A DNA stretch of 64,000 bases from the NCBI RefSeq assembly GCF_000422725.1, contig NZ_KE383909.1, positions 1,225,178 to 1,289,177 of the forward strand. The letters run 5' to 3'. The translations under genes were made by a program, and so were the position numbers. Below are positions 1 through 64,000 of this stretch, piece by piece. Each line of letters opens with the position of its first letter. Position 1 is the stretch's first letter. The notes under the pieces are model-generated. The model had not been told where the DNA came from. It was given only the letters and a program-made list of their open reading frames with translations, and searched no databases. Source of the DNA: Flavobacterium subsaxonicum WB 4.1-42 = DSM 21790. Lineage in GTDB: Bacteria > Bacteroidota > Bacteroidia > Flavobacteriales > Flavobacteriaceae.

Positions 1-443
1 TTCCATAACTTATTTATGGTACTGTCTAACTCGCAAAAACCTTCATTAAATTCATTCTGAAAATCACCATTAGAGGTAGTAAGGCCTTTAAGTTTTTTAG
101 CAGCTTTTGTATATTCACCATCGCGTTTATCTAAACGTTCTTTAAGCATATCGAGCTGGTATTCGGCCCTGATAATATCACGGCGTTTTTTTACAATATT
201 CCGTCTGTTCCCGGGCCTGTTCATTGCTACTTTAAAATTAATAATTTGCTTTTGGGATATTTCCAGAAGGCTATCCGATTGGCTTTTAAAAGCGGCCCAG
301 GTTAAAGTATTGTTCTGTGTACTTTGGACACCTGATGTTGTACCAGTTCTTTTTGAGCCGGAAGTGTCTTCCGTTGACCTTGCACAATTGTACAACAGGA
401 AACAAAGAAGCAAAACAGCAATCCCGGGTTTATATTTTTTCAT
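1..443 (-). CDS. Lipoprotein of unknown function (partial, C-terminus off window)
   Basis: An open frame runs from ATG at 443 to the left edge without a stop, so the C-terminus is missing. The product begins MKKYKPGIAVLLLCFLLYNC, a short basic start, a hydrophobic stretch and a lipobox-like LLYNC, so it should be a lipidated envelope protein. A Ser/Thr-rich linker follows, then a charged, probably helical region (around residues 55-130) rich in K, R, E and D with no motif I recognise. It lies just downstream of two BON genes on the same strand and may share their transcript. Function unknown. Confidence 0.7.
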   Translation of the reverse strand, partial: MKKYKPGIAVLLLCFLLYNCARSTEDTSGSKRTGTTSGVQSTQNNTLTWAAFKSQSDSLLEISQKQIINFKVAMNRPGNRRNIVKKRRDIIRAEYQLDMLKERLDKRDGEYTKAAKKLKGLTTSNGDFQNEFNEGFCELDSTINKLW

Positions 444-469
444 TACATATAATTTTACTTTGAGTATAA

Positions 470-1141
470 CTAACACAGGTAAGGCTGCTCAGTGCATATC
501 TCAAGGTTATTAATTACCTTAAGCACGCCGGGTGTTTTGTAGGCCGCCTTCTCGGCTTCTTCTCGTTGATATATTGAACTGACAAAACCGGATAGTGTGA
601 TTGTCGCACCTGCAGCCTTTACATCAATTTCGTCTGCATCAATAGCCCAGTGCCTGCGAAGCGCATCCTCTACCAAGCCTTTTTCAACAACATCATGAAG
701 TTCCTTTTTTAGCCTGATATTATTTATTACGCCTTTTACACCCGGCAAATCTTTTACCGCACGGCGGGCCATTTCCCTTTGAAAATCCCACCGCAGCTGT
801 CCGTCGAGGGTAACCCATCCATCTTCCACAACTACTTTAACAGCATGCTGATCAAATACCAGGCTTCCGCTAAGCATCCTTACGGCATCTGCCGCTATAT
901 CATTGTCAGATACTAAGTGGTTTTTGCCTATTACGACTTCAATTTCGTCTACCACGGCCTTAACACCTGCAACCATTTTAGCCGCATGTTCTGCTTCAAT
1001 TTTTTTCGCATAACTGTCAAGATTACCCGTTAGCGTCACAATACCTTTCTTTACTATAACCCCAATTTCTGCGGGATGTAATTGTGGCTCCCATTTTAGG
1101 GCATCCTGAACTTCCTTTTGTAAAACTTCATCGGTTTTCAT
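470..1141 (-). CDS. BON-domain protein, OsmY-like (three BON repeats)
   Basis: The 223-residue protein has three BON repeats, at about residues 3-70, 78-146 and 150-216. Each has the typical hydrophobic beta pattern with G(I/W)VTL(T/D)G and a closing GVKxVxNxI. The first repeat reads GIVTLTGNLDSYAKK. There is no signal peptide, so this member is probably cytoplasmic or uses another export route. BON domains bind phospholipid or envelope surfaces, and OsmY-type proteins are osmotic and stress-induced. It is a paralogue of the next BON gene upstream, 51 bp away, with which it shares roughly half its residues by eye. Both are probably transcribed from the promoter near 1930. Confidence 0.85.
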   Translation of the reverse strand: MKTDEVLQKEVQDALKWEPQLHPAEIGVIVKKGIVTLTGNLDSYAKKIEAEHAAKMVAGVKAVVDEIEVVIGKNHLVSDNDIAADAVRMLSGSLVFDQHAVKVVVEDGWVTLDGQLRWDFQREMARRAVKDLPGVKGVINNIRLKKELHDVVEKGLVEDALRRHWAIDADEIDVKAAGATITLSGFVSSIYQREEAEKAAYKTPGVLKVINNLEICTEQPYLC

Positions 1142-1158
1142 AATAGTTTGGATTTATT

Positions 1159-1180
1159 ATGGGAGGCGTCTGCCTCCCAT
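1159..1180 (-). other. Hairpin between the two BON genes
   Basis: ATGGGAGGC (1159-1167) and GCCTCCCAT (1172-1180) form a perfect 9-bp stem around a 4-base loop. No T tract follows on the minus strand, so it may be an mRNA processing or stabilising element rather than a full terminator. Confidence 0.55.
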
Positions 1181-1192
1181 GTATTGGATTTA

Positions 1193-1861
1193 CTAGGCAT
1201 ATAAATAATCGTACTCTACCACCAGCTGGTTGTCTACGTACCACACGCCAGGGGTTTTCCATGCAATTTTTTCGGCTTCTTCCTTTTGATATAAAGATGT
1301 CACAATACCGCTAAGGGTTATGGTCTTATCAGAAGCCTTTACATGAATTTTATCCGCATCTATAGACCAATTGCGCCTCAGTGCTTTTTCCACGCGCTCC
1401 TGTTCCACAGCATCTTCAATTTCAGCTTTGATCTTCATTTTGTTGATTACGCCTTTAACTCCCGTTAGGTACCGTACAGCACTTTTAGCAGCCTCACGCT
1501 GAAAATTCCAGTGAACCGTACCCTCCATGGTAACCCAGCCGTTGTCTACCACTACTTTAATCTTATCATCCGGAACCGACCAGTCTGCCTTCAGGGCATT
1601 GACAACATCTACTGCAATATCGGTATCATTTTTAATGGCAGCTGAATCCAGCTTTACCTCAATATCATCTACTACGGCTTTTACGCCTGCTACTGCTTTG
1701 GCAGCGGTTTCAGCCTCTGTTTTCTTTGCGTAGGTATTCACGGTGCCGGTTAGTGTAACGATACCATCGCGCACAATTACACCAATTTCTGCAGCCTGTA
1801 GCAGTGGTTCCCATTTAATCGCATTTTGAACGTCTTTCTGCAATTCTTCATTTTTTTTCAT
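1193..1861 (-). CDS. BON-domain protein, OsmY-like (paralogue)
   Basis: Start chosen at ATG 1861 (MKKNEELQKDVQ), which aligns with the MKTDEVLQKEVQ start of the neighbouring BON paralogue; the in-frame ATG at 1915 would add 18 unrelated residues. Three BON repeats follow (about 3-70, 79-147 and 151-218), with GIVTLTGTVNTYAKK in the first. It is first in the probable BON operon. Upstream lie two FNR-like dyads (1958-1993), and a -7-like element GAAATTTG sits on the minus strand at 1935-1928. Likely a stress-induced envelope or membrane-associated protein; the exact ligand is unknown. Confidence 0.85.
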   Translation of the reverse strand: MKKNEELQKDVQNAIKWEPLLQAAEIGVIVRDGIVTLTGTVNTYAKKTEAETAAKAVAGVKAVVDDIEVKLDSAAIKNDTDIAVDVVNALKADWSVPDDKIKVVVDNGWVTMEGTVHWNFQREAAKSAVRYLTGVKGVINKMKIKAEIEDAVEQERVEKALRRNWSIDADKIHVKASDKTITLSGIVTSLYQKEEAEKIAWKTPGVWYVDNQLVVEYDYLYA

Positions 1862-1957
1862 GACTGTAAAATTTAATATTAATGATGATTTATACGTATT
1901 AAGATTGATTTCCAATTAAATACATGTCAAATTTCTAACTTATCATTAGCAGAAAGA

Positions 1958-1993
1958 ATGACTTTTATCAGTAAAAATTGTGACTTTGAACAC
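1958..1993. promoter_or_regulatory. Tandem FNR-like operators upstream of the BON genes
   Basis: ATGACTTTTATCAG (1958-1971) and GTGACTTTGAACAC (1980-1993) each deviate by one base from (A/G)TGA(T/C)N4(A/G)TCA(T/C). Their centres are exactly 22 bp apart. The proximal centre (1964.5) lies 29.5 bp from the first base of the minus-strand element GAAATTTG (1935-1928), the same geometry as at the other sites in this window. Confidence 0.65.
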
Positions 1994-2123
1994 GTTTGAA
2001 TTTTAGCTGCGATTCACATCATACGCTTTAACAGTTGTTTAACGTATGTTGGAGGATTTTTAAAAATTTAGTAGTAAAATAGTTTTATAAATACGATATT
2101 TGTTAGGCTCTAATTCGTTGAAA

Positions 2124-3314
2124 ATGAAAAACCAGGCACTCTTAACTGCTATCATTCAAAATGCAATTGATGGTATTATAACCATAAACGAGATGGGGCT
2201 GATAGAATCGATTAATCCCGCGGCCTGCAGGCTGTTTGGTTATGAGTCCGATGAAGTTATTGGCATGAACGTATCAGTGTTGATGCCTTCCCCGGATAAA
2301 GAAAGGCACGACGATTATATTAATAATTACAAGGAAACATTAGTGCCTCATGTAATTGGATACGGCAGGGATGTTCTTGGGCGTAAAAAAGACGGGAATA
2401 TTTTTCCTTTCCGTTTAGGTGTTAGCGAAGTAAAGTTTGAAGAAGTACGAATGTTTGCCGGATTCATCCATGACCTTAGCCACCAAAAAGAAGCCGAGAA
2501 GCGGCTTATGGAGTACACTCAGCACCTTGAAGAGCTGGTTAAAGACCGTACCACAACATTGAACAAAACCATTGAGGCCCTTACCCAGGCAAAAGAAGAT
2601 GTAAGTGTTTCTTTAGATAAAGAAAAAGAACTCAGTAAACTTAAAAGCCGGCTGCTCTCCATGGCCTCGCACGAATTTAGGACCCCGCTTAGTGCTATAC
2701 AGTTATCTGCTTCTTTAATTGAACGTTATGCAGGGGAACTTGAAAGCAGCAATATTAATAAGCACACCCACAGGATTAAAAGCGCCGTATCTAACCTTAC
2801 TACGATTTTGAACGACTTCCTTCACCTTGAAAAGGTTGAGGAAGGAAAAGTTGAAGTAAACCCATCGACTTTTGATCTTACCGTTTTCTCAAAAGAGATT
2901 GTCGAAGAAATGCAACTTCTTACAAAAAGTGGACAAAAAATAAGTTACTCCCATACCGGCATAAATAGCACAGTAACACTGGATGTAAACCTTTTAAAAA
3001 ACTGCATTATCAATCTTATATCCAATGCCATTAAATATTCCGGAGAGGAAACCACAATACAATTGTGTACTAACATTGATACTAAGATGGTACGTGTTAC
3101 TATACACGATAATGGTATAGGTATACCGCTGGAAGATCAAAAACATTTATTCGAGGCTTTTTTCAGGGCCCAGAATACAGGGGCTATCCCAGGTACCGGG
3201 CTCGGTCTCAATATTGTATCCAGGTATGTCAACCTGATGCAGGGTACCATAGCATTTGAAAGTGAAGCTAACAATGGGACGACATTTACTATAATACTTC
3301 CACACTATGATTAA
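2124..3314 (+). CDS. PAS-domain sensor histidine kinase
   Basis: Start placed at ATG 2124 (MKNQALLTAII); an in-frame TTG at 2100 is possible. The N-terminal PAS domain (about residues 1-120) resembles the FixL-type fold (NAIDGIITINEMGLIESINP, RLFGY, FIHDLSHQKEAEKRL) and is followed by a helical linker. The HisKA motif SMASHEFRTPLSAIQ places the phospho-His at about residue 183. The N box (NLISNAIKYSG), G1 (DNGIGIP) and G2 (GTGLGL) complete an ATPase domain. No membrane segment is visible, so it should be a soluble sensor. I cannot identify the haem-binding histidine of true FixL with certainty. It overlaps the receiver-CRP gene by 8 bp, so the two form a cognate pair. Confidence 0.9.
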   Translation: MKNQALLTAIIQNAIDGIITINEMGLIESINPAACRLFGYESDEVIGMNVSVLMPSPDKERHDDYINNYKETLVPHVIGYGRDVLGRKKDGNIFPFRLGVSEVKFEEVRMFAGFIHDLSHQKEAEKRLMEYTQHLEELVKDRTTTLNKTIEALTQAKEDVSVSLDKEKELSKLKSRLLSMASHEFRTPLSAIQLSASLIERYAGELESSNINKHTHRIKSAVSNLTTILNDFLHLEKVEEGKVEVNPSTFDLTVFSKEIVEEMQLLTKSGQKISYSHTGINSTVTLDVNLLKNCIINLISNAIKYSGEETTIQLCTNIDTKMVRVTIHDNGIGIPLEDQKHLFEAFFRAQNTGAIPGTGLGLNIVSRYVNLMQGTIAFESEANNGTTFTIILPHYD

Positions 3315-4356
3315 AGTATTACTGATTGAAGATAATAACGACATTAGAGAAAATGTGGTTGAAATACTAGAGTTATCCGGCTACACTGTTACTGCTGCAG
3401 ATAACGGTAAAACCGGATTGGAATTGGCTGTTAAAGCTTTGCCAGATATTATATTGTGCGACATCATGATGCCGGAACTCGATGGGTATGGCGTTTTTGA
3501 GGCGCTTTCAAAAAACCCTGCCACAGAAGCGGTACCCTTTATTTTTCTTACCGCTAAATCGGAACGGTCAGACATACGCAGAGGGATGGAACTCGGTGCA
3601 GATGACTATCTTACCAAACCTTTTGATGATAAGGAATTATTAAAAGCCATTGAAAGCCGCTTAAAAAAACAGGAAATCTACCAGCTTTTTTATGGCAAGT
3701 CGCCGGAGCGGTTAAATGACGCTATTTCAAAAAAAGATGGCCTGGAGCAACTAAAAGAAATAATGCAGGAGCGCAGCAGCCGAAAACTAAAGAAAAACCA
3801 CCATATCCATTATGAGGGGGACCGGGTATTGGGCATTTATTTTATTATCAGCGGTAAAGTAAAAACCATAAAACTTACCGAAGACGGCCGGGAATTTATT
3901 ACCGGCATCTACAAAACAGATGATTACCTTGATGTTAATATAATCCTTTCTGATGTAACTTACCATGATACGGCTATAGCCATGGAAGATACTGTACTGA
4001 GTTTTTTACCTGCAGAGCAGCTCGACAAGCTACTTTTTCTTTACCCGGAAATTGGCAACCGGTTTATAAAGATTCTTACAAACCACATCCGAGAAAAGGA
4101 ACTCAGGCTTTTGCAACTTGCCTACCTATCGGTCAGGAAACGTATAGCCGAAGCCCTTGTGCAACTACTTAACCACCACAGTACCGATAGCAAAAACGTA
4201 AAAATAAGCCGTGAAGACCTCGCATCGCTGTGCGGCACAGCACCTGAAACCATAAGCAGGACACTATCTGATTTTATAAATGAAGGATTGATTGAGAAAA
4301 GCACGGGCACTATAAAAATTCTCAATTTGGAAAAGTTAAACCGATTGAAGAACTAA
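3307..4356 (+). CDS. Response regulator with receiver, cyclic-nucleotide-binding fold and Crp-type HTH
   Basis: A three-part chain: receiver domain (1-120) with acidic pocket E8/D9 and phospho-acceptor D52 in LCDIMMP and K in LTKPF; a CNMP-binding fold (about 150-260, HYEGDRVLGIYFIISGKVK); and a Crp-family winged helix (about 275-345). The recognition helix reads ETISR (E314, S317, R318), the same E-x-x-S-R spacing by which E. coli FNR reads TTGAT half-sites. The linked dyads here (TGAT-N4-ATCA) fit that code, making this protein a leading candidate for the local regulator. It is translationally coupled to the PAS kinase. Most Crp/Fnr proteins lack a receiver, so phosphorylation control is the inferred novelty. 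Confidence 0.9.
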   Translation: MIKVLLIEDNNDIRENVVEILELSGYTVTAADNGKTGLELAVKALPDIILCDIMMPELDGYGVFEALSKNPATEAVPFIFLTAKSERSDIRRGMELGADDYLTKPFDDKELLKAIESRLKKQEIYQLFYGKSPERLNDAISKKDGLEQLKEIMQERSSRKLKKNHHIHYEGDRVLGIYFIISGKVKTIKLTEDGREFITGIYKTDDYLDVNIILSDVTYHDTAIAMEDTVLSFLPAEQLDKLLFLYPEIGNRFIKILTNHIREKELRLLQLAYLSVRKRIAEALVQLLNHHSTDSKNVKISREDLASLCGTAPETISRTLSDFINEGLIEKSTGTIKILNLEKLNRLKN

Positions 4357-4370
4357 CGACTGCCCGAGTT

Positions 4371-4406
4371 GTGATGACAATCACAAAACTTCATGACAAT
4401 TGTCAT
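4371..4406. promoter_or_regulatory. Tandem FNR-like operators upstream of hsp20
   Basis: GTGATGACAATCAC (4371-4384) and ATGACAATTGTCAT (4393-4406) are both fully symmetric in their half-sites; the second is a perfect 14-bp palindrome. Centres are 22 bp apart. The proximal centre (4399.5) is 29.5 bp from the first base of the -7 element at 4429. Confidence 0.8.
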
Positions 4407-4428
4407 CACCGGGTTACTGCTAAGAATT

Positions 4429-4436
4429 TAATTTTG
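4429..4436 (+). promoter_or_regulatory. -7 promoter element for hsp20
   Basis: TAATTTTG matches the Bacteroidota TAnnTTTG consensus at all six defined positions, 38 bp before the hsp20 start. No clear TTTG -33 box is present, as expected if the adjacent dyad is an activator site. Confidence 0.65.
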
Positions 4437-4473
4437 GGGTATAATTTTTATATAACACTAAAATTAATATCTT

Positions 4474-4920
4474 ATGACACCAGTTACTACCACAAAAAGA
4501 AACAGGCTGTTACCTGCCCTTTTTGAAGATTTTTTTAACGACCGTTTTTTTGATAGCCCATTTTTTAAAACTAACGGTGGCAACGGCTCCCTTGTACCGG
4601 ATGTCAATGTTATAGAAAACCCGGCAAATTTTCAAATTGAGATTGCCGCTCCCGGCCTTGAACGTAACGATTTTAAGGTCGAGGTAGCAAACGGGCTGCT
4701 TAACATCAGTGCCGAAAAGAAAGAAGAAAAAAATGAAGAGGGTAAAAACTACACCCGCAAAGAATTCTCCTACAACTCTTTTAGCCGGTCATTCCAGCTG
4801 CCCGATAACCTTGCAGCGGATGATGTCGATGCCAAATATGACAATGGGGTTTTGAGGCTGACGCTCCCAAAAAAGGAACTATCTAAACCTGAACAGATTA
4901 AGCAAATAAAAGTAGGTTAA
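4474..4920 (+). CDS. Hsp20/alpha-crystallin small heat-shock protein
   Basis: The 148-residue length is typical of the IbpA/Hsp16 class. A short Phe-rich N-terminal arm (LFEDFFNDRFFDSPFF) precedes an alpha-crystallin domain (about 40-140) with the conserved A/G-x-L motif in GVLRLTLPKK and a beta-strand core NFQIEIAAPGLERNDFKVEV. It acts as an ATP-independent holdase that keeps unfolding cytoplasmic proteins soluble. A terminator follows at 4947-4968. The promoter carries two FNR-like dyads plus a perfect TAnnTTTG, so it probably responds to low oxygen or redox state rather than to heat alone. Confidence 0.95.
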   Translation: MTPVTTTKRNRLLPALFEDFFNDRFFDSPFFKTNGGNGSLVPDVNVIENPANFQIEIAAPGLERNDFKVEVANGLLNISAEKKEEKNEEGKNYTRKEFSYNSFSRSFQLPDNLAADDVDAKYDNGVLRLTLPKKELSKPEQIKQIKVG

Positions 4921-4946
4921 CTAACCCTTTCCTATTCCCCGAAGAT

Positions 4947-4975
4947 CCCAACCTTAAGAAGGGTTGGGATTTTTG
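4947..4975 (+). terminator. Rho-independent terminator after hsp20
   Basis: CCCAACC (4947-4953) pairs with GGTTGGG (4962-4968) and is followed by ATTTTTGT. Confidence 0.8.
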
Positions 4976-5001
4976 TATCTAACCACTTAAATAGCATTAC
5001 C

Positions 5002-5667
5002 ATGAATTTACTGTTGTACAAAGTAGGTTTTTTATCGGGTACCGTAGCTTTTCTTGCTACCTCTGCATTTGTAGTCGTACAGCTATTGCAGTTTTACGGA
5101 ATAATCTCCTTTCCGTTGGACCAAATTTTAATATATAGTACCTCATTAATTATAACAATACCTTTCCTGTTAGAGATACTCGTGCTTCACCATACTGTTC
5201 CCGATGAGAAAAAATTATGGAGCCATGCGGCGGTTTTATTCACTACAATATATGTACTGTTTGTATCATCAAATTATGTCACACAGTTGTTTGTAGTAAT
5301 TCCTGCTACATTGCACGGACATGGCAAAGAAGTGTCGCTTTTAACACAAAATCCCCACTCCATGTTCTGGTTCTTTGATGCTGCCGGTTATATTTTCATG
5401 GGGGGAGCTGCATTTTTGGTTTATCTGGTATTAAAGGACGAAGGTGTTGAAAGAAAACCGCGTATTTTATTTTTAGCACACAGCCTTACAACCCCTTTAA
5501 TAGCCTGTGTTTATTTTAGCGCTAATTTTATATCTAATACGCTATTGCTGGTGATTCCCTGGGCGCTTACTGCACCTTTGTGCATGTTATCATTAGCCAT
5601 AATGTTCCGGAAAAAATATATCAACGAAATACCGGGTCACCACCTTGTTTACAAACATCTAAAATAG
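5002..5667 (+). CDS. Polytopic membrane protein of unknown function
   Basis: The 221-residue protein has about six hydrophobic segments, near residues 8-32, 40-60, 74-95, 120-140, 153-175 and 180-200. It begins MNLLLYKVGFLSG and ends with a basic tail FRKKYINE. Two histidines in LVLHHTV and one in LHGHGKE lie at membrane borders, but no haem or metal motif is convincing. Its position between hsp20 and the ATP-cone nuclease within the stress cluster suggests a role in the same response. I do not recognise the family. Confidence 0.75.
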   Translation: MNLLLYKVGFLSGTVAFLATSAFVVVQLLQFYGIISFPLDQILIYSTSLIITIPFLLEILVLHHTVPDEKKLWSHAAVLFTTIYVLFVSSNYVTQLFVVIPATLHGHGKEVSLLTQNPHSMFWFFDAAGYIFMGGAAFLVYLVLKDEGVERKPRILFLAHSLTTPLIACVYFSANFISNTLLLVIPWALTAPLCMLSLAIMFRKKYINEIPGHHLVYKHLK

Positions 5668-5687
5668 CCAAACCTTAATTTTAAATT

Positions 5688-6518
5688 TTGAAAATAGTAA
5701 AACACTCCGGCCATATTGTAGACTTTAATGTAGATAAGTTAAAGCAGTCATTACTTAAATCGGGTGCGCCCCATAAAACAGTCTATAACATAGTACAGTC
5801 CATACAAAAGGAAATGCATGAAGGCATGACCACTAAGCAGGTATACAAGCAGGCCTTCGCCCTTTTAAAGAAAACATCTAATGCGCATGCTGCGCGGTAT
5901 AATCTTAGGGCGGCACTCCAAATTCTGGGGCCTGCTGGCTTTTTCTTCGAAAAGTATATTGCAAGGCTTTATGCTTCGGAAAATTTTGAAACCAAAACAA
6001 ACCTGTTATTAGATGGTAAATGCGTATCTCACGAAGTTGATGTAGCCATAAAAAAGCAGAATACCATAAGTATGATAGAATGCAAATTCCATAACAGCAG
6101 GGAGGCTAATTCCGATGTGAAGGTGCCAATGTACATACTTTCCCGTTTTAATGATTTAAAAAGCAACAGGCATAAACTATTTTCAGGTTCCGATATTATT
6201 GACCATTGCATTATTGTGACCAATAACCGGTTTACTAGCGATGCCATAGCATTTGCAGATTGCTCCGGGCTCGGGTTATTAAGTTGGGATTACCCTTCCG
6301 GAGAAAGTATTAAAGATAAGATTGATTCTAACAACCTCTATCCGATAACCTGCCTAACAACACTTACCATGGCCGAAAAAGAAAAGCTACTGATTTTGAA
6401 CATACTGTTAGTAAAGGAACTTATAAACGACTCTGATATTCTTGAAAAAGCAGGCATAAGCAACAACCGCATAAAAAATGTATTAAAAGAAGCCTCTCAA
6501 CTTTGTAATTATCTATAA
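5688..6518 (+). CDS. ATP-cone plus PD-(D/E)XK restriction-endonuclease-like protein
   Basis: The only start giving the full domain is TTG at 5688 (MKIVKHSGHIVDFN). Residues 1-85 form an ATP-cone as in ribonucleotide reductases and NrdR (IVKHSGxxVDFNxxKL, ARYNLRAALQILGP). From about 85 a Mrr-like nuclease core follows, with HEVDVAI (D118) and MIECKFH (E131, K133) as the metal and catalytic set. This predicts nucleotide-sensed DNA cleavage or repair. The stop is one base before the next ATG, so it is translationally coupled to the beta-CASP hydrolase, and a joint nucleic-acid processing role is likely. A rare rather than novel fusion; substrate unknown. Confidence 0.8.
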   Translation: MKIVKHSGHIVDFNVDKLKQSLLKSGAPHKTVYNIVQSIQKEMHEGMTTKQVYKQAFALLKKTSNAHAARYNLRAALQILGPAGFFFEKYIARLYASENFETKTNLLLDGKCVSHEVDVAIKKQNTISMIECKFHNSREANSDVKVPMYILSRFNDLKSNRHKLFSGSDIIDHCIIVTNNRFTSDAIAFADCSGLGLLSWDYPSGESIKDKIDSNNLYPITCLTTLTMAEKEKLLILNILLVKELINDSDILEKAGISNNRIKNVLKEASQLCNYL

Positions 6519-6519
6519 T

Positions 6520-7875
6520 ATGAAAATAACATTTATTGGCGGTGCCGGAACCGTTACCGGGTCAAAAACTTTAATAGAAAGTAATGGTGTAAGGATTTTA
6601 ATAGACTGTGGCCTTTTTCAGGGTGTTAAATCCCTTCGGGAACTTAACTGGGAGCCCTTGCCGGTTTTACCCGCATCCATAGACTATGTGTTGCTAACCC
6701 ATGGGCACCTGGACCATTGCGGTTGGCTGCCTTTATTGGTTGGCCAGGGCTTTAAGGGTAAAATATATTGCACCCGCCCAACAAAAGAGGTAACGAAACT
6801 AATACTTTTAGACAGCGGTAAGATACAGGAGGAAGAAGCCAACAGGGCCAACCGCGAGCATTATTCTAAGCATAAGCCGGCAATACCTTTATATACTGCA
6901 GATCAGGCCGAGGCAACTTTCCCAATGTTCAGGGTTATAAAACCTAACGAGATCATACCTTTGGATGCTGAAATTTCAGCAATATACCGAAATGCCGGGC
7001 ATATCATTGGGGCATGCTCTATCACTCTTTTTCTTGAAGGAAAAAAACTTGTCTTTTCGGGCGACATAGGTCGTGATAACGACCCACTAATGTACCCACC
7101 TGTACAACCCGTAGAGGGTGATTATGTTTTTTTGGAAAGCACGTACGGCAACCGCCTACACCCGCATACTGATGTTAAGCTGGAACTGGAAACATATATT
7201 AATAACGCCATTAATAAGGGCGGTACGGTAATTATTCCCGGTTTTGCCGTTGAGCGCGCGCAAACCTTGATGTACCTACTGTGGCAGCTTAAAAAGGAAC
7301 AACGCATACCCGATGTGCCCTATATTTTTGACACACCGATGGGAAAAAGGGTACTGGATATATTTACTGGTAATACCTCGTGGCATAAACTTTCGATAGA
7401 TGAATGTACCAAAATGTCTAAAATGTTCTCTATAGTTTCCGACTACCAGGAAACGCTTGATATAGTAGAAAACATGCAACCCAAGGTTATTATAGCTGCC
7501 AGTGGTATGGTTACCGGTGGCAGGGTGCTGACTTACTTTGAACATTATATAGGGTTGCCACAAACAACGGTTATCATAGTGGGCTACCAGGCAGAAGGTA
7601 CACGCGGCCGTAAACTATTGGAGGGCGCAAATGAAATTAAAATGTATGGGCAATACTATACTGTAAAGGCAAACATACTCCAGATAGAAGGGCTGTCTGC
7701 GCATGCCGATCAGGCAGGCCTGTTAAACTGGTTATCGTTATTGCAGGATAAGCCAAAAAAAGTGTTTTTGGTGCATGGGGAGAACCAGCCTGCAGATGAA
7801 CTCCGGATAAAGGTAACCGAACGTTATGGCTTTGACTGCACAGTACCGCTAATGGGCCAGCAAATAGACCTTTAA
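6520..7875 (+). CDS. Metallo-beta-lactamase / beta-CASP RNA-processing hydrolase
   Basis: The 451-residue protein has the metallo-beta-lactamase signature HGHLDH (H61, H63, D65, H66), a second metal histidine in NAGHIIGAC and FSGDIGRD. A beta-CASP domain sits between (about 175-400), and a C-terminal RMMBL-like part has SAHADQ and VFLVHGE. Members are single-chain nucleases related to CPSF73 and RNase J that act on RNA, though some are esterase-like. It directly follows the ATP-cone nuclease by one base. Its 3' end overlaps that of the convergent P-type ATPase by 4 bp. Confidence 0.9.
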   Translation: MKITFIGGAGTVTGSKTLIESNGVRILIDCGLFQGVKSLRELNWEPLPVLPASIDYVLLTHGHLDHCGWLPLLVGQGFKGKIYCTRPTKEVTKLILLDSGKIQEEEANRANREHYSKHKPAIPLYTADQAEATFPMFRVIKPNEIIPLDAEISAIYRNAGHIIGACSITLFLEGKKLVFSGDIGRDNDPLMYPPVQPVEGDYVFLESTYGNRLHPHTDVKLELETYINNAINKGGTVIIPGFAVERAQTLMYLLWQLKKEQRIPDVPYIFDTPMGKRVLDIFTGNTSWHKLSIDECTKMSKMFSIVSDYQETLDIVENMQPKVIIAASGMVTGGRVLTYFEHYIGLPQTTVIIVGYQAEGTRGRKLLEGANEIKMYGQYYTVKANILQIEGLSAHADQAGLLNWLSLLQDKPKKVFLVHGENQPADELRIKVTERYGFDCTVPLMGQQIDL

Positions 7876-10370
7876 CCTTTTAATTGCCTTTTAATAAATT
7901 TCACTACTTCGTACCACAGCACTGATAAAGATCCGGCGGCAACACAAAGCATAAACTGGTTTACGTTTAGCATTTTAAATTTAAATAATGTGCTTAAATA
8001 GGGCACAAACAGCAAGAGCAACAGTAGCCCAATGGTACTACTTATAATATAGATTACCATAGGGTTTTTATATCGCGCCGTTGTAATAACAGAATAATAA
8101 AAAGACCTGTTAACCTCTGTAAGTACAACATTGGCAATCATCAACGTTGTAAAAACCATAGTCCGTGTACTATCTTCATCATAACCCTGATTAAAAGCCC
8201 ACTGATACATGCCTAAAACGCCGATAGTAATTACTAAACCCTGGATGATACTTGTTTTTAATTCTTTACTGCTAAAAAAAGTGGCCGTAAAAGGCCGCGG
8301 CTTAGTAGTCATAGCGTTCGCCTCGATAGGTTCATTTTCGTAAATAACAGAGCATGTTGGCCCCATTATTAACTCCAGTACAATAACGTGTAATGGTGTA
8401 AAAATATCAGGATACACCCACCCCAAAGCCAGTGGAATAAAAACCGTGAGTATTATGGGGATATGTATAGAGATTATATACTGTATTGCTTTTTTTAAGT
8501 TGGTGTATATCTTTCTGCCCATAGCCACTGCATCTACCATTTTGGCCAAATCATCTTCGGTTAATATTAACGATGCCGCATCTTTAGCAATAGTGGTTCC
8601 GTTTTTACCCATTGCAATACCTATGTGTGCTGCCTTTAATGCAGGGCCATCGTTAACGCCATCTCCGGTCATGGCTACGATCTGGTTGTTTTCTTTCAGC
8701 GCATTCACTATTTTTAATTTGGCCTCGGGAAACATCCGGCTAAAAACGTTGGTTTCCATTACCACCTCTTTAAGTTTATCGTCGTTAAGCTGCATCAGTT
8801 CGTCGCCGGATATGTTTTTTTTGTATCCTCTAAAACCAATTTCTTTTGCAATGGCAGCCGTTGTAAGCGCGTTATCTCCTGTTATAATTTTCACCGCTAT
8901 TCCTGCGTTATAAAAATCCTTAAGCACTTTTGCAATATTTTCTTTAGGTGGGTCGTAAAAAGCTACAAGGCCTTTAAATGTAAATGGAAACTCCTGCTGC
9001 AATGCCGGAAAAACCGAACCTTTAAAATTGCTTTGCCCCACACCTAAAACACGGTAACCACTTGCGGCAAGTTCTTGTACGGCCTTTTCAATAGCGTCTT
9101 TTTCCTCGTTGTTTAGATTTGAAACAGCCATAAGGGCTTCCGGTGCGCCCTTGGCTGCAATAATCCGCTCGCCATCTTGGTTTTCAAATATATGAGTCAT
9201 CATGGGTGGTTTTCCGCTTAACGGGTATTCGTGTACCATTTTAAAAAAAGGGCGTACATCGTTATCAATAAAGTTTACGTAGGCATTATGCAGGGCAGTC
9301 TCCATCGGGTCAAAAGGCACAGGTTCGCTAGCCCACATAGCAACTGTAAGTAATTCCTGAGTAGCACTGCTCAAGATTCCTTGCACAGGTACGATAGATT
9401 TTTCTGAAAAAATGTAAACCTTCGCCAGGCTCATTTTGTTTTGTGTAAGCGTACCGGTCTTATCTGTACACAAAACGGTTGCGCTGCCCAGGGTTTCTAC
9501 GGTTTTCATCTGCTTTACAATAATACCGTTATTCATTAACCTCCAGGCGCCAAGGGCCATAAACGTGGTAAATGCTACCGGTATTTCTTCGGGCAGTATG
9601 CTCATGGCAAGTGTAAGCGCGTTAAGCAGGCTATTGATAAAACTCTTTGTATGTATGTAATTTATAATCCATACAAGAACAAACACAATTACGCCTATAA
9701 TAACCATGTTTTTTACAAACCTGCCTATTTGCAGTTCTAAAGGTGTTTTTTCTTCGGCTATCGTTAAAAGGCTCAGGCCTATTTTACCCCAACGGGTAGT
9801 GTTGCCAATGTTGGTAACCTGCACCAGGGCTAGCCCGCTTGCAACAGCCGTACCCGAAAAAATGTTATTATCAGGCTGATCTTTATCTTTAAAAACCGAT
9901 AGCGATTCGCCGGTAAGCACCGACTCGTTTACGGAGAAATCATTTGATTGTACGATAATGCCATCGGCAATTATACTATCTCCTTCCGATACTATAAGGT
10001 AGTCACCAACAACCAGCTCATCAGCTTTAATCACCTGCTCAACACCGTTTCTTACCACTTTACATTGGGGCTGTGTAAACTGCTGTAATTTTTTTAACGC
10101 ATTATGGCTGCGCTTTTCCTGAAACAAAGAAATAAAGGATATTAAAACAATAGCAGCAGTTAAAAATATGCCGTCGCTAATTTTTCCACTCATAAAGTAA
10201 ATAAGCGAGGCTATTAAAAGCAAAAGTACCATGGGCTCTTTTGCAAGGCTTTTTACAACATTTAAAATGCAGTTCTCTTTTTTAAATTGTATCGTATTGC
10301 TCCCGAAGTTTATCCGGGCGGCTGCAACCTGCTCGTCGGTTAACCCCTGTATATTAAATTGATTTGCCAT
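7872..10370 (-). CDS. Cation-transporting P-type ATPase
   Basis: The 832-residue protein contains the phosphorylation motif DKTGTLTQNK (D303), the actuator loop TGES (153-156), and MTGDGVNDGPALKAAHIGIAMG in the P domain (cited in parts: TGDGVNDGPAL). About ten membrane segments are present, with paired helices near 45-85 and 220-275 and six after residue 640. The ion-site helix 4 reads PEEIP (260-264); SERCA-type calcium pumps have PEGLP there, so substrate assignment from homology is uncertain, although Ca2+ or Mn2+ is the best guess. An inner-membrane location is expected. It lies upstream-adjacent to the thioredoxin-like gene on the same strand (52 bp) and may be co-transcribed from the dyad at 10785. 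Confidence 0.9.
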   Translation of the reverse strand: MANQFNIQGLTDEQVAAARINFGSNTIQFKKENCILNVVKSLAKEPMVLLLLIASLIYFMSGKISDGIFLTAAIVLISFISLFQEKRSHNALKKLQQFTQPQCKVVRNGVEQVIKADELVVGDYLIVSEGDSIIADGIIVQSNDFSVNESVLTGESLSVFKDKDQPDNNIFSGTAVASGLALVQVTNIGNTTRWGKIGLSLLTIAEEKTPLELQIGRFVKNMVIIGVIVFVLVWIINYIHTKSFINSLLNALTLAMSILPEEIPVAFTTFMALGAWRLMNNGIIVKQMKTVETLGSATVLCTDKTGTLTQNKMSLAKVYIFSEKSIVPVQGILSSATQELLTVAMWASEPVPFDPMETALHNAYVNFIDNDVRPFFKMVHEYPLSGKPPMMTHIFENQDGERIIAAKGAPEALMAVSNLNNEEKDAIEKAVQELAASGYRVLGVGQSNFKGSVFPALQQEFPFTFKGLVAFYDPPKENIAKVLKDFYNAGIAVKIITGDNALTTAAIAKEIGFRGYKKNISGDELMQLNDDKLKEVVMETNVFSRMFPEAKLKIVNALKENNQIVAMTGDGVNDGPALKAAHIGIAMGKNGTTIAKDAASLILTEDDLAKMVDAVAMGRKIYTNLKKAIQYIISIHIPIILTVFIPLALGWVYPDIFTPLHVIVLELIMGPTCSVIYENEPIEANAMTTKPRPFTATFFSSKELKTSIIQGLVITIGVLGMYQWAFNQGYDEDSTRTMVFTTLMIANVVLTEVNRSFYYSVITTARYKNPMVIYIISSTIGLLLLLLFVPYLSTLFKFKMLNVNQFMLCVAAGSLSVLWYEVVKFIKRQLKG

Positions 10371-10422
10371 TGGAAGGTTTAATTGCTTAATTTAGTGATT
10401 CTTAAGATTAGGTAAATAATAG

Positions 10423-10728
10423 TTACCTAAGGTTGTACACGATATTCATCATGATATCTGTTTTAGATAACTCCTGATTATCCCTCCACAACATTTTGCC
10501 CTTTCTGAAAAGTATAAGCGTAGGGCTGAAACTATTTTGCAGATGCAAGCCATATGCGGACAAAATAGTCTTATTCTTAGCAGTATCAACTTTAATGATG
10601 CGCAGCCGTTCTCCTAGTGCATTAGCTACCTCTTCAAGTGCATAGGCATGTGACCCAAATGCTTTATTATTTACGAAATCAACTAAAACCGGGTCATCAC
10701 CATTTATAACGATTGTAAAATTCTCCAT
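10423..10728 (-). CDS. Thioredoxin-fold protein lacking the CxxC motif
   Basis: The 101-residue protein follows the thioredoxin outline: strand ending VLVDF (14-18), helix, IIKVDTAKNKTI (44-55), the cis-proline strand SFSPTLILF (P69) and a C-terminal helix. Where active thioredoxins have WCGPC after VDF, this sequence has KAFGS (22-26) and no cysteine at all in the protein, so it cannot be a disulfide reductase. A chaperone or adaptor role is the inference. It shares the divergent region with the L,D-transpeptidase. On its own side a -7-like TACCTTTC (10762-10755) sits 29.5 bp from the FNR-like dyad. Confidence 0.8.
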   Translation of the reverse strand: MENFTIVINGDDPVLVDFVNNKAFGSHAYALEEVANALGERLRIIKVDTAKNKTILSAYGLHLQNSFSPTLILFRKGKMLWRDNQELSKTDIMMNIVYNLR

Positions 10729-10784
10729 TATTACCGTTTTAATAATTAGATGTGGAAAGGTATATCCTGATTTGCGATAATAAA

Positions 10785-10798
10785 ATGATGAAAGTCAT
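10785..10798. promoter_or_regulatory. FNR-like operator between divergent trx-like and L,D-transpeptidase genes
   Basis: ATGATGAAAGTCAT fits (A/G)TGA(T/C)N4(A/G)TCA(T/C). Its centre (10791.5) lies 29.5 bp from -7-like elements on both sides: TACCTTTC on the minus strand (10762-10755) and TAGATTGC on the plus strand (10821-10828). One dimer could thus serve two promoters. Confidence 0.7.
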
Positions 10799-10846
10799 TA
10801 CACAGATAATAATACAGCTGTAGATTGCGTAGAAATTCGAGATGCA

Positions 10847-12385
10847 ATGTACAGAGCCTACTTCATACTGATTGTATTATTTTGTTCACCTTTGGTCAGC
10901 GCTAAACACTCCATGCAAATAATACAGGCCGGTGTAGAAAAAGTAGACAGCACAAAAATTATCGATTTTTACTACAGGCATCCTGACTTGAAGAATTATA
11001 AGACCGATTTACAACTATTTTACGCTAAAAATAATTATCAGTTTATATGGTACAATAGCAACGGGCTTACCGATTTTGCCGGGATTCTTTATAACGAACT
11101 ACAGCAATTGCCAATGGAGGGTATTTTTACGCCACCACCATATAAAAACGAGTTTGACGCAATTTTTACCGCTGATAAAAGAAGAGCAGATACCGATGCC
11201 GAGCTACTCATTACATCGCTGTACCTGTACTATGTAAAAAAAGTTCAGATAGGGTTGGATCCTGAAAAAAGTGCGCTTACGGGCTGGCACCTGCCCCGGC
11301 AGCAACTACACTATGCTGCGTATCTGGACACACTGATTAAAAATCCGGAAGCACGATCAAATGATGGCCGCTATTTGTTTAGCCAATATTATTATCTTAA
11401 AAAAGCACTTGCCCGATATCTTGATATTCAAAAACGGGGAGGCTGGCAGCCCATAACCCTGCCAAACGGTGTACAACAATTAAAGCCGGGTGATTCCTGC
11501 AGCACAGTTTTGCAGGTAAGGAAAAGGCTTTATACGGAAGGTTATTTGGAGTCCGATTCGGGCAAAACAGATTTTGACGCAGCACTTTTAAACAGTATAA
11601 ACAAATACAAAACCTTGCAAAACAAAGCTGCCGACAGCCTCATAACACCCGCCTTTATTGAAGAGTTGAATATAACTGTTGAACAGCGCATCCAATGCAT
11701 TGCTGTAAATATGGAGCGGTGCCGGTGGATAGCACCCGCTATCAACAATGCTAAGGAATTTATAGCGGTAAACATTCCGTCGTTCAGGCTGCATTATTTT
11801 AGAGAGGGAAAACCTTTCTTTATATCTAAAGTTGTTGTAGGCAAAGAGGCTACAAAAACAACAGTGTTTAGTGGCGCGATAAGCTATATTGTATTTAACC
11901 CTTACTGGAATATACCCAACAGCATCCTTAATAAGGAAATCCTGCCAGCCGTAAAAAAAAACGGCAACTACCTTGCTGCCCATAATATGGAATGGAATGG
12001 TAATAAACTACGCCAAAGGCCCGGTCCGGATAACCCCTTAGGCCTCGTCAAGTTTATATTTCCTAATTCAAATAATATTTACCTGCACGATACACCTTCT
12101 AAAAACCTCTTTATTAAAGAAGAACGCGCCTTTAGCCATGGATGCATACGGGTAGAAAAAGCACGTGAGATGGCCCTTGCGATAATGGAAAAAGAGGCGG
12201 GCTGGACCGAAGAGAAAACGGATAAGGCTATGAATGCCGGAAAAGAGAGTGTTTATTACCTTAAGCAAAAAATACCCGTTTACATTGGCTACTTTACCGC
12301 TTGGGCAGACGAACAGGGAAGCGTTGTGTTTTATGAAGACATTTATAACCGCGATGCAGCACTAGCCAACCTTTTATACAATTAA
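10847..12385 (+). CDS. L,D-transpeptidase, YcbB/LdtD-like
   Basis: A 512-residue protein with an N-terminal signal peptide (MYRAYFILIVLFCSPLVSA). A helical scaffold-like domain and a probable peptidoglycan-binding segment (about 210-265) precede the YkuD catalytic domain. The active-site motif is SHGCIRVEKA, with C433 as nucleophile and the upstream IYLHDTPSKNLF histidine. It forms 3-3 crosslinks in peptidoglycan, in the periplasm. The gene ends 2 bp before mlaE, so wall crosslinking and lipid transport are co-expressed. The promoter region carries an FNR-like dyad at 10785-10798. Confidence 0.9.
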   Translation: MYRAYFILIVLFCSPLVSAKHSMQIIQAGVEKVDSTKIIDFYYRHPDLKNYKTDLQLFYAKNNYQFIWYNSNGLTDFAGILYNELQQLPMEGIFTPPPYKNEFDAIFTADKRRADTDAELLITSLYLYYVKKVQIGLDPEKSALTGWHLPRQQLHYAAYLDTLIKNPEARSNDGRYLFSQYYYLKKALARYLDIQKRGGWQPITLPNGVQQLKPGDSCSTVLQVRKRLYTEGYLESDSGKTDFDAALLNSINKYKTLQNKAADSLITPAFIEELNITVEQRIQCIAVNMERCRWIAPAINNAKEFIAVNIPSFRLHYFREGKPFFISKVVVGKEATKTTVFSGAISYIVFNPYWNIPNSILNKEILPAVKKNGNYLAAHNMEWNGNKLRQRPGPDNPLGLVKFIFPNSNNIYLHDTPSKNLFIKEERAFSHGCIRVEKAREMALAIMEKEAGWTEEKTDKAMNAGKESVYYLKQKIPVYIGYFTAWADEQGSVVFYEDIYNRDAALANLLYN

Positions 12386-12387
12386 TT

Positions 12388-13158
12388 ATGGATTTACCAC
12401 GTTCCATACGATTTTTTTTAGAAGACACCGGAGACCTTGCACGGTTTACCGGCCACTACTTCGGATTGGGATTCTCCCGTCCTTTTGAAACCGGCGAATT
12501 GTTAAAGCAATGCTACAACATAGGTTATAAATCGTTTGGGCTGGTGGCACTTACCAGTTTTATAATAGGTTTGGTACTTACCATGCAGCTACACCCCACG
12601 CTGGTAGAATATGGGGTGGCATCCCAACTGCCGGTAATGGTGGGGCTTGCCATAATTCGTGAGATTGGACCCGTAATTGCAGCACTAATATTTGCCGGTA
12701 AAATTGCCAGTAGTATTGGCGCCGAACTTGGCTCCATGAAAGTAACCGAACAAATTGATGCTATGGAAGTAAGTGGCACCAATCCGTTTAAGTACCTGGT
12801 GGCAACGCGTGTACTGGCCGCCACACTAATGCTGCCCATACTGATCGTGATGGCAGATGCAATAGCGCTTTTGGGCGCCTACATTGGTGTAAATATTCAG
12901 GGTACAACCAGTTTAACGCTCTTTTTCTCCCAGGTTTTTCACTCACTTGAGTTTAGCGACGTAGTACCCGCCTTTATCAAAACTTTTTTCTTTGGCTTTG
13001 CCGTAGGTATTGTAGGTAGTTATAAAGGCTATAAAGCCGCCAAAGGGACTACAGGTGTGGGCAATGCGGCAAATTCTGCGGTAGTGCTGGCCTCTGTGCT
13101 TATATTTATAATTGACCTTTTGGCAGTACAAATAACCAACCTATTAGGATTTAATTAG
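12388..13158 (+). CDS. mlaE: MlaE-family ABC lipid-transport permease
   Basis: The 256-residue protein has the MlaE (YrbE) architecture of five to six membrane helices and the family signature IIREIGPVIAALIFAGKIASSIGAELGSM (seen in parts as REIGPVIAAL and AELGSMKVTEQIDAM). It forms the transmembrane channel of an MCE-type phospholipid transporter in the inner membrane. It is tightly packed between the L,D-transpeptidase (2 bp) and the ATPase gene (2 bp). No MlaB or MlaC homologue is adjacent, as is common in Bacteroidota. Confidence 0.93.
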   Translation: MDLPRSIRFFLEDTGDLARFTGHYFGLGFSRPFETGELLKQCYNIGYKSFGLVALTSFIIGLVLTMQLHPTLVEYGVASQLPVMVGLAIIREIGPVIAALIFAGKIASSIGAELGSMKVTEQIDAMEVSGTNPFKYLVATRVLAATLMLPILIVMADAIALLGAYIGVNIQGTTSLTLFFSQVFHSLEFSDVVPAFIKTFFFGFAVGIVGSYKGYKAAKGTTGVGNAANSAVVLASVLIFIIDLLAVQITNLLGFN

Positions 13159-13160
13159 TC

Positions 13161-13931
13161 ATGGAAACTAAAAAAGAAACCATAACCACCATTCCTGAGA
13201 AGCAGGAAACTGCAATTGTTATAGAGCACTTATACAAGCAATTTGGTACTAACAAAGTACTGGACGATTTTAACCTTACGGTATACAAAGAAGAAAATGT
13301 TGTGGTACTGGGTAAATCAGGCTCCGGTAAATCGGTACTTATAAAATGTATTATCGGCCTGTTACAGCCCGATAAAGGCAACATCATTATCTCAGGCAAA
13401 TCAATAAACGGATTATCGCATAACGAGCTGGATAAGATGCGATCTAAAATTGGCTTTCTTTTTCAGGGCAATGCCATTTACGATTCCATGACGGTGCGTG
13501 AAAACCTGGAATTTCCACTCCGCCGGCGATGGATCAAAATGTCTCAGGAACAAATTAATGCAATGGTTATCGAAGCACTGGAAAATGTTAACCTTGCCCA
13601 CACGGTAGATATGATGCCGGCTGAACTATCCGGAGGCATGCTAAAACGTATTGCCCTTGCCAGGACTATGATATTAAAGCCTGATATTATTTTATACGAT
13701 GAACCTACCTCTGGCCTTGACCCGGTAACCGCCAGGGAAATTGATAAGCTGATACTCGACCTGCAGAAAAAGTACCATACCACCTCAATTATTATATCGC
13801 ATGATATGAATTGCGTAAAAAAAACGGCCGACAGGGTTGTGCTGTTGCTTGATGGAAAGTGTTATGCACAGGGCACCTACAACGAATTTGAAATAGCTGA
13901 CGATCCAAACATTAAACAATTTTTTGAATAG
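13161..13931 (+). CDS. mlaF: MlaF-family ABC transporter ATPase
   Basis: The 256-residue protein has Walker A GKSGSGKS (about 51-58), the signature LSGGMLKRIALAR, Walker B IILYDEPTSGLDP and the H loop IIISHD. The LSGGM variant with DEPTSGLDP is characteristic of the Mla/Mce ATPases. It energises the MlaE permease at the cytoplasmic face. About 20 residues of charged N-terminal extension precede the ABC fold. The stop lies one base before the mlaD ATG. Confidence 0.93.
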   Translation: METKKETITTIPEKQETAIVIEHLYKQFGTNKVLDDFNLTVYKEENVVVLGKSGSGKSVLIKCIIGLLQPDKGNIIISGKSINGLSHNELDKMRSKIGFLFQGNAIYDSMTVRENLEFPLRRRWIKMSQEQINAMVIEALENVNLAHTVDMMPAELSGGMLKRIALARTMILKPDIILYDEPTSGLDPVTAREIDKLILDLQKKYHTTSIIISHDMNCVKKTADRVVLLLDGKCYAQGTYNEFEIADDPNIKQFFE

Positions 13932-13932
13932 T

Positions 13933-14922
13933 ATGAAAACTACTGCAACAAATAATATACGCCTTGGTTTATTTGTACTCTTAGGGCTTGCTTTACTGGT
14001 AACAGCACTGTTTTTTATAAGTAGCAGCAGCAGCTTTTTTAGCTCAGATGCGCAGTTAAAGGCAAGGTTTAGCAACGTTAACGGGCTACAGGAAGGCAAC
14101 AATGTACTTTTCTCCGGCATTAATGCGGGTACTGTAAAATCCATTGTTTTGCTTAACCAGCATAGTATAGAGGTTACCTTGCTTATTAAACAGGATGTAC
14201 TGATACACATACCCAAAAACGCTTTAGTATCTATTGGTACAGAGGGGCTAATGGGCAACAAGGTGGTAAACATTATACCACTTGCGGGAACCTTTCCGGG
14301 GATAAATGATGGCGATTACCTTGCCGTTGAGAAAAAAACTGACATTGATGAAATGCTGGCTACCTTATCTAAAACAAATAATAATATAGCGGCAATTTCT
14401 GAAGCTTTAAAAGGCACTGCCCTTCGCATTAATAACAGCGCCGTTTTAAAATTATTGGAAAATAAGGGAGTAGCCGAAAATATAGAATTGTCTATACAAA
14501 ATATTAACACCACCACAGCCCAGGCCCAGGAATTTGTTACGCAATTAAACAGTATTATCACCGATACAAAAAACGGCAAGGGCGCCGCGGGGCTGCTGTT
14601 ATCCGATAAAGACTTTGCTGCTAACCTACAGCAAACAATGGCCAACATTAAAACAGCCAGCGAAAATGCAAATACGATAACACGGGAAATGAATAATTTT
14701 GTGGCAACTTTAAATATAGCTATCGTAAACGGAAATGGCCCTGTAAACAGCCTGCTTAACGATTCTACGCTAACTGTAAAACTAAACAAGACCCTGGATA
14801 ACCTTGAAAAGGGAACCGATAATTTTAACCAGGATATGGAAGCCTTAAAACATAATTTTTTACTGAAGGGATACTTTAAAAAATTAGAAAAGCAGAAAAA
14901 GAAAGATACGGCAGAAGACTGA
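13933..14922 (+). CDS. mlaD: MlaD-family MCE-domain protein
   Basis: Start set at ATG 13933, just after the mlaF stop, in preference to an in-frame TTG at 13924. One membrane helix (about 10-33, LGLFVLLGLALLVTALFF) anchors an MCE domain (about 38-120, VNGLQEGNNVLFSGINAGTV and IGTEGLMGNKVV). A long helical C-terminal region (about 135-330) follows with repeated NI/NN patterns, which probably forms a periplasmic tube or coiled coil. MCE hexamers bind lipids between the inner membrane and the periplasm. Third gene of the mlaEFD unit. Confidence 0.9.
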   Translation: MKTTATNNIRLGLFVLLGLALLVTALFFISSSSSFFSSDAQLKARFSNVNGLQEGNNVLFSGINAGTVKSIVLLNQHSIEVTLLIKQDVLIHIPKNALVSIGTEGLMGNKVVNIIPLAGTFPGINDGDYLAVEKKTDIDEMLATLSKTNNNIAAISEALKGTALRINNSAVLKLLENKGVAENIELSIQNINTTTAQAQEFVTQLNSIITDTKNGKGAAGLLLSDKDFAANLQQTMANIKTASENANTITREMNNFVATLNIAIVNGNGPVNSLLNDSTLTVKLNKTLDNLEKGTDNFNQDMEALKHNFLLKGYFKKLEKQKKKDTAED

Positions 14923-14935
14923 AGCTTCATGAAAA

Positions 14936-15373
14936 TTACTTTACAATAACCTCCGGCGCAATATGGATGCGGGTTTTTACAGAGTTGGATATCACGCAGT
15001 GTTTTTCGCTGATTGCTATAATCCGTAATGCTTTCTGCACAGTTTTAGACGAGGGAACACATACAGTTAGCTTAATAATTACATCGGCAATCTGTAGTAA
15101 CCTATCAACTTCATCTGCCGTGGCAATGGCATTGCATTTAAAATCACTAAAAATAAGGTTAGAATTTTCTGCAACGGCTAAAAAGGTTGTCATTAGACAA
15201 CTCGTAAGCGTTGCCAGGTATAAATGCTCCGGCGACCATGCGCCTTCAATGCCTTTATGGAAATCAGATCCGGTGGCCACTTCGATCGATTGCGGGGAAA
15301 CTCCGGCGGTTAAAGTTCCCTTTCTTTCCCCATCCCACTGCAGGTCGACTGTATATTTGTGTTTTGATTCCAT
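14936..15373 (-). CDS. OsmC/Ohr-family peroxiredoxin-like protein
   Basis: A 145-residue OsmC fold with the two redox cysteines in place: C59 in LTSCLMTTF and C126 in EKHCVISNS. The family reduces organic hydroperoxides in the cytoplasm using the paired cysteines and a dihydrolipoyl or thiol partner. It is convergent with mlaD (13 bp apart). It is divergent from the universal stress gene, with two FNR-like dyads in the shared region. A -7-like GATATTTG sits at 15398-15391 on the minus strand. Confidence 0.9.
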   Translation of the reverse strand: MESKHKYTVDLQWDGERKGTLTAGVSPQSIEVATGSDFHKGIEGAWSPEHLYLATLTSCLMTTFLAVAENSNLIFSDFKCNAIATADEVDRLLQIADVIIKLTVCVPSSKTVQKALRIIAISEKHCVISNSVKTRIHIAPEVIVK

Positions 15374-15420
15374 TTTTACCCAATAGTGTACAAATATCTA
15401 TGTCAGTCTATCTATTATAA

Positions 15421-15478
15421 ATGATGTATATCATAGTAGAACAAAAAAGAGGTAGAATAAAAGTATGACCTGCATCAT
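15421..15478. promoter_or_regulatory. Two FNR-like operators between osmC-like and usp genes
   Basis: ATGATGTATATCAT (15421-15434) and ATGACCTGCATCAT (15465-15478) have perfect consensus half-sites, with centres 44 bp apart. The first centre is 29.5 bp from GATATTTG on the minus strand (15398-15391) toward osmC. The second is 29.5 bp from TATTTTTA (15501-15508) toward usp. Each promoter thus has its own site. Confidence 0.75.
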
Positions 15479-15534
15479 TTTTTTCATTAAGGCTTAGTGC
15501 TATTTTTACCGGCATATTTAATAATCCTTTAGCC

Positions 15535-16365
15535 ATGAAAAAAATATTATTTCCAACAGATTTTTCTAAAACATCGTTAAATGCATTTGCCTATGCGCTG
15601 CACCTGGCTAAAAAATTCAATGCAGAAATTATAACACTGCACGTATATGAGTTGCCGATAGGCATGGCAATTACCAGCTACGATTACTTACAGGAAAATT
15701 ATGATATTAATGAGTTGAGCGAATTTGAAAATTACAAAAGTGATGTGCCCAAACTAAGGGCTATTGCCGAAAAAGAACAACTGGAGCATATAAAGGTCAG
15801 CCATGTTTTAGAAAATGGAGATACGATACAGGAAATATTAAATCTGGCCCATAAAGACGCTATTGACGTTATTATCATGGGAACAACAGGAGCCACCGGC
15901 CTTAAGGAAACCTTTTTAGGCAGTATTACTGAAAAGGTTATTAACCAATCTAAAACTACCGTAATTGCAATTCCTGAAAAGTGCCGGTATACTTCAATTA
16001 AAAAGATGCTCTTTTTAACGCAGTATGAAAAGTTTGAAATGGATATTTTACAAAAAGCTAAAGAGATCGCCGATATTTTCGGTGCACATATTGATGTATT
16101 GCAAATTAAACTGCATCACGAGCCTATCGAAGCCATAATAATAGATAAGTGGAAAGAACACTTTAATAAAGCTGATATAAATTTTCATGTACTGGCTACC
16201 AATGCTATAGAAGAGACAGCCCTTGACTATATTGAATTAAATCACGTAAACATGGTTACCATGCCGGTACACCATAAGAAGTTTTTTAAACGGCTGTTCT
16301 CCTTTAGCCTTTCTACCCAAATGGCATTCCATTCTAAAGTACCGGTAATGAGTTTACATGCCTAA
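15535..16365 (+). CDS. Universal stress protein, two tandem UspA domains
   Basis: The 276-residue chain carries two UspA folds (1-145 and 150-276). The first has the ATP-binding pattern G-2x-G-9x-G(S) in GTTGATGLKETFLGS. The second lacks it and has degenerated, so only the N-terminal half is likely to bind nucleotide. Universal stress proteins accumulate in growth arrest and anoxia. The promoter holds an FNR-like dyad at 15465-15478 with TATTTTTA at the expected place. Probably cytoplasmic. Confidence 0.93.
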   Translation: MKKILFPTDFSKTSLNAFAYALHLAKKFNAEIITLHVYELPIGMAITSYDYLQENYDINELSEFENYKSDVPKLRAIAEKEQLEHIKVSHVLENGDTIQEILNLAHKDAIDVIIMGTTGATGLKETFLGSITEKVINQSKTTVIAIPEKCRYTSIKKMLFLTQYEKFEMDILQKAKEIADIFGAHIDVLQIKLHHEPIEAIIIDKWKEHFNKADINFHVLATNAIEETALDYIELNHVNMVTMPVHHKKFFKRLFSFSLSTQMAFHSKVPVMSLHA

Positions 16366-16408
16366 CATAAAATAGTATGTATTACTTAACTGTTCCAGTA
16401 GCGTTATT

Positions 16409-17212
16409 GTGCTTTTCATTATTATCGGAAGGTTGATTCTGCACGCTGTTTTTACAAATACTGTAAACAACTTATATAATAAAAATGATGCTAATGGGAT
16501 TTACGTTAATTATGATAAACTGGATGCGCTACCTCCGCCAGTACAACGATATTTAAGGAAAGTTGCTGCGCTCGGGATGCCCATGATCCATACAGCAAGA
16601 TTACGACACCGTGGCGATTTTAAAACTAGTTTGCACAAAGAATGGACATTGATAAATGGAGAGCAGTATTATAATGTAACACCTCCGGGCTTTGTATGGA
16701 AAGGATCAACGCGTTTATTTACCGCCATTGATTGTTTCATATCAGGGAAAGGCGGTTTGCGGGTATGGCTGCTATCTGCCTTTCCAATCAAACACCTGAC
16801 AGGCTCAGCAACTAACGAAGCGGAACTTTTGCGGTGGATAGGCGAATGCGTCTTATTCCCTACGGCATTATTCCCTTCCAACACTATTTACTGGAAACCC
16901 CTTGATGATACTGCAGCGATACTGATCGTTAAGAACAACAACAAAATAGTAAAATATAAAGTTTTGTTTAATGAGGCCAATGAAATATACCGGATAGAAA
17001 CCAGGCGTTGGTACGATAATAAGTCAGCGGAAAATTGGGTGGGAACATTCAGCGATTACTCTTGGTGTAAAGGCTACATTGTACCCTCCAAAATCGAAGC
17101 GGCATGGGTACTTGATGGTATCGAATATCCTTACGCCCGGTTTACAATAGAGGTGATAGAGTATAATTTTTGTGAACGGTTTGGCCAGTCGAAAGCCTAC
17201 GCTGTTCTGTAA
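16409..17212 (+). CDS. DUF6544-like conserved protein, possible N-terminal frameshift
   Basis: The 267-residue frame starts at GTG 16409. An ATG at 16377 in another frame begins MYYLTVPVALL, which would give a good membrane anchor if joined to LFIIIGRLILH by a single-base indel near 16408. The body (about 30-267) has GIYVNYDKLDALPPPVQRYL, a soluble mixed fold resembling the DUF6544 family as I remember it; I have no function for it. It follows the universal stress gene by 43 bp and precedes the Fnr-like regulator by 17 bp, suggesting one operon. Confidence 0.65.
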   Translation: MLFIIIGRLILHAVFTNTVNNLYNKNDANGIYVNYDKLDALPPPVQRYLRKVAALGMPMIHTARLRHRGDFKTSLHKEWTLINGEQYYNVTPPGFVWKGSTRLFTAIDCFISGKGGLRVWLLSAFPIKHLTGSATNEAELLRWIGECVLFPTALFPSNTIYWKPLDDTAAILIVKNNNKIVKYKVLFNEANEIYRIETRRWYDNKSAENWVGTFSDYSWCKGYIVPSKIEAAWVLDGIEYPYARFTIEVIEYNFCERFGQSKAYAVL

Positions 17213-17229
17213 AACTAGAACATAAAAGT

Positions 17230-17913
17230 ATGAACAATTGTGATCAGTGCAGGGTACGCCAGTCCACGTCGCTTAGAGCCCTAACAACGCAGGAAACGGT
17301 AGTGATAGAAAATTGCAAAACTTCGCATATTATAAAAAAAGGTGAAGCCGTTTTTTCTGAAGGCGAGAACATTAATGGTATTTTCTGCATTAAACAAGGC
17401 ATATGTAAGCTTACAAAGCTTAGCGCTAACGGGAGTGAGCAAATTGTAAAGCTCATTGCCAGCGGTGAGCTGTTAGGGCAGCGGTCTATGATAAGTGAAG
17501 AACCGGTAAACTTAAGTGCCGTAGCATTGGAAGATATGGCCGTTTGTTATATACCTAAAAAGCAGGTAATGGCCTTTTTCAACCGGAACAACCAATTTTC
17601 TATGGCCGTTATGAAAACCATTTGCAGCGACCTAAAGGCAGCTGATGACCACCTGGTAACAATGGCCCAGAAACCCGTTAAACAGCGCCTGGCGGAAACC
17701 TTGCTATATCTGCTCGACAATTTTGGCACGGATGCCGATAACAGCTTGCAGGCAAAACTGACGCGTGAAGAGTTAGCCGGCCTTATTGGCACAGCCACAG
17801 AGAGTTGCATCAGGCTACTCTCGCAGTTAAATAAATCAAAAGTAATTATATTATCCGGTAAAAAAATTATTATAAATGACCGGGAAGTGTTGTATAGGCT
17901 GGCTACGTTATAA
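17230..17913 (+). CDS. Crp/Fnr-family transcriptional regulator
   Basis: A 227-residue regulator with a cAMP-binding-type fold (about 25-145, GEAVFSEGENINGIFCIKQG) and a Crp winged helix (about 150-220, LTREELAGLIGTATESCIR). N-terminal cysteines C4 and C7 (MNNCDQC), plus C29 and two further cysteines in the sensor fold (FCIKQGIC), are spaced unlike the E. coli FNR cluster but could still bind Fe-S or sense redox. The recognition helix is ESCIR: E is kept, but S of the FNR E-x-x-S-R is replaced by I. It is one of two candidates for the factor that reads the dyads in this cluster. Confidence 0.9.
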   Translation: MNNCDQCRVRQSTSLRALTTQETVVIENCKTSHIIKKGEAVFSEGENINGIFCIKQGICKLTKLSANGSEQIVKLIASGELLGQRSMISEEPVNLSAVALEDMAVCYIPKKQVMAFFNRNNQFSMAVMKTICSDLKAADDHLVTMAQKPVKQRLAETLLYLLDNFGTDADNSLQAKLTREELAGLIGTATESCIRLLSQLNKSKVIILSGKKIIINDREVLYRLATL

Positions 17914-17919
17914 ACCAGG

Positions 17920-18381
17920 TCATTTATTTTCCTCTGCCTTTAATTTTAGCAATATACTATTTAGTTTGGCCGTATCTTCCCTAAATTCATCCTTGAAGGA
18001 CGCCATCTTTTCTAGCGTTTGGTCGTCCATTTGGGTAGCTTCTATCTTTTCAAATTTTTTGGCCCATAATAATTTTTCGCTCAGTCGTTCCAGTTTACCG
18101 TCAGCACGGTATATTTCGTTCCTGAATTTTAAATTATGTTTCAATTTTGGGTCGTCAGATCTGTCGACAGCCCTTGAAATCTGTATTTTCGCTGAAAGGA
18201 CTACACTGTCGGATTCTTTCATAAACGCTGCCCATTCAGATACAGCTTTACGCACTTCAATATCTTTGGCTACATAACTAATGCCCTCAAGGGGCTCGTT
18301 GTCAATAGTGTCTTCGTTTTCTTCAGCGCAACCGCGTGGCAATAAAGCCAATAATAAACTCGCCATCAATAAAATTTTCAT
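17920..18381 (-). CDS. Small lipoprotein, helical, unknown function
   Basis: The 153-residue product starts MKILLMASLLLALLPRGC, a signal peptide with a weak lipobox (LPRGC). A charged, all-helical region with VRKAVSEWAAFMKESD and heptad-like spacing follows. No family recognised. It is convergent with the Fnr-like gene (6 bp between stops). It lies 18 bp after the DUF892 gene on the same strand, so it is probably co-transcribed with it. Confidence 0.7.
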   Translation of the reverse strand: MKILLMASLLLALLPRGCAEENEDTIDNEPLEGISYVAKDIEVRKAVSEWAAFMKESDSVVLSAKIQISRAVDRSDDPKLKHNLKFRNEIYRADGKLERLSEKLLWAKKFEKIEATQMDDQTLEKMASFKDEFREDTAKLNSILLKLKAEENK

Positions 18382-18399
18382 AATAAACTATTTAAAATA

Positions 18400-18921
18400 T
18401 TAATCAAGCTGCGAAAGTGGTTCTATAGCTTTTTCGTTACTATTATTGCGCGCTATGTGGGAAAAGCTGCTGTCAAAATCTTTTTCATCCTCAACGCATT
18501 GGTGCAACAATACTGCTTCATCCTTTAAACCTAAAGTATTCGCAAATGATGCTGCTGTTCCATATGCGCTAATCTTTACATGGATAATTTTTTGAAGTGC
18601 TCCTAACAGGCAGGCTTCTTTTACTTCAGGATACTTACATAGGTTAAGTTTTGCGTTCGTTTCTTCGATTAAAGCTTTCATGACCGAATTAGCGATAGCT
18701 GCCGATATAATATGTTCCAAGACAAAGACCCTGTTAAGCCTGTCCATGTGTGTTTCAATATTATCGTGGTAGTCTTCTAACAACACCATAAAGGGCATTG
18801 AAAGATCATTTTTTTTCCAGCCCGATATGCTTTGTTTTAACTCAGCTTCCGCACTGATAAAAGCGCGCATATCTTCATCAAAAAGGTTGCGCAGGCAGGA
18901 TATTGAAGTTTTGGCTTCCAT
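18400..18921 (-). CDS. DUF892 ferritin-like protein (YciF type)
   Basis: The 173-residue four-helix protein has the DUF892 layout: LRNLFDEDMRAFISAEAELKQ at the start, ETHMDRLNRVF in helix 2, KIIHVKISAYGTAASFANTLG in helix 3 and a C-terminal helix with CVEDEKDFDSSF. Conserved Glu and His at ferritin-like positions suggest di-iron binding, though I cannot place all ligands. The family is linked to stress tolerance. Upstream, a half-conserved FNR-like dyad (18976) and GAAATTTG (18953-18946) repeat the geometry of the other promoters. Confidence 0.85.
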   Translation of the reverse strand: MEAKTSISCLRNLFDEDMRAFISAEAELKQSISGWKKNDLSMPFMVLLEDYHDNIETHMDRLNRVFVLEHIISAAIANSVMKALIEETNAKLNLCKYPEVKEACLLGALQKIIHVKISAYGTAASFANTLGLKDEAVLLHQCVEDEKDFDSSFSHIARNNSNEKAIEPLSQLD

Positions 18922-18975
18922 GATTTATCTTTTTAAGGTTAGTATCAAATTTCGTTGGATTATATAGTGGACACC

Positions 18976-18989
18976 ATGATAAAAAATCA
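18976..18989. promoter_or_regulatory. Degenerate FNR-like operator upstream of the DUF892 gene
   Basis: ATGATAAAAAATCA keeps one perfect half-site (ATGAT, 18976-18980); the other half is shifted by one base. The expected centre (18982.5) lies 29.5 bp from the minus-strand element GAAATTTG (18953-18946), identical to the BON promoter element. Included because of position; weaker than the others. Confidence 0.45.
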
Positions 18990-19031
18990 GGGTATCAAAG
19001 AATCAAAATACTTTTATAATTTGAGTGTTCA

Positions 19032-20066
19032 TTACGGCCTGGCTATTTCCAGTACCATCCTGCCACTGATATCCCCATGTTTCATATCATTGAACACCGT
19101 GTTGATATCGTCCAGCTTTACCGGATGAACAGTAGCCTTAACCTTGCCTTCTACTGCGAAAGAAATTGCTTCCTCCATGTCTTTACGTGTTCCGACTATA
19201 GAGCCTTTAATAGTAGTACCATTGAGGACGGTATCAAAAATGGAAAGGTCAAAGGTTCCCGCTGGCAATCCGTTTAACGATAAGACCCCTTTACGCCTGA
19301 GTGCACTTAGCCCCTGCTTGAATGCGATTGGAGAGGGGGCAGTTACCAGCACCCCGTGCATACCACCGGTTTCTTTTTTTAAATACCTGCCTGGGTCTTC
19401 CTCTTTGGCGTTGACAACAAGGTCGGCACCAAGATCCTTTGCCAGTTGTAGTTTGTCATCTGCAATATCTATGGCTGCCACATGCAGGCCCATGGCTTTT
19501 GCATATTGGACCGCTAAATGACCCAGCCCACCTATACCTGAAATACCAACCCATTCGCCTGGTTTTGCAGCAGTTTCTTTTAAACCTTTATAAACCGTTA
19601 CGCCCGCACATATAATGGGTGCCATTTCTGCAAAATTGATATTTGATGGGAAATGTGCTATGTATCTGGAATCGGCTACCACATATTCGGCAAACCCTCC
19701 ATCAACGCTGTAACCGCCATTTTTTTGCGCTTCGCAAAGCGTTTCCCAGCCGGTATAGCAATAGTCGCAGCAACCGCAGGCACTATAGAGCCATGGCACG
19801 CCTACAATATCCCCTTCTTTTATTTTTTGCACGCCACCACCCAGGGCTACCACGTATCCTATAGCCTCGTGCCCGGGAATCAGGGGCATTTTAGGTCTAA
19901 CAGGCCAGTCTCCCATACAGGCATGCAGATCCGTATGGCAAACACCACAGGCAATTACTTTTACCAGTATTTCGTTTTGCCCCGGTTCCCGAACTGGCAT
20001 TTCTTCTATTTGTAGTGGCTGCCCAAAATCGTGTATTACTGCCGCTTTCATTGTTTTAGGTATCAT
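19032..20066 (-). CDS. Zinc-dependent alcohol dehydrogenase (AdhP type)
   Basis: The 344-residue MDR enzyme has catalytic zinc ligands C40 (ACGVCH, also C43), H66 and E67 in GHEAIG. The structural zinc set is C97, C100, C103 and C111. The Rossmann motif is GIGGLGHLAVQ, and an acidic residue after the second strand (AAIDIADDK) favours NAD+. It interconverts primary alcohols and aldehydes in the cytoplasm, consistent with fermentative or redox balancing. The strongest dyad pair in the window lies 53-88 bp upstream. The start MIPKTMKAAVI could also be the internal ATG at residue 6. Confidence 0.93.
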   Translation of the reverse strand: MIPKTMKAAVIHDFGQPLQIEEMPVREPGQNEILVKVIACGVCHTDLHACMGDWPVRPKMPLIPGHEAIGYVVALGGGVQKIKEGDIVGVPWLYSACGCCDYCYTGWETLCEAQKNGGYSVDGGFAEYVVADSRYIAHFPSNINFAEMAPIICAGVTVYKGLKETAAKPGEWVGISGIGGLGHLAVQYAKAMGLHVAAIDIADDKLQLAKDLGADLVVNAKEEDPGRYLKKETGGMHGVLVTAPSPIAFKQGLSALRRKGVLSLNGLPAGTFDLSIFDTVLNGTTIKGSIVGTRKDMEEAISFAVEGKVKATVHPVKLDDINTVFNDMKHGDISGRMVLEIARP

Positions 20067-20118
20067 AATATTGCATATTAATTTGCAATAAAGGTCTCTA
20101 AATCTAAAATGGATTTTA

Positions 20119-20154
20119 ATGATTTATATCATGTTCAAAAGTGATATAGATCAC
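20119..20154. promoter_or_regulatory. Tandem FNR-like operators upstream of the alcohol dehydrogenase
   Basis: ATGATTTATATCAT (20119-20132) and GTGATATAGATCAC (20141-20154) both have fully symmetric halves, with centres 22 bp apart as at hsp20 and BON. The proximal centre is 29.5 bp from the minus-strand GACCTTTA (20096-20089), a poor -7 match (4 of 6). Confidence 0.75.
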
Positions 20155-20272
20155 ATTTAATAAGTGTAATGTGGATTAAATTAGCTTGGGTTAATATGGA
20201 CTTTACACAGCATTGATACCTGTGCTTAATAAATAAGTCTCTAACAATTTTAAAATATCAATATCGAAGTAT

Positions 20273-20503
20273 TCATTCTAAATCCAATTGTAGTAAAACA
20301 GCGGGGCTCACCCCTAAACCTTTCGCGAGTTCAAGAAGTGTTGTAAATCCAAAATTCTTGTTACCCTTTTCAATAGCCATTAAGTCTTTGATACTAAGAG
20401 AACAGTTTTTAGCGATATCATTGGTTTCCATGTTGCGCTCTTTGCGGAGAGCGTTTATGTGCGCTCCAAATTTCACCAGCCTTTTATCTTTAAACTGCAA
20501 CAT
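20273..20503 (-). CDS. Small XRE-family HTH regulator
   Basis: A 76-residue single-domain protein: FGAHINALRKERNMETNDIAKNC forms helices 1-2 and LSIKDLMAIEKGNKNFGFTTLLELAKGLGV completes the Cro/C1-type helix-turn-helix (about 12-70). No sensor or peptidase part is present. It stands alone between the alcohol dehydrogenase and the VIT transporter genes, on the minus strand. Target unknown; possibly the orphan half of an old toxin-antitoxin or phage module. Confidence 0.8.
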   Translation of the reverse strand: MLQFKDKRLVKFGAHINALRKERNMETNDIAKNCSLSIKDLMAIEKGNKNFGFTTLLELAKGLGVSPAVLLQLDLE

Positions 20504-20763
20504 GGCATTAGTGATTTTTAATTAGTGTTTCAAATGTAAAAAATTAAACCAGCACTAGTTCTTGTATTAAGCAATTCAGACTTGGTATAAATATAAATTA
20601 CGTCGCAAGCTGTTAATTGCTAATACAAAAAAGTCAACAAAGGCAGACATTTCAGTTTCTTATAGACTTAGTGGAAACCAGAATGATGGAATGACGATAT
20701 GGTCTGTGTTTTTTTTAGATAAATATAATATAACTTTACTATGCAATACTGTATTACCAAAAG

Positions 20764-21459
20764 ATGAACACGCAAACCGAAAATCATTTTATAAACCGCA
20801 GCGGCTGGCTCCGTGCTGCTGTATTGGGAGCAAATGATGGTATATTATCTACTACCAGCCTTGCAATTGGCATCGCTGCAGCAAGCGACAGCAGAAACCC
20901 GATTGTGCTGGCTGCCCTGGCCGGTGTAGTAGCAGGAGCCCTTTCAATGGCAGCCGGCGAGTATGTATCGGTAAGTTCGCAAAGCGATGTTGAAACGTCC
21001 GACCTGGAAAGGGAAAAGAAAGAACTATTAGAGATGCCCGAAGCCGAACTGACCGAACTGACCGGAATCTATATAGCGAGGGGGCTAACATCCAAGCTTG
21101 CCAGGGAGGTTGCAGAACAGCTCACTGCCCACAATGCGCTCGAAGCGCATGCCAGAGACGAACTGGGCATCAATGAGATCACGCAGGCAAAGCCATTTCA
21201 GGCGGCTATGGCCTCTGCATCAGCTTTCATCGCCGGGGGTGTGTTGCCGCTGTTAGTGGCTATTTTTGCACCAATTAAATATATGGTAGTATTGCAATAT
21301 TGCTTTGCAATTGTATTCCTTGCCGTGTCTGGTACCCTCGCGGCAAGTGCAGGAGGTTCCGGGATCGTCAAGTCCATACTGCGCATTTGCTTATGGGGTA
21401 CTGTTGCTATGTGCGCCTCGGCATTAGTCGGATACCTTTTTGGTGTTCAGGCATCGTAG
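20764..21459 (+). CDS. VIT1/CCC1-family iron/manganese transporter
   Basis: The 231-residue membrane protein has the family start WLRAAVLGANDGILSTTSLAIG and AGALSMAAGEYVSVSSQSD in helix 2. A cytoplasmic acidic loop (DLEREKKELLEMPEAEL, metal-binding in relatives) comes next, followed by three more helices. Members export Fe2+ or Mn2+ from the cytoplasm or load it into a compartment. Next to ferritin-like and stress genes, a role in metal detoxification is likely. A weak hairpin follows at 21479-21497. Confidence 0.9.
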   Translation: MNTQTENHFINRSGWLRAAVLGANDGILSTTSLAIGIAAASDSRNPIVLAALAGVVAGALSMAAGEYVSVSSQSDVETSDLEREKKELLEMPEAELTELTGIYIARGLTSKLAREVAEQLTAHNALEAHARDELGINEITQAKPFQAAMASASAFIAGGVLPLLVAIFAPIKYMVVLQYCFAIVFLAVSGTLAASAGGSGIVKSILRICLWGTVAMCASALVGYLFGVQAS

Positions 21460-21478
21460 CTTGCAATTTTATTATAAG

Positions 21479-21497
21479 ACTTAAGCCAATCTTAAGT
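21479..21497 (+). terminator. Probable terminator after the VIT transporter
   Basis: ACTTAAG (21479-21485) pairs with CTTAAGT (21491-21497), followed by TTTTG. Short AT-rich stem. Confidence 0.5.
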
Positions 21498-21607
21498 TTT
21501 GTAAAATACTTCTAAAACGTTAATGGCGTTATACCTCAAGAGTATGGAAAAAGATTCGCGAAAATGGATTGGTCTAGTAGTAATTTATAGTGTGAGAATT
21601 TTCAACA

Positions 21608-22900
21608 ATGCGGATTTTAATCATTGGAAAGCTGCCTCCAATTGAAGGAGGTGCGGCTAATTTGACGCTGGGAACAGCGTTAGCTTTGGTAAGTGAAGGG
21701 CACTTTGTCGATTTGCTTAGTGATTGTTTGGAGGTTGAGCCAACTATGAGAGATTTACTTTTTTCTGATTATAATGGATTTACAGATTCTAAATTAAATT
21801 TTCATTATCCAACTCAATTGGGAAAGTTCGTTCAATTTCCATCATCAAGTTTACGAATGGAGAGATTGATAGGAAAGGCAATTCAACTTACCTCATTAAA
21901 TAAATATGATTTAATAATAGGCTGGTATATTATACCATATGCCTATGTAGCACTTAAAGCTTCAAAATTAAATAATATTAAACTGATGATAATTCATGGT
22001 GGATCAGATATTATGACTCTCTCAGAACATGAAGATTTAAAATTTCTTATAAAGGATATATTATCTAATGCTGACATTATCATTACGGCAAATAATGAAA
22101 TAACTCAATCAAAATTAATTGAATTAGGAGCTTCTAAATCTCAATTTGCTGTTTTACCCCGTGGTTTGCCATTACCTATCTACCATAAAAATAAGGAAAA
22201 TGAATCCCTTGAAACTTTATGCAGCAAGATTTTAGATGAAATAACTATATCATTTCAATATGACCATGAAATAAAAGCGTTATTTAATCAAACATCAGCT
22301 TATAAAAAACCCTCTGGAACCGTATTCACAATTTATGGCAAAGTTTCATCAGGTAAGTCCACTAATGAAATTTTAAAATCGCTTAACTTATTGGCAGAAG
22401 AGGGGCATGATTTTACTTTGATTGGAGCATTTTGCGGAGAAAGAGATTGTTTAAAATCATCGCTGGAATTTGTTACTAGCCATCCGGAATTATTAAGAAG
22501 ATCAATTCTGTTACCAGCTGTAGCTCCATGGATAATTCCCATTTTACTCGCTCATGCTGACGTGGGGATTTGTAGTGAATTTAATTATGGAGTTGTTAAT
22601 CACTATTCGATCATTCCACGAGAAATGATGAATGCTGGCTTAGCATTGATTGTTTCGCGTGATATTGCTAATAGTCCATTTTATAAGTGGATATTAAAAG
22701 AACATACCAATACCTTGGTTGTGGATAATCCAGCTTGTTTTACTTCAATCTTTTCTCAGATTTTAGAAGATGATTTAAAATTATTTGAATTAAAGAAGCT
22801 TTCATTAGACACATCTCGATACGTAGAACATTATTTGTCAGTTAGAAATCCCATTGTTGATATAATTGCAGAATTAGAGAAAAATATGTTGATTAAGTAG
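21608..22900 (+). CDS. GT-B glycosyltransferase (group 1/GT4-like), AT-rich
   Basis: The 430-residue protein begins MRILIIGKLPPIEGGAANL, the typical GT4 N-terminal strand and Gly-rich loop. A conserved IIHGGSDIM sits at the donor-side, and a C-terminal Rossmann fold contains IYGKVSSGKSTNEIL and LAHADVGICSEFNYG. The metal-free GT-B fold predicts transfer of a nucleotide-activated sugar; acceptor unknown. The gene is markedly more AT-rich than the stress cluster to its left and marks the start of the accessory region. No partner glycosyltransferases lie nearby, so it looks like a passenger or a remnant of a larger surface-polysaccharide locus. Confidence 0.8.
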   Translation: MRILIIGKLPPIEGGAANLTLGTALALVSEGHFVDLLSDCLEVEPTMRDLLFSDYNGFTDSKLNFHYPTQLGKFVQFPSSSLRMERLIGKAIQLTSLNKYDLIIGWYIIPYAYVALKASKLNNIKLMIIHGGSDIMTLSEHEDLKFLIKDILSNADIIITANNEITQSKLIELGASKSQFAVLPRGLPLPIYHKNKENESLETLCSKILDEITISFQYDHEIKALFNQTSAYKKPSGTVFTIYGKVSSGKSTNEILKSLNLLAEEGHDFTLIGAFCGERDCLKSSLEFVTSHPELLRRSILLPAVAPWIIPILLAHADVGICSEFNYGVVNHYSIIPREMMNAGLALIVSRDIANSPFYKWILKEHTNTLVVDNPACFTSIFSQILEDDLKLFELKKLSLDTSRYVEHYLSVRNPIVDIIAELEKNMLIK

Positions 22901-23032
22901 TCATAACACTAATCATATGAATAAACCTTATATTTGTGAAGAATTATAGTTCTTTAAAATAAGCAGGTTTTATACGATTTAATATAGTGTAGAAAGTTCA
23001 TGGCACAGCCGAATTGAACTTTAAAAACATAG

Positions 23033-23078
23033 CAATGACAGGGGTTAGCTCATAGTTCGAATCCCTCATCCCCTGCAA
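23033..23078 (+). pseudogene. Internally deleted tRNA-like remnant (candidate attachment site)
   Basis: ACAGGGGTTAGCTCA (from 23036) reads like an acceptor strand plus the start of a D arm, and TAGTTCGAATCCC followed by TCATCCCCTGCA reads like a T arm and acceptor 3' strand. The two acceptor pieces pair (CAGGGG with CCCCTG). The D-loop remainder, anticodon arm and variable region are absent, so it cannot work as a tRNA. Integrases use such 3' ends as attachment sites. Confidence 0.45.
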
Positions 23079-23122
23079 AAAAAATAATGCTCCCTTACAG
23101 AAGCATTATTTTTTTTGCAGGG
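23071..23122. repeat. Perfect 21-bp inverted repeat across the tRNA-like 3' end
   Basis: The left arm (23071-23091, CCCTGC then eight A then TAATGCT) pairs without mismatch with the right arm (23102-23122) around a 10-base loop. The inner part with its T8 run would terminate transcription. The outer six bases duplicate, in inverted form, the end of the tRNA-like sequence. Confidence 0.8.
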
Positions 23123-23374
23123 CTTGGTAAAGCGTAGCATTAGCTGTTCTTTGAAACGACTATATTTCGATCACCGCAAGCATTTTCTTTCTATCTGAAA
23201 AAGTTAATAATTATTTTAATTGCTATATTGTTTGAAATCAAATCATTTTGACGGTTATAATAGACAAAATATAGACAATTATATTTTATGGATAAAAATG
23301 AGGAAACCCTCAAATTTATTCAAAATGAGTTAATTACATTTGAAATCAATATTAATCTATAACTAAAATATTTT

Positions 23375-23725
23375 ATGTCTAAAGAAACAATTTTAAACGA
23401 AGACTGGGCTGACTATGATGATCGTAAAAAAAAAGAACATGATAAGCATTTTTTTTCATGTGAGGAAGAATGGGAAGTTGATTATCTTGTAAAAAAGATT
23501 CATGGAAAATTTCCTAGTATATCAACAGATAAAATTAGAACAGCTATCAAATTATGTTGCAATTCTGTTCCTGCACCACGTTCTCGAAAAACATTTGTTG
23601 AATGTGTTATGAATCGCCTTGGCTTTGGTGATGATCACTCTGGAGGCGGTAATCCTCCACCAAATCCAGGCCCTGGTCCACAAAATCCCCCAACAGCTCC
23701 TAGCGATCGAAAAGTGGGTTTATAA
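23375..23725 (+). CDS. Module A small protein with Pro/Gly-rich C-terminal tail (candidate conjugation partner)
   Basis: A 116-residue protein with a compact helical domain (about 25-90: EEWEVDYLVKKIHGKFPSIS, then IKLCCNSVPAPRSRK and FVECVMNRLGF). A flexible tail made almost only of G, N, P and Q follows (about 92-110) and ends in RKVGL. The tail is long enough to reach an enzyme active site, and a Gly lies one residue before the end. In a locus with an E1, an E2 and a JAB protease, that C-terminus is the obvious candidate for processing and conjugation. It is 2 bp upstream of the E2-E1 gene. No ubiquitin beta-grasp is apparent from sequence, so target rather than modifier is equally possible. 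Family not recognised. Confidence 0.7.
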   Translation: MSKETILNEDWADYDDRKKKEHDKHFFSCEEEWEVDYLVKKIHGKFPSISTDKIRTAIKLCCNSVPAPRSRKTFVECVMNRLGFGDDHSGGGNPPPNPGPGPQNPPTAPSDRKVGL

Positions 23726-23727
23726 TT

Positions 23728-25539
23728 ATGTGGTATATTGATAATCCAGATAGGTGGGTTCGAGAACAACACGACCTTCAAGTAAATAATATAGCTTTTG
23801 ACATTGACGAAGAATTAAAAAAGCAAGGCATTTTACGCCTTAATTTAGAGATTACAGAACAAAGTAATTTCGCACTAATTCCAAATGAGTTTTTGCCTAT
23901 AAAGTTGACAGCAGTTTTCCCAAGTTCATATCCTTACTTTAGACCAGAGATTTATGCTGAGGAAATTAATTTACCCAGACATCAAAATATCATAGATAAG
24001 AATCTTTGTTTACTGCCGCGATTATCGTCTTATTGGATGCCCCAAAGTACATTAGTTGAATATCTTAAAGAGCAATTACCTAAAGTTTTAACTGAAGGTG
24101 TAATAATAGATTCAGATATTTTAAAAGCAAACGCAGACGAACAAGCAGAGCCAGTTTCCGAGTACTATCCAAGTATTAATAATGCTTCGATTATTTTTGA
24201 CACAACGGTTTTCGATACAGTGGTAGTTGCAAATCATCCTGTTGAGCTAATCGGCAAAATAAAATTGGGTATACCCTTAAATGCTGAAGTTCCTACAAGG
24301 ATGGTTGCGCTTGAAAGTTTTGATTTAAAGGGTGACTCTTTAGGTAAGTTGCCTGAAGAAATATCGACTATATTTCCATCCAGGATGACTGGTTTTGTTT
24401 ATCGTTTGAAAGAAAGGCCCCCTTATGGTGATGCGAACAAGGATTATAATTGGCTTATAAAATTAATAGATTTTGAAAAAAAAGACAAATTTTTAAAAGC
24501 TAATCGTCCCGTGACGCTTAAAAAAGGCCACACGATTGAAAATGTCGTAGGAATTACATTTCCAGAAGAACACGTTCCTGGTAGTATTTCTTGGGGATGG
24601 CTCTTTATAATTACAGTAACCCAACCTTTAGAAAAAAAGCAGAACGGAAGAAATGTTTCAATTGCTAATAGAGGTACATATTATTCAAAAGTTAATCGTA
24701 TTAGTTTAAATGAGCTAAATTTTCGTAATCCATCCTTAAAACTACTATCAGGAAAAAAAGTTGTAGTTTTTGGTTTAGGTGCTCTAGGTGCCCCATCTGT
24801 TATTGAATTTGCGAAAAATGGGATAGGAGAAATTACTTTAATAGATTTTGATACGATCAGTGCGGGAACGATAGTTAGATGGCCTCTTGGGGTTATGTAT
24901 GCCGGAATGTTTAAAACTGATGCTTTAGAGCGTTTTTTAAATGAGAATTATCCCTATATAAAAATAAATAAATTTAATTATCGAGTTGGAATTCCTGAAG
25001 TTGGAATACGAAAATTACCTATAGATTTATCTAATCTTCCATCAATCGAAGAAATTATTTCTGGGGCTTCTCTTATTTATGATGCTACAGCTGAAACAGG
25101 TGTTAGTCATTATCTTTCGGAGGAAGCAAAAAAGCGTGATATTTCATTTCTGTCAATATATGGTACTCCTGGGGTTTGGGGTGGTGTAGTAATGCGGTAT
25201 ATTCCCAAACTTACAAAAGGATGTTGGATGTGCTTTCAGTATGCATTAAAAAATGGAGATATTCCCCATCCACCAACTAATCTTAATGGAAACGTTCAAG
25301 CTGTTGGTTGCGGAGACATAACATTTACAGGAACAAGTTTTGAATTAGATAATATTGTAAGCGCTGGAGTAAGATTGGCAATAGGTACTATCTGCAAGTT
25401 GGAAAGCGGGTATGCTGATATGCCGGGCGATATTGGGATACTCTCATTGATCGACGATCACGGAAATCCGATTTTTCCAAAATGGACGACACACCAATTG
25501 ACAAAACATCCTGATTGTCCATACTGCAATAAAGAATAG
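23728..25539 (+). CDS. E2-E1 fusion enzyme (Cap2-like ubiquitin-transfer protein)
   Basis: The 603-residue fusion starts with a UBC-like E2 domain (about 1-140), where RHQNIIDKNLCLLPR and SYWMP reproduce the HPN..CL..W.P hallmark, with C94 as the likely E2 cysteine. A linker domain follows (150-330). The ThiF-type E1 (about 340-600) has the nucleotide loop VVVFGLGALGAP, IDFD, and a probable catalytic C528 in VGCGDITFTGT. Zinc ligands C499, C502 (CWMC) and C597, C600 (CPYC) are intact. The layout matches Cap2 of type II CBASS, but no CD-NTase or effector gene is present. The start overlaps nothing, and the JAB gene follows 4 bp later. Predicted cytoplasmic conjugation of a protein C-terminus to a target. 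Confidence 0.88.
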   Translation: MWYIDNPDRWVREQHDLQVNNIAFDIDEELKKQGILRLNLEITEQSNFALIPNEFLPIKLTAVFPSSYPYFRPEIYAEEINLPRHQNIIDKNLCLLPRLSSYWMPQSTLVEYLKEQLPKVLTEGVIIDSDILKANADEQAEPVSEYYPSINNASIIFDTTVFDTVVVANHPVELIGKIKLGIPLNAEVPTRMVALESFDLKGDSLGKLPEEISTIFPSRMTGFVYRLKERPPYGDANKDYNWLIKLIDFEKKDKFLKANRPVTLKKGHTIENVVGITFPEEHVPGSISWGWLFIITVTQPLEKKQNGRNVSIANRGTYYSKVNRISLNELNFRNPSLKLLSGKKVVVFGLGALGAPSVIEFAKNGIGEITLIDFDTISAGTIVRWPLGVMYAGMFKTDALERFLNENYPYIKINKFNYRVGIPEVGIRKLPIDLSNLPSIEEIISGASLIYDATAETGVSHYLSEEAKKRDISFLSIYGTPGVWGGVVMRYIPKLTKGCWMCFQYALKNGDIPHPPTNLNGNVQAVGCGDITFTGTSFELDNIVSAGVRLAIGTICKLESGYADMPGDIGILSLIDDHGNPIFPKWTTHQLTKHPDCPYCNKE

Positions 25540-25543
25540 ACAA

Positions 25544-26017
25544 ATGAGATATAAAATTTGGATTAAGAATATTATCATAAATGACATTTTTTCAAGTGGT
25601 CTTATGTGGTCGCCACTGGAGACGGGAGGTATACTTATGGGATATCGTGTATCACTTTGGGAGTTTGTAATTACAGATCTAATTGGTCCAGGTGAAGATG
25701 CAGTCCATAATTATAATACATTTCAACCAGATCAACTATTTCATCAGAGTAAAATTAGTGAGATATATAAAGAATCTAATCAGCTAATAACTTATTTAGG
25801 AGACTGGCATACACATCCCAATTCATATTCATATTTGAGTTGTGAAGATAAAAAGACTATTAGTAAAATTGCTAATCATAAAGAAGCACGTTTGCAAAAT
25901 CCTTTAATGATTGTTGCTGCACCTCCAATGCATGATATAAAAGTATGGGTATATCATAAAGTGAAGCTATTTAGTGCTGTAAAATATATTGAAGCTGAAA
26001 TTGTAATTTTTGATTAA
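25544..26017 (+). CDS. JAB/JAMM-family deconjugating metalloprotease (Cap3-like)
   Basis: The 157-residue protein carries the complete JAMM set: E26 in ETGGILMGY, then H89 and H91 in GDWHTHPNS, S99 and D102, with the standard H-x-H-x7-S-x2-D spacing. It should be an active zinc isopeptidase that removes or trims a C-terminal conjugate. It is the third gene of module A and opposes the E2-E1 enzyme. The frame opens 4 bp after the E2-E1 stop. Two hairpins follow in the downstream repeats, the second being a strong terminator. Confidence 0.92.
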   Translation: MRYKIWIKNIIINDIFSSGLMWSPLETGGILMGYRVSLWEFVITDLIGPGEDAVHNYNTFQPDQLFHQSKISEIYKESNQLITYLGDWHTHPNSYSYLSCEDKKTISKIANHKEARLQNPLMIVAAPPMHDIKVWVYHKVKLFSAVKYIEAEIVIFD

Positions 26018-26061
26018 TTATGTTTTTTTTGTAAATCTATCTTATTTAAAAACAATTAAAT

Positions 26062-26268
26062 GTGTATAAGATGTTCGACTGGAGTCCCTCTCAGTCCACA
26101 AAAAGACAAACAACGCCATTGGAAGACAATGGCTTTGTTGTTTCATTATTTATACTATTTTAAGCCCTTCAAAAAATGTCAAAACAGGTATCAGGTGTTC
26201 GATAGAAACCCCATTCACTCCACAAAAGACAAATAACGCCACTGGAAGACAGTGGCGTTATTTTTTTA
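26062..26268. repeat. Paired island repeat, copy R1 (after module A)
   Basis: Two related units about 124 bp apart, measured at TGTTCGA (26072 and 26196). Each unit has a TGTTCGA...CCC...CCACA core that resembles a tRNA T arm and 3' end. A hairpin follows each: GCCATTGgaagaCAATGGC at 26115-26133 and the longer one at 26232-26262. The first unit has a diverged left end. The same pair occurs at 27329 and 33363. Confidence 0.8.
26232..26267 (+). terminator. Strong terminator inside repeat R1
   Basis: AATAACGCCACTG (26232-26244) pairs perfectly with CAGTGGCGTTATT (26250-26262) around GAAGA, followed by a T run. Confidence 0.85.
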
Positions 26269-26447
26269 ACGTACTTCACAAATTGCTTCGCTTAATTTTT
26301 TTGTCTCAAAAATAGATTTCAATTTACTAAATAACATCAATCGTAGTATTCTGCTTTTGTCGTACTATTGTAACTATGAAGAATGGTGAAAACATTTATT
26401 TGAAGATTATCAATTTGATTAATATTACATAGCTTAGCATATAAATT

Positions 26448-27194
26448 ATGGCTGATATAAAAACAGAGGAGTCCTACGCGGAACATAAAGACACCACTAA
26501 GGAAGTAGGGATGTCACTGATTTCTAATAATTTCGACAATGCACTGGACTATGCTGAGATAGGCTTAGATGCCTTTGTTAGCGATGATATTCTAAAGGAA
26601 ATACCGATTGTTAAAACAGTAGTTGGTGTTGTTAAATCTGGATTAAAAGTCAAGGAAATATTCTTTGCTAAAAAAATTCTAACTTTTCTTAAAGAATTTC
26701 ACTCTGGAAAATTGTCTGAGGATAAATTTGACAAGTTTCGGGAGGAATTCGCTGCGAACGATAAATATCGTGCGAAAGTGATGGAGCAAATAATGATATT
26801 CAACGATACTTTCCTTCAAATCGAAAAGTCGAAAGTGTTTGCCAACCTTTTTGCTGCCCACCTGAACGAAGCCTATGGCTGGGATGATTTTGTCAATTTG
26901 AGCTACTGTCTCAATCAGTTAAACATGTATGGCGTGTCATTATTTGATGACATGGCAGAGTTCAAAACTCCTTTTTATGGAGGTATATATGACGATGCAA
27001 AGCACCGCTACCCTCTGCTTACCAATTCTGGCACAATCTCCATTTGGGGTAATCATCTTGACATCACACCGTATGGGCTATACATGTACCATTATGGTAT
27101 TAAAGGAAAAGTAGACGAAGATATTAGTGAGGCTTATCCTAGCATATTTAAGGAGAAGGCAACTAACGAAGCCAAGAGTTCAGAGCAACAATAA
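26448..27194 (+). CDS. Module B: single protein of unknown function
   Basis: A 248-residue, mostly helical protein. A hydrophobic helix near 52-75 (IPIVKTVVGVVKSGLKVKEI) could be a membrane-insertion or packing segment. A charged helical core follows (80-150, LKEFHSGKLSEDKFDKF). The C-terminal part (150-235) has aromatic strands (LTNSGTISIWGNHLDITPYG). No signal peptide. The middle recalls DUF4393/Abi-alpha-like proteins to me, but I cannot confirm it. It stands alone between repeat copies R1 and R2, the position of a one-gene cargo cassette; an anti-phage effector is a guess from context. Confidence 0.65.
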   Translation: MADIKTEESYAEHKDTTKEVGMSLISNNFDNALDYAEIGLDAFVSDDILKEIPIVKTVVGVVKSGLKVKEIFFAKKILTFLKEFHSGKLSEDKFDKFREEFAANDKYRAKVMEQIMIFNDTFLQIEKSKVFANLFAAHLNEAYGWDDFVNLSYCLNQLNMYGVSLFDDMAEFKTPFYGGIYDDAKHRYPLLTNSGTISIWGNHLDITPYGLYMYHYGIKGKVDEDISEAYPSIFKEKATNEAKSSEQQ

Positions 27195-27328
27195 CTGCCA
27201 AGTTTCAAGGGACCGGTTGGTATAGCTATTTTTTGATCGATGTTTCCAACCACAACATTTTATATATCTAAATATTCATTAGTATTTCAGTGCTGGTGAT
27301 AGTCTTTTATTAACTATTTTTAAAAAAA

Positions 27329-27497
27329 GTCAAAACAGGTATCAAGTGTTCGATAGAGATCCGCCCACTCAACAAAAGACAAACAACTCCATTGGAAGAC
27401 AATGGCGTTGTTGTTTTTACATTTATTCTATTTTAAGGCTTCAAAAAACGTCAAAATTGGTATCAAGTATTCGATAGAAATCCCGCTCACTACGCTT
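27329..27497. repeat. Paired island repeat, copy R2 (between modules B and C)
   Basis: Unit 1 (27329-27449) has GTCAAAACAGGTATCAAGTG, TTCGATAGA and a hairpin (27387-27405, CCATTGgaagaCAATGG within AACAAC...GTTGTT, then T5). Unit 2 (27450-27497) repeats only the first half and stops at CGCTCACTACG. The two TTCGA cores are 121 bp apart. By eye, unit 1 is about 85 percent identical to the R3 unit. Confidence 0.8.
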
Positions 27498-27517
27498 TTC
27501 TCAAATGGGGTATAATT

Positions 27518-30500
27518 TTATTCGAGCGTTTCACTTACATACCTTTTGTCAATCTGGCTTAAGATGGTAGGATCTTGTATTTTATCATCTTTAGCGAATA
27601 AAATTACTTTCGACATAACTTCTGCTGATTTTGGGTCATCATCTGCAAATGGTAAAAATAGACGCCCCCTATGCTGCGAATGTACCGGTAAGACTGACAA
27701 ATACTTTCCGGGAACCTGGTGTACAACAGCACTGCCTAAATGAATGCTATAGTTAGCCATTGTGCCTTTAACCAAAGCATGGTTTTGCTTTATTTCAACA
27801 TTTTTAATTTTAAACAGTCGTAATGTTTCCTTAATCAATACAACCCTCATTTCTATAGATGAATGGCTTGCCTCAGGGTCTACACCACCTACATGGGCAA
27901 CGCTGACTACTAAATCTATATCCCGCATTACTTCAGAAAATATCCTTGGGTTAATATCTTCAAATGCAATATTTTTATAATCCTTTAAAGAATGAAATTC
28001 AATAGTCTCTAAGGTAGGACTCTCTATATCTGCAGGAGAAAACCAATTTGCCATGGCATACATTTTAACCTGGTAGCCCTCTTTATGAAAAACTTTTTGC
28101 AATCCTTCTTCATAATCTACCTTCCATCCTCTATTCTTCAATAAAGCTAAAGTTTGCTTAGGATGCACCTGGTGTCCCGCATACCTTCTGGAAACAGATT
28201 TCTCGCTTAATTCATCAACTGTGGGTATATACAACTCCCTAAACACCTGCTTAAAAGGCTGAATATGCTTATTATCAAAACAATATGCCTGATAATCTGT
28301 CCATACATTATTTTTATGTAAATCATAACAATGGGCAATTCTTAAAGTTTGATGTTCATCTAAAGCAGTTATTTCACCTAATGCATTAACAAGATTCCCG
28401 TTTATATAAAAGCCATTTCTATCATCATTAGATATAAAAACCAGCTTCTCCAGGTGTCTGGAAATAATGGGATGCTCAAAAAGGTTTTTGATCTCTGAAA
28501 ATAAAAACTCATCTCCTCTAACCATGCTTTCTTCTAATCCTTTTTTAGAGCGTATCCATTGCTCGCGCATGGTTTTTCTGTAACCGGCTAATTCAAGAAT
28601 AGCTTTATCTTTTTTTATGTTTGGCGGAACAGCCTTTAGTTCTTTACCTCCTTTTAAAGTAACTATATCTGCTTTACCTTCTTCGTTTATTATAAGGCGC
28701 ACAGCTACATCATCAATAGTTACTTCTGTTTCTTTTGATAAAATATTTTGTACCTGTTTGGTCTCCATAGCCCAGGTTAAACGCACAGGATCAGGATATC
28801 CAGCATTTCGGGCTAGATTTTCTAAGGCAACCCTAACAGCAAGTGCTTCGCTGGTCAGTTTCATAGCGCCAAATTCTCTGCTCTCCTTTTTAAATTGCTG
28901 TAAATATTCGTATCGTGCTAAAATATCTTTTTCAGGGCTTGTTTTACTTAAAGGCACTAATCCGTAAACACGTAAATAATCCTGATCCCTTTTGTTTTTA
29001 ATTTTTGCAGTAACCTCTCTTATTTTAAGGTCTCCGGTAATTGTATCTGCATACAGGCGCGCGCGCCTGTGCCCATTTCCATCTGTTACATACTTAGCAG
29101 CTTCATATAAAAGTTCCCATTTTAGCTTACCTAATTGCTTATAGGCTGACATAAACCAATTGCTATCAACAGCGCCGTCTTTAAAATCCTGAAGGTCTAT
29201 AACCGAGAATTTAGCGGCCTCACTTTCCAATTCAGAATTTACATTGCTGTAAGCTGCTGTTTTTGTATGTGCATGTAACCACCAAATTCCTTCGTCCAGG
29301 CCTTTCCAGTCTAAATAGTTACTAATATATTTTTGCCATTGCGGAGCATATATAGCAGCCTGAATAAGCCGCTCTTCAGATATTTTTGCCGTGGCAATAT
29401 GCTCGTTAAATACTTCTTGAGTGTCAGAGTTTAACGGATAGCATTTTTTTAATAAAAAACTAAATAGTTTTTGCTTAGTTAATTCTGTATAGCTCCAGGA
29501 ATAAATGTAACCTTTATATAAGCTTGATTTGCCTAAGCCGGTAAGCAATTCTATAAACCGGGTAATTCCGTATATTTTTTGAAAAGCCTGTACAAAATGA
29601 GTGACCGGAGTATTAGAATCGCCGCGCTTTATTTCAACGTCTAAAAATGCATTCCTGATCTGGTCAATCATTGGTGTCAGAAACGGGAATTTCTTTATTA
29701 AATTTTCACTCCCAAAGTGGTTGTAATGCTTGGTTTCCCCTGTTAAAACAGACAATCTTTCAGATTCAACAAGCCCTTCATATAATTCGCCTTCAGATAT
29801 TATCTTTTGTTCGTAAGCCAAGCAGTACATATAAACAGGCGGTTTTGCGTGCTCTACGTTTTTTTTTAATCCCGATAATTGCCTCCATCTGTATAAATTC
29901 CAAACATTTTTACTTTGTTCTTTAGTTAATAACTCTAAATTAATACTGTTTAAATAGATATCACAAAATCCCTGGCTTTGCCAGCCTTTACCTTTATCAG
30001 GTCCATAGTAATATTGGTTCTTTGGTGGCACATGCTCATAATTCAGGATATCTTTTGGCATATCAGAAAATAAAGCGCTAGAAGCATCAATCAAAAAATC
30101 TTCTTTTTCTTTAAACGGGTAGTTTAGCTGTAATGCCTTTATTATACCCAATATTGGATTATTCCACTCATACGCGGGCTTCATAGGATTTGGAATAAAA
30201 TCGAAAAAATAAAACACATGCTTTTCAAGGAAATCCTTAAATATTTTTCTGTCGCAATTGCCCACAAGGGTTAACAGAAATAAATCCCTTTCGGCTAACC
30301 CAGAATTTTCAAACCAGCTACACCAAATACCGTATAAAGGATAATTTTTTATAATTGCTTCTTTATCAGCATTGTCTGCCAGAATTTTTATTTGCCTGAA
30401 GGAATTTGCTAAAAGTATCGTTTCTTTTCTGTTATCATGATACTCAGTAGTATACTCATAATTTTTATGTTCCTCAAATAATTTATAAAGCTTAGTAATT

Positions 30501-32602
30501 TCATCTTTTATATGAGTCATTGGTTTAGAAAAACCATACTTATGCATTTTTACAGCTTTGGCATACAGCGAATTATTATCTTGTTTAGGTAACGAATAAT
30601 CTGAAATTTGGCCCGGGTTATAAAAACCATACCCATTTTCCGCACTTAGAGCCTCTTCTTTTTTTGAAGGCTCAAGTTGTTCTATAAATTTTAATTCTTT
30701 TTCGGTAATTTTTGGGCGTAATGCATAATCGCTTACCCAGTTGTTTACTTTTTTTGCCAGCCTGTCTTTTTTTTGCAGTTGCAGCATCATGTCTAAAGCC
30801 GACATACGCTGCTCTAAATCGCCATTATCTAATATCTTATCAACAAAATTTTCAATTTTACTGTCTTTCTGGCGCAGGATTATCTCAATTAAATTCTTTT
30901 TTAAATTAGAACTTTTTCGTTTAAATAAGTCCTGGAATAGTGCTAACTCCTCATCTCTTAATTCTACTTTTTTAAGCGTATATATTGCCGAGGCCACGAG
31001 CGATTCTCCCCTGTCTTTTAAAATGCGTAAAGCAAAATTTCTCTGGAAATCAGTAGGAATTTTTTTATCATCTTCAGGGCTGCTGCTTGAACTATAAAAG
31101 GAATACTGGTAAAAATCGCCTAATACCCTCCTCGCCAGAGTAGTCCGGAGATCTATCGACATTTCTTCAAAATGAGATAAGATGCGCTCCAGCTTATCAG
31201 CATCATCACCTATTAAATTAATAGCGGCCGTATAAAGTGCGTCTTTTTCAAATGTAACTTTTAACCATGAAAATACTTTGCTTTCAAAAACCTTGTTCTT
31301 AACGGTGACAGACTGTGCCAGGCCATAAACTTTTTCAAAAAAACCAGGGTAATCAGCATTGTTAATATAAAAGCCCGATTTTGAATTGGCTCCTAATAAG
31401 TTATTCATACGTGGGAGGGTAAAAGCCAGTACCTGCAGGTTATCATCTTTAAGCGCCTTAAAATACAGTGGCATTTCGATATACGGGTCTTGCGTTTCAC
31501 CAGTAAATTTTAATGCAAGGCATTTTTTTTCAACCGATCCTTTTTCCAGCAATTCATGTAAATAAGGAACCGTTGCCTCTACATCAAAAACACCCTGTAC
31601 CCACAAAGCCATGTAGGCTTCATTATTGTTTTTACTGTAAATTCCGGTTGAAATAGATTCTTGATTTGAGAAATAAGACGCTGCTAATTGAATAATGTTT
31701 CTTATAGTAGTTTCTTTCTCTGCCTCCCACCCCAAACCTGTCCAGGTATCAATAGCTCTTACAACCGATGAAAAACGCGTTAGCTTATGTTCTATAATTA
31801 CATTTATCATGTATTGTATAGCTCCAATACTGGTTTCATCTAGCGCCTCTAAAATTGTTTGCCGTAGTCCTTCCTGTCGCTGTGCAGCAAGCAATAGCTT
31901 TTCTACAAGTTGCCAGCACTCTTTTTTATTACTGTTTAAAAGTGCTTTAATGATATTGCGGGATACCTTTCCCTGCGGATGTTTATTAAAAATAATGTCT
32001 TCAAATAACTCAAATAAACCGGTCTTATCCATATCTATTGCTGCCGACCATAGCATGAACTGGTTAGTATTATTTGTAACCTCAGTATCAAAACAAATTT
32101 GTTCTTCAAAAGTTAAATCATAAAAAGTTGTATTTGGGTAACTATATGTACTAGAAACATTAACTAATGATCGCAAAAAATTGATTTGGTTAACCAATAA
32201 ATATTTTTTATTTGCCGGTGCCCTGAACGATCGCCTTTCATAACCATTTTGAAACATTTTTTGTGGCAGCCTGCTCCACGCTTCTTTTACGTAGTCAGCA
32301 CATTTTTCTCCAAAAAAATAAACTAATAAACTATAATAGTTTTTATCTTCCCACATGCCGTCTGTTATCCATTTTTCAAAAGGAGTACATTTATCAGAAC
32401 CAAGAAAAACATACCAATTATTATAATCATGCCGGGTGAGAGTAACTAAAGCCAGGCCAAATTCGGCTACTTCTTTCTTTAATTTATTTTTAGATAATAG
32501 CTTAGAAAGCAAATTACTATTAATAACTTCCTGCAACTCTTTTTTATATCTTTTAACCGGATCTTCTGTTACTTTAAGTTTAAGTATAACTTCAATAGAC
32601 AT
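27518..32602 (-). CDS. Module C: giant DUF4132 (MolR-like) protein
   Basis: The 1694-residue protein has an N-terminal alpha-solenoid (about 150-650) of HEAT-like helical pairs (for example AIDMDKTGLFELFEDI and LGDFYQYSF), a long middle region and a C-terminal DUF4132/DUF5724-type domain (about 1200-1690). Landmarks in the last part are YVTDGNGHRRARLYADTITG, LTWAMETKQVQNIL and LPVHSQHRGRLFLPFADDDP, the last near the C-terminus. No catalytic motif is established for this family. Relatives occur with AAA and VWA proteins and in E. coli as MolR. No signal peptide. It lies 31 bp after a small partner gene. A complete, undamaged frame of this length in an island argues for selection. Confidence 0.8.
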   Translation of the reverse strand: MSIEVILKLKVTEDPVKRYKKELQEVINSNLLSKLLSKNKLKKEVAEFGLALVTLTRHDYNNWYVFLGSDKCTPFEKWITDGMWEDKNYYSLLVYFFGEKCADYVKEAWSRLPQKMFQNGYERRSFRAPANKKYLLVNQINFLRSLVNVSSTYSYPNTTFYDLTFEEQICFDTEVTNNTNQFMLWSAAIDMDKTGLFELFEDIIFNKHPQGKVSRNIIKALLNSNKKECWQLVEKLLLAAQRQEGLRQTILEALDETSIGAIQYMINVIIEHKLTRFSSVVRAIDTWTGLGWEAEKETTIRNIIQLAASYFSNQESISTGIYSKNNNEAYMALWVQGVFDVEATVPYLHELLEKGSVEKKCLALKFTGETQDPYIEMPLYFKALKDDNLQVLAFTLPRMNNLLGANSKSGFYINNADYPGFFEKVYGLAQSVTVKNKVFESKVFSWLKVTFEKDALYTAAINLIGDDADKLERILSHFEEMSIDLRTTLARRVLGDFYQYSFYSSSSSPEDDKKIPTDFQRNFALRILKDRGESLVASAIYTLKKVELRDEELALFQDLFKRKSSNLKKNLIEIILRQKDSKIENFVDKILDNGDLEQRMSALDMMLQLQKKDRLAKKVNNWVSDYALRPKITEKELKFIEQLEPSKKEEALSAENGYGFYNPGQISDYSLPKQDNNSLYAKAVKMHKYGFSKPMTHIKDEITKLYKLFEEHKNYEYTTEYHDNRKETILLANSFRQIKILADNADKEAIIKNYPLYGIWCSWFENSGLAERDLFLLTLVGNCDRKIFKDFLEKHVFYFFDFIPNPMKPAYEWNNPILGIIKALQLNYPFKEKEDFLIDASSALFSDMPKDILNYEHVPPKNQYYYGPDKGKGWQSQGFCDIYLNSINLELLTKEQSKNVWNLYRWRQLSGLKKNVEHAKPPVYMYCLAYEQKIISEGELYEGLVESERLSVLTGETKHYNHFGSENLIKKFPFLTPMIDQIRNAFLDVEIKRGDSNTPVTHFVQAFQKIYGITRFIELLTGLGKSSLYKGYIYSWSYTELTKQKLFSFLLKKCYPLNSDTQEVFNEHIATAKISEERLIQAAIYAPQWQKYISNYLDWKGLDEGIWWLHAHTKTAAYSNVNSELESEAAKFSVIDLQDFKDGAVDSNWFMSAYKQLGKLKWELLYEAAKYVTDGNGHRRARLYADTITGDLKIREVTAKIKNKRDQDYLRVYGLVPLSKTSPEKDILARYEYLQQFKKESREFGAMKLTSEALAVRVALENLARNAGYPDPVRLTWAMETKQVQNILSKETEVTIDDVAVRLIINEEGKADIVTLKGGKELKAVPPNIKKDKAILELAGYRKTMREQWIRSKKGLEESMVRGDEFLFSEIKNLFEHPIISRHLEKLVFISNDDRNGFYINGNLVNALGEITALDEHQTLRIAHCYDLHKNNVWTDYQAYCFDNKHIQPFKQVFRELYIPTVDELSEKSVSRRYAGHQVHPKQTLALLKNRGWKVDYEEGLQKVFHKEGYQVKMYAMANWFSPADIESPTLETIEFHSLKDYKNIAFEDINPRIFSEVMRDIDLVVSVAHVGGVDPEASHSSIEMRVVLIKETLRLFKIKNVEIKQNHALVKGTMANYSIHLGSAVVHQVPGKYLSVLPVHSQHRGRLFLPFADDDPKSAEVMSKVILFAKDDKIQDPTILSQIDKRYVSETLE

Positions 32603-32633
32603 TATATATATTTTTAAGGTTGGAATGTTTGTA

Positions 32634-33068
32634 CTACCAGTAGCTACCTGCTAAAAAAGTAAGCCTGATAAATGTAAATGCTTTGTTTTCTTCTAAATTT
32701 ATTTCTGTATTTAGATCATCAAGTTCATCATCACCATAGAAAATAGTATACATACCATCTTCAAAAGCCAAAAGGGCAGTTTTTATGGCAGTGGATAAAT
32801 CAATTTTATTGTAATTATAAATGGATCCAAAACCTGCTTTGCCCGTATCTGTTAAAATGGGTAAATAATTTTCATTAGGAAGATGAATTTTGTCTGTATC
32901 GTCAAATACAAACGATGAAGAATTAAATAATTGTACCTGGTGCTCTACAATTAATTCAATAAATTTTCGAGTGGCGATAAAAGGGTTTGTCACAACAAAA
33001 TCAATACTTTTCTGCTCAAGTATTGGGTACTTTTTCCCTAATTGCTTTACCGATATATTTATATTCAT
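32634..33068 (-). CDS. Module C small partner of unknown function
   Basis: The 144-residue acidic protein begins MNINISVKQLGKKYPILEQK and has mixed alpha/beta predicted structure with a D/E-rich segment (FYGDDELDDLNTEINLEENK). No motif recognised and no signal peptide. It is the first gene of the minus-strand pair with the DUF4132 gene; spacing 31 bp. It may be an immunity, chaperone or sensor partner. Confidence 0.65.
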   Translation of the reverse strand: MNINISVKQLGKKYPILEQKSIDFVVTNPFIATRKFIELIVEHQVQLFNSSSFVFDDTDKIHLPNENYLPILTDTGKAGFGSIYNYNKIDLSTAIKTALLAFEDGMYTIFYGDDELDDLNTEINLEENKAFTFIRLTFLAGSYW

Positions 33069-33362
33069 TTTATACAGAGAAAGAGGTTGTGTAAATAAAG
33101 TAAGCTTTTAAAGATTTTAAAGATAAAAGTTTTCATTAAACTGATTACAATTACACCAAAAAAAATATGCGTGTTAACTAATATGGTAATTAACTCATAG
33201 AACTTAAATAATATAGAAGCAAATTTCACCTGGCCCAAAATGGAATTACTAAATTTTACTAGGGAGTTTAATTGCCCTATTTATACATAAATTACAGCAC
33301 TACATTAACTCGTCCTAAACCACTATATAATCTAGTTTGTGTTTTTAATCTCATTAAATAGC

Positions 33363-33533
33363 GTCAAAACAGGTATAAGGTGTTCGGTAGAAATCTCACT
33401 CATTCCACAAAAAGACAAACAACACCATTGGAAGACAATGGCGTCGTTGTTTTTACATTCATCCTATTTTAAGGCTTCAAAAAAAGTCAAAACGGGTATT
33501 AAGTGTTCGATAGAAGTCCCACTCACTCCACTG
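33363..33533. repeat. Paired island repeat, copy R3 (right end of module C)
   Basis: Unit 1 (33363-33485) has GTCAAAACAGGTATAAGGTG and a hairpin CCATTGgaagaCAATGG (33424-33440), followed by GTTGTTTTTAC. Unit 2 (33486-33533) repeats the first half, ending CTCACTCCACTG. The cores are 123 bp apart. Beyond it the sequence becomes the usual left flank of a Bacteroidota tyrosine integrase. Confidence 0.8.
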
Positions 33534-33596
33534 AGACAGTTTTAGGCATACTTTGTAAAGTTGCCAAAAACGCACAAAACGTCTCGAAAAGCCTTT

Positions 33597-33631
33597 AAAG
33601 CCTGCAAATTTTGATATTTGCAGGCTTTTTT
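33597..33631 (+). terminator. Strong terminator between R3 and the integrase remnant
   Basis: AAAGCCTGCAAAT (33597-33609) pairs perfectly with ATTTGCAGGCTTT (33616-33628) around TTTGAT, then T run. The flanking 33541-33835 otherwise holds no gene; short direct motifs (TGCAC, TGTAA) resemble integrase arm sites. Confidence 0.8.
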
Positions 33632-33835
33632 ATTTTCCCTGCAACATGCAAAATTTTCAAAAATGCACATAAAGTTGGGTCATTTGCCGGTGCAATGTAA
33701 ATTGCCCGAAAAATTGCACCAAAAAATGCACTGTAAGACAGTGTAAAACACTGAAAGACAACGGGGGTAATACCCTTGATGATTTTAAATGATTGGTTCA
33801 TAATTCTACATTATTAATTTTTAATTTTTTGAATT

Positions 33836-34033
33836 ATGTTAGAGAAAAGCTATGGCTTAAGCTTCATGTTAAAGCCGTCCCGCAAGGAACCTACCCTGCG
33901 TTACGTGTACGCACGTGTATCCGTAGATGCTATCCGTAAAGAGATTTCAACCAAAAGAACCTGGGATCCCAAGCGCTGGGATGCCAAATCTGAACGCGCA
34001 ATCGGTGCAAAAGAAGATGCCCGAATGATGTAG
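33836..34033 (+). pseudogene. Truncated site-specific tyrosine recombinase (arm-binding domain only)
   Basis: The 65-residue frame MLEKSYGLSFMLKPSRKEPT... continues with RYVYARVSVDAIRKEISTKR and TWDPKRWDAKSERA. This is the N-terminal arm-DNA-binding domain of Bacteroidota tyrosine integrases (normally about 400 residues). It stops at TAG 34031 with no core-binding or catalytic (R-H-R-Y) part downstream. The remnant marks the former integrase end of the island. Confidence 0.8.
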
Positions 34034-34116
34034 CCATAAACATATCATTAGGTTATGCGGCCGAGACACCAGCAGCCCCAAAACGCTATGCTGATAAGGT
34101 AAAGATAATTCAATAG
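34024..34116 (+). pseudogene. Nitroreductase-like C-terminal fragment
   Basis: In a frame different from the integrase remnant, DVAINISLGYAAETPAAPKR followed by YADKVKIIQ and a stop matches the usual end of nitroreductase-family flavoproteins (I-x-L-G-Y-x-A-E-x-P...R). Nothing upstream continues this frame, so the junction near 34020 is a deletion scar joining two genes. Confidence 0.5.
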
Positions 34117-34234
34117 ATATTCTCTTTACAACAATATAAAAACAATTACCTAATTGATTATAAGGTAAATAACTACTAATATTTAAGCAGGTTAAACTGA
34201 TTTTAAAACACTTAAAAAATTATAATAAGCAAAA

Positions 34235-34253
34235 AGCCGGGCATAGCCCGGCT
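34235..34253 (-). terminator. Terminator for the minus-strand small lipoprotein
   Basis: AGCCGGGC (34235-34242) pairs with GCCCGGCT (34246-34253); read on the minus strand it is followed by TTTTTGC. Confidence 0.75.
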
Positions 34254-34309
34254 CATCCAAAAAGTAACACACGTATTATTGGGGGTTGTGCATTAGCACA
34301 TAAATGCCA

Positions 34310-34606
34310 TTATTGCGATTTTCCTGATCCAGAGGTCTGATTACCAGGTGTAACCTCGCCCGATGCGCCTGTGCCTGAGTTGGTTGTAGCATCGCCGCTG
34401 CCTGATGTCGAGGTGCCCTCGCCCGGGTTACCGCCATCTACCGTAATAGAATCTGAAGCTCCCATACTCGTAGCACTCTCTGTAGCAGTACCATTATAGT
34501 TGCTGTCGTGGGTTTGGGTGCCATTTGGGTTATCATTTTTACATGAAGCTATAGATAAGCTAAACACTAATCCTGAAGCGATTAGCAATATTTTTGCATT
34601 TTTCAT
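34310..34606 (-). CDS. Small Ser/Gly/Thr-rich lipoprotein
   Basis: A 98-residue protein beginning MKNAKILLIASGLVFSLSIASC, a clear SPII signal with the lipobox IASC (C22). The mature part is low complexity (G, S, T, N, D, E; for example GTSTSGSGDATTNSGTGASG) with no fold. Typical of small surface or periplasmic lipoproteins in Flavobacteriia; function unknown. Confidence 0.75.
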   Translation of the reverse strand: MKNAKILLIASGLVFSLSIASCKNDNPNGTQTHDSNYNGTATESATSMGASDSITVDGGNPGEGTSTSGSGDATTNSGTGASGEVTPGNQTSGSGKSQ

Positions 34607-34777
34607 AACGTTGGTTTTAGTTATACAAAATTGGTTATAATTGCCTTTTGGCCTCTTACATTTTTTTGCAAATGGCTTGTATCCTTAAACATTATATTTG
34701 ACTAAAAACAGCCCAAAAAGTGCTTAATATTTCACTTTCGGACTTTGAGATTGACAACTTTTGCACTGCAAAAAAAA

Positions 34778-34800
34778 ATCCCGCCCCGAGGGGAAGGATT
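34778..34800 (-). terminator. Terminator after the single-domain response regulator
   Basis: On the minus strand ATCC(TT)CCCC-TC-GGGG(C)GGGAT is followed by nine T residues. Confidence 0.65.
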
Positions 34801-34806
34801 TACTTT

Positions 34807-35277
34807 TTATAAAAATTTATCGGGCACGTTAGTGTAATAATTTATCATGTAATTTTCGCGATTAAGGCCATCGGTTACATATTGCCAATTGATGTAAGTT
34901 ACCTCGGTCAGTATTTTTTTAAGCTTATCAAAATCGTTGGGCTTTTTGATAAAAATATTGGCGCCAAATACAAAAGCTTCCTCAACCGTATCTTCAGATG
35001 ATATACTGGAGTACATAGCCACCGTAGTATCGCGGTACCTGCTGTTAGAACGTATGGCTTTTAAGCACTCCATGCCTGATTTGCCCGGCATGCTTATATC
35101 CAAAAATATAATATGGGGCAGTTTATGTGTATCGTCCAGGTAGGCCATAAGCTCCAGGCCATCTTCGCACATACTCAGGGTATGCGTAATTTTTAAACTA
35201 TCAAAGACTTTCTTAAAAAAACGGCGGTCGTCCTGATCATCTTCCGCAAGCAAAATGTAAAGTTTTTCCGGGTCCAT
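34807..35277 (-). CDS. Single-domain response regulator
   Basis: The 156-residue receiver-only protein has acidic residues ED(D) at 14-16, phospho-acceptor D in IIFLDISMPGKSG, T/S in YSSISSED and K in IKKPNDF. No output domain. It is 10 bp after the AraC-type gene on the same strand. Such proteins (Rcp1-like) relay phosphate from hybrid or bacteriophytochrome-type kinases; the CheB-CheR-PAS kinase gene 2 kb away is a possible partner. Confidence 0.9.
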   Translation of the reverse strand: MDPEKLYILLAEDDQDDRRFFKKVFDSLKITHTLSMCEDGLELMAYLDDTHKLPHIIFLDISMPGKSGMECLKAIRSNSRYRDTTVAMYSSISSEDTVEEAFVFGANIFIKKPNDFDKLKKILTEVTYINWQYVTDGLNRENYMINYYTNVPDKFL

Positions 35278-35287
35278 AATTTTAATG

Positions 35288-35848
35288 TTAATTGATGTTA
35301 TTTGTTAAGGCACGTTTGTTTTGCAGCACTTTTTGAAACACGGTAGGGTTAAAACCCGTAATTTTTTTAAACTGGTTAGATAAGTGGGCCACACTGCTGT
35401 AATTCATTAAAAAAGAAATTTCTGTAAGCGACAGGCTCTCATTTACAAGCAATTGCTTTACCTTCTCAATTTTTTGAATAATAATAAAACTCTCTATCGA
35501 TATATGGCAAACTTCGTTAAACACGTTAGACAGTGTTCTGTAATTTTCGTTAAGCTGCATAGCCAGGTAGGTAGATATCTTAATTTGCGGCATATCTTTT
35601 TCGGCGAGCATTGCTAAAATAGCTCCCTTAATTTTTTGCACCATAATGGCCTTTTGATTGTCTACTATCTCAATACCATAATGTTGCAGCTGCTCTTGCA
35701 ATAACTTATAATCGTGCATGGGCATACTGTCTGCAAAATGCACTATACCCGGCCCCTCTAAAGTATACTTAAAATTAAACTTATCTAACTGCTCCTGTAA
35801 GATAGTCCTGCAGGCCTTATCAAAATTGTAACTTAAATATAGTTTCAT
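35288..35848 (-). CDS. AraC-family transcriptional regulator
   Basis: The 186-residue protein has an N-terminal part (1-80) unlike the usual cupin sensor. A C-terminal AraC DNA-binding pair of helix-turn-helices follows (about 85-180: LNENYRTLSNVFNEVCHISIE and SLTEISFLMNYSSVAHLSNQ, FKKITGFNPTVFQK). No sugar-binding fold is present, so it is probably a phosphorelay- or partner-controlled regulator. It is 10 bp upstream of the single-domain receiver, a pairing that suggests they act together. Confidence 0.85.
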   Translation of the reverse strand: MKLYLSYNFDKACRTILQEQLDKFNFKYTLEGPGIVHFADSMPMHDYKLLQEQLQHYGIEIVDNQKAIMVQKIKGAILAMLAEKDMPQIKISTYLAMQLNENYRTLSNVFNEVCHISIESFIIIQKIEKVKQLLVNESLSLTEISFLMNYSSVAHLSNQFKKITGFNPTVFQKVLQNKRALTNNIN

Positions 35849-36080
35849 GGCAGGGGCGGTTTTGCAGTAAATTTAAACTATAAAATAAGGTACGTTCTAA
35901 AAATAGCGTTAATTAGCAACAATATAACATTTGTGTATGCTTAGTCCCCAGACATTTACCTCTAATTATACAGTTTACAATAAAATCCCGCCACAATTAC
36001 GAACCGTCTGTCAAAACGGTAACATAATTATAGCAGGATTAGTAAGGCAACCTGAAATATAACCTTATAGCTGTTTCTCC

Positions 36081-36725
36081 TCAAATAGCATCGCCTGTTT
36101 TAACAGCGTCATCTTCGCCTTCCACACCGTCTTCGCCGGCAGCTTCAAAATTAATATCGTTGTAAGCGGCATCGGTTAGTACAGAGTCGGCTTCTTTTTC
36201 TTCGTTTAAAATTTCTTCCAAAATAGCCGCTGCCTCATTTTCGCCAAGCGTTTTAGCAAATGCCACAAGGGTTCCGTAAGTAGCAATTTCGTAATGTTCA
36301 ATTTTTTGAGATGCGGCAATAATACCGGCATCGCGCACAGGGCCAGATTCGGTGCTTTCCATAATTTCCTGGCCTTCTTTAATAAGCCCGTCCATGGCTT
36401 CGCATTTTTTAGCAACCGCTTTTTCGCCAAGCAATTCAAAAACACTCTCTACCTTTTGCACCTGTGCAATGGTAACTTCGGTATGCTCTTCTATAGCAGC
36501 CACAAGGCTCTCTGTAGTGGCATTTTTAGCCATTTTAGGCAGGGTTTTTACCAATGCCTTCTCTGCCCAGTAAATATCTTTAAGGCTATCAATAAACAGT
36601 TCGCGTAGCCCTTCGGCAGCGTCGCTTTTAGCCTTAACTTTTCCGTCTGCGCTTTTAGATGTTGTTTTTTTTGCCGGGGCAGCCTTTTTAGGTGCCCCTG
36701 TATTTTTACTTGTTGGGGTTGCCAT
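36081..36725 (-). CDS. DUF892 ferritin-like protein with Lys/Ala-rich N-terminal tail
   Basis: Start set at ATG 36725 (MATPTSKNTGAPKKAAPAKK), which avoids an unlikely 23-residue leader of the longer frame starting at 36794. After a histone-like basic tail (1-35) comes the DUF892 four-helix bundle (about 38-195: LFIDSLKDIYWAEKALVKTL, EHTEVTIAQVQKVE, IEHYEIATYGTLVAFAKTLG and a final EEILNEEKEAD). An acidic tail ends the chain. Ferritin-like stress-protection family; the tail could bind nucleic acid. It is a distant paralogue of the gene at 18400-18921. Confidence 0.88.
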   Translation of the reverse strand: MATPTSKNTGAPKKAAPAKKTTSKSADGKVKAKSDAAEGLRELFIDSLKDIYWAEKALVKTLPKMAKNATTESLVAAIEEHTEVTIAQVQKVESVFELLGEKAVAKKCEAMDGLIKEGQEIMESTESGPVRDAGIIAASQKIEHYEIATYGTLVAFAKTLGENEAAAILEEILNEEKEADSVLTDAAYNDINFEAAGEDGVEGEDDAVKTGDAI

Positions 36726-36960
36726 AATAATTAGATTAATTGTTTTGATATGATTACAAATTTGCCATATTACAGCGTATAATAACTTACACAATTTATC
36801 ATTGGTGTTGCATAATGATAGCCAGTACTGCTTTTAATTAACCTAATTGATAAGTATTAATAAAATTAGGCTATAAAAGTTGCGAATAAAAAGTACCTTA
36901 CCACTGTTTTAATTGCAAGAAATTAAAATTATTATGTAACTGAAACTGTGCTGTGTTATC

Positions 36961-36968
36961 TATTTTTG
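36961..36968 (+). promoter_or_regulatory. -7 promoter element upstream of receiver 37031
   Basis: TATTTTTG is a perfect TAnnTTTG, 63 bp before the gene start. No clear -33 TTTG is seen. Confidence 0.5.
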
Positions 36969-37030
36969 ACGTTAGTACACAGAAGTTATAAGAAATTGAG
37001 AAGTAGTAATTATCAACAAATATAAATTCT

Positions 37031-37456
37031 ATGTCAAAATCTGGTGTAATTGTTATTATCGAAGATGATATGGACGACCGTACATTTTTAGGAGAGATTT
37101 TTAAGGAGCTAAAGCTGCCTAACGAGCTAAAGTGGTTTGAAACCGCCGAAAGTGCTATGGACTACCTGTGCACAACCTTTCAGTCGATATTTGTAATCAT
37201 TTCAGATACAAATTTGCCGGGCATGGGCGGGCTCGAATTTAAGAAAACCCTTGATGACGACCCAAAATTGCGCAGAAAAAGCATACCGTTTATTTTTTAC
37301 TCATCGGTAGCCAACCAGGCCGATGTTAATAATGCCTTTTTAAACATGACAACACAGGGATTCTTTAAAAAAGGCCCTGATTACCAAAATTCAAAAAATA
37401 CCATTAAAGTTATTTTAGATTACTGGGGCCTGTGCAGGCATCCTAATACACAATAG
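37031..37456 (+). CDS. Single-domain response regulator
   Basis: The 141-residue receiver has EDD at 12-14, phospho-acceptor D in VIISDTNLPGMGG and K in FFKKGPDYQ. No effector domain. It precedes the CheB-CheR-PAS-kinase gene by 33 bp, so the kinase is its probable phosphodonor. Confidence 0.9.
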   Translation: MSKSGVIVIIEDDMDDRTFLGEIFKELKLPNELKWFETAESAMDYLCTTFQSIFVIISDTNLPGMGGLEFKKTLDDDPKLRRKSIPFIFYSSVANQADVNNAFLNMTTQGFFKKGPDYQNSKNTIKVILDYWGLCRHPNTQ

Positions 37457-37489
37457 TCGTTAGCTTTTACACCTATTACATTAGTAATT

Positions 37490-40400
37490 ATGCTTTTAGA
37501 AAATTATATACCTAAAAAATCAACCGTAAACTTTCCTATTGTTGGTGTTGGGGCTTCGGCCGGGGGGCTCGATGCTTTTAGCCGCCTTTTAAGTAAAATT
37601 CCCGAAAATTCGGGAATGGCCTATGTATTGGTGCAGCATTTAGCGGCACACCACGAGAGCCTGCTGCCCGAAATATTAGCGCGCCAGACAAAAATACCGG
37701 TGTTAGAGATAGTAAACGATATTGAGCTACAGCCCAACACCATATATATTATACCGGAGAATAAGATTTTAACGGCTTATGATGGTAAACTTAACCTTGC
37801 CCCGCGCGACGTTAATGGTAAATTAAATAAGCCTATTGATATATTTTTTAAATCGCTGGCCGAGGTGCACCGAAGCTTTGCCAGGGGTGTTGTATTATCC
37901 GGCACCGGCTATGACGGTACCGAAGGATTAAAAATTATTAAAGAATATGGCGGCTCTACCTTTGCCCAGTTGCCCGATGACGCCTCTTTTGAAGGCATGC
38001 CACTTAGCGCCATAAGGGCCGGCGCTGCCGATTTTGTACTAACTGCCGAAGAGATACCGGCACAACTACAATGCATTGATACCGCCTACGAGCAGAGTTT
38101 TGCCTATGCAGATAGTACTGACAAGGCAACAGACAACGAAGACGAGCTTTTTAAACAGATTATAAGGGTACTGCACCAACGTACCGGTAATGATTTTAAC
38201 CATTACAAGCAGCCCACAATGCGCCGCAGGATTGCCCGCCGAATGGTTATTTGCAAGATTGATGATATGGCCGCTTACCTAAACCTTGTGCAAAAAGACC
38301 GTAAAGAACAAGATGCGCTGTTTAACGATGTGCTGATTCCGGTAAGTTACTTTTTTAGAGATTCCAGAAACTTTAGCACACTGGTAAACGAGGCTTTGCC
38401 GCACATTGCAAAAGATAAGATACCTGCCGAAGGCATACGTGCCTGGGTGGCAGGATGCTCTACCGGAGAGGAGGCTTACTCTATGGCTATTTGCCTAAAA
38501 GAGTTTTTTGGCACTACGCACCCCGATATGAAAATACAGGTTTTTGCATCGGATATATCCGAAAATGTAATTGCCAAAGCCCGCGCCGCTGTTTACAGCA
38601 GTGCCGATGTACAAAACGTATCTACAGAGCGTTTAAACGCCCACTTTTCTAAAATAGATGGTGTGTACCATGTAAAAAAAGAGATAAGAGAAATGTGCGT
38701 GTTTGCCATACATAACTTTGTTAAAGATCCGCCTTTTGCCCGGATGGACCTTATATCGTGCCGAAATGTGCTGATTTACATGGATCGCTTTTTACAAAAA
38801 AAAGCGCTTAATACCTTCCATTACGCCCTTAGGCCCAATGGCGTATTGTTTATTGGCAAATCTGAAACTATTAATAACGTAGCCAACCTATTTGACCCTT
38901 TGGTTAAAAACCAAAAAATATACAGCCGCAAAAGTGTTAATGATAGTTTTATACCCGCACCCTACGGGCAGCAGGGTGTTACCGCAACCAACTTAAGCCA
39001 TCCGCAGGCAAAAATAGAAGTTGCGGGCAGCAACATCCAGAAAAAGGTTAACGAACTCTTATTTACCAAATATACCCCGGCGTCGCTAATTTTAGACGAA
39101 ACCAAGGATATTATACATTTTCATGGCGATACCAGCCCCTACCTGCAGCCATCGCAGGGCAAGCCCAATTTTAACGTGTACAAAATGCTGCACGAAGACC
39201 TTGCTTTCGAGGTGCGCAATGCCCTTGTAAAGGTAAAAAAAGGTGGCGGTAGCGAGCTGAAGGAAAACCTGCCCGTAAGGGATAAAGACTTTACAGTTAA
39301 CCTGGAAGTTAAAAATATTGAAGAAAATGGCGAGCAGTATTACCTGCTGCTTTTTCATAAAAATACGGTTATACCAATAGACCCTGATTTTTTATCGCAG
39401 CATAAAAGTGCCGAGTTGGAGCGCATACAGCAGCTTGAAGCCGAATTGCAGCAAATGCGCGATGATATTCGCCGTGTTACCGAAGACCAGGAAGTGGCGT
39501 ATGAAGAGCTGCAAAGTGCCAACGAAGAACTTTTAAGCAACAGCGAAGAACTGCAAACCCTTAACGAAGAGCTGGAAACATCTACCGAAGAGCTGTTGTC
39601 TAACAACGAAGAGCTTAACAGTGTAAATGCCGAGCTTAAAGACCGCCAGGAGCAACTATCGCTTTCCAGGATGTACTCTGCCTCTATTGTAGAGACCATT
39701 CGGGAGCCGCTGATTGTGCTTGACGCCGACTTGCGGGTTAAGAGTGCCAATGCATCGTTTTACAAATATTTTAAAACCACAGAGCAGGACACTGCCGGCA
39801 AGCTGCTATTTGACCTTTTTGATGGCAAATGGCACAATGCAAGCCTTAAAGAGCAACTTTTAAAGGTAATATCATCTGATACCAAAGTGGAGAATTTTGA
39901 GCTCGAAATACTCCTGCCCCAAATTGGAGAACGCGTTATGCTGCTTAATGCCCGCCCTATTATCAACGAAAATTTAGGCGAACAGCTTATCCTTATTGCC
40001 ATAGATGATATGACAGAGATACGCACGGTTAACAGCCTGCTCGAAAAAAATAACATAGCATTGGAAGAAAGCAATAAAGAGCTGTCATCGTTTAGTTACA
40101 TTGCAAGTCACGATTTGCAGGAGCCGCTTAGAAAAATACATACCTTTAGCAAGCTTATTTTAAGCGATGAGCAGTCGAAACTTACCCACGAAAGTGCCGA
40201 CCACCTAACCCGCATATTGGTATCTACCAACCGCATGCAACAGCTAACCGAAGATTTGCTGCATTACTCGCACATTAGCAATTCAGACGATTTCCAATTA
40301 TTCGACACCGACTTTGATGCGCTAATCCACGAGGTTATAGACCAGGAATTATCAGATAGTATTACTGCCAAAGGGGCTGTTGTAAACAGTGCCCCCCTAC

Positions 40401-40786
40401 CCGTTCTACGTGCAATGCCCACGCTAATACGCCAGTTATTTATAAACCTTATTGGCAACGCATTAAAATATGCCAACCCCAACATTGCACCGGCCATAAC
40501 CATAGATTGTACAGAGGCAACCCATAGTGAACTCTCTGTAATGCCCGGCACCCGCAACATAAAATACATTAAGATAACGGTACAAGATAACGGCATAGGC
40601 TTTTCTAACGATCACGCCGCAAAACTATTCGAACCTTTTTTTAGGCTGCACAGCAAAGATAAATACAGCGGTACAGGCATAGGCCTGGCCATCTGTAAAA
40701 AGATAATGACAAAACACCAGGGGTTTATTACTGCAGAAGGCACTCCCGGCAAGGGGGCCGCATTTAGCGTATTCTTCCCAATATAG
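37490..40786 (+). CDS. CheB-CheR-PAS-histidine kinase multidomain protein
   Basis: A 1098-residue chain with domains in order: CheB methylesterase (about 12-190, catalytic S in GVGASAGGLDAF, H in VQHLAAHH, D in SGTGYDGTEG); CheR methyltransferase (about 215-480, MRRRIARRM, AGCSTGEEAYSMAI, DLISCRNVLIYM); a PAS-like segment; a coiled coil (about 640-720, repeated EEL); a second PAS (about 725-840); and a HisKA/HATPase kinase (about 870-1098, YIASHDLQEPLRK, DNGIGFS, GTGIGL). No MCP receptor is near, so it is not ordinary chemotaxis. It links modification of an unknown target to a phosphorelay. Soluble. Confidence 0.92.
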   Translation: MLLENYIPKKSTVNFPIVGVGASAGGLDAFSRLLSKIPENSGMAYVLVQHLAAHHESLLPEILARQTKIPVLEIVNDIELQPNTIYIIPENKILTAYDGKLNLAPRDVNGKLNKPIDIFFKSLAEVHRSFARGVVLSGTGYDGTEGLKIIKEYGGSTFAQLPDDASFEGMPLSAIRAGAADFVLTAEEIPAQLQCIDTAYEQSFAYADSTDKATDNEDELFKQIIRVLHQRTGNDFNHYKQPTMRRRIARRMVICKIDDMAAYLNLVQKDRKEQDALFNDVLIPVSYFFRDSRNFSTLVNEALPHIAKDKIPAEGIRAWVAGCSTGEEAYSMAICLKEFFGTTHPDMKIQVFASDISENVIAKARAAVYSSADVQNVSTERLNAHFSKIDGVYHVKKEIREMCVFAIHNFVKDPPFARMDLISCRNVLIYMDRFLQKKALNTFHYALRPNGVLFIGKSETINNVANLFDPLVKNQKIYSRKSVNDSFIPAPYGQQGVTATNLSHPQAKIEVAGSNIQKKVNELLFTKYTPASLILDETKDIIHFHGDTSPYLQPSQGKPNFNVYKMLHEDLAFEVRNALVKVKKGGGSELKENLPVRDKDFTVNLEVKNIEENGEQYYLLLFHKNTVIPIDPDFLSQHKSAELERIQQLEAELQQMRDDIRRVTEDQEVAYEELQSANEELLSNSEELQTLNEELETSTEELLSNNEELNSVNAELKDRQEQLSLSRMYSASIVETIREPLIVLDADLRVKSANASFYKYFKTTEQDTAGKLLFDLFDGKWHNASLKEQLLKVISSDTKVENFELEILLPQIGERVMLLNARPIINENLGEQLILIAIDDMTEIRTVNSLLEKNNIALEESNKELSSFSYIASHDLQEPLRKIHTFSKLILSDEQSKLTHESADHLTRILVSTNRMQQLTEDLLHYSHISNSDDFQLFDTDFDALIHEVIDQELSDSITAKGAVVNSAPLPVLRAMPTLIRQLFINLIGNALKYANPNIAPAITIDCTEATHSELSVMPGTRNIKYIKITVQDNGIGFSNDHAAKLFEPFFRLHSKDKYSGTGIGLAICKKIMTKHQGFITAEGTPGKGAAFSVFFPI

Positions 40787-40877
40787 CAATATACGCCCTG
40801 CAGGTGTTGCTAACAGCATGCGTAATATTGTAAGAAAGTAAACAGTTTCTTGTAAAGCGTTTTTTTTTACGGAAGGT

Positions 40878-40885
40878 TATTTTTG
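40878..40885 (+). promoter_or_regulatory. -7 promoter element upstream of 40920 gene
   Basis: TATTTTTG matches TAnnTTTG; a TTG lies about 25 bp upstream (40850). The start codon is 35 bp downstream. Confidence 0.45.
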
Positions 40886-40919
40886 TATAAATACATAAAT
40901 GTAAACCTCCTGCTAAAAT

Positions 40920-43127
40920 ATGAAACTGATTACACCCTGGGCAGCAACGGCGCAATCAGCAATTAAGAACAGTGCCGTTCTTCTTAAAAAAATGTTTTTA
41001 GAGTATGCTTATACCCTGCATAATGCGGACAATGCTATCTGGATTGTTAGCACGGCACCAAATGGCTGCAAGCTTGGCTTTCGCGCCGCATTTGGCTTAA
41101 ATTGTAATTTTGAAGTTACAGACATAACCGAAAACAACTCGGGTTGCACGTTGGTGCTGCAAACAGAAATAGGCAGCTACAAAATGGTAATGGATTTCCC
41201 AGATCCTGACAATGCCATTTTACACTACAAAACAATGTTTACACCCAATTTAGACCTTGTAATACCTTACTGGCCTAAAGATATAGTACCTCTTACCGAA
41301 AATGGCAGCATAGAAAATACCTCCGGTACCCTATACCTGCACCAACAGGGCACACGTTCCGGTTTGCTTTTTGGCAGCAGTATAAGTCCTAAAAAAGGGT
41401 CGTTTTTGTACTTTCAAAACCTTACTTCAGTCTCAGAATATTGCAATGCTACACAAACCTCGCTATCTGAAACTGTTGGTGGACAATGGCCTGAAATTGG
41501 TTTTAGCCTGCCCGTTACCACAGAAAAGGCACTACCTGCGGGAACAGAAGTTGCACTGTCTGATGCGTATGTATTATTCAGCCCCGATATTCCCGAAGAC
41601 GATGTTAGCGTTGCAAAGCATTATCTTAACCATTTAGCCGCAATTTACAGTGTGATACCAAAACCGGATACCACCTACCGCGACTGGCCGGAAATGTCTA
41701 AAAAAGCCCTGCACGACCTAACATTTAATAAAGGCTGCTGGACCTACGCAAAAGGTCATCCGTATCTTAATGCTTACCTGTGCGATTATAAAACCCCATC
41801 TGAAATTATGGTGCAGCTATCTGTACTGTGGGCTATAAATGAGTACGCACAGTGGACGGGCGAGAGCTTTCAGGTAATTGATGAGATTAAAGGCGGCTTA
41901 GAGGCTTTTTATGATGATAAGCTGCAAACTATTTCGCGGTGGCTGCCATCGCAACGTGGAGAGCTGGACGAATCTGAAGAGCAAAAAAAGGCCATGACCA
42001 TGGATTCCTGGTACCTGCACCACCCGTTAATGAACCTTTCTAAACTGGCGCTGAATGGCGATAAGGAAGCTAAAGAACTACTGCTTAAATCTATAGGATA
42101 TGCAATTAAGGTGGCACATCATTTTGATTATGTTTGGCCGGTTTTCTATAAAATGGATACGCTGGAAACCTTAAAGGCAGAAACAGTTCCTGGCAAGGGT
42201 GGCGAAAAAGACGTAGCCGGTGGCTATGCCCACTTAATGGTAAACGTGTGGAGGGTAACAGGCGAAAAAAAATACCTTAACGAAGCCCTTAGAGCTGCCA
42301 GAAAGCTGAAGGATATGGGCATGGCTATTTTTTACCAGGCCAATAATACAGCTTTTTCTGCCCTGGCAATGCTTAGGCTCTATAAAGAGACTAAAGAACA
42401 ACTTTTTTTAGATGTTAGTTACCTTTGCATTGCCGGAATTATGAAAAACGTACAGTTGTGGGAATGCAATTATGGCAATGCCACCAACTTTGATAATTTT
42501 TTTGGCATCTTTCCGCTTAATGATGCGCCGTACAAGGCAGCTTATGAGGAGATGGAAGTTTATGCCGCGCTTAACGATTATATTAAAGAAGCCGTTGCTA
42601 TAAAGGCTCCTATCCTGCCATCGGTAATGCTGCTGTTGCCAGAGCTTATACGCTACAGTGTTAGCCGCTTGCCGTGTTACTACCCTCCGCTATTGCCGGA
42701 AGATATTTTATCTAAAGAAGTTAAAACCGGAGAGGTGGACCCTAAATTATGGATACCCGTAGAAGACCTGCAGGACGGTTGGGAACAGCACGGGCAGGTA
42801 GGCCAGGAAGTGTATGGCGCCGGCGTGGGCTTTGGTGTGGTGCCAAGGCAATACTTAAAAATAGAAGGTGCTGCTTGTATGCTTTTTACAGACTACCCAA
42901 TTACAAAACCAGTTGCCACAGAAAAATCTATTTCATTCAGCATTATTGGCAGTAACCTTTTTGTTTCCCGATTAATGATATTGTTTAATGATAAAAAAGC
43001 AAAGCTTAAGGTACAAGTGTTACTAACAGAAGGTAAAAACCAAACAGTATTTAAGCCTCTTAAATCTTCGTCGGCATCTAAAGAGTACGCAGTTACCGGC
43101 AAACAAAAAATTATAATTAGGTGGTAA
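40920..43127 (+). CDS. Large soluble protein with alpha/alpha-barrel-like region, unknown
   Basis: The 735-residue protein lacks a signal peptide. Its N-terminal part (1-240) is beta-rich (LHQQGTRSGLLFGSS). The middle (about 250-590) has repeated helix pairs with Trp, Tyr and His clusters (WYLHHPLMNLSKLALNG, GGYAHLMVNVWRVTGEKKYL, NEALRAARKLKDMGMAIF), the look of an (alpha/alpha)6 or 7 toroid as in glycoside hydrolases and epimerases. A beta C-terminus (600-735) follows. I cannot name a family or reaction. It is monocistronic behind its own -7 element. Confidence 0.65.
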   Translation: MKLITPWAATAQSAIKNSAVLLKKMFLEYAYTLHNADNAIWIVSTAPNGCKLGFRAAFGLNCNFEVTDITENNSGCTLVLQTEIGSYKMVMDFPDPDNAILHYKTMFTPNLDLVIPYWPKDIVPLTENGSIENTSGTLYLHQQGTRSGLLFGSSISPKKGSFLYFQNLTSVSEYCNATQTSLSETVGGQWPEIGFSLPVTTEKALPAGTEVALSDAYVLFSPDIPEDDVSVAKHYLNHLAAIYSVIPKPDTTYRDWPEMSKKALHDLTFNKGCWTYAKGHPYLNAYLCDYKTPSEIMVQLSVLWAINEYAQWTGESFQVIDEIKGGLEAFYDDKLQTISRWLPSQRGELDESEEQKKAMTMDSWYLHHPLMNLSKLALNGDKEAKELLLKSIGYAIKVAHHFDYVWPVFYKMDTLETLKAETVPGKGGEKDVAGGYAHLMVNVWRVTGEKKYLNEALRAARKLKDMGMAIFYQANNTAFSALAMLRLYKETKEQLFLDVSYLCIAGIMKNVQLWECNYGNATNFDNFFGIFPLNDAPYKAAYEEMEVYAALNDYIKEAVAIKAPILPSVMLLLPELIRYSVSRLPCYYPPLLPEDILSKEVKTGEVDPKLWIPVEDLQDGWEQHGQVGQEVYGAGVGFGVVPRQYLKIEGAACMLFTDYPITKPVATEKSISFSIIGSNLFVSRLMILFNDKKAKLKVQVLLTEGKNQTVFKPLKSSSASKEYAVTGKQKIIIRW

Positions 43128-43198
43128 TTTAACTGCCATATTTTATATTTTGCTTCTCCGCCTTCTAAATGTCAAGTGCAAAAACAAATAACCAATAT

Positions 43199-44167
43199 TT
43201 AACGCTTATTTTTAATATGCTTTTTTATCATATAATCGGTTATTTTTTTAAGCGTTTTATGCGTTTCAGGGTGTAAGCCGGGGTAGGTAAAATACTCGTA
43301 TACTTTATCGGCAGATTTGCCGTACCAAACCCGTGGGCTACCGTCAGTATTATAAAAAGTAGTGGTATCAGACACCTCTATTTTTTTTTGGTAAGTAAGC
43401 AAATCTTCGCTTAAAGGCACAGTTGGGTTATTTGCTAAAGCATTAACATTATTATCGCAGGGCGCGGTTTCGTAATGATCTTTATTCCAAACCATACAGC
43501 CATTACTATCTAAAAATAAATCTTTAACCGCAAATGCAGCCACAGTACAAAATAGCACAATAATTACTGCTATTTTAAGTAAATTTTGCCTTGCCTGCAA
43601 TCTTTCGCTACGCCCAACGGCAAAATATTTTTGATGCACAACTTTGGGTGCTGTTGTGCTAATATCAATTATATCAGGCTCCGTCTTTTCTAACGGCTCA
43701 TTTTCTACCCCTTCTTTTCCTAACACATCATTCTGCCGACTACTATCCCTATAAAAAGACTGAATTTGTCCCACTCCCCCATTTTCTATCCCAAGAGAGG
43801 TTTTATCCTTACCAACTCCTGTTAAGCCTTCCTGCTTTCTGAATTTTTGAAAAGGTCTTGGCTCAAGGTCTACTAAAATTGCCAGCAACTCTATACTTGC
43901 CACACTTTTAGGAGCAACACCTCCCCTTAAAAATCTTACTAAAGGCCTAAATTTATCATTATCAAACTTCTTAATACTGCTAAAGCTTAATGCTTCAGGA
44001 CCAAAAAAACGTTCGTAGATTTTTTTGTCGTCGCTACTTAAAGCATCAAACAGTACTAAACTTAATTCTTTAAGCTTAGCGGTAGTTGCAGGCAATAATA
44101 AATCGGCGTGTGCACCTTCTTTTACACTTTCGTACTGAGCTAAAATCGCTTTTTTATAATCATCCAT
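43199..44167 (-). CDS. Single-pass membrane protein of unknown function
   Basis: The 322-residue protein has an N-terminal soluble helical region (1-200) including FFGPEALSFSSIKKFDNDKF and a Ser/Gln-rich linker. One membrane helix follows near 200-222 (LLKIAVIIVLFCTVAAFAV), then an approximately 100-residue domain predicted outside with GCMVWNKDHYETAPCD and two cysteines. The layout (cytosolic N, single helix, outer C) resembles anti-sigma or small sensor proteins, but no motif confirms it. Not recognised. Confidence 0.7.
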   Translation of the reverse strand: MDDYKKAILAQYESVKEGAHADLLLPATTAKLKELSLVLFDALSSDDKKIYERFFGPEALSFSSIKKFDNDKFRPLVRFLRGGVAPKSVASIELLAILVDLEPRPFQKFRKQEGLTGVGKDKTSLGIENGGVGQIQSFYRDSSRQNDVLGKEGVENEPLEKTEPDIIDISTTAPKVVHQKYFAVGRSERLQARQNLLKIAVIIVLFCTVAAFAVKDLFLDSNGCMVWNKDHYETAPCDNNVNALANNPTVPLSEDLLTYQKKIEVSDTTTFYNTDGSPRVWYGKSADKVYEYFTYPGLHPETHKTLKKITDYMIKKHIKNKR

Positions 44168-44528
44168 AATAGCTGCTATTTGTATTGAATTTGGAATCGA
44201 CAGGATTTTTTTGGAATTAATAGGAATGCCCGGAATAACAGGAATTCTGTGCTTTTAAACGTAATTATCTGCCATTTCTTTGCCCTGTAATTAGTTACTG
44301 CCTTGTTGCGCAACAGGGCAAATGTACAAAACAAGTTTTAACATTTTAACATAGTGCTGCTTTACAAAACTGCAACAGTTATTCCGGGAAGTATAATCTG
44401 CCCGTGGTTTTGTTAGCACACTACACTTCCCAAAAAAATTATTGGCATACCCAAAACGGGTGCTTACCGCCTTATGGCTAAAAGCACCTGCAGGTTGCCC
44501 CATGTTTAATTTTTAAGAACCAAAACAA
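44168..44528. other. 361-bp intergenic stretch, no gene seen
   Basis: It lies between a minus-strand membrane gene and a plus-strand lipoprotein. An imperfect 22-bp palindrome (44299-44320, TGCCTTGTTGC/GCAACAGGGCA, one G-T pair) lacks a T tract. Nothing else convincing. Confidence 0.5.
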
Positions 44529-44705
44529 ATGAAAAAAATAGTTTTGCTGGCAGCCCTATCGCTGCTGGGCAGTATAGCAATGTCTTGCGATAACGAAAGT
44601 GTGAGCGATACCAACAACCCTGATAGCTATGCCGATGGGTTTAGTACCGATGATGGCCTAATACCCATTCCGCCCCCGCCCCCACCGCCCGTAAAGCCAA
44701 AATAA
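44529..44705 (+). CDS. Tiny lipoprotein with polyproline tail
   Basis: A 58-residue protein starting MKKIVLLAALSLLGSIAMSC with a clean lipobox (AMSC, C20). The mature part of about 38 residues is acidic (DNESVSDTNNPD) and ends in a run of seven prolines then VKPK. A short hairpin (AGCCAAA/TTTGGCT, 44694-44713) overlaps the stop. Function unknown; probably surface- or periplasm-anchored. Confidence 0.7.
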   Translation: MKKIVLLAALSLLGSIAMSCDNESVSDTNNPDSYADGFSTDDGLIPIPPPPPPPVKPK

Positions 44706-44745
44706 TATTTGGCTGCTCTTTATGAATTTTTACTAATTTCGGGGA

Positions 44746-46485
44746 ATGAAACTTAATTTTAAGATTTATTCCCCGTTTTTTATTGTCCTTATAATTGCAA
44801 TAGTGTTTTCATGCAATAATAAAAATGCGGCCAAACCTATATCTGATGAGGTATATTATAACGATGATACTTTAGCCTATATTAATACAACTTTAAATAA
44901 AGCAATAGCCAACAGTAACGGGCAGGCATACGATAGTGCTTTTTATTACTACAATAAAGCTAAACAGCTGTATACGCTGCATAAAGACAGTTTAAGGTGT
45001 GGCTATGCACTGCTTAGAATGGCCGAAACACAAAAAATTTCGGGCGATTATTTTGGCAGCGAAGAAAACGCTACCGAGGCTTTGTTATACCTTAAAAACA
45101 GCCACAACCAAATATACCTGAGCGAAGCTTACAATTTATTAGGTATTTGTTACAGAAAGCTTTTAAACTTCGATAAGGCAATTGAATATTATAACCAGGC
45201 TGCAAAAATTGCCAAAGATTCTATATCTAAATCTATTGTACAAAATAATATTGCAATGGTTTATTTTGATAAAAAAGATTATACATCGGCATTAAAAATT
45301 TTAACCGCTTTAAATGCATCTGCAATTGTACAAACAAACTTAAGTGCCAAGGCAAGAGTATTAAATAACATAGGCAGCATTTATCAAACCATTAATAATC
45401 CTGCTGCGTTAAGTTATCTTCAAAATTCGCTTAACATAAGGCTAAAAACAAACGACCTTCCGGGTATGTTATCGGGCAACATACAACTGGCTAAATATTA
45501 CGCTGCTAAAAATAAAAAAGTTGCCGCAAGTTATGCACTTAAAGCGTACAATATTGCCACAAAAATTAAAAATCCAGACGAACGTTTAACCGCATTACAA
45601 ATCCTGATTAATGTTTTGCCGGAAAAAGAATCTAAAAAAGAGGCTATTGGCTATTTTACTATTAACGATAGCCTTACTAAAATGCGGCTTAAAAATAAAA
45701 GCGAATTTGCAAGTATAAAGTACAACTCTAAAAATACCGAGGCAGAAAATTTAAGGTTAAAAAATCAACAAACTCAAAATAAGCTACAGGCACAAAACGA
45801 CAGAGTACTTAAACTTGTATTTGTTATGATTGCCTGTGGTGCAGTAGCTACTGCATTTTTTATTGTTATTGTACAAAGGCTTAAGCATAAAAAAGCAAAA
45901 ATTATTGAGGTGTATAATACCGAAAGCCGCATATCTAAAAAAATTCATGATGAGCTGGCTAACGATATGTTTGATACCATGATGTTTACCGAATCGCTAC
46001 ATTTTGATACCGATGATAAAAAAGAAACACTTTTAAAGAGGCTCGATTCTGTTTACGAAAAAACACGCGATATTTCCAGAGAAAACAGCAGTGTAGATAC
46101 CGGCAACGATTTTTATATTGTGCTTATAGAAATGCTGGCCCGCTATAAAACGCCACAGCTTAATGTACTGCCCGTAAATACCCATTCTGTTTCGTGGAAT
46201 GTGCTGGACGAGCATAAAAAAGTTACCATATACCGTGTATTGCAGGAGTTTATGGTAAACATGAAAAAACACAGCCAGGCTACCCTGGTAGTTGTAAAAT
46301 TTACGGTAGCCGATAAAAAACTACATATTAGCTATGCAGATAACGGCGTAGGGATTAAGAAAAATAATTTTTTTTACAAAAACGGATTGCAAAATGCGGA
46401 AAACCGCATAAAATCAATAAACGGTACCATTACTTTTGATGACATAACTAAAGGATTAAAAATTTCAATTGCAATTCCACTATAA
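44746..46485 (+). CDS. TPR-containing sensor histidine kinase, lipid-anchored
   Basis: A 579-residue protein with an SPII-like start (lipobox FSC). TPR repeats (about 50-290: YNLLGICYRKLLNFDKAIEY and similar) and a coiled coil precede a membrane helix (about 353-376, LVFVMIACGAVATAFFIVIV). A HisKA_3-type dimerisation motif (ISKKIHDELANDMFD) and an HATPase_c domain (VLQEFMVNMKKHSQA, YADNGVGIKK) follow. The TPRs are periplasmic, the kinase cytoplasmic. It is followed 8 bp later by its receiver protein. A membrane-spanning TPR kinase of this kind is common in Bacteroidota; ligand unknown. Confidence 0.9.
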   Translation: MKLNFKIYSPFFIVLIIAIVFSCNNKNAAKPISDEVYYNDDTLAYINTTLNKAIANSNGQAYDSAFYYYNKAKQLYTLHKDSLRCGYALLRMAETQKISGDYFGSEENATEALLYLKNSHNQIYLSEAYNLLGICYRKLLNFDKAIEYYNQAAKIAKDSISKSIVQNNIAMVYFDKKDYTSALKILTALNASAIVQTNLSAKARVLNNIGSIYQTINNPAALSYLQNSLNIRLKTNDLPGMLSGNIQLAKYYAAKNKKVAASYALKAYNIATKIKNPDERLTALQILINVLPEKESKKEAIGYFTINDSLTKMRLKNKSEFASIKYNSKNTEAENLRLKNQQTQNKLQAQNDRVLKLVFVMIACGAVATAFFIVIVQRLKHKKAKIIEVYNTESRISKKIHDELANDMFDTMMFTESLHFDTDDKKETLLKRLDSVYEKTRDISRENSSVDTGNDFYIVLIEMLARYKTPQLNVLPVNTHSVSWNVLDEHKKVTIYRVLQEFMVNMKKHSQATLVVVKFTVADKKLHISYADNGVGIKKNNFFYKNGLQNAENRIKSINGTITFDDITKGLKISIAIPL

Positions 46486-46493
46486 TTCAGCGT

Positions 46494-47159
46494 ATGTTTA
46501 AAAAAATTCTGGTTGCCGAAGATATAGACAGCATAGGTATGGGCCTTAAAATGCTGTTAGATACATTAAATATCCAAACCGTTTATTATGCAAAATACTG
46601 TGATGACGCTTTTTTAAAGCTAAAGAAAGCCCACTTGGATGACGACCCTTTTGACTTGCTTATTACAGACCTCTCCTTTACAGGTGGCAACCGTAACAAT
46701 ATTCTTGCCTCGGGCGAAGATCTTATAAAGGCGATACGCGAGCAAAACTGGCCCCTTAAAATAATTGCCTATTCTATAGAAGAGCGTGGCTATAAAATAC
46801 GCTACCTGTTAGACGAATGCAACATAAACGGCTATGTGCTTAAAAGCCGCGATAGTGCCGCCCAGCTACAAAAAGCCATTACCGAAATTTATAAGGGCAA
46901 TAATTATCTTTCGCCACAACTATCGCATTTAAGAAAACCCGATATGCTTTTAGAAATGGATGCCCTGGACCTCGAAATTATTACATTGCTTGCCGATGGC
47001 CTTAGCCAGAACGAAATTGTAGAAGCTTTTAAAACCGAAAGAAAAAAAGCGCAAAGCATAAGCAGCGTAGAAAAACGCATTATAAAAATGCGTACCTCGC
47101 TACAGGCCAGGAACACAACCCACCTTATTAGTATTGCCAAAGATATGGGACTTGTGTAA
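46494..47159 (+). CDS. Response regulator with LuxR-like output
   Basis: The 221-residue protein has a receiver (1-125: ED at 9-10, phospho-acceptor D in LLITDLSFTGG) and a C-terminal helix-turn-helix region (about 150-221: DALDLEIITLLADGLSQNEI, SVEKRIIKMRTSLQARNTTH). The receiver contains an atypical insertion after the acceptor (SFTGGNRNNILASGED). It pairs with the TPR kinase. Its natural targets could include the shared 48-bp promoters found just downstream. Confidence 0.88.
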   Translation: MFKKILVAEDIDSIGMGLKMLLDTLNIQTVYYAKYCDDAFLKLKKAHLDDDPFDLLITDLSFTGGNRNNILASGEDLIKAIREQNWPLKIIAYSIEERGYKIRYLLDECNINGYVLKSRDSAAQLQKAITEIYKGNNYLSPQLSHLRKPDMLLEMDALDLEIITLLADGLSQNEIVEAFKTERKKAQSISSVEKRIIKMRTSLQARNTTHLISIAKDMGLV

Positions 47160-47181
47160 CCGCCCAATTATTAATTTTTAC

Positions 47182-47229
47182 AAAATGAGGATTCCCTTAC
47201 AATAGGCATTTTTAAGTGTATTAGGTTTG
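47182..47229 (+). promoter_or_regulatory. Shared 48-bp promoter block, copy 1 (upstream of DUF4177-like gene)
   Basis: The block starts AAAATGAGGATTCCCTTA and ends in TAGGTTTG (47222-47229), a perfect TAnnTTTG. Compared with copy 2 at 47888-47935 it differs at about 8 of 48 positions, and the two are exactly collinear. Confidence 0.75.
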
Positions 47230-47252
47230 ACAAAATTTAAACTTTACCCACA

Positions 47253-47483
47253 ATGGAATATAAAGTTGTACCCTTTGTTGCCTCAATAGATTCAAAAAGC
47301 GGCAATACCAACCATGTAGCCCAACAATTAGAAGCTACCATTACAAGCTATACCGCCAAAGGCTGGACTTACGTAGGGCTTGAGAGTGTTACCACCTTTG
47401 TACAGCCAGACGCCGGATGCTTTGGCATAGCAGCCAAACCAGGCTACACTACCGCTAATCAAATGGTGGTGTTTAAAAAATGA
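47253..47483 (+). CDS. DUF4177-like small protein
   Basis: The 76-residue protein MEYKVVPFVASIDSKSGN... has the short beta-alpha-beta layout of DUF4177-type domains (EYKVV at the start, GWTYVGLESV in the middle, NQMVVFKK at the end). Function unknown. Its stop overlaps the yidD ATG by 4 bp (ATGA). It is driven by the shared 48-bp promoter block. Confidence 0.7.
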   Translation: MEYKVVPFVASIDSKSGNTNHVAQQLEATITSYTAKGWTYVGLESVTTFVQPDAGCFGIAAKPGYTTANQMVVFKK

Positions 47484-47800
47484 GGCATCTTTTACTCGTA
47501 ATAATTAAATTTTACTGGTTGGCCATACCCAAAAATAAGCGACGTAATTGCTTGTTTAAAAAATCGTGTTCGCATTTTGTTTTTGAGGTTACAGCACAAC
47601 ATGGCTTAGTTAAAGGATTACAGGCATTGCAATACCGATTTAAAAATTGCAGGCCAGGTGCCGCACTGTTTATTAATCCGGTTACCGGGCAAACAGAAAT
47701 GATATTGCCCGGCCACAATATTATTAGCCAACAGGATATTGCCCAACACCTTTTACTAAAATATAACGGCGTTGCCCCCAAATTAATTCCCCAGAATTAA
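47480..47800 (+). CDS. yidD: YidD membrane-protein insertion efficiency factor
   Basis: The 106-residue protein has the YidD core: CLFKKSCSHFVFEVTAQHGL and LQALQYRFKNCRPG, with three conserved cysteines, after a basic N-terminus. It is a peripheral inner-membrane protein that helps YidC-dependent insertion. It overlaps the DUF4177-like gene by 4 bp, so it is translationally coupled. The usual rpmH/rnpA/yidC context is absent, suggesting a second or displaced copy. Terminator at 47833-47852. Confidence 0.85.
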   Translation: MRHLLLVIIKFYWLAIPKNKRRNCLFKKSCSHFVFEVTAQHGLVKGLQALQYRFKNCRPGAALFINPVTGQTEMILPGHNIISQQDIAQHLLLKYNGVAPKLIPQN

Positions 47801-47832
47801 TGACTATTTGTTTTTTTATTTCTTAGTACTTG

Positions 47833-47859
47833 TACCGGCTTAACAGCCGGTATTTTTTT
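47833..47859 (+). terminator. Terminator after yidD
   Basis: TACCGGCT (47833-47840) pairs with AGCCGGTA (47845-47852), followed by seven T residues. Confidence 0.9.
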
Positions 47860-47887
47860 GCCTGCATATATTTATGAAAATTTTATA

Positions 47888-47935
47888 AAAATAAGGATTC
47901 CCTTAAAATTAACATTTTTAAGTTTAGTAGGTTTG
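47888..47935 (+). promoter_or_regulatory. Shared 48-bp promoter block, copy 2 (upstream of HsdR-N-like gene)
   Basis: The block starts AAAATAAGGATTCCCTTA and ends in TAGGTTTG (47928-47935). The conserved upstream part, about 25-40 bp before the -7 element, is where an activator or alternative sigma contact would be expected. Confidence 0.75.
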
Positions 47936-48003
47936 GAATGATAAAACAATGTATTACAATAACCTATAGAGAGACTACTTTCAAAAAATAAATATCAAGC
48001 ATT

Positions 48004-49086
48004 ATGGACTTTAAAGATCAGATAAAAATGTTGGGCGACAGGGTTGGTAAACTTAAAGCCCAGGTAAATACAGAAGAAGCTACAAAAAATGCTTTTATAA
48101 TGCCTTTTATTAAAGAGTTAGGCTATGATGTATTTAACCCCTTTGAGGTTACACCGGAACTGGTTGCAGACATAGGTATTAAACAAGGCGAAAAAATAGA
48201 TTATGCCATTATGCAAAATGGCGAACCCATTATTCTTATAGAGTGCAAACACCATGCTGCCCCGTTAAATGTAAACAATGCATCGCAGTTGTTTAGATAC
48301 TTTCATACCACAAAGGCTAAATTTTCTATACTTACCAATGGCATTGAGTATAGGTTTTATACTGATTTGGTTGAGTCTAACAAAATGGATGAGAAACCCT
48401 TTTTCTCTTTTGATATTACCGATATAAAAGACAACCAGATCGAAGAGCTTAAAAAGTTTCATAAAGCATATTACGATTTTGATAATATAGTTAACACAGC
48501 CAGCGACCTTAAGCACACTAATGAGCTTAAAAAACTTATCAATGCCGAATTTGCAAGTCCGAGCCCGGATTTTGTAAAGCATTTTGCACGTCAGGTATAC
48601 CCAAGTGTTATAACGGCAAAGGTATTAGAGCAGTTTACTAACCTTACAAAAATATCACTGCACCAATATATTAGCGACCTTATAACAGAGAGATTAAAAT
48701 CAGCACTTACAAAAGAGAGTGCTGTTGTACAGGAACAGGATGCCGCCTTAGCACCCGAAGCACCGGCAGATCCTAACCAGATTGTTACTACCGAAGAAGA
48801 GCTTGAAGGTTTTATGATCATCAAAACAATATTAAGGCAGAAAATACCCGTAGCAAGGGTTACCTACCGCGATGCCCTTTCTTATTTTGCCATACTATTA
48901 GATAACAACAACCGCAAAACTATTTGCCGCCTTTATTTTAATGGCACCAAAAAATACTTTGTAACACTTGATGAACAACGTAAAGAGGTACGTAGCGAAA
49001 TTACTTCTCTCGACGATCTATTTAACTATTCTGATGCGCTGTTTAAAGTTATAGAAAACTACGAAAAAGCTAAAGAAATAGTCTAA
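48004..49086 (+). CDS. Orphan HsdR-N-like nuclease
   Basis: The 360-residue protein has a type I restriction HsdR N-terminal-like nuclease domain (about 25-150) with KIDYAIM (D66) and PIILIECKHH (E80, K82), the PD-(D/E)XK metal set, plus FNPFEV and FSILTNGIEYRF motifs. The C-terminal half (190-360) is helical then beta (FNGTKKYFVTLDEQRKEV). HsdR motor, HsdM and HsdS are absent, so it is a stand-alone nuclease-like protein, widespread in Bacteroidota. Whether it cleaves DNA alone is unknown. It shares its promoter block with the DUF4177-like gene. Confidence 0.85.
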   Translation: MDFKDQIKMLGDRVGKLKAQVNTEEATKNAFIMPFIKELGYDVFNPFEVTPELVADIGIKQGEKIDYAIMQNGEPIILIECKHHAAPLNVNNASQLFRYFHTTKAKFSILTNGIEYRFYTDLVESNKMDEKPFFSFDITDIKDNQIEELKKFHKAYYDFDNIVNTASDLKHTNELKKLINAEFASPSPDFVKHFARQVYPSVITAKVLEQFTNLTKISLHQYISDLITERLKSALTKESAVVQEQDAALAPEAPADPNQIVTTEEELEGFMIIKTILRQKIPVARVTYRDALSYFAILLDNNNRKTICRLYFNGTKKYFVTLDEQRKEVRSEITSLDDLFNYSDALFKVIENYEKAKEIV

Positions 49087-49334
49087 GCTTTATAAATAAT
49101 TAATTTTATATACGGTATTTATTACTGGCGGCAATTTTAATAAAATAATACATTGCCGCCACTCAATAAACACTTAACAAACTATACAACAACACCTTAA
49201 ATTCAAAATCATAAAACATGCAGAAACAGGATAATTCATAACTATACCGTTTTAGATACATAATTGCACCCTTTATAACATTTTTATTTGCAAATTTGTT
49301 GGCTTTATAAAAATCATAAAAAACTTAGTAATTA

Positions 49335-52199
49335 ATGATCTCTAAAAAATTACCTCTCATTTTTGCGGGTATGTTGCTGGCGGCATGTTCGGCTACGCAG
49401 TACCAAACCACAGATGATGGCGTTGTTGTAAATGTTAAGAGCAGCGGCAAAACCGACGTTAAAAAAGTTCGAATCCAGGTATTGCGCGATGAGCTTATTC
49501 ATGTATCTGCCACCCCGGAAAATGAATTCCCTAAAGATTCCAGCTTAATAATCGTACCCGGCATAAAGTCAAGCCCTTTTACGGTTAAAAACGTATCCGA
49601 TTCGGTTATGGTGTCTACATCTCGCGTAAAAGTAATGGTGTCTAAACAAAATGGCGGCGTAAACTTTAAAGATAAAAACGGCAAGGTAATTTTGGCAGAA
49701 CAACAGGGCGGTGGTAAATCGTTCACTCCTATTGAGGTTGAAGGAACCAACGGCTACTCGGTAAGGCAAATTTTCGAATCGCCTGCCGATGAAGCTTTTC
49801 ACGGTTTGGGTCAGCACCAGTCAGACGAATTTAACTACAAAGATAAAAGCGAAGAGCTGTTTCAGTACAATACCAAGGTATCGGTACCATTTATAGTATC
49901 TAACAAAAATTACGGCCTTTTATGGGACAGCTATTCTTTAAGCCGTTTTGGCGATAGCCGCCCTTACAAACAGCTTAATACCATTTTTAAATTATACGAT
50001 AAAAAAGGTAACCAGGGTGGTTTAACAGGTACCTATACATCTAAAGATAAAGGCGTGCAAACCCTTGAGCGTAAGGAAGAATCTATCTTTTTTGAAGATA
50101 TTAAGAGTATAAAAAACCTGCCTCAGAATTTCCCTTTAAAAAATGCTAACGTTACTTACGAAGGAGAAATTGAAGCACCGGTAGATGGCACTTATAAATT
50201 TATTCTGTACTACGCAGGCTACGTTAAAGTATACCTTAATAACGAGTTAGTGGTTGCAGAGCGTTGGAGAACGGCATGGAATCCAAATAGTTACAAATTT
50301 GCCATACCATTACAGGCAGGCAAACGTGTGCCATTGCGTATTGAGTGGCGCCCTGATGGCGGCACATCCTACTGTGGTTTACGTGCCGTGACACCTCAGG
50401 AAGTTGACGAAAAGAGCAACCAGGTTTGGTGGAGCGAAATGTCTAAAAAACTGGACTACTACTTTGTTTACGGCGAAAATGCCGACGAGGTTATTAAAGG
50501 TTACCGTACACTAACCGGTAAATCTCAAATTATGCCTAAATGGGCTATGGGTTACTGGCAAAGCCGCGAGCGTTACAAAACGCAGGACGAAATTTTGGGC
50601 AGCCTGAAAGAATTCAGGAAACGTAAAATTCCGATAGACAACATTGTACTGGACTGGAATTATTGGGAGGAAGATGCATGGGGAAGCCATGAGTTTGATG
50701 CAAAACGTTTTCCGAACCCTAAAGGTATGGTAGATTCTATCCATGCCCTTAACGCAAAAATGATGATCTCTGTGTGGCCTAAGTTTTACAAAACTACAGA
50801 GCATTTTAAAGAGTTTGACAGCAAAGGCTGGATGTACCAACAAGCTATTAAAGACAACGTTCGCGACTGGGTTGGCCCGGGTTATGTAGGTTCGTTTTAT
50901 GATGCCTACTCTGGCGGTGCGCGTAAATTGTTCTGGAAACAGATTTACGATAACTTATACCCATTAGGAGTTGATGCCTGGTGGATGGATGCCAGCGAGC
51001 CTAACGTGCTGGATTGTACCGATATGGAATACCGTAAAGCACTGTGTGGCCCTACAGCGTTAGGATCGTCTACAGAGTTTTTTAATACTTATGCGTTGAT
51101 GAATGCCGAGGCTATTTATGATGGCCAGCGTAGTGTTGCCCCTAACAAAAGGGTATTCCTGCTAACGCGTTCTGGTTTTGCAGGTTTACAGCGTTACTCT
51201 ACTGCTACCTGGAGTGGTGATATTGCTACCCGTTGGGAAGATATGAAGGCGCAGATTTCTGCCGGACTTAACTTTGCAGTTAGCGGTATACCGTATTGGA
51301 CTATGGATATTGGCGGTTTTTGCGTAGAAGACAGGTACGTAAGCGGCCAGTTGGCTTTTGATAAAGATGGTAAAGAAAACAGCGATAATAAAGAGTGGAG
51401 AGAGCTTAACGCACGTTGGTTCCAGTTTGGTGCATTTGCGCCGTTATACAGGGCACACGGTCAGTTTCCTTTCCGCGAGCCGTGGAACATTGCTCCGGAA
51501 ACACACCCGGCATATAAATCTATTTTATATTATACCAACCTACGTTACAGGCTAATGCCATACATTTATACTATGGCAGGTATGACGTATTTTAACGATT
51601 ATACCATTATGCGCCCGCTACTTATGGACTTTGCTTCAGACAGTAAAGTAGAGAACATTAGCGACCAGTTTATGTTTGGCCCTGCCTTTATGGTATGCCC
51701 TGTGTACAGCTACGAGGCACGTAAACGTAATGTATACTTCCCATCAGATTCTAACTGGTTCGATTTCTATACAGGCCGTTACATAACAGGTGGCCAGCAG
51801 CTAAATGTGGATGCCCCTTACGAGCGTATTCCGTTATTTATCCGCGAAGGCGCTATTATTCCTGTAGGCCCGGAAATGCAGTACAGCAACGAGAAACCGG
51901 CCGATAAAATAGTGTTGTACGTATATAAAGGTAAAGATGGAAGCTTTACGTTGTATGAAGATGAAGATGATAACTATAACTACGAAACCGGAAAGTATAC
52001 CAACATTGCGTTTACCTACAACAATGCCAAAGGCACTTTAACCATTGGTGCACGTAAAGGCGAATTTAACGGAATGCTTAAAAACCGTAAGTTTACCATT
52101 GTAACCGTTAGTAAAGACAAGCCTAAAGCGTTTACTTATGATGCTGAAGGACAAACTGTAGACTACAACGGAACCGAGCAGACCATTACGCTTAAGTAG
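49335..52199 (+). CDS. GH31 alpha-xylosidase (PA14-containing), lipoprotein-like
   Basis: A 954-residue exported enzyme with a signal and lipobox-like LLAACSATQ start. The GH31 N-terminal beta domain is interrupted by a PA14 insert (about 255-355; GTYKFILYYAGYVKVYLNNE). The catalytic barrel carries nucleophile D552 in WWMDASEPN and acid/base D629 in WSGDIATRWEDM. A PA14 insert at this place is the signature of GH31 alpha-xylosidases acting on xyloglucan oligosaccharides. It removes terminal alpha-1,6-xylose in the periplasm. A terminator follows (52226-52250). It heads the glycan block and lies upstream of the sensor. Confidence 0.92.
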   Translation: MISKKLPLIFAGMLLAACSATQYQTTDDGVVVNVKSSGKTDVKKVRIQVLRDELIHVSATPENEFPKDSSLIIVPGIKSSPFTVKNVSDSVMVSTSRVKVMVSKQNGGVNFKDKNGKVILAEQQGGGKSFTPIEVEGTNGYSVRQIFESPADEAFHGLGQHQSDEFNYKDKSEELFQYNTKVSVPFIVSNKNYGLLWDSYSLSRFGDSRPYKQLNTIFKLYDKKGNQGGLTGTYTSKDKGVQTLERKEESIFFEDIKSIKNLPQNFPLKNANVTYEGEIEAPVDGTYKFILYYAGYVKVYLNNELVVAERWRTAWNPNSYKFAIPLQAGKRVPLRIEWRPDGGTSYCGLRAVTPQEVDEKSNQVWWSEMSKKLDYYFVYGENADEVIKGYRTLTGKSQIMPKWAMGYWQSRERYKTQDEILGSLKEFRKRKIPIDNIVLDWNYWEEDAWGSHEFDAKRFPNPKGMVDSIHALNAKMMISVWPKFYKTTEHFKEFDSKGWMYQQAIKDNVRDWVGPGYVGSFYDAYSGGARKLFWKQIYDNLYPLGVDAWWMDASEPNVLDCTDMEYRKALCGPTALGSSTEFFNTYALMNAEAIYDGQRSVAPNKRVFLLTRSGFAGLQRYSTATWSGDIATRWEDMKAQISAGLNFAVSGIPYWTMDIGGFCVEDRYVSGQLAFDKDGKENSDNKEWRELNARWFQFGAFAPLYRAHGQFPFREPWNIAPETHPAYKSILYYTNLRYRLMPYIYTMAGMTYFNDYTIMRPLLMDFASDSKVENISDQFMFGPAFMVCPVYSYEARKRNVYFPSDSNWFDFYTGRYITGGQQLNVDAPYERIPLFIREGAIIPVGPEMQYSNEKPADKIVLYVYKGKDGSFTLYEDEDDNYNYETGKYTNIAFTYNNAKGTLTIGARKGEFNGMLKNRKFTIVTVSKDKPKAFTYDAEGQTVDYNGTEQTITLK

Positions 52200-52225
52200 T
52201 AACAACAAAATAAATTACAAAGGTA

Positions 52226-52250
52226 AAAAGTACGATTAATTCGTGCTTTT
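52226..52250 (+). terminator. Terminator after the GH31 gene
   Basis: AAAAGTACGA (52226-52235) pairs with TCGTGCTTTT (52241-52250) with one G-T pair, then TACTTTTT. Confidence 0.65.
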
Positions 52251-52452
52251 TACTTTTTATAGACATATGTTAGTTAAAAATTTTGCTACAAATTACCACA
52301 AATATTAATCATAAATCCTGGTGCATTTAAAAGCGATAAAGGTTTTAAAAATTCGATTAATTGGTGTAATTCGTGGCTAATTTCTATACCCTGCTTATGT
52401 TATTCAAGATAAATATTTGTACTATATTGTGCCCCCGGAAGCCATAACTTAA

Positions 52453-55400
52453 ATGAAACCATTTACCCGATACTTCTTAACCTTACTAATAGCACTTATG
52501 GCCTGTTTGCAGGCTGTAGGGCAAACGTATACATTTCATCATCTGCGAACCGATGACGGGCTGTCTAACAGTACCGTAAAAAGTATTTTAAAAGACAGTT
52601 ATGGATTTTTGTGGATAGGTACCGAGTCAGGCTTAAACCGTTACGATGGCTACGAATTTAAGGTATACGCCACCAAACCGGGCAAACCCTCCTCTTTAGG
52701 TAACGACGATATTTTAGGGTTGCAGGAAGACGGCTTGGGCAACATCTGGATAAACAGCAGTTCGGGGTACAGTGTTTACAACCGTGGCAAGGATAGCTTT
52801 ATAAGCGATATCCCCGCGTTTTTAAAGAAGTTAGGTATACAGGTCGGCACCAATTATAACGTATACGTAGACCGAAATAAAGACCTATGGGTATTGGGTC
52901 AGGATAAGATATCTTTATATGATACCCGCAAAAAATCTTTAAAGGTTTTTAATCCGAAACAAAAGACAGATGATGTTGCCGGTACCTCTTTTTCCGATGA
53001 CGGTAACAATTTATACTGCACACTTAAGTCGGGTGCAATTTGGAAATTAAACAAGCAAAGTGGCAAAGAATCTCTAATCAGCCTGCCAGACTTTATCAAA
53101 AAAGAACTGGCCAATCACGATAATAAAATTTATGTAGACGCCCAAAACGGGCTATGGCTCTACTCAGGTACAACCACTACCACTTATTATCAAAAAAATG
53201 CACAGGCACAATGGCAGGCCATATCCTTAAATTCTTCCATAAATAACCAAACCGATATTATCCTCGACATTACCGATGATGGCAACGGCCACATCTGGAT
53301 AGGTACAGATCATAAGGGGCTGTTTATCTACACCATAGCCACCAACAGTATTACAGGCATAACGTACAACCAAAATACAAGCTCTACTATCGCCTCCAAC
53401 AATATAGGCTGCCTTTACAGAGATACTACCGGTACTATATGGGTGGGCCACAGTAAAAAAGGGATTTCGTATTACCACGATAGTTTCAGTAATCTTATAA
53501 ACATAGAGCAGCAAAACTGTAAAGATGTTAGTGTTATTTTAGAAGACAAAAAAGGCAACCTTTGGCTGGGTACCGATGGTAACGGGCTATATCTAAAAGA
53601 ACAATCGGCCGGGAGCGCCATCAGGAAACTGCCGCTACCAAGCAACGTTATTGTTTCGTTACTGGAAGACAGCAAAGGCCGGATTTGGATTGGCACCTAC
53701 TTAAACGGCCTGTTTTGTTACGAAAATGGCGTGTTTACCCACTACACAAAGCAAAATAGCACCTTAGCCGCTAACGACATCTGGAATTTAAAAGAAGACC
53801 GTTACGGCAATTTATGGATAGGCACGCTTGGCAGCGGCATACAGTGCCTTCGTTATAATAAAAAGGGCTTTGACCCCTTAATTTCTACCGCTAAAGGGCT
53901 GGATTACATATTAGATATGTTTTACGATAATGGCGATAAATTGTATGTTGCTACAGGTAACGGGCTTTTTATTATCGATATTATTACAGGCAAGCAAACC
54001 AAGGCTACTGGCAATATTGCGGGTACGCAAAAATTCAGGCAATTGTTTGTTTCCTGCGTTTATAAAGATACCCGGGGCAACATCTGGCTGGGGCATACTA
54101 AAGGTTTAACGCTGTGGGATACACAAAAAGATGCCTTGTACTACTTTGATAAAAAAGACGGCCTGTGCGATAATATTATAAAGGGTATTATCGAAGATAG
54201 CCACCAACATATATGGGTAACAACAAGCAATGGTGTGTCGGTGTTATCTGCCAATCAGGATGCCAAAGGGGCTATTAAAATAAGCAGCAGGAATTTTTCT
54301 ACCAAAGATGGCCTTAACGATAACTATTTTAACACGCACGCGGTATACAAACTGCGCAATGGCGACATACTATTAGGCGGTACAGAGGGTTACACCGTGG
54401 TTAACCCCAACAAAATGGCCGAGAAAAGTAAACCATTGGCTAAGGTAATTTTTACGGGTTTAAATTTAGGTAACACGGTTGTTCAGGTAGATTCGGTTTA
54501 CAATGGGCATCAGTTGCTTAGCCACCCTATGGAGCAAACATCAACCATAACGTTTAGCCATAACGATAAGTTAATTGCCCTGCAATTTACTACCGGAGAC
54601 CTGATAAATGCCGACAAGGTTAAGTACCTCTACAAACTGGAAGGCTTTAACAATCAGTGGCTTCCTACCGAAAAAAACAAAATTGAGTTCTCGTCGCTGG
54701 CGCCGGGCAGCTACAAGCTGCTAATAAAAGCCGCTAACAGCGATGGAGTCTGGAATAACCGGGCCACCACTTTAAACATAGTGGTTACCCCTCCCCTATA
54801 CCTTTCAGGCTGGGCTTTATTGATTTATATTGTTGCCTTTATAGGCATGATGATTTACATAGCGCAGCGCACCACCAAAAAACACAATGCCGAGCTGGAA
54901 AATCAGCGTATACAATTAGAGCACCTGCAGCAAATTAACCTTAACGAAATGAAGCTCAGGTTCTTTACCAACATTAGTCACGACCTGCGTACGCCCCTTA
55001 CCCTGATTACCATACCGCTGCAAACCATTTTAAGTAAAGACCTGGATAGCGGCCTGCGGTCAAAACTATCTATCGTATATAAAAATGTAGAGCAGTTAAT
55101 GGAGCTGATCAACTCGTTACTCGACTTCCGTAAGCTCGATGTGGGTACCGAAAACCTTAATACGGAAATGGGCGATTTTGTTCATTACATTAAAGACAAC
55201 TGTACGCTGTTCCAGTCGTATGCCGCCGACCGTAATATTACCTTTTTGTTTACCAGTCAAATGGAAACACTGTTTATGCAGTTCGATCCGGCTAAAGTGC
55301 AGAAGATACTTTTTAATATCCTTTCAAATGCCTTTAAATATACCCCGGATGGCGGCAGCATCAACTTACATATTTATGCCGAGGGCAATAATGTATGCGT

Positions 55401-56439
55401 TAGCGTAGCCGATACCGGCCATGGCATTAGCGATACCGAAAAGCAGCACGTTTTTGAGCGCTTTTACCAGGCAACACAGGGCAAAGAAAATACAGGCAGC
55501 GGCATTGGCCTGCACATTGTAAGCGAGTACCTTGCCATGCATAAGGGCACGGTTACGGTTACGGATAACAATCCGAAAGGCAGTATTTTTACATTTAAAC
55601 TGCCTGTAGAACTCATTAAAGATGAGGAAGAAAATATATTTGAAGAAGACGTAGTTGAAATCGATGCCGAAGTTATTAAAACAAACCCGGTGCTGCTTTT
55701 TGTAGATGACAACAAAGATTTTTGCGATTTTATGGCCGATGGCCTGTCTGAAGATTATACGGTAGTGGTTGCCCACAACGGTAAAGAAGCCATCGAAAAA
55801 CTGCATAGTAACGATGTAAATATAGTGATAAGCGATGTTATGATGCCTGTAATGAGCGGTACCGAGCTTTGCAGCTATATAAAAAACAACATACAGTGGT
55901 CACACATTCCGGTAATATTGCTAACTGCCAGGACCGCCGAAGAATACAAAATAGAAGGCCTGGAGCTTGGTGCAGATGATTATCTTACCAAACCCTTCAA
56001 CTTTAATGTATTAAAGCTTCGCGTAAGCAAATTTTTAGAGTGGACTCAAAAGGGCCATCAGGCATTTAGCCAAAAAATGGATGTTTCGCCAAGCGAAATT
56101 ACCATAACTTCTTTAGACGAACAGCTAATAGAAAAGGCTATAAAAAGTGTGGAGCAAAACATAGGCAATGCTGATTTTACGGTAGAAGAGCTTGGCGCGG
56201 CAGTTGGCCTTAGCCGCACCCACCTTTACAAAAAACTAATGCACATTACGGGCAAAGGCCCCTCTGAATTTATTCGTACCGTGAGGCTAAAAAGAGCCAA
56301 ACAGCTTTTAGAAAAAAGCCAGTTGCAAATAGCCGAAGTAGCCTATGCGGTTGGCTTTAATTCGCCTAAGCGCTTTAGTGTCAACTTTAAGAACGAGTTT
56401 GGCATATCGCCATCAGACTACCTGCGCAGCTTAAAATAA
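52453..56439 (+). CDS. Hybrid two-component sensor (propeller-Y_Y_Y-kinase-REC-AraC)
   Basis: The 1328-residue protein has a signal peptide and about 14 regulator-propeller repeats (about 30-690; WIGTESGLNRYDG is one). A Y_Y_Y domain (about 700-780), a membrane helix (about 790-810), HisKA with phospho-His 843 (NISHDLRTPLTL), an HATPase_c domain, a receiver (acceptor D1128 in ISDVMMP) and an AraC HTH pair (about 1225-1325) complete the chain. These chimeric sensors bind oligosaccharides in the periplasm and activate the neighbouring glycan genes. Here the targets are probably GH31, GH43 and GH95. No frameshift or missing motif seen. Confidence 0.95.
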   Translation: MKPFTRYFLTLLIALMACLQAVGQTYTFHHLRTDDGLSNSTVKSILKDSYGFLWIGTESGLNRYDGYEFKVYATKPGKPSSLGNDDILGLQEDGLGNIWINSSSGYSVYNRGKDSFISDIPAFLKKLGIQVGTNYNVYVDRNKDLWVLGQDKISLYDTRKKSLKVFNPKQKTDDVAGTSFSDDGNNLYCTLKSGAIWKLNKQSGKESLISLPDFIKKELANHDNKIYVDAQNGLWLYSGTTTTTYYQKNAQAQWQAISLNSSINNQTDIILDITDDGNGHIWIGTDHKGLFIYTIATNSITGITYNQNTSSTIASNNIGCLYRDTTGTIWVGHSKKGISYYHDSFSNLINIEQQNCKDVSVILEDKKGNLWLGTDGNGLYLKEQSAGSAIRKLPLPSNVIVSLLEDSKGRIWIGTYLNGLFCYENGVFTHYTKQNSTLAANDIWNLKEDRYGNLWIGTLGSGIQCLRYNKKGFDPLISTAKGLDYILDMFYDNGDKLYVATGNGLFIIDIITGKQTKATGNIAGTQKFRQLFVSCVYKDTRGNIWLGHTKGLTLWDTQKDALYYFDKKDGLCDNIIKGIIEDSHQHIWVTTSNGVSVLSANQDAKGAIKISSRNFSTKDGLNDNYFNTHAVYKLRNGDILLGGTEGYTVVNPNKMAEKSKPLAKVIFTGLNLGNTVVQVDSVYNGHQLLSHPMEQTSTITFSHNDKLIALQFTTGDLINADKVKYLYKLEGFNNQWLPTEKNKIEFSSLAPGSYKLLIKAANSDGVWNNRATTLNIVVTPPLYLSGWALLIYIVAFIGMMIYIAQRTTKKHNAELENQRIQLEHLQQINLNEMKLRFFTNISHDLRTPLTLITIPLQTILSKDLDSGLRSKLSIVYKNVEQLMELINSLLDFRKLDVGTENLNTEMGDFVHYIKDNCTLFQSYAADRNITFLFTSQMETLFMQFDPAKVQKILFNILSNAFKYTPDGGSINLHIYAEGNNVCVSVADTGHGISDTEKQHVFERFYQATQGKENTGSGIGLHIVSEYLAMHKGTVTVTDNNPKGSIFTFKLPVELIKDEEENIFEEDVVEIDAEVIKTNPVLLFVDDNKDFCDFMADGLSEDYTVVVAHNGKEAIEKLHSNDVNIVISDVMMPVMSGTELCSYIKNNIQWSHIPVILLTARTAEEYKIEGLELGADDYLTKPFNFNVLKLRVSKFLEWTQKGHQAFSQKMDVSPSEITITSLDEQLIEKAIKSVEQNIGNADFTVEELGAAVGLSRTHLYKKLMHITGKGPSEFIRTVRLKRAKQLLEKSQLQIAEVAYAVGFNSPKRFSVNFKNEFGISPSDYLRSLK

Positions 56440-56471
56440 AACGTTGTAATACGTAATATACAGTTATATAA

Positions 56472-58103
<1,632 letters not shown>

Positions 58104-58180
58104 ACACAATTTCAAACGATGATAGTATTGCTTAACTAATAGACAACCTGCCTTAATTTTTATATTTTCTTATTCTTTAT

Positions 58181-58221
58181 TTTTGGATGCTGTAGATACA
58201 ATTAATCTATAGCATCCAAAA
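58181..58221. other. Long hairpin between GH43 and GH95 genes
   Basis: TTTTGGATGCTGTAGAT (58181-58197) pairs with ATCTATAGCATCCAAAA (58205-58221), 17 bp with one G-T pair and a 7-base loop. It ends 15 bp before the GH95 start, so it overlaps the region where a ribosome must load. No T run follows on either strand. Confidence 0.65.
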
Positions 58222-58236
58222 AAATTATCTATTATA

Positions 58237-60696
58237 ATGATATTAAGAACATACCAACTTTTACTGGTCCTTACTTGCACTACAACGTTATTTGCCCAAC
58301 AAGATTTAAAACTTCATTATGATAAACCGGCCACCGAATGGACAGAAGCCCTGCCCATAGGCAACGGCAGGCTTGGCGCAATGATTTTTGGACGGGTTAA
58401 CGAAGAACTGATTCAGCTTAACGAAGCCACACTTTGGAGTGGCGGGCCGGTATCTAAAAATGTAAACCCTACAGCGTTCGAAAATTTAGCACCCACCAGG
58501 GCTGCGCTGCTTAGCGGCGATTATGCAAAGGCTTACGAACTTACAAAAAATATGCAGGGCCTATATAGTGAGAGCTACTTGCCGCTGGGCGACCTTATTT
58601 TAAAACAGGACCTGGGCAATAAAAAACCTGCCGCTTATTATCGCGACCTTAATATTGCCGATGGTGTGGCAACCACAAGTTTTACGGTAGATGGGGTAAC
58701 TTATAAAAGGGAAATTTTTGCTTCGGCTCCGGGAGAGTGTATCATTATTCGCCTTACATCCAGCCAGCCTAAAAAGCTTTCTGTTACGGTTGATACCAAA
58801 AGCCAGCTGCCTTATAAAAGTGCTGTAAAAGAGCAATTGTTGTTTTTAAACGGCAAGGCACCAAGCCATGCCGACCCAAGCTATATTAGCTACAATAAAG
58901 AGCCTATAATTTATAAAGATGTTGCAGGCTGCCGCGGTATGCGTTTCGAACTAATTCTAAAGCCTATAATTAAAGACGGTACCGTTACAAATCAGGGTAG
59001 TACTATTGCCATACAAAATGCTTCCGAAATTATATTGGTAGTATCTGCCGCAACAAGTTTTAACGGCTTTGATAAATGCCCTGACAGCGAGGGTAAAGAC
59101 GAGCACAAACTGGCTACAGACTATCTGGCGAAAGCCACTAATAAAAAGTACGATGCTTTGCTTAAAGAGCATCTGGACGATTTTCATAAGTTATTTAACC
59201 GTGTGTCCTTAAACCTAAATGCAGGCGAAGCCGATAAGTCGGCATTGCCTACAGATAAACGACTGGAAGAATATACGGCAGGTAAAAAAGACTCAAAGCT
59301 CGAAGCATTATTTTTTCAATACGGGCGTTATCTGCTAATTTCGTCATCGCGTACTAAAGATGCTCCTGCCAATTTACAGGGCATCTGGAATAAAGACCTG
59401 CGCGCACCCTGGAGCAGCAATTATACCACCAATATTAACGTACAGATGAATTACTGGCCGGTAGAAACGGCTAACCTTTCAGAATTATTCTCCCCTTTAA
59501 ACGACCTGATCAGGAACCTGTCGGTTACAGGGGCCGAAACTGCGAAGAGTTTTTACCACGCCAAAGGCTGGGTGGTACACCACAACGCCGATATTTGGGG
59601 CACCAGCAACCCTGTGGGCGACCTTGGCAATGGCGACCCTATGTGGGCCAACTGGTACATGGGCGCTAACTGGCTAAGCAGGCATTTGTGGGAGCATTAC
59701 CAATTTACCGGAGATAAAGAATATTTAAAGCAAGCCTACCCTATTATGAAAGGCGCTGCAGAGTTTACATTAGACTGGCTGCAAAAAGACAAAAACGGCT
59801 ACCTGGTTACAATGCCGTCTACATCGCCCGAAAATACGTATTACTACGATGGTAAAAAACAGGGCGTAATGACAGTGGGCAGCACTATGGATATGGGTAT
59901 AATCAGAGACTTATTTGCGAATACCATAGCGGCTTCCAACCTTTTAAATACTGATAAAGATTTTAGGGAGACTATAGAAAAGGCTAACGATAAGCTGTTA
60001 CCTTTTAAAATTGGCAGCAAAAGTCAATTGCAGGAATGGTATAAAGATTTTGAAGACGTAGACCCGCACCACAGGCATACATCGCACCTATATGCATTGC
60101 ATCCTGCAAATAGTATATCGCCGCTGACAACACCGGAATTGGCTAACGCAGCGAAAAAAACATTAGAACTGCGTGGCGACGACGGTACGGGCTGGAGCCT
60201 TGCCTGGAAAGTAAATATGTGGGCGCGCCTGTTAGATGGCAACCATGCGTACACCTTGTTTAAAAACCAGTTACGCCTTACAAAAGATAACGATACTAAG
60301 TACAGCGGCCACGGCGGGGCCTACCCTAACCTGTTTGATGCCCACCCACCGTTCCAGATAGATGGTAACTTTGCCGGCACGGCAGGCATTATAGAAATGC
60401 TGATGCAAAGCCAGAATAACGAGATACATTTATTGCCGGCACTGCCCGATGCATGGGCAGAAGGCGCAACTACGGGCATTGTTGCAAGAGGCAATTTTAC
60501 GGTAGATATTAACTGGAAAGCCGGCAAACTTGCTACCGCAAAAATTGTATCTAACAATGGCGGAACCTGCACTATAAGGGCTACAGAACCGTTTATAATT
60601 GAAGGGCTTAACTTAAAAAGTACAAAATCTACTATTGGATATACTGTAAGTTTTGAATCTAAAAAAGCTAAATCGTATACCGTAAAATCGTTGTAA
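58237..60696 (+). CDS. GH95 alpha-L-fucosidase
   Basis: The 819-residue exported enzyme has a signal peptide (RTYQLLLVLTCTTTLFAQ), an N-terminal GH95 beta domain (LHYDKPATEWTEALPIGNG and LWSGGP), and the (alpha/alpha)6 barrel. Family motifs NLQGIWNKD, TTNINVQMNYWPVE (the Asn pair), PSTSPENTYY with the general-acid Glu, and FQIDGNFAGTAGI with Asp are all present. It removes terminal alpha-1,2-L-fucose by inversion, as on fucosylated xyloglucan or mucin-type glycans. Co-oriented with GH43, 133 bp downstream. Confidence 0.93.
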   Translation: MILRTYQLLLVLTCTTTLFAQQDLKLHYDKPATEWTEALPIGNGRLGAMIFGRVNEELIQLNEATLWSGGPVSKNVNPTAFENLAPTRAALLSGDYAKAYELTKNMQGLYSESYLPLGDLILKQDLGNKKPAAYYRDLNIADGVATTSFTVDGVTYKREIFASAPGECIIIRLTSSQPKKLSVTVDTKSQLPYKSAVKEQLLFLNGKAPSHADPSYISYNKEPIIYKDVAGCRGMRFELILKPIIKDGTVTNQGSTIAIQNASEIILVVSAATSFNGFDKCPDSEGKDEHKLATDYLAKATNKKYDALLKEHLDDFHKLFNRVSLNLNAGEADKSALPTDKRLEEYTAGKKDSKLEALFFQYGRYLLISSSRTKDAPANLQGIWNKDLRAPWSSNYTTNINVQMNYWPVETANLSELFSPLNDLIRNLSVTGAETAKSFYHAKGWVVHHNADIWGTSNPVGDLGNGDPMWANWYMGANWLSRHLWEHYQFTGDKEYLKQAYPIMKGAAEFTLDWLQKDKNGYLVTMPSTSPENTYYYDGKKQGVMTVGSTMDMGIIRDLFANTIAASNLLNTDKDFRETIEKANDKLLPFKIGSKSQLQEWYKDFEDVDPHHRHTSHLYALHPANSISPLTTPELANAAKKTLELRGDDGTGWSLAWKVNMWARLLDGNHAYTLFKNQLRLTKDNDTKYSGHGGAYPNLFDAHPPFQIDGNFAGTAGIIEMLMQSQNNEIHLLPALPDAWAEGATTGIVARGNFTVDINWKAGKLATAKIVSNNGGTCTIRATEPFIIEGLNLKSTKSTIGYTVSFESKKAKSYTVKSL

Positions 60697-60739
60697 TTTG
60701 TGTACTTTTATTAGCGTCGTATTATAATTGATAATAAAG

Positions 60740-61249
60740 ATGCTAACCGTTAGAGAATTAACCCTAAATGATATCGATCGTGTTGCCAACTATTGGTTTG
60801 GTGCTGATGAAGCCTACCTTAAATCTTTGGGTGTAGACATTGCAAAAATGCCCGAACGCGAGCAGTTTACCGCTATGATGCAATCGCAGCTTGCCCTGCC
60901 TTACGACCAAAAAAAAGGTTATGCCCTAATTTGGGAAGCTAACGGCCAGCCCATTGGGCACTCTAACGTTAACCCGTTTACTTTTGGTACCAACGCGTAC
61001 ATGCATTTACACATCTGGGATGCTGCCGACCGTAAAAAGGGCTATGGTGTCGAACTGATACGGCTGTCACTACCCTACTATTTTAATAACCTCAAAATTA
61101 AAACCTTGTATTGCGAGCCGTATGCACTTAACCCTGCGCCCAATAAGTTGTTACAAAAGGCAGGCTTTACTTTTGTGAAAGAATACGTAACCACTCCCGG
61201 ATCGATTACTTTTGAGCAGCCTGTAAAATTGTGGCAAATTACAATTTAA
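60740..61249 (+). CDS. GNAT-family acetyltransferase
   Basis: Start chosen at ATG 60740 (MLTVRELTLNDIDRV) rather than TTG 60728. The 169-residue GNAT fold has an N-terminal strand-helix, the motif-A-like segment AADRKKGYGVELIRL for acetyl-CoA pyrophosphate, and a C-terminal TLYCEPYALNPAPNKLLQKA with the RimJ/RimL look (side-chain or N-terminal amine acceptor). Cytoplasmic; acceptor unknown. Confidence 0.85.
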   Translation: MLTVRELTLNDIDRVANYWFGADEAYLKSLGVDIAKMPEREQFTAMMQSQLALPYDQKKGYALIWEANGQPIGHSNVNPFTFGTNAYMHLHIWDAADRKKGYGVELIRLSLPYYFNNLKIKTLYCEPYALNPAPNKLLQKAGFTFVKEYVTTPGSITFEQPVKLWQITI

Positions 61250-61342
61250 CCGTACTTAAAACGTTATTAACCTCACAAATACTGCGGCCATTGCAATTAC
61301 TGGCAGAATTTTTGTTACTTTGCTTGTATCTTATCGGATTTT

Positions 61343-61996
61343 ATGAAAAACGTTTTTCTTATTTTGCTGTTACTAACATCTCTTGGGCTTTGGGCTCAGG
61401 TAGATACACACGCCGGTGGCATTGCAATTCCTAAAGAAAAAGCCAATACTACAATAGCACCCTCTACAACAACGGTTAGTCCGGACAGCCCTTTTTCAGC
61501 CAAACCCAAAGAAAAGAACGATTTCAATCTGCCCAAATTTTCGGTCGGAGAAAAAAAGAGTGAGTTTAGCATGTTTCAGGAAGATAAGTTTGTAAACCGC
61601 AGCAGCGAATACGCCGAACGTGCCGCCGTTAAGCCCGAAGGCGAATCTAATGAGGCCTATCGTGGTAACCAGTCTTTTGGCGAGGTACGAAGCAAATCGA
61701 AATTTGTACAGGTTATGGCCCGCGACTTTGGTGCCGAAGACGGCGACCGTATAAAAGTTATGGTTAACGATCGCGTAGTAGTTGATGAAATTATGCTTGA
61801 TAATAGTTTTAAGGGCATACAAATTACCTTAGATGAAGGCTTTAACAAGATTGATTTTGAAGCCCTTAACCAAGGAACATCGGGCCCCAATACGGCGGAA
61901 TTCAGGGTTTATGATGATCAGCAAAAAGTTATATCCAGTAACCAATGGAACCTTGCTACAGGTTTTAAAGCCAGTATTTTAGTTATCAAGGAGTAA
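61343..61996 (+). CDS. Secreted protein of unknown function, Flavobacteriia-type
   Basis: The 217-residue protein has a signal peptide (MKNVFLILLLLTSLGLWAQ). A low-complexity Thr/Pro/Lys-rich linker (25-85) precedes a beta-sandwich-like domain (about 115-215: VQVMARDFGAEDGDRIKVMV, NDRVVVDEIML and FNKIDFEALNQG). It has no catalytic motif. I believe close relatives sit next to rho in other Flavobacteriaceae, but cannot verify it. A weak promoter (TTACTTTG) lies just upstream. Confidence 0.7.
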   Translation: MKNVFLILLLLTSLGLWAQVDTHAGGIAIPKEKANTTIAPSTTTVSPDSPFSAKPKEKNDFNLPKFSVGEKKSEFSMFQEDKFVNRSSEYAERAAVKPEGESNEAYRGNQSFGEVRSKSKFVQVMARDFGAEDGDRIKVMVNDRVVVDEIMLDNSFKGIQITLDEGFNKIDFEALNQGTSGPNTAEFRVYDDQQKVISSNQWNLATGFKASILVIKE

Positions 61997-62046
61997 CTGA
62001 GGTGCTGAGGTTCTTAGATGCTAAGTTCTAAAATATTACAAAAACA

Positions 62047-62070
62047 GAAAAGCCCCAATCGGGGCTTTTC
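62047..62070. terminator. Bidirectional terminator between secreted protein and rho
   Basis: GAAAAGCCCC (62047-62056) pairs perfectly with GGGGCTTTTC (62061-62070) around AATC, with T-rich flanks on both strands; the two genes converge here. Confidence 0.85.
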
Positions 62071-62133
62071 TTGTATATTGAATTTGCTAAAAACTTAAAT
62101 CTCTCAGAAACTTGGCCCCTTAACAACTAAAAA

Positions 62134-64000
62134 TTAATCATTCATAGATAGCAGAAAATCTTCGTTGTTCCTGGTTTTTCTAAAGCGGTCGTTAATAAAG
62201 TCCATAGCCTCAACCGGATTCATATCGGCAAGGTATTTTCTCATTATCCACATGCGCTGTATGGTTTTTTCGTCTAATAATAGGTCGTCTCTCCTGGTGC
62301 TTGACGATGTTAAGTCTATCGCAGGGAAAATACGCCTGTTGGCAATTTTTCTGTCCAGCTGAAGCTCCATGTTACCGGTACCTTTAAATTCTTCAAAAAT
62401 AACCTCGTCCATTTTAGAACCGGTTTCGGTAAGTGCCGTAGCAATAATACTTAAAGATCCGCCGCCTTCTATATTACGGGCAGCACCAAAAAATCGTTTA
62501 GGTTTTTGCAGTGCATTAGCATCTACACCACCACTCAATACTTTACCCGATGCCGGCTGAACCGTATTGTAAGCCCTTGCCAAACGGGTAATAGAATCGA
62601 GTAATATAACCACATCGTGGCCGCACTCTACAAGGCGTTTAGCCTTTTCCAGCACTATGTTAGCCACTTTTACATGGCGCTCTGCAGGCTCATCAAAGGT
62701 AGAGGCAATAACCTCTCCCCTAACGCTACGCTGCATATCGGTAACCTCTTCGGGCCTTTCATCGATCAATAGAACAATAAGGTACACCTCCGGGTGATTA
62801 GCCGCTATGGAGTTGGCTATATCTTTAAGCAACATGGTTTTACCTGTTTTAGGCTGTGCCACGATCATACCACGCTGGCCTTTACCTATTGGCGAAAACA
62901 AATCTATAATACGCGTAGATATGGTGCTTTGCTTATCGGCAAGGTTAAATTTTTCTTCCGGAAAAAGTGGCGTAAGGTGCTCAAAAGAAACCCTGTCGCG
63001 CACTACCTGCGGATCATGGCCGTTTATCTTGTTTACCTTAACAAGCGGAAAGTATTTTTCGCCTTCTTTTGGAGGGCGCACTACTCCTTTAACAGTATCG
63101 CCGGTTTTAAGGCCGAACAAACGTATTTGCGAGTTAGATAAATAAATATCATCGGGCGATGCAAGGTAGTTGTAGTCAGACGAGCGAAGAAAACCATAGC
63201 CATCGGGCATCATTTCCAGTACGCCTTCGCTTTCTATAATACCATCAAATTCAAAATCAGGCTCCCTAAAATTTTGTCTTTTATTTTGTACAGGCTGTGC
63301 TGCAGCTGCAGGCTGGCTTGGTACGTTTTCTTTGTTCGAGATAATTGGGGGTATATTAGGGGTGTTTTGCCCGTTTTGTACAGCCAGGTTCTTTTTATAA
63401 CTTGGATGATTAGGGTTGTTGGCGTTAGCCCTTTCTATTTGTGCAAGCCTTTCTTCTTCGGTAAGCTGGGGCCTTGTCCTTGCGGGGGCTGTTCCATCTG
63501 CAGGTCTTGGCTGTGCACTATCTTTTGCAGGAAGTATTTTTCTCCTGTCGTCTTTTTGCGGTGCTCTTTCTGTAGCAGGCTTGGCATCGGCAATATCTGC
63601 TTTAGCTTCTGGTGCAGGGGCAGTACTATCTGCCGGGGTAATTATTGTTTTTGCAGTGCGGGGTTTAGGTGCATCGTCTTTTTTTACAAAGGCTTTATCT
63701 GCTCTTGGCTGCCTTGCCGGTACAGGCTCTATAATTGGGTGTGCCGGGGTTTCTTCCGGTTTTTCTGTACGTGCAGGGGTTTCCGGCATTGTGGCCAGTA
63801 TTTTAGCTTCTTCGGCAGCGTTTTTTGTCATACGCGCCCTTTTTGTTTTGTTTTCTGCTGCGGCATCATCTGCAACTAATGGTGCTGCTGTGGCAGTTTC
63901 TTCAAAAAGTGGTTGTATTATGGCTGGGTTGGCGGCCTGGTGGTCGAGAATTTGATAAACAAGCTCGTCTTTTTTAAGGCCCCTGAATTTGCTGATTTTT
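62134..64000 (-). CDS. rho: Transcription termination factor Rho (partial, N-terminus off window)
   Basis: The open frame continues to the right edge: residues [20 protein letters not shown], belonging to the Rho N-terminal helical domain, lie at 63910-64000, so ATG 63831 is internal. A long disordered insert (Pro/Ala/Lys/Glu-rich, about 180 residues) precedes the RNA-binding cold-shock domain ([20 protein letters not shown]). The RecA-like motor follows, with Walker [15 protein letters not shown] and [10 protein letters not shown], then [20 protein letters not shown] and SSTRRDDLL. It is the hexameric RNA translocase that ends transcription. Inserts of this kind are common in Bacteroidota Rho. 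Confidence 0.95.

Follow-up and report, generated by a model that had tools for sequence, protein, structure and literature searches.

That a response regulator controls genes from a dyad in front of their promoter is, as a kind of switch, already known. Among the described systems, the closest is that of RcsB: solved RcsB is among the best structure matches to the profile of the regulator treated here, and the RcsAB box, which we take to resemble TAAGAATATTCCTA, shares with our sites the form of a 14-bp dyad with TA ends. The Rcs phosphorelay differs in its components, since the locus described below encodes a single TPR kinase with a single regulator, and none of RcsC, RcsD and RcsA is encoded with the regulator at this locus. 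Unlike the RcsAB box, moreover, the dyad has other operator letters and is combined with a flavobacterial sigma-A box at a fixed spacing of 22 nt, and one such promoter lies within the kinase gene. NarL, VraR and DesR likewise consist of a receiver and a C-terminal region, and their structures match at lower scores than RcsB; the regulator of this study differs from them by a divergent HTH, which when aligned to 4zmr has 6 extra residues before the helix presumed to recognise DNA, and NarL heptamers differ from the dyad. Class II activators such as CRP bind with the centre of their site at -41.5. The position of the dyad centre and the rigid spacing are shared with CRP, whereas the regulator belongs to an unrelated protein family and the box is of the Bacteroidota sigma type. 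In Bacteroidota sigma-A promoters, a -33 TTTG is located about 19 nt upstream of the -7 box. For Flavobacterium psychrophilum, PMC9723704 places the sigma-A box TAnnTTTG at -12 to -5. In the literature searched, mostly outside subscription journals, no description was found of the motif, of its geometry in the phylum, of the kinase-internal copy or of the variable cargo, nor was the literal 14-mer TACGGATTTCCGTA.

The window, a stretch of 64,000 nt of the Flavobacterium subsaxonicum WB 4.1-42 genome, contains two collinear blocks at 47182-47229 and 47888-47935. The original prediction had described them as 48-bp blocks with about eight differences, and direct alignment without gaps gives 7 differences in 48 bases; AGGATTCCCTTA, CATTTTTAAGT and the terminal TAGGTTTG, which it had listed as parts of the blocks, are all found there. 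In a repeat search, the pair extends to 57 nt with 82% identity (47173-47229 and 47879-47935). A pattern for the 42-nt core matches twice in the window and never in 100 dinucleotide shuffles. The genome-wide motif search proposed with the prediction returned these same two copies at ≤3 mismatches in the whole 4.64-Mb genome, and at the same threshold the core occurs in 0 of 149 other genomes, so that at first sight it seems private to this one. Dispersal of the block at non-promoter positions, which had been named as the observation that would speak against promoters, is not what is seen, because the genome has two copies and the sole non-intergenic relative resembles an intragenic promoter; a dispersed DNA repeat is thus ruled out. 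A structured RNA element was rejected as well: between 46400 and 49400 no family reached its threshold, and the four matches below the gathering score belong to unrelated families.

Beyond what had been noticed at first, what is conserved is a skeleton: the Bacteroidota sigma-A box TAnnTTTG and, separated from it by a spacer of exactly 22 nt, a dyad of 14 bp (TNNGG-N4-CCNNA) on its upstream side. This unit has two more copies in the window, one within the kinase gene and one far upstream (Table 1). The repeated block is, in other words, a promoter architecture, very probably a conserved on-switch, with a putative protein-binding dyad placed 22 nt before the promoter box.

Table 1. Features of the window around the dyad-22-box elements (positions in the window).
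Feature	Position	Strand	Description
Candidate in-trans site	23299..23342	+	dyad TGAGGAAACCCTCA, its 5-bp arms perfectly symmetric, then 22 nt and TACATTTG; less certain
Ubiquitin-like defence-type operon	23375..26017	+	116-aa ORF; 603-aa E2-E1 (Prok-E2_B, ThiF); 157-aa Prok-JAB
Divergent gene	43199-44167	-	322 aa; no Pfam/NCBIfam match at E 0.01
Small lipoprotein-like ORF	44529..44705	+	58 aa, Pro-rich tail; directly upstream of kinase; relatives at other loci
TPR sensor histidine kinase	44746..46485	+	579 aa; TPR_12, HATPase_c
P_RR	46395..46438	+	dyad TGCGGAAAACCGCA, 22 nt, TACTTTTG; in last codons of kinase gene; predicted start near 46443; upstream of response regulator
Response regulator	46494..47159	+	221 aa
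P1	47186..47229	+	dyad TGAGGATTCCCTTA (47186-47199), 22-nt spacer, -7 box TAGGTTTG (47222-47229); predicted start near 47234; upstream of DUF4177-like/yidD pair
DUF4177-like protein	47253..47483	+	76 aa
YidD	47480..47800	+	106 aa
Intrinsic-terminator-like hairpin + T run	47832..47853	+	between yidD and P2; region no richer than shuffles
P2	47892..47935	+	dyad TAAGGATTCCCTTA (47892-47905), 22-nt spacer, -7 box TAGGTTTG (47928-47935); predicted start near 47940; upstream of HsdR_N-like gene
HsdR_N-like protein	48004..49086	+	360 aa; PF04313 HSDR_N, E 7e-18

Both window blocks carry the -7 box TAnnTTTG of Bacteroidota sigma-A promoters; the box agrees with the flavobacterial one in PMC9723704, and, being part of the search pattern, it is present in every site counted below. 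With the box at -12 to -5, as placed there, a 22-nt spacer puts the dyad at -48 to -35 with its centre at -41.5, and this centre, together with the rigid spacing, appears to fit a class II activator. The sites differ from the flavobacterial sigma-A promoter in that the TTTG about 19 nt upstream is absent and the dyad stands in its place: columns 14–17 of 59 sites read A-A-(A/G)-(G/A), a composition that partly reflects the pattern, in which column 14, the last A of the dyad, is fixed and excludes TTTG at exactly 19. Similarly, three of the seven pairs of the dyad are set by the pattern. Of the four that are free of it, two show complementary bases in 47 and in 33 of 53 sites, compared with 13 and 6 for the two at the centre, so the dyad is composed of symmetric arms and an unsymmetric core.

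The gene between P_RR and P1 encodes the best candidate for the protein that binds the dyad. A receiver domain with a phospho-accepting Asp is recognisable in it from PF00072 (E 1e-5; 26.1 bits, below the cut-off of 30.2), from D59 and K117, invariant across 23 sequences, and from the match to the RcsB receiver. The family profile matches the solved structures of RcsB, VraR, NarL and DesR, near full length in the case of 4zmr and over residues 4–189 in that of RcsB. The C-terminal DNA-binding domain is weakly recognised: this region has no Pfam HTH match, and the AlphaFold2 model, of low confidence with a mean pLDDT of 58, places four helices from residue 157, also at low confidence (block means of pLDDT 35–57 from residue 151). 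As for the kinase, its N-terminus looks lipoprotein-like by eye. The gene in front of it has counterparts elsewhere: ORFs of 55–70 aa with lipoprotein-like features, most of them carrying a tail rich in Pro (PIPVPPPKK, for example), precede 12 of 41 kinase genes under a narrow lipobox rule (L074, L075, L076, L082, L092, L097, L105, L108, L115, L117, L118 and L120); the ORF of the window was missed by the rule and added by eye. It is possible that this small lipoprotein is the ligand of the presumed periplasmic TPR domain of the kinase. Look-alikes of the divergent 322-aa gene were seen by eye at the equivalent place in L074, L118 and L193.

Very likely, the block is the operator-promoter of this adjacent TPR-kinase/response-regulator pair, which would activate P1, P2 and the intragenic copy in the class II manner. 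The RcsB/NarL-like regulator, which the kinase probably phosphorylates, would bind the 14-bp dyad as a dimer, occupy the place of the -33 box and recruit RNA polymerase as class II activators do. From P1, the DUF4177-like gene and yidD would be transcribed; from P2, located past the terminator-like hairpin, the HsdR_N-like gene; and from the copy in the last codons of the kinase gene, the regulator itself, in positive feedback. The analysis shows the sequence of the element, its spacing and conservation, the constraint on codons and the association with the regulator; we infer the identity of the binder, its dependence on phosphorylation, activation over repression and the signal.

The gene labels of the original prediction held for YidD and for HsdR_N, while the DUF4177 label is weak: the window protein has no Pfam match at E 0.01, and the protein of a relative reaches 18 bits where the cut-off is 25. 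In PADLOC, the HsdR_N-like protein matches LmuA, though weakly (E 1.7e-4, 20 bits). Because a terminator-like hairpin lies between yidD and P2, the HsdR_N-like gene probably needs its own promoter. When HsdR_N loci were chosen by protein homology (the 13 longest and strongest of 30), a 22-spaced site was found ≤1.5 kb upstream of the gene, at distances of 26 to 1419 nt, in 8 of the 13. Sites were present in seven of the eight loci from genomes with the regulator and in one of the five from genomes without it. That one is G003, an 89% complete genome with a site before HsdR_N in which the regulator was not found; in G017, the regulator is located elsewhere and the HsdR_N gene has no site. Ahead of the DUF4177-like gene, a site is found in all five loci, including G107 of another family, whose HsdR_N locus has its site at just this place. 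The cargo past the sites varies, and members of Excalibur, TerB and exo/endonuclease-phosphatase families pass the Pfam cut-offs.

How closely the element is tied to the regulator was seen in 60 loci taken as the best regulator matches (30 from a search of the genus, 29 from one of the order, and Flavobacterium akiainvivens IK-1). In these, the degenerate dyad TNNGGNNNNCCNNA followed by TAnnTTTG was sought with gaps of 5–45 nt allowed. On the strand of the regulator, all 119 dyad/box pairs have a gap of 22 nt; the opposite strand has three pairs, with gaps of 19, 29 and 40, and reversed letters give none. A site is found within the 3′ end of the kinase gene in 58 loci (not in L145 and L187) and downstream of the regulator gene in 50. 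A downstream site within about 1.5 kb is absent from L142, L144, L145, L153, L158, L162, L166, L184, L187 and L189, of which L166 is cut off by a contig end in the region concerned. Seven of the 60 loci are outside the genus (L184, L185, L187, L188, L189, L191 and L192), and six of these have the internal and four the downstream site.

The reverse approach started from the element. Among 398 genomes of the genus, 101 contain the skeleton TNNGGATTYCCNTA, 22 nt, TANNTTTG, and one contains its reversed control. The regulator (E 1e-15) was detected in 236 of the 398, namely in 96 of the 101 genomes with a site and 140 of the 297 others (Fisher 3e-20, uncorrected for relatedness, genome size and completeness); in the order, 62 of 246 genomes and 10 of 81 sampled genera have it. 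In the 60 loci fetched plus the window there are 73 exact sites, a non-random sample since loci were partly picked for two sites or for unusual ones. A same-strand ORF starts within 360 nt of 69 of them, 24 begin ≤160 nt past the stop codon of the regulator, and 40 have a regulator of the window type in the locus. The genome of the window itself has three exact matches: P1, P2 and a site at C6:9223, which is upstream of an 84-aa ORF with no regulator nearby. At ≤3 mismatches it has four, and as the reversed control also has four, such weak matches mean little alone.

The dyad could also be the operator of a different LuxR-type regulator that is common to many flavobacterial promoters, the neighbouring regulator being one user of it or a linked target. 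The remaining 33 of the 73 exact sites have no regulator of the window type in the locus and five of the 101 site genomes have none at E 1e-15, so this dyad, or one like it, may serve a further regulator. Furthermore, a separate class of 22-spaced sites, ending in TATGTTTG, recurs away from the regulator, for example in G182, G217 and G318. These sites (L083, L085, L113 and L124, from G182, G318, G058 and G217, respectively) are located at genes in fetched stretches without a window-type regulator, and possibly they form the regulon of another regulator. Even so, we consider this alternative unlikely, as loci picked by the regulator alone have the internal and downstream sites at the frequencies given above. 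In addition, the letters of the downstream half-sites shift with the clade of the regulator. The right half-site CCTTA or CCTCA is seen in four of 59 unique downstream sites, and all four belong to the three closest regulators, those of the window, F. akiainvivens (73% identical) and G177 (62%); G033, with a regulator 55% identical, has mixed half-sites, TAAGG with CCGTA. CCTTA is also found at one unlinked site of G217, and the internal copies in the clade of the window regulator have CCGCA. A second regulator in the same genome (C16:7999-8661), 46% identical to that of the window, is in turn preceded by an internal copy and followed by a TACGG-type site of its own, TACGGAAAACCGTA-22-TAAATTTG; the weight of this latter site comes from its place behind a regulator, because the search gave four control matches. 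The corresponding kinase-regulator pair (L096, 6147-7665) has a kinase ORF of just 286 aa, seemingly lacking the TPR part.

Common control of the DUF4177/YidD genes and the HsdR_N-like gene by the adjacent TPR-kinase/regulator pair, as originally proposed, is accordingly supported at the computational level. It is favoured because the element tracks the regulator across genomes and genera, with fixed spacing and with downstream half-site letters that follow the clade, and because it precedes the DUF4177-like and HsdR_N genes in the loci counted above.

The response regulator might instead be a repressor, whose dimer on the dyad blocks the -33 region so that the genes are induced on its release. 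Repressors act in the -33 region too, and the dyad abuts it. On the other hand, repressor sites usually tolerate shifts, and the exact spacing of 22 nt with a centre at -41.5 suits an activator better; repression thus appears improbable, slightly more so than the involvement of a different regulator.

Activation by the neighbouring regulator gains from the kinase-internal copy, where the element is superimposed on codons. Of the 60 loci, six gave no kinase frame and three of the other 54 deviated from the motif used, so the counts cover 51 loci. In these, the choice of codons is in line with the DNA motif and not with usage. At a variable residue (V, M, A, T or I), the third base is G in 49 of 51 codons, or in 32 of 34 when Met, which has no choice, is excluded. 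All 48 Asn codons in the site are AAC, CGT is used in 46 of 51 sites where 6.6 are expected, and both the first and the last codon of the box end in T in 51 of 51. The excess over codon usage ranges from 0.16 to 0.77 at the dyad and box and from -0.17 to 0.32 outside the 44-nt element; the ranges overlap because the two-fold codons GAA and TTT allow little excess. Spacer codons 8 and 10 are also in excess (0.35 and 0.48), which the dyad-box model leaves unexplained, and, the kinase sequences being related, the binomial values overstate the significance. Coding coincidence as the cause of the internal site is nevertheless ruled out by this test. There is good evidence, then, that the copy is a working intragenic promoter through which the regulator would feed back on itself, with transcription from it inferred.

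That P1 and P2 are alike merely because a promoter stretch was recently duplicated, without a common regulator, is highly improbable: their spacers are identical at 16 of 22 positions, where other sites agree with them at 9 on average, and copying may account for part of the likeness, but the codon constraint at the third copy, the different letters of F. akiainvivens, which retains the architecture with one box ending in A, and the diverged pairs before orthologues of the same two genes in the relative G006 (TATGGATTTCCGTA-22-TACTTTTG ahead of the DUF4177-like gene and TACGGATTTCCATA-22-TACATTTG ahead of the HsdR_N gene), with skeleton, spacing and box unchanged, all speak against it.

The regulon may extend to the site at 23299. 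The window has four degenerate 22-spaced sites, where 200 shuffles have 0.02 on average, and the other strand has two dyad/box pairs with gaps of 40 and 44. Site 23299 has the half-sites of its own clade, and 33 nt separate its end from the start codon of the 116-aa ORF. To build a profile model, R1, we used 53 of the 59 unique downstream sites, leaving out one each from L169, L172, L176, L179, L183 and L185. In the same genome its highest scores fall on P2, P1 and the C16 site and the next on C2:670420, C2:247312 and C9:82356; P1 and P2 were members of the training set and 150 of 6680 first-look candidates were scored, so the ranking is not exhaustive. In the window, R1 recovers neither 23299 nor the kinase-internal 46395, and since it misses the latter as well, this result weighs just partly against 23299. 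We regard the site as a candidate with perhaps an even chance of adding the E2-E1-JAB operon to the regulon. A search of 298 other genomes of the genus for the E2-E1 protein gave no match at E 1e-20. The operon is contained in a stretch of low GC (22000-34000; GC 0.32–0.36), which is probably an acquired island.

A broader picture can be offered tentatively, as speculation that is more doubtful than probable. The system may be a previously undescribed cell-surface signalling switch, in which the periplasmic TPR domain of the kinase would read the small exported Pro-tailed lipoprotein, and the regulator would fire interchangeable cargo genes (HsdR_N-like, nuclease-like, TerB-like and ubiquitin-like defence operons), each recruited by means of a portable dyad-22-TAnnTTTG promoter, with positive feedback from the promoter in the last codons of the kinase gene.

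For what appears to be an undescribed two-component family, these results provide a testable operator, a promoter geometry and a list of targets. They make the system a clean model for class II activation at Bacteroidota sigma-A promoters, add an intragenic promoter whose conservation under codon constraint is unusually strong, and give a first hint of the way in which flavobacteria switch on defence-like cargo. In many related flavobacteria, a single sensor-regulator pair very probably turns on several separate genes, among them its own.
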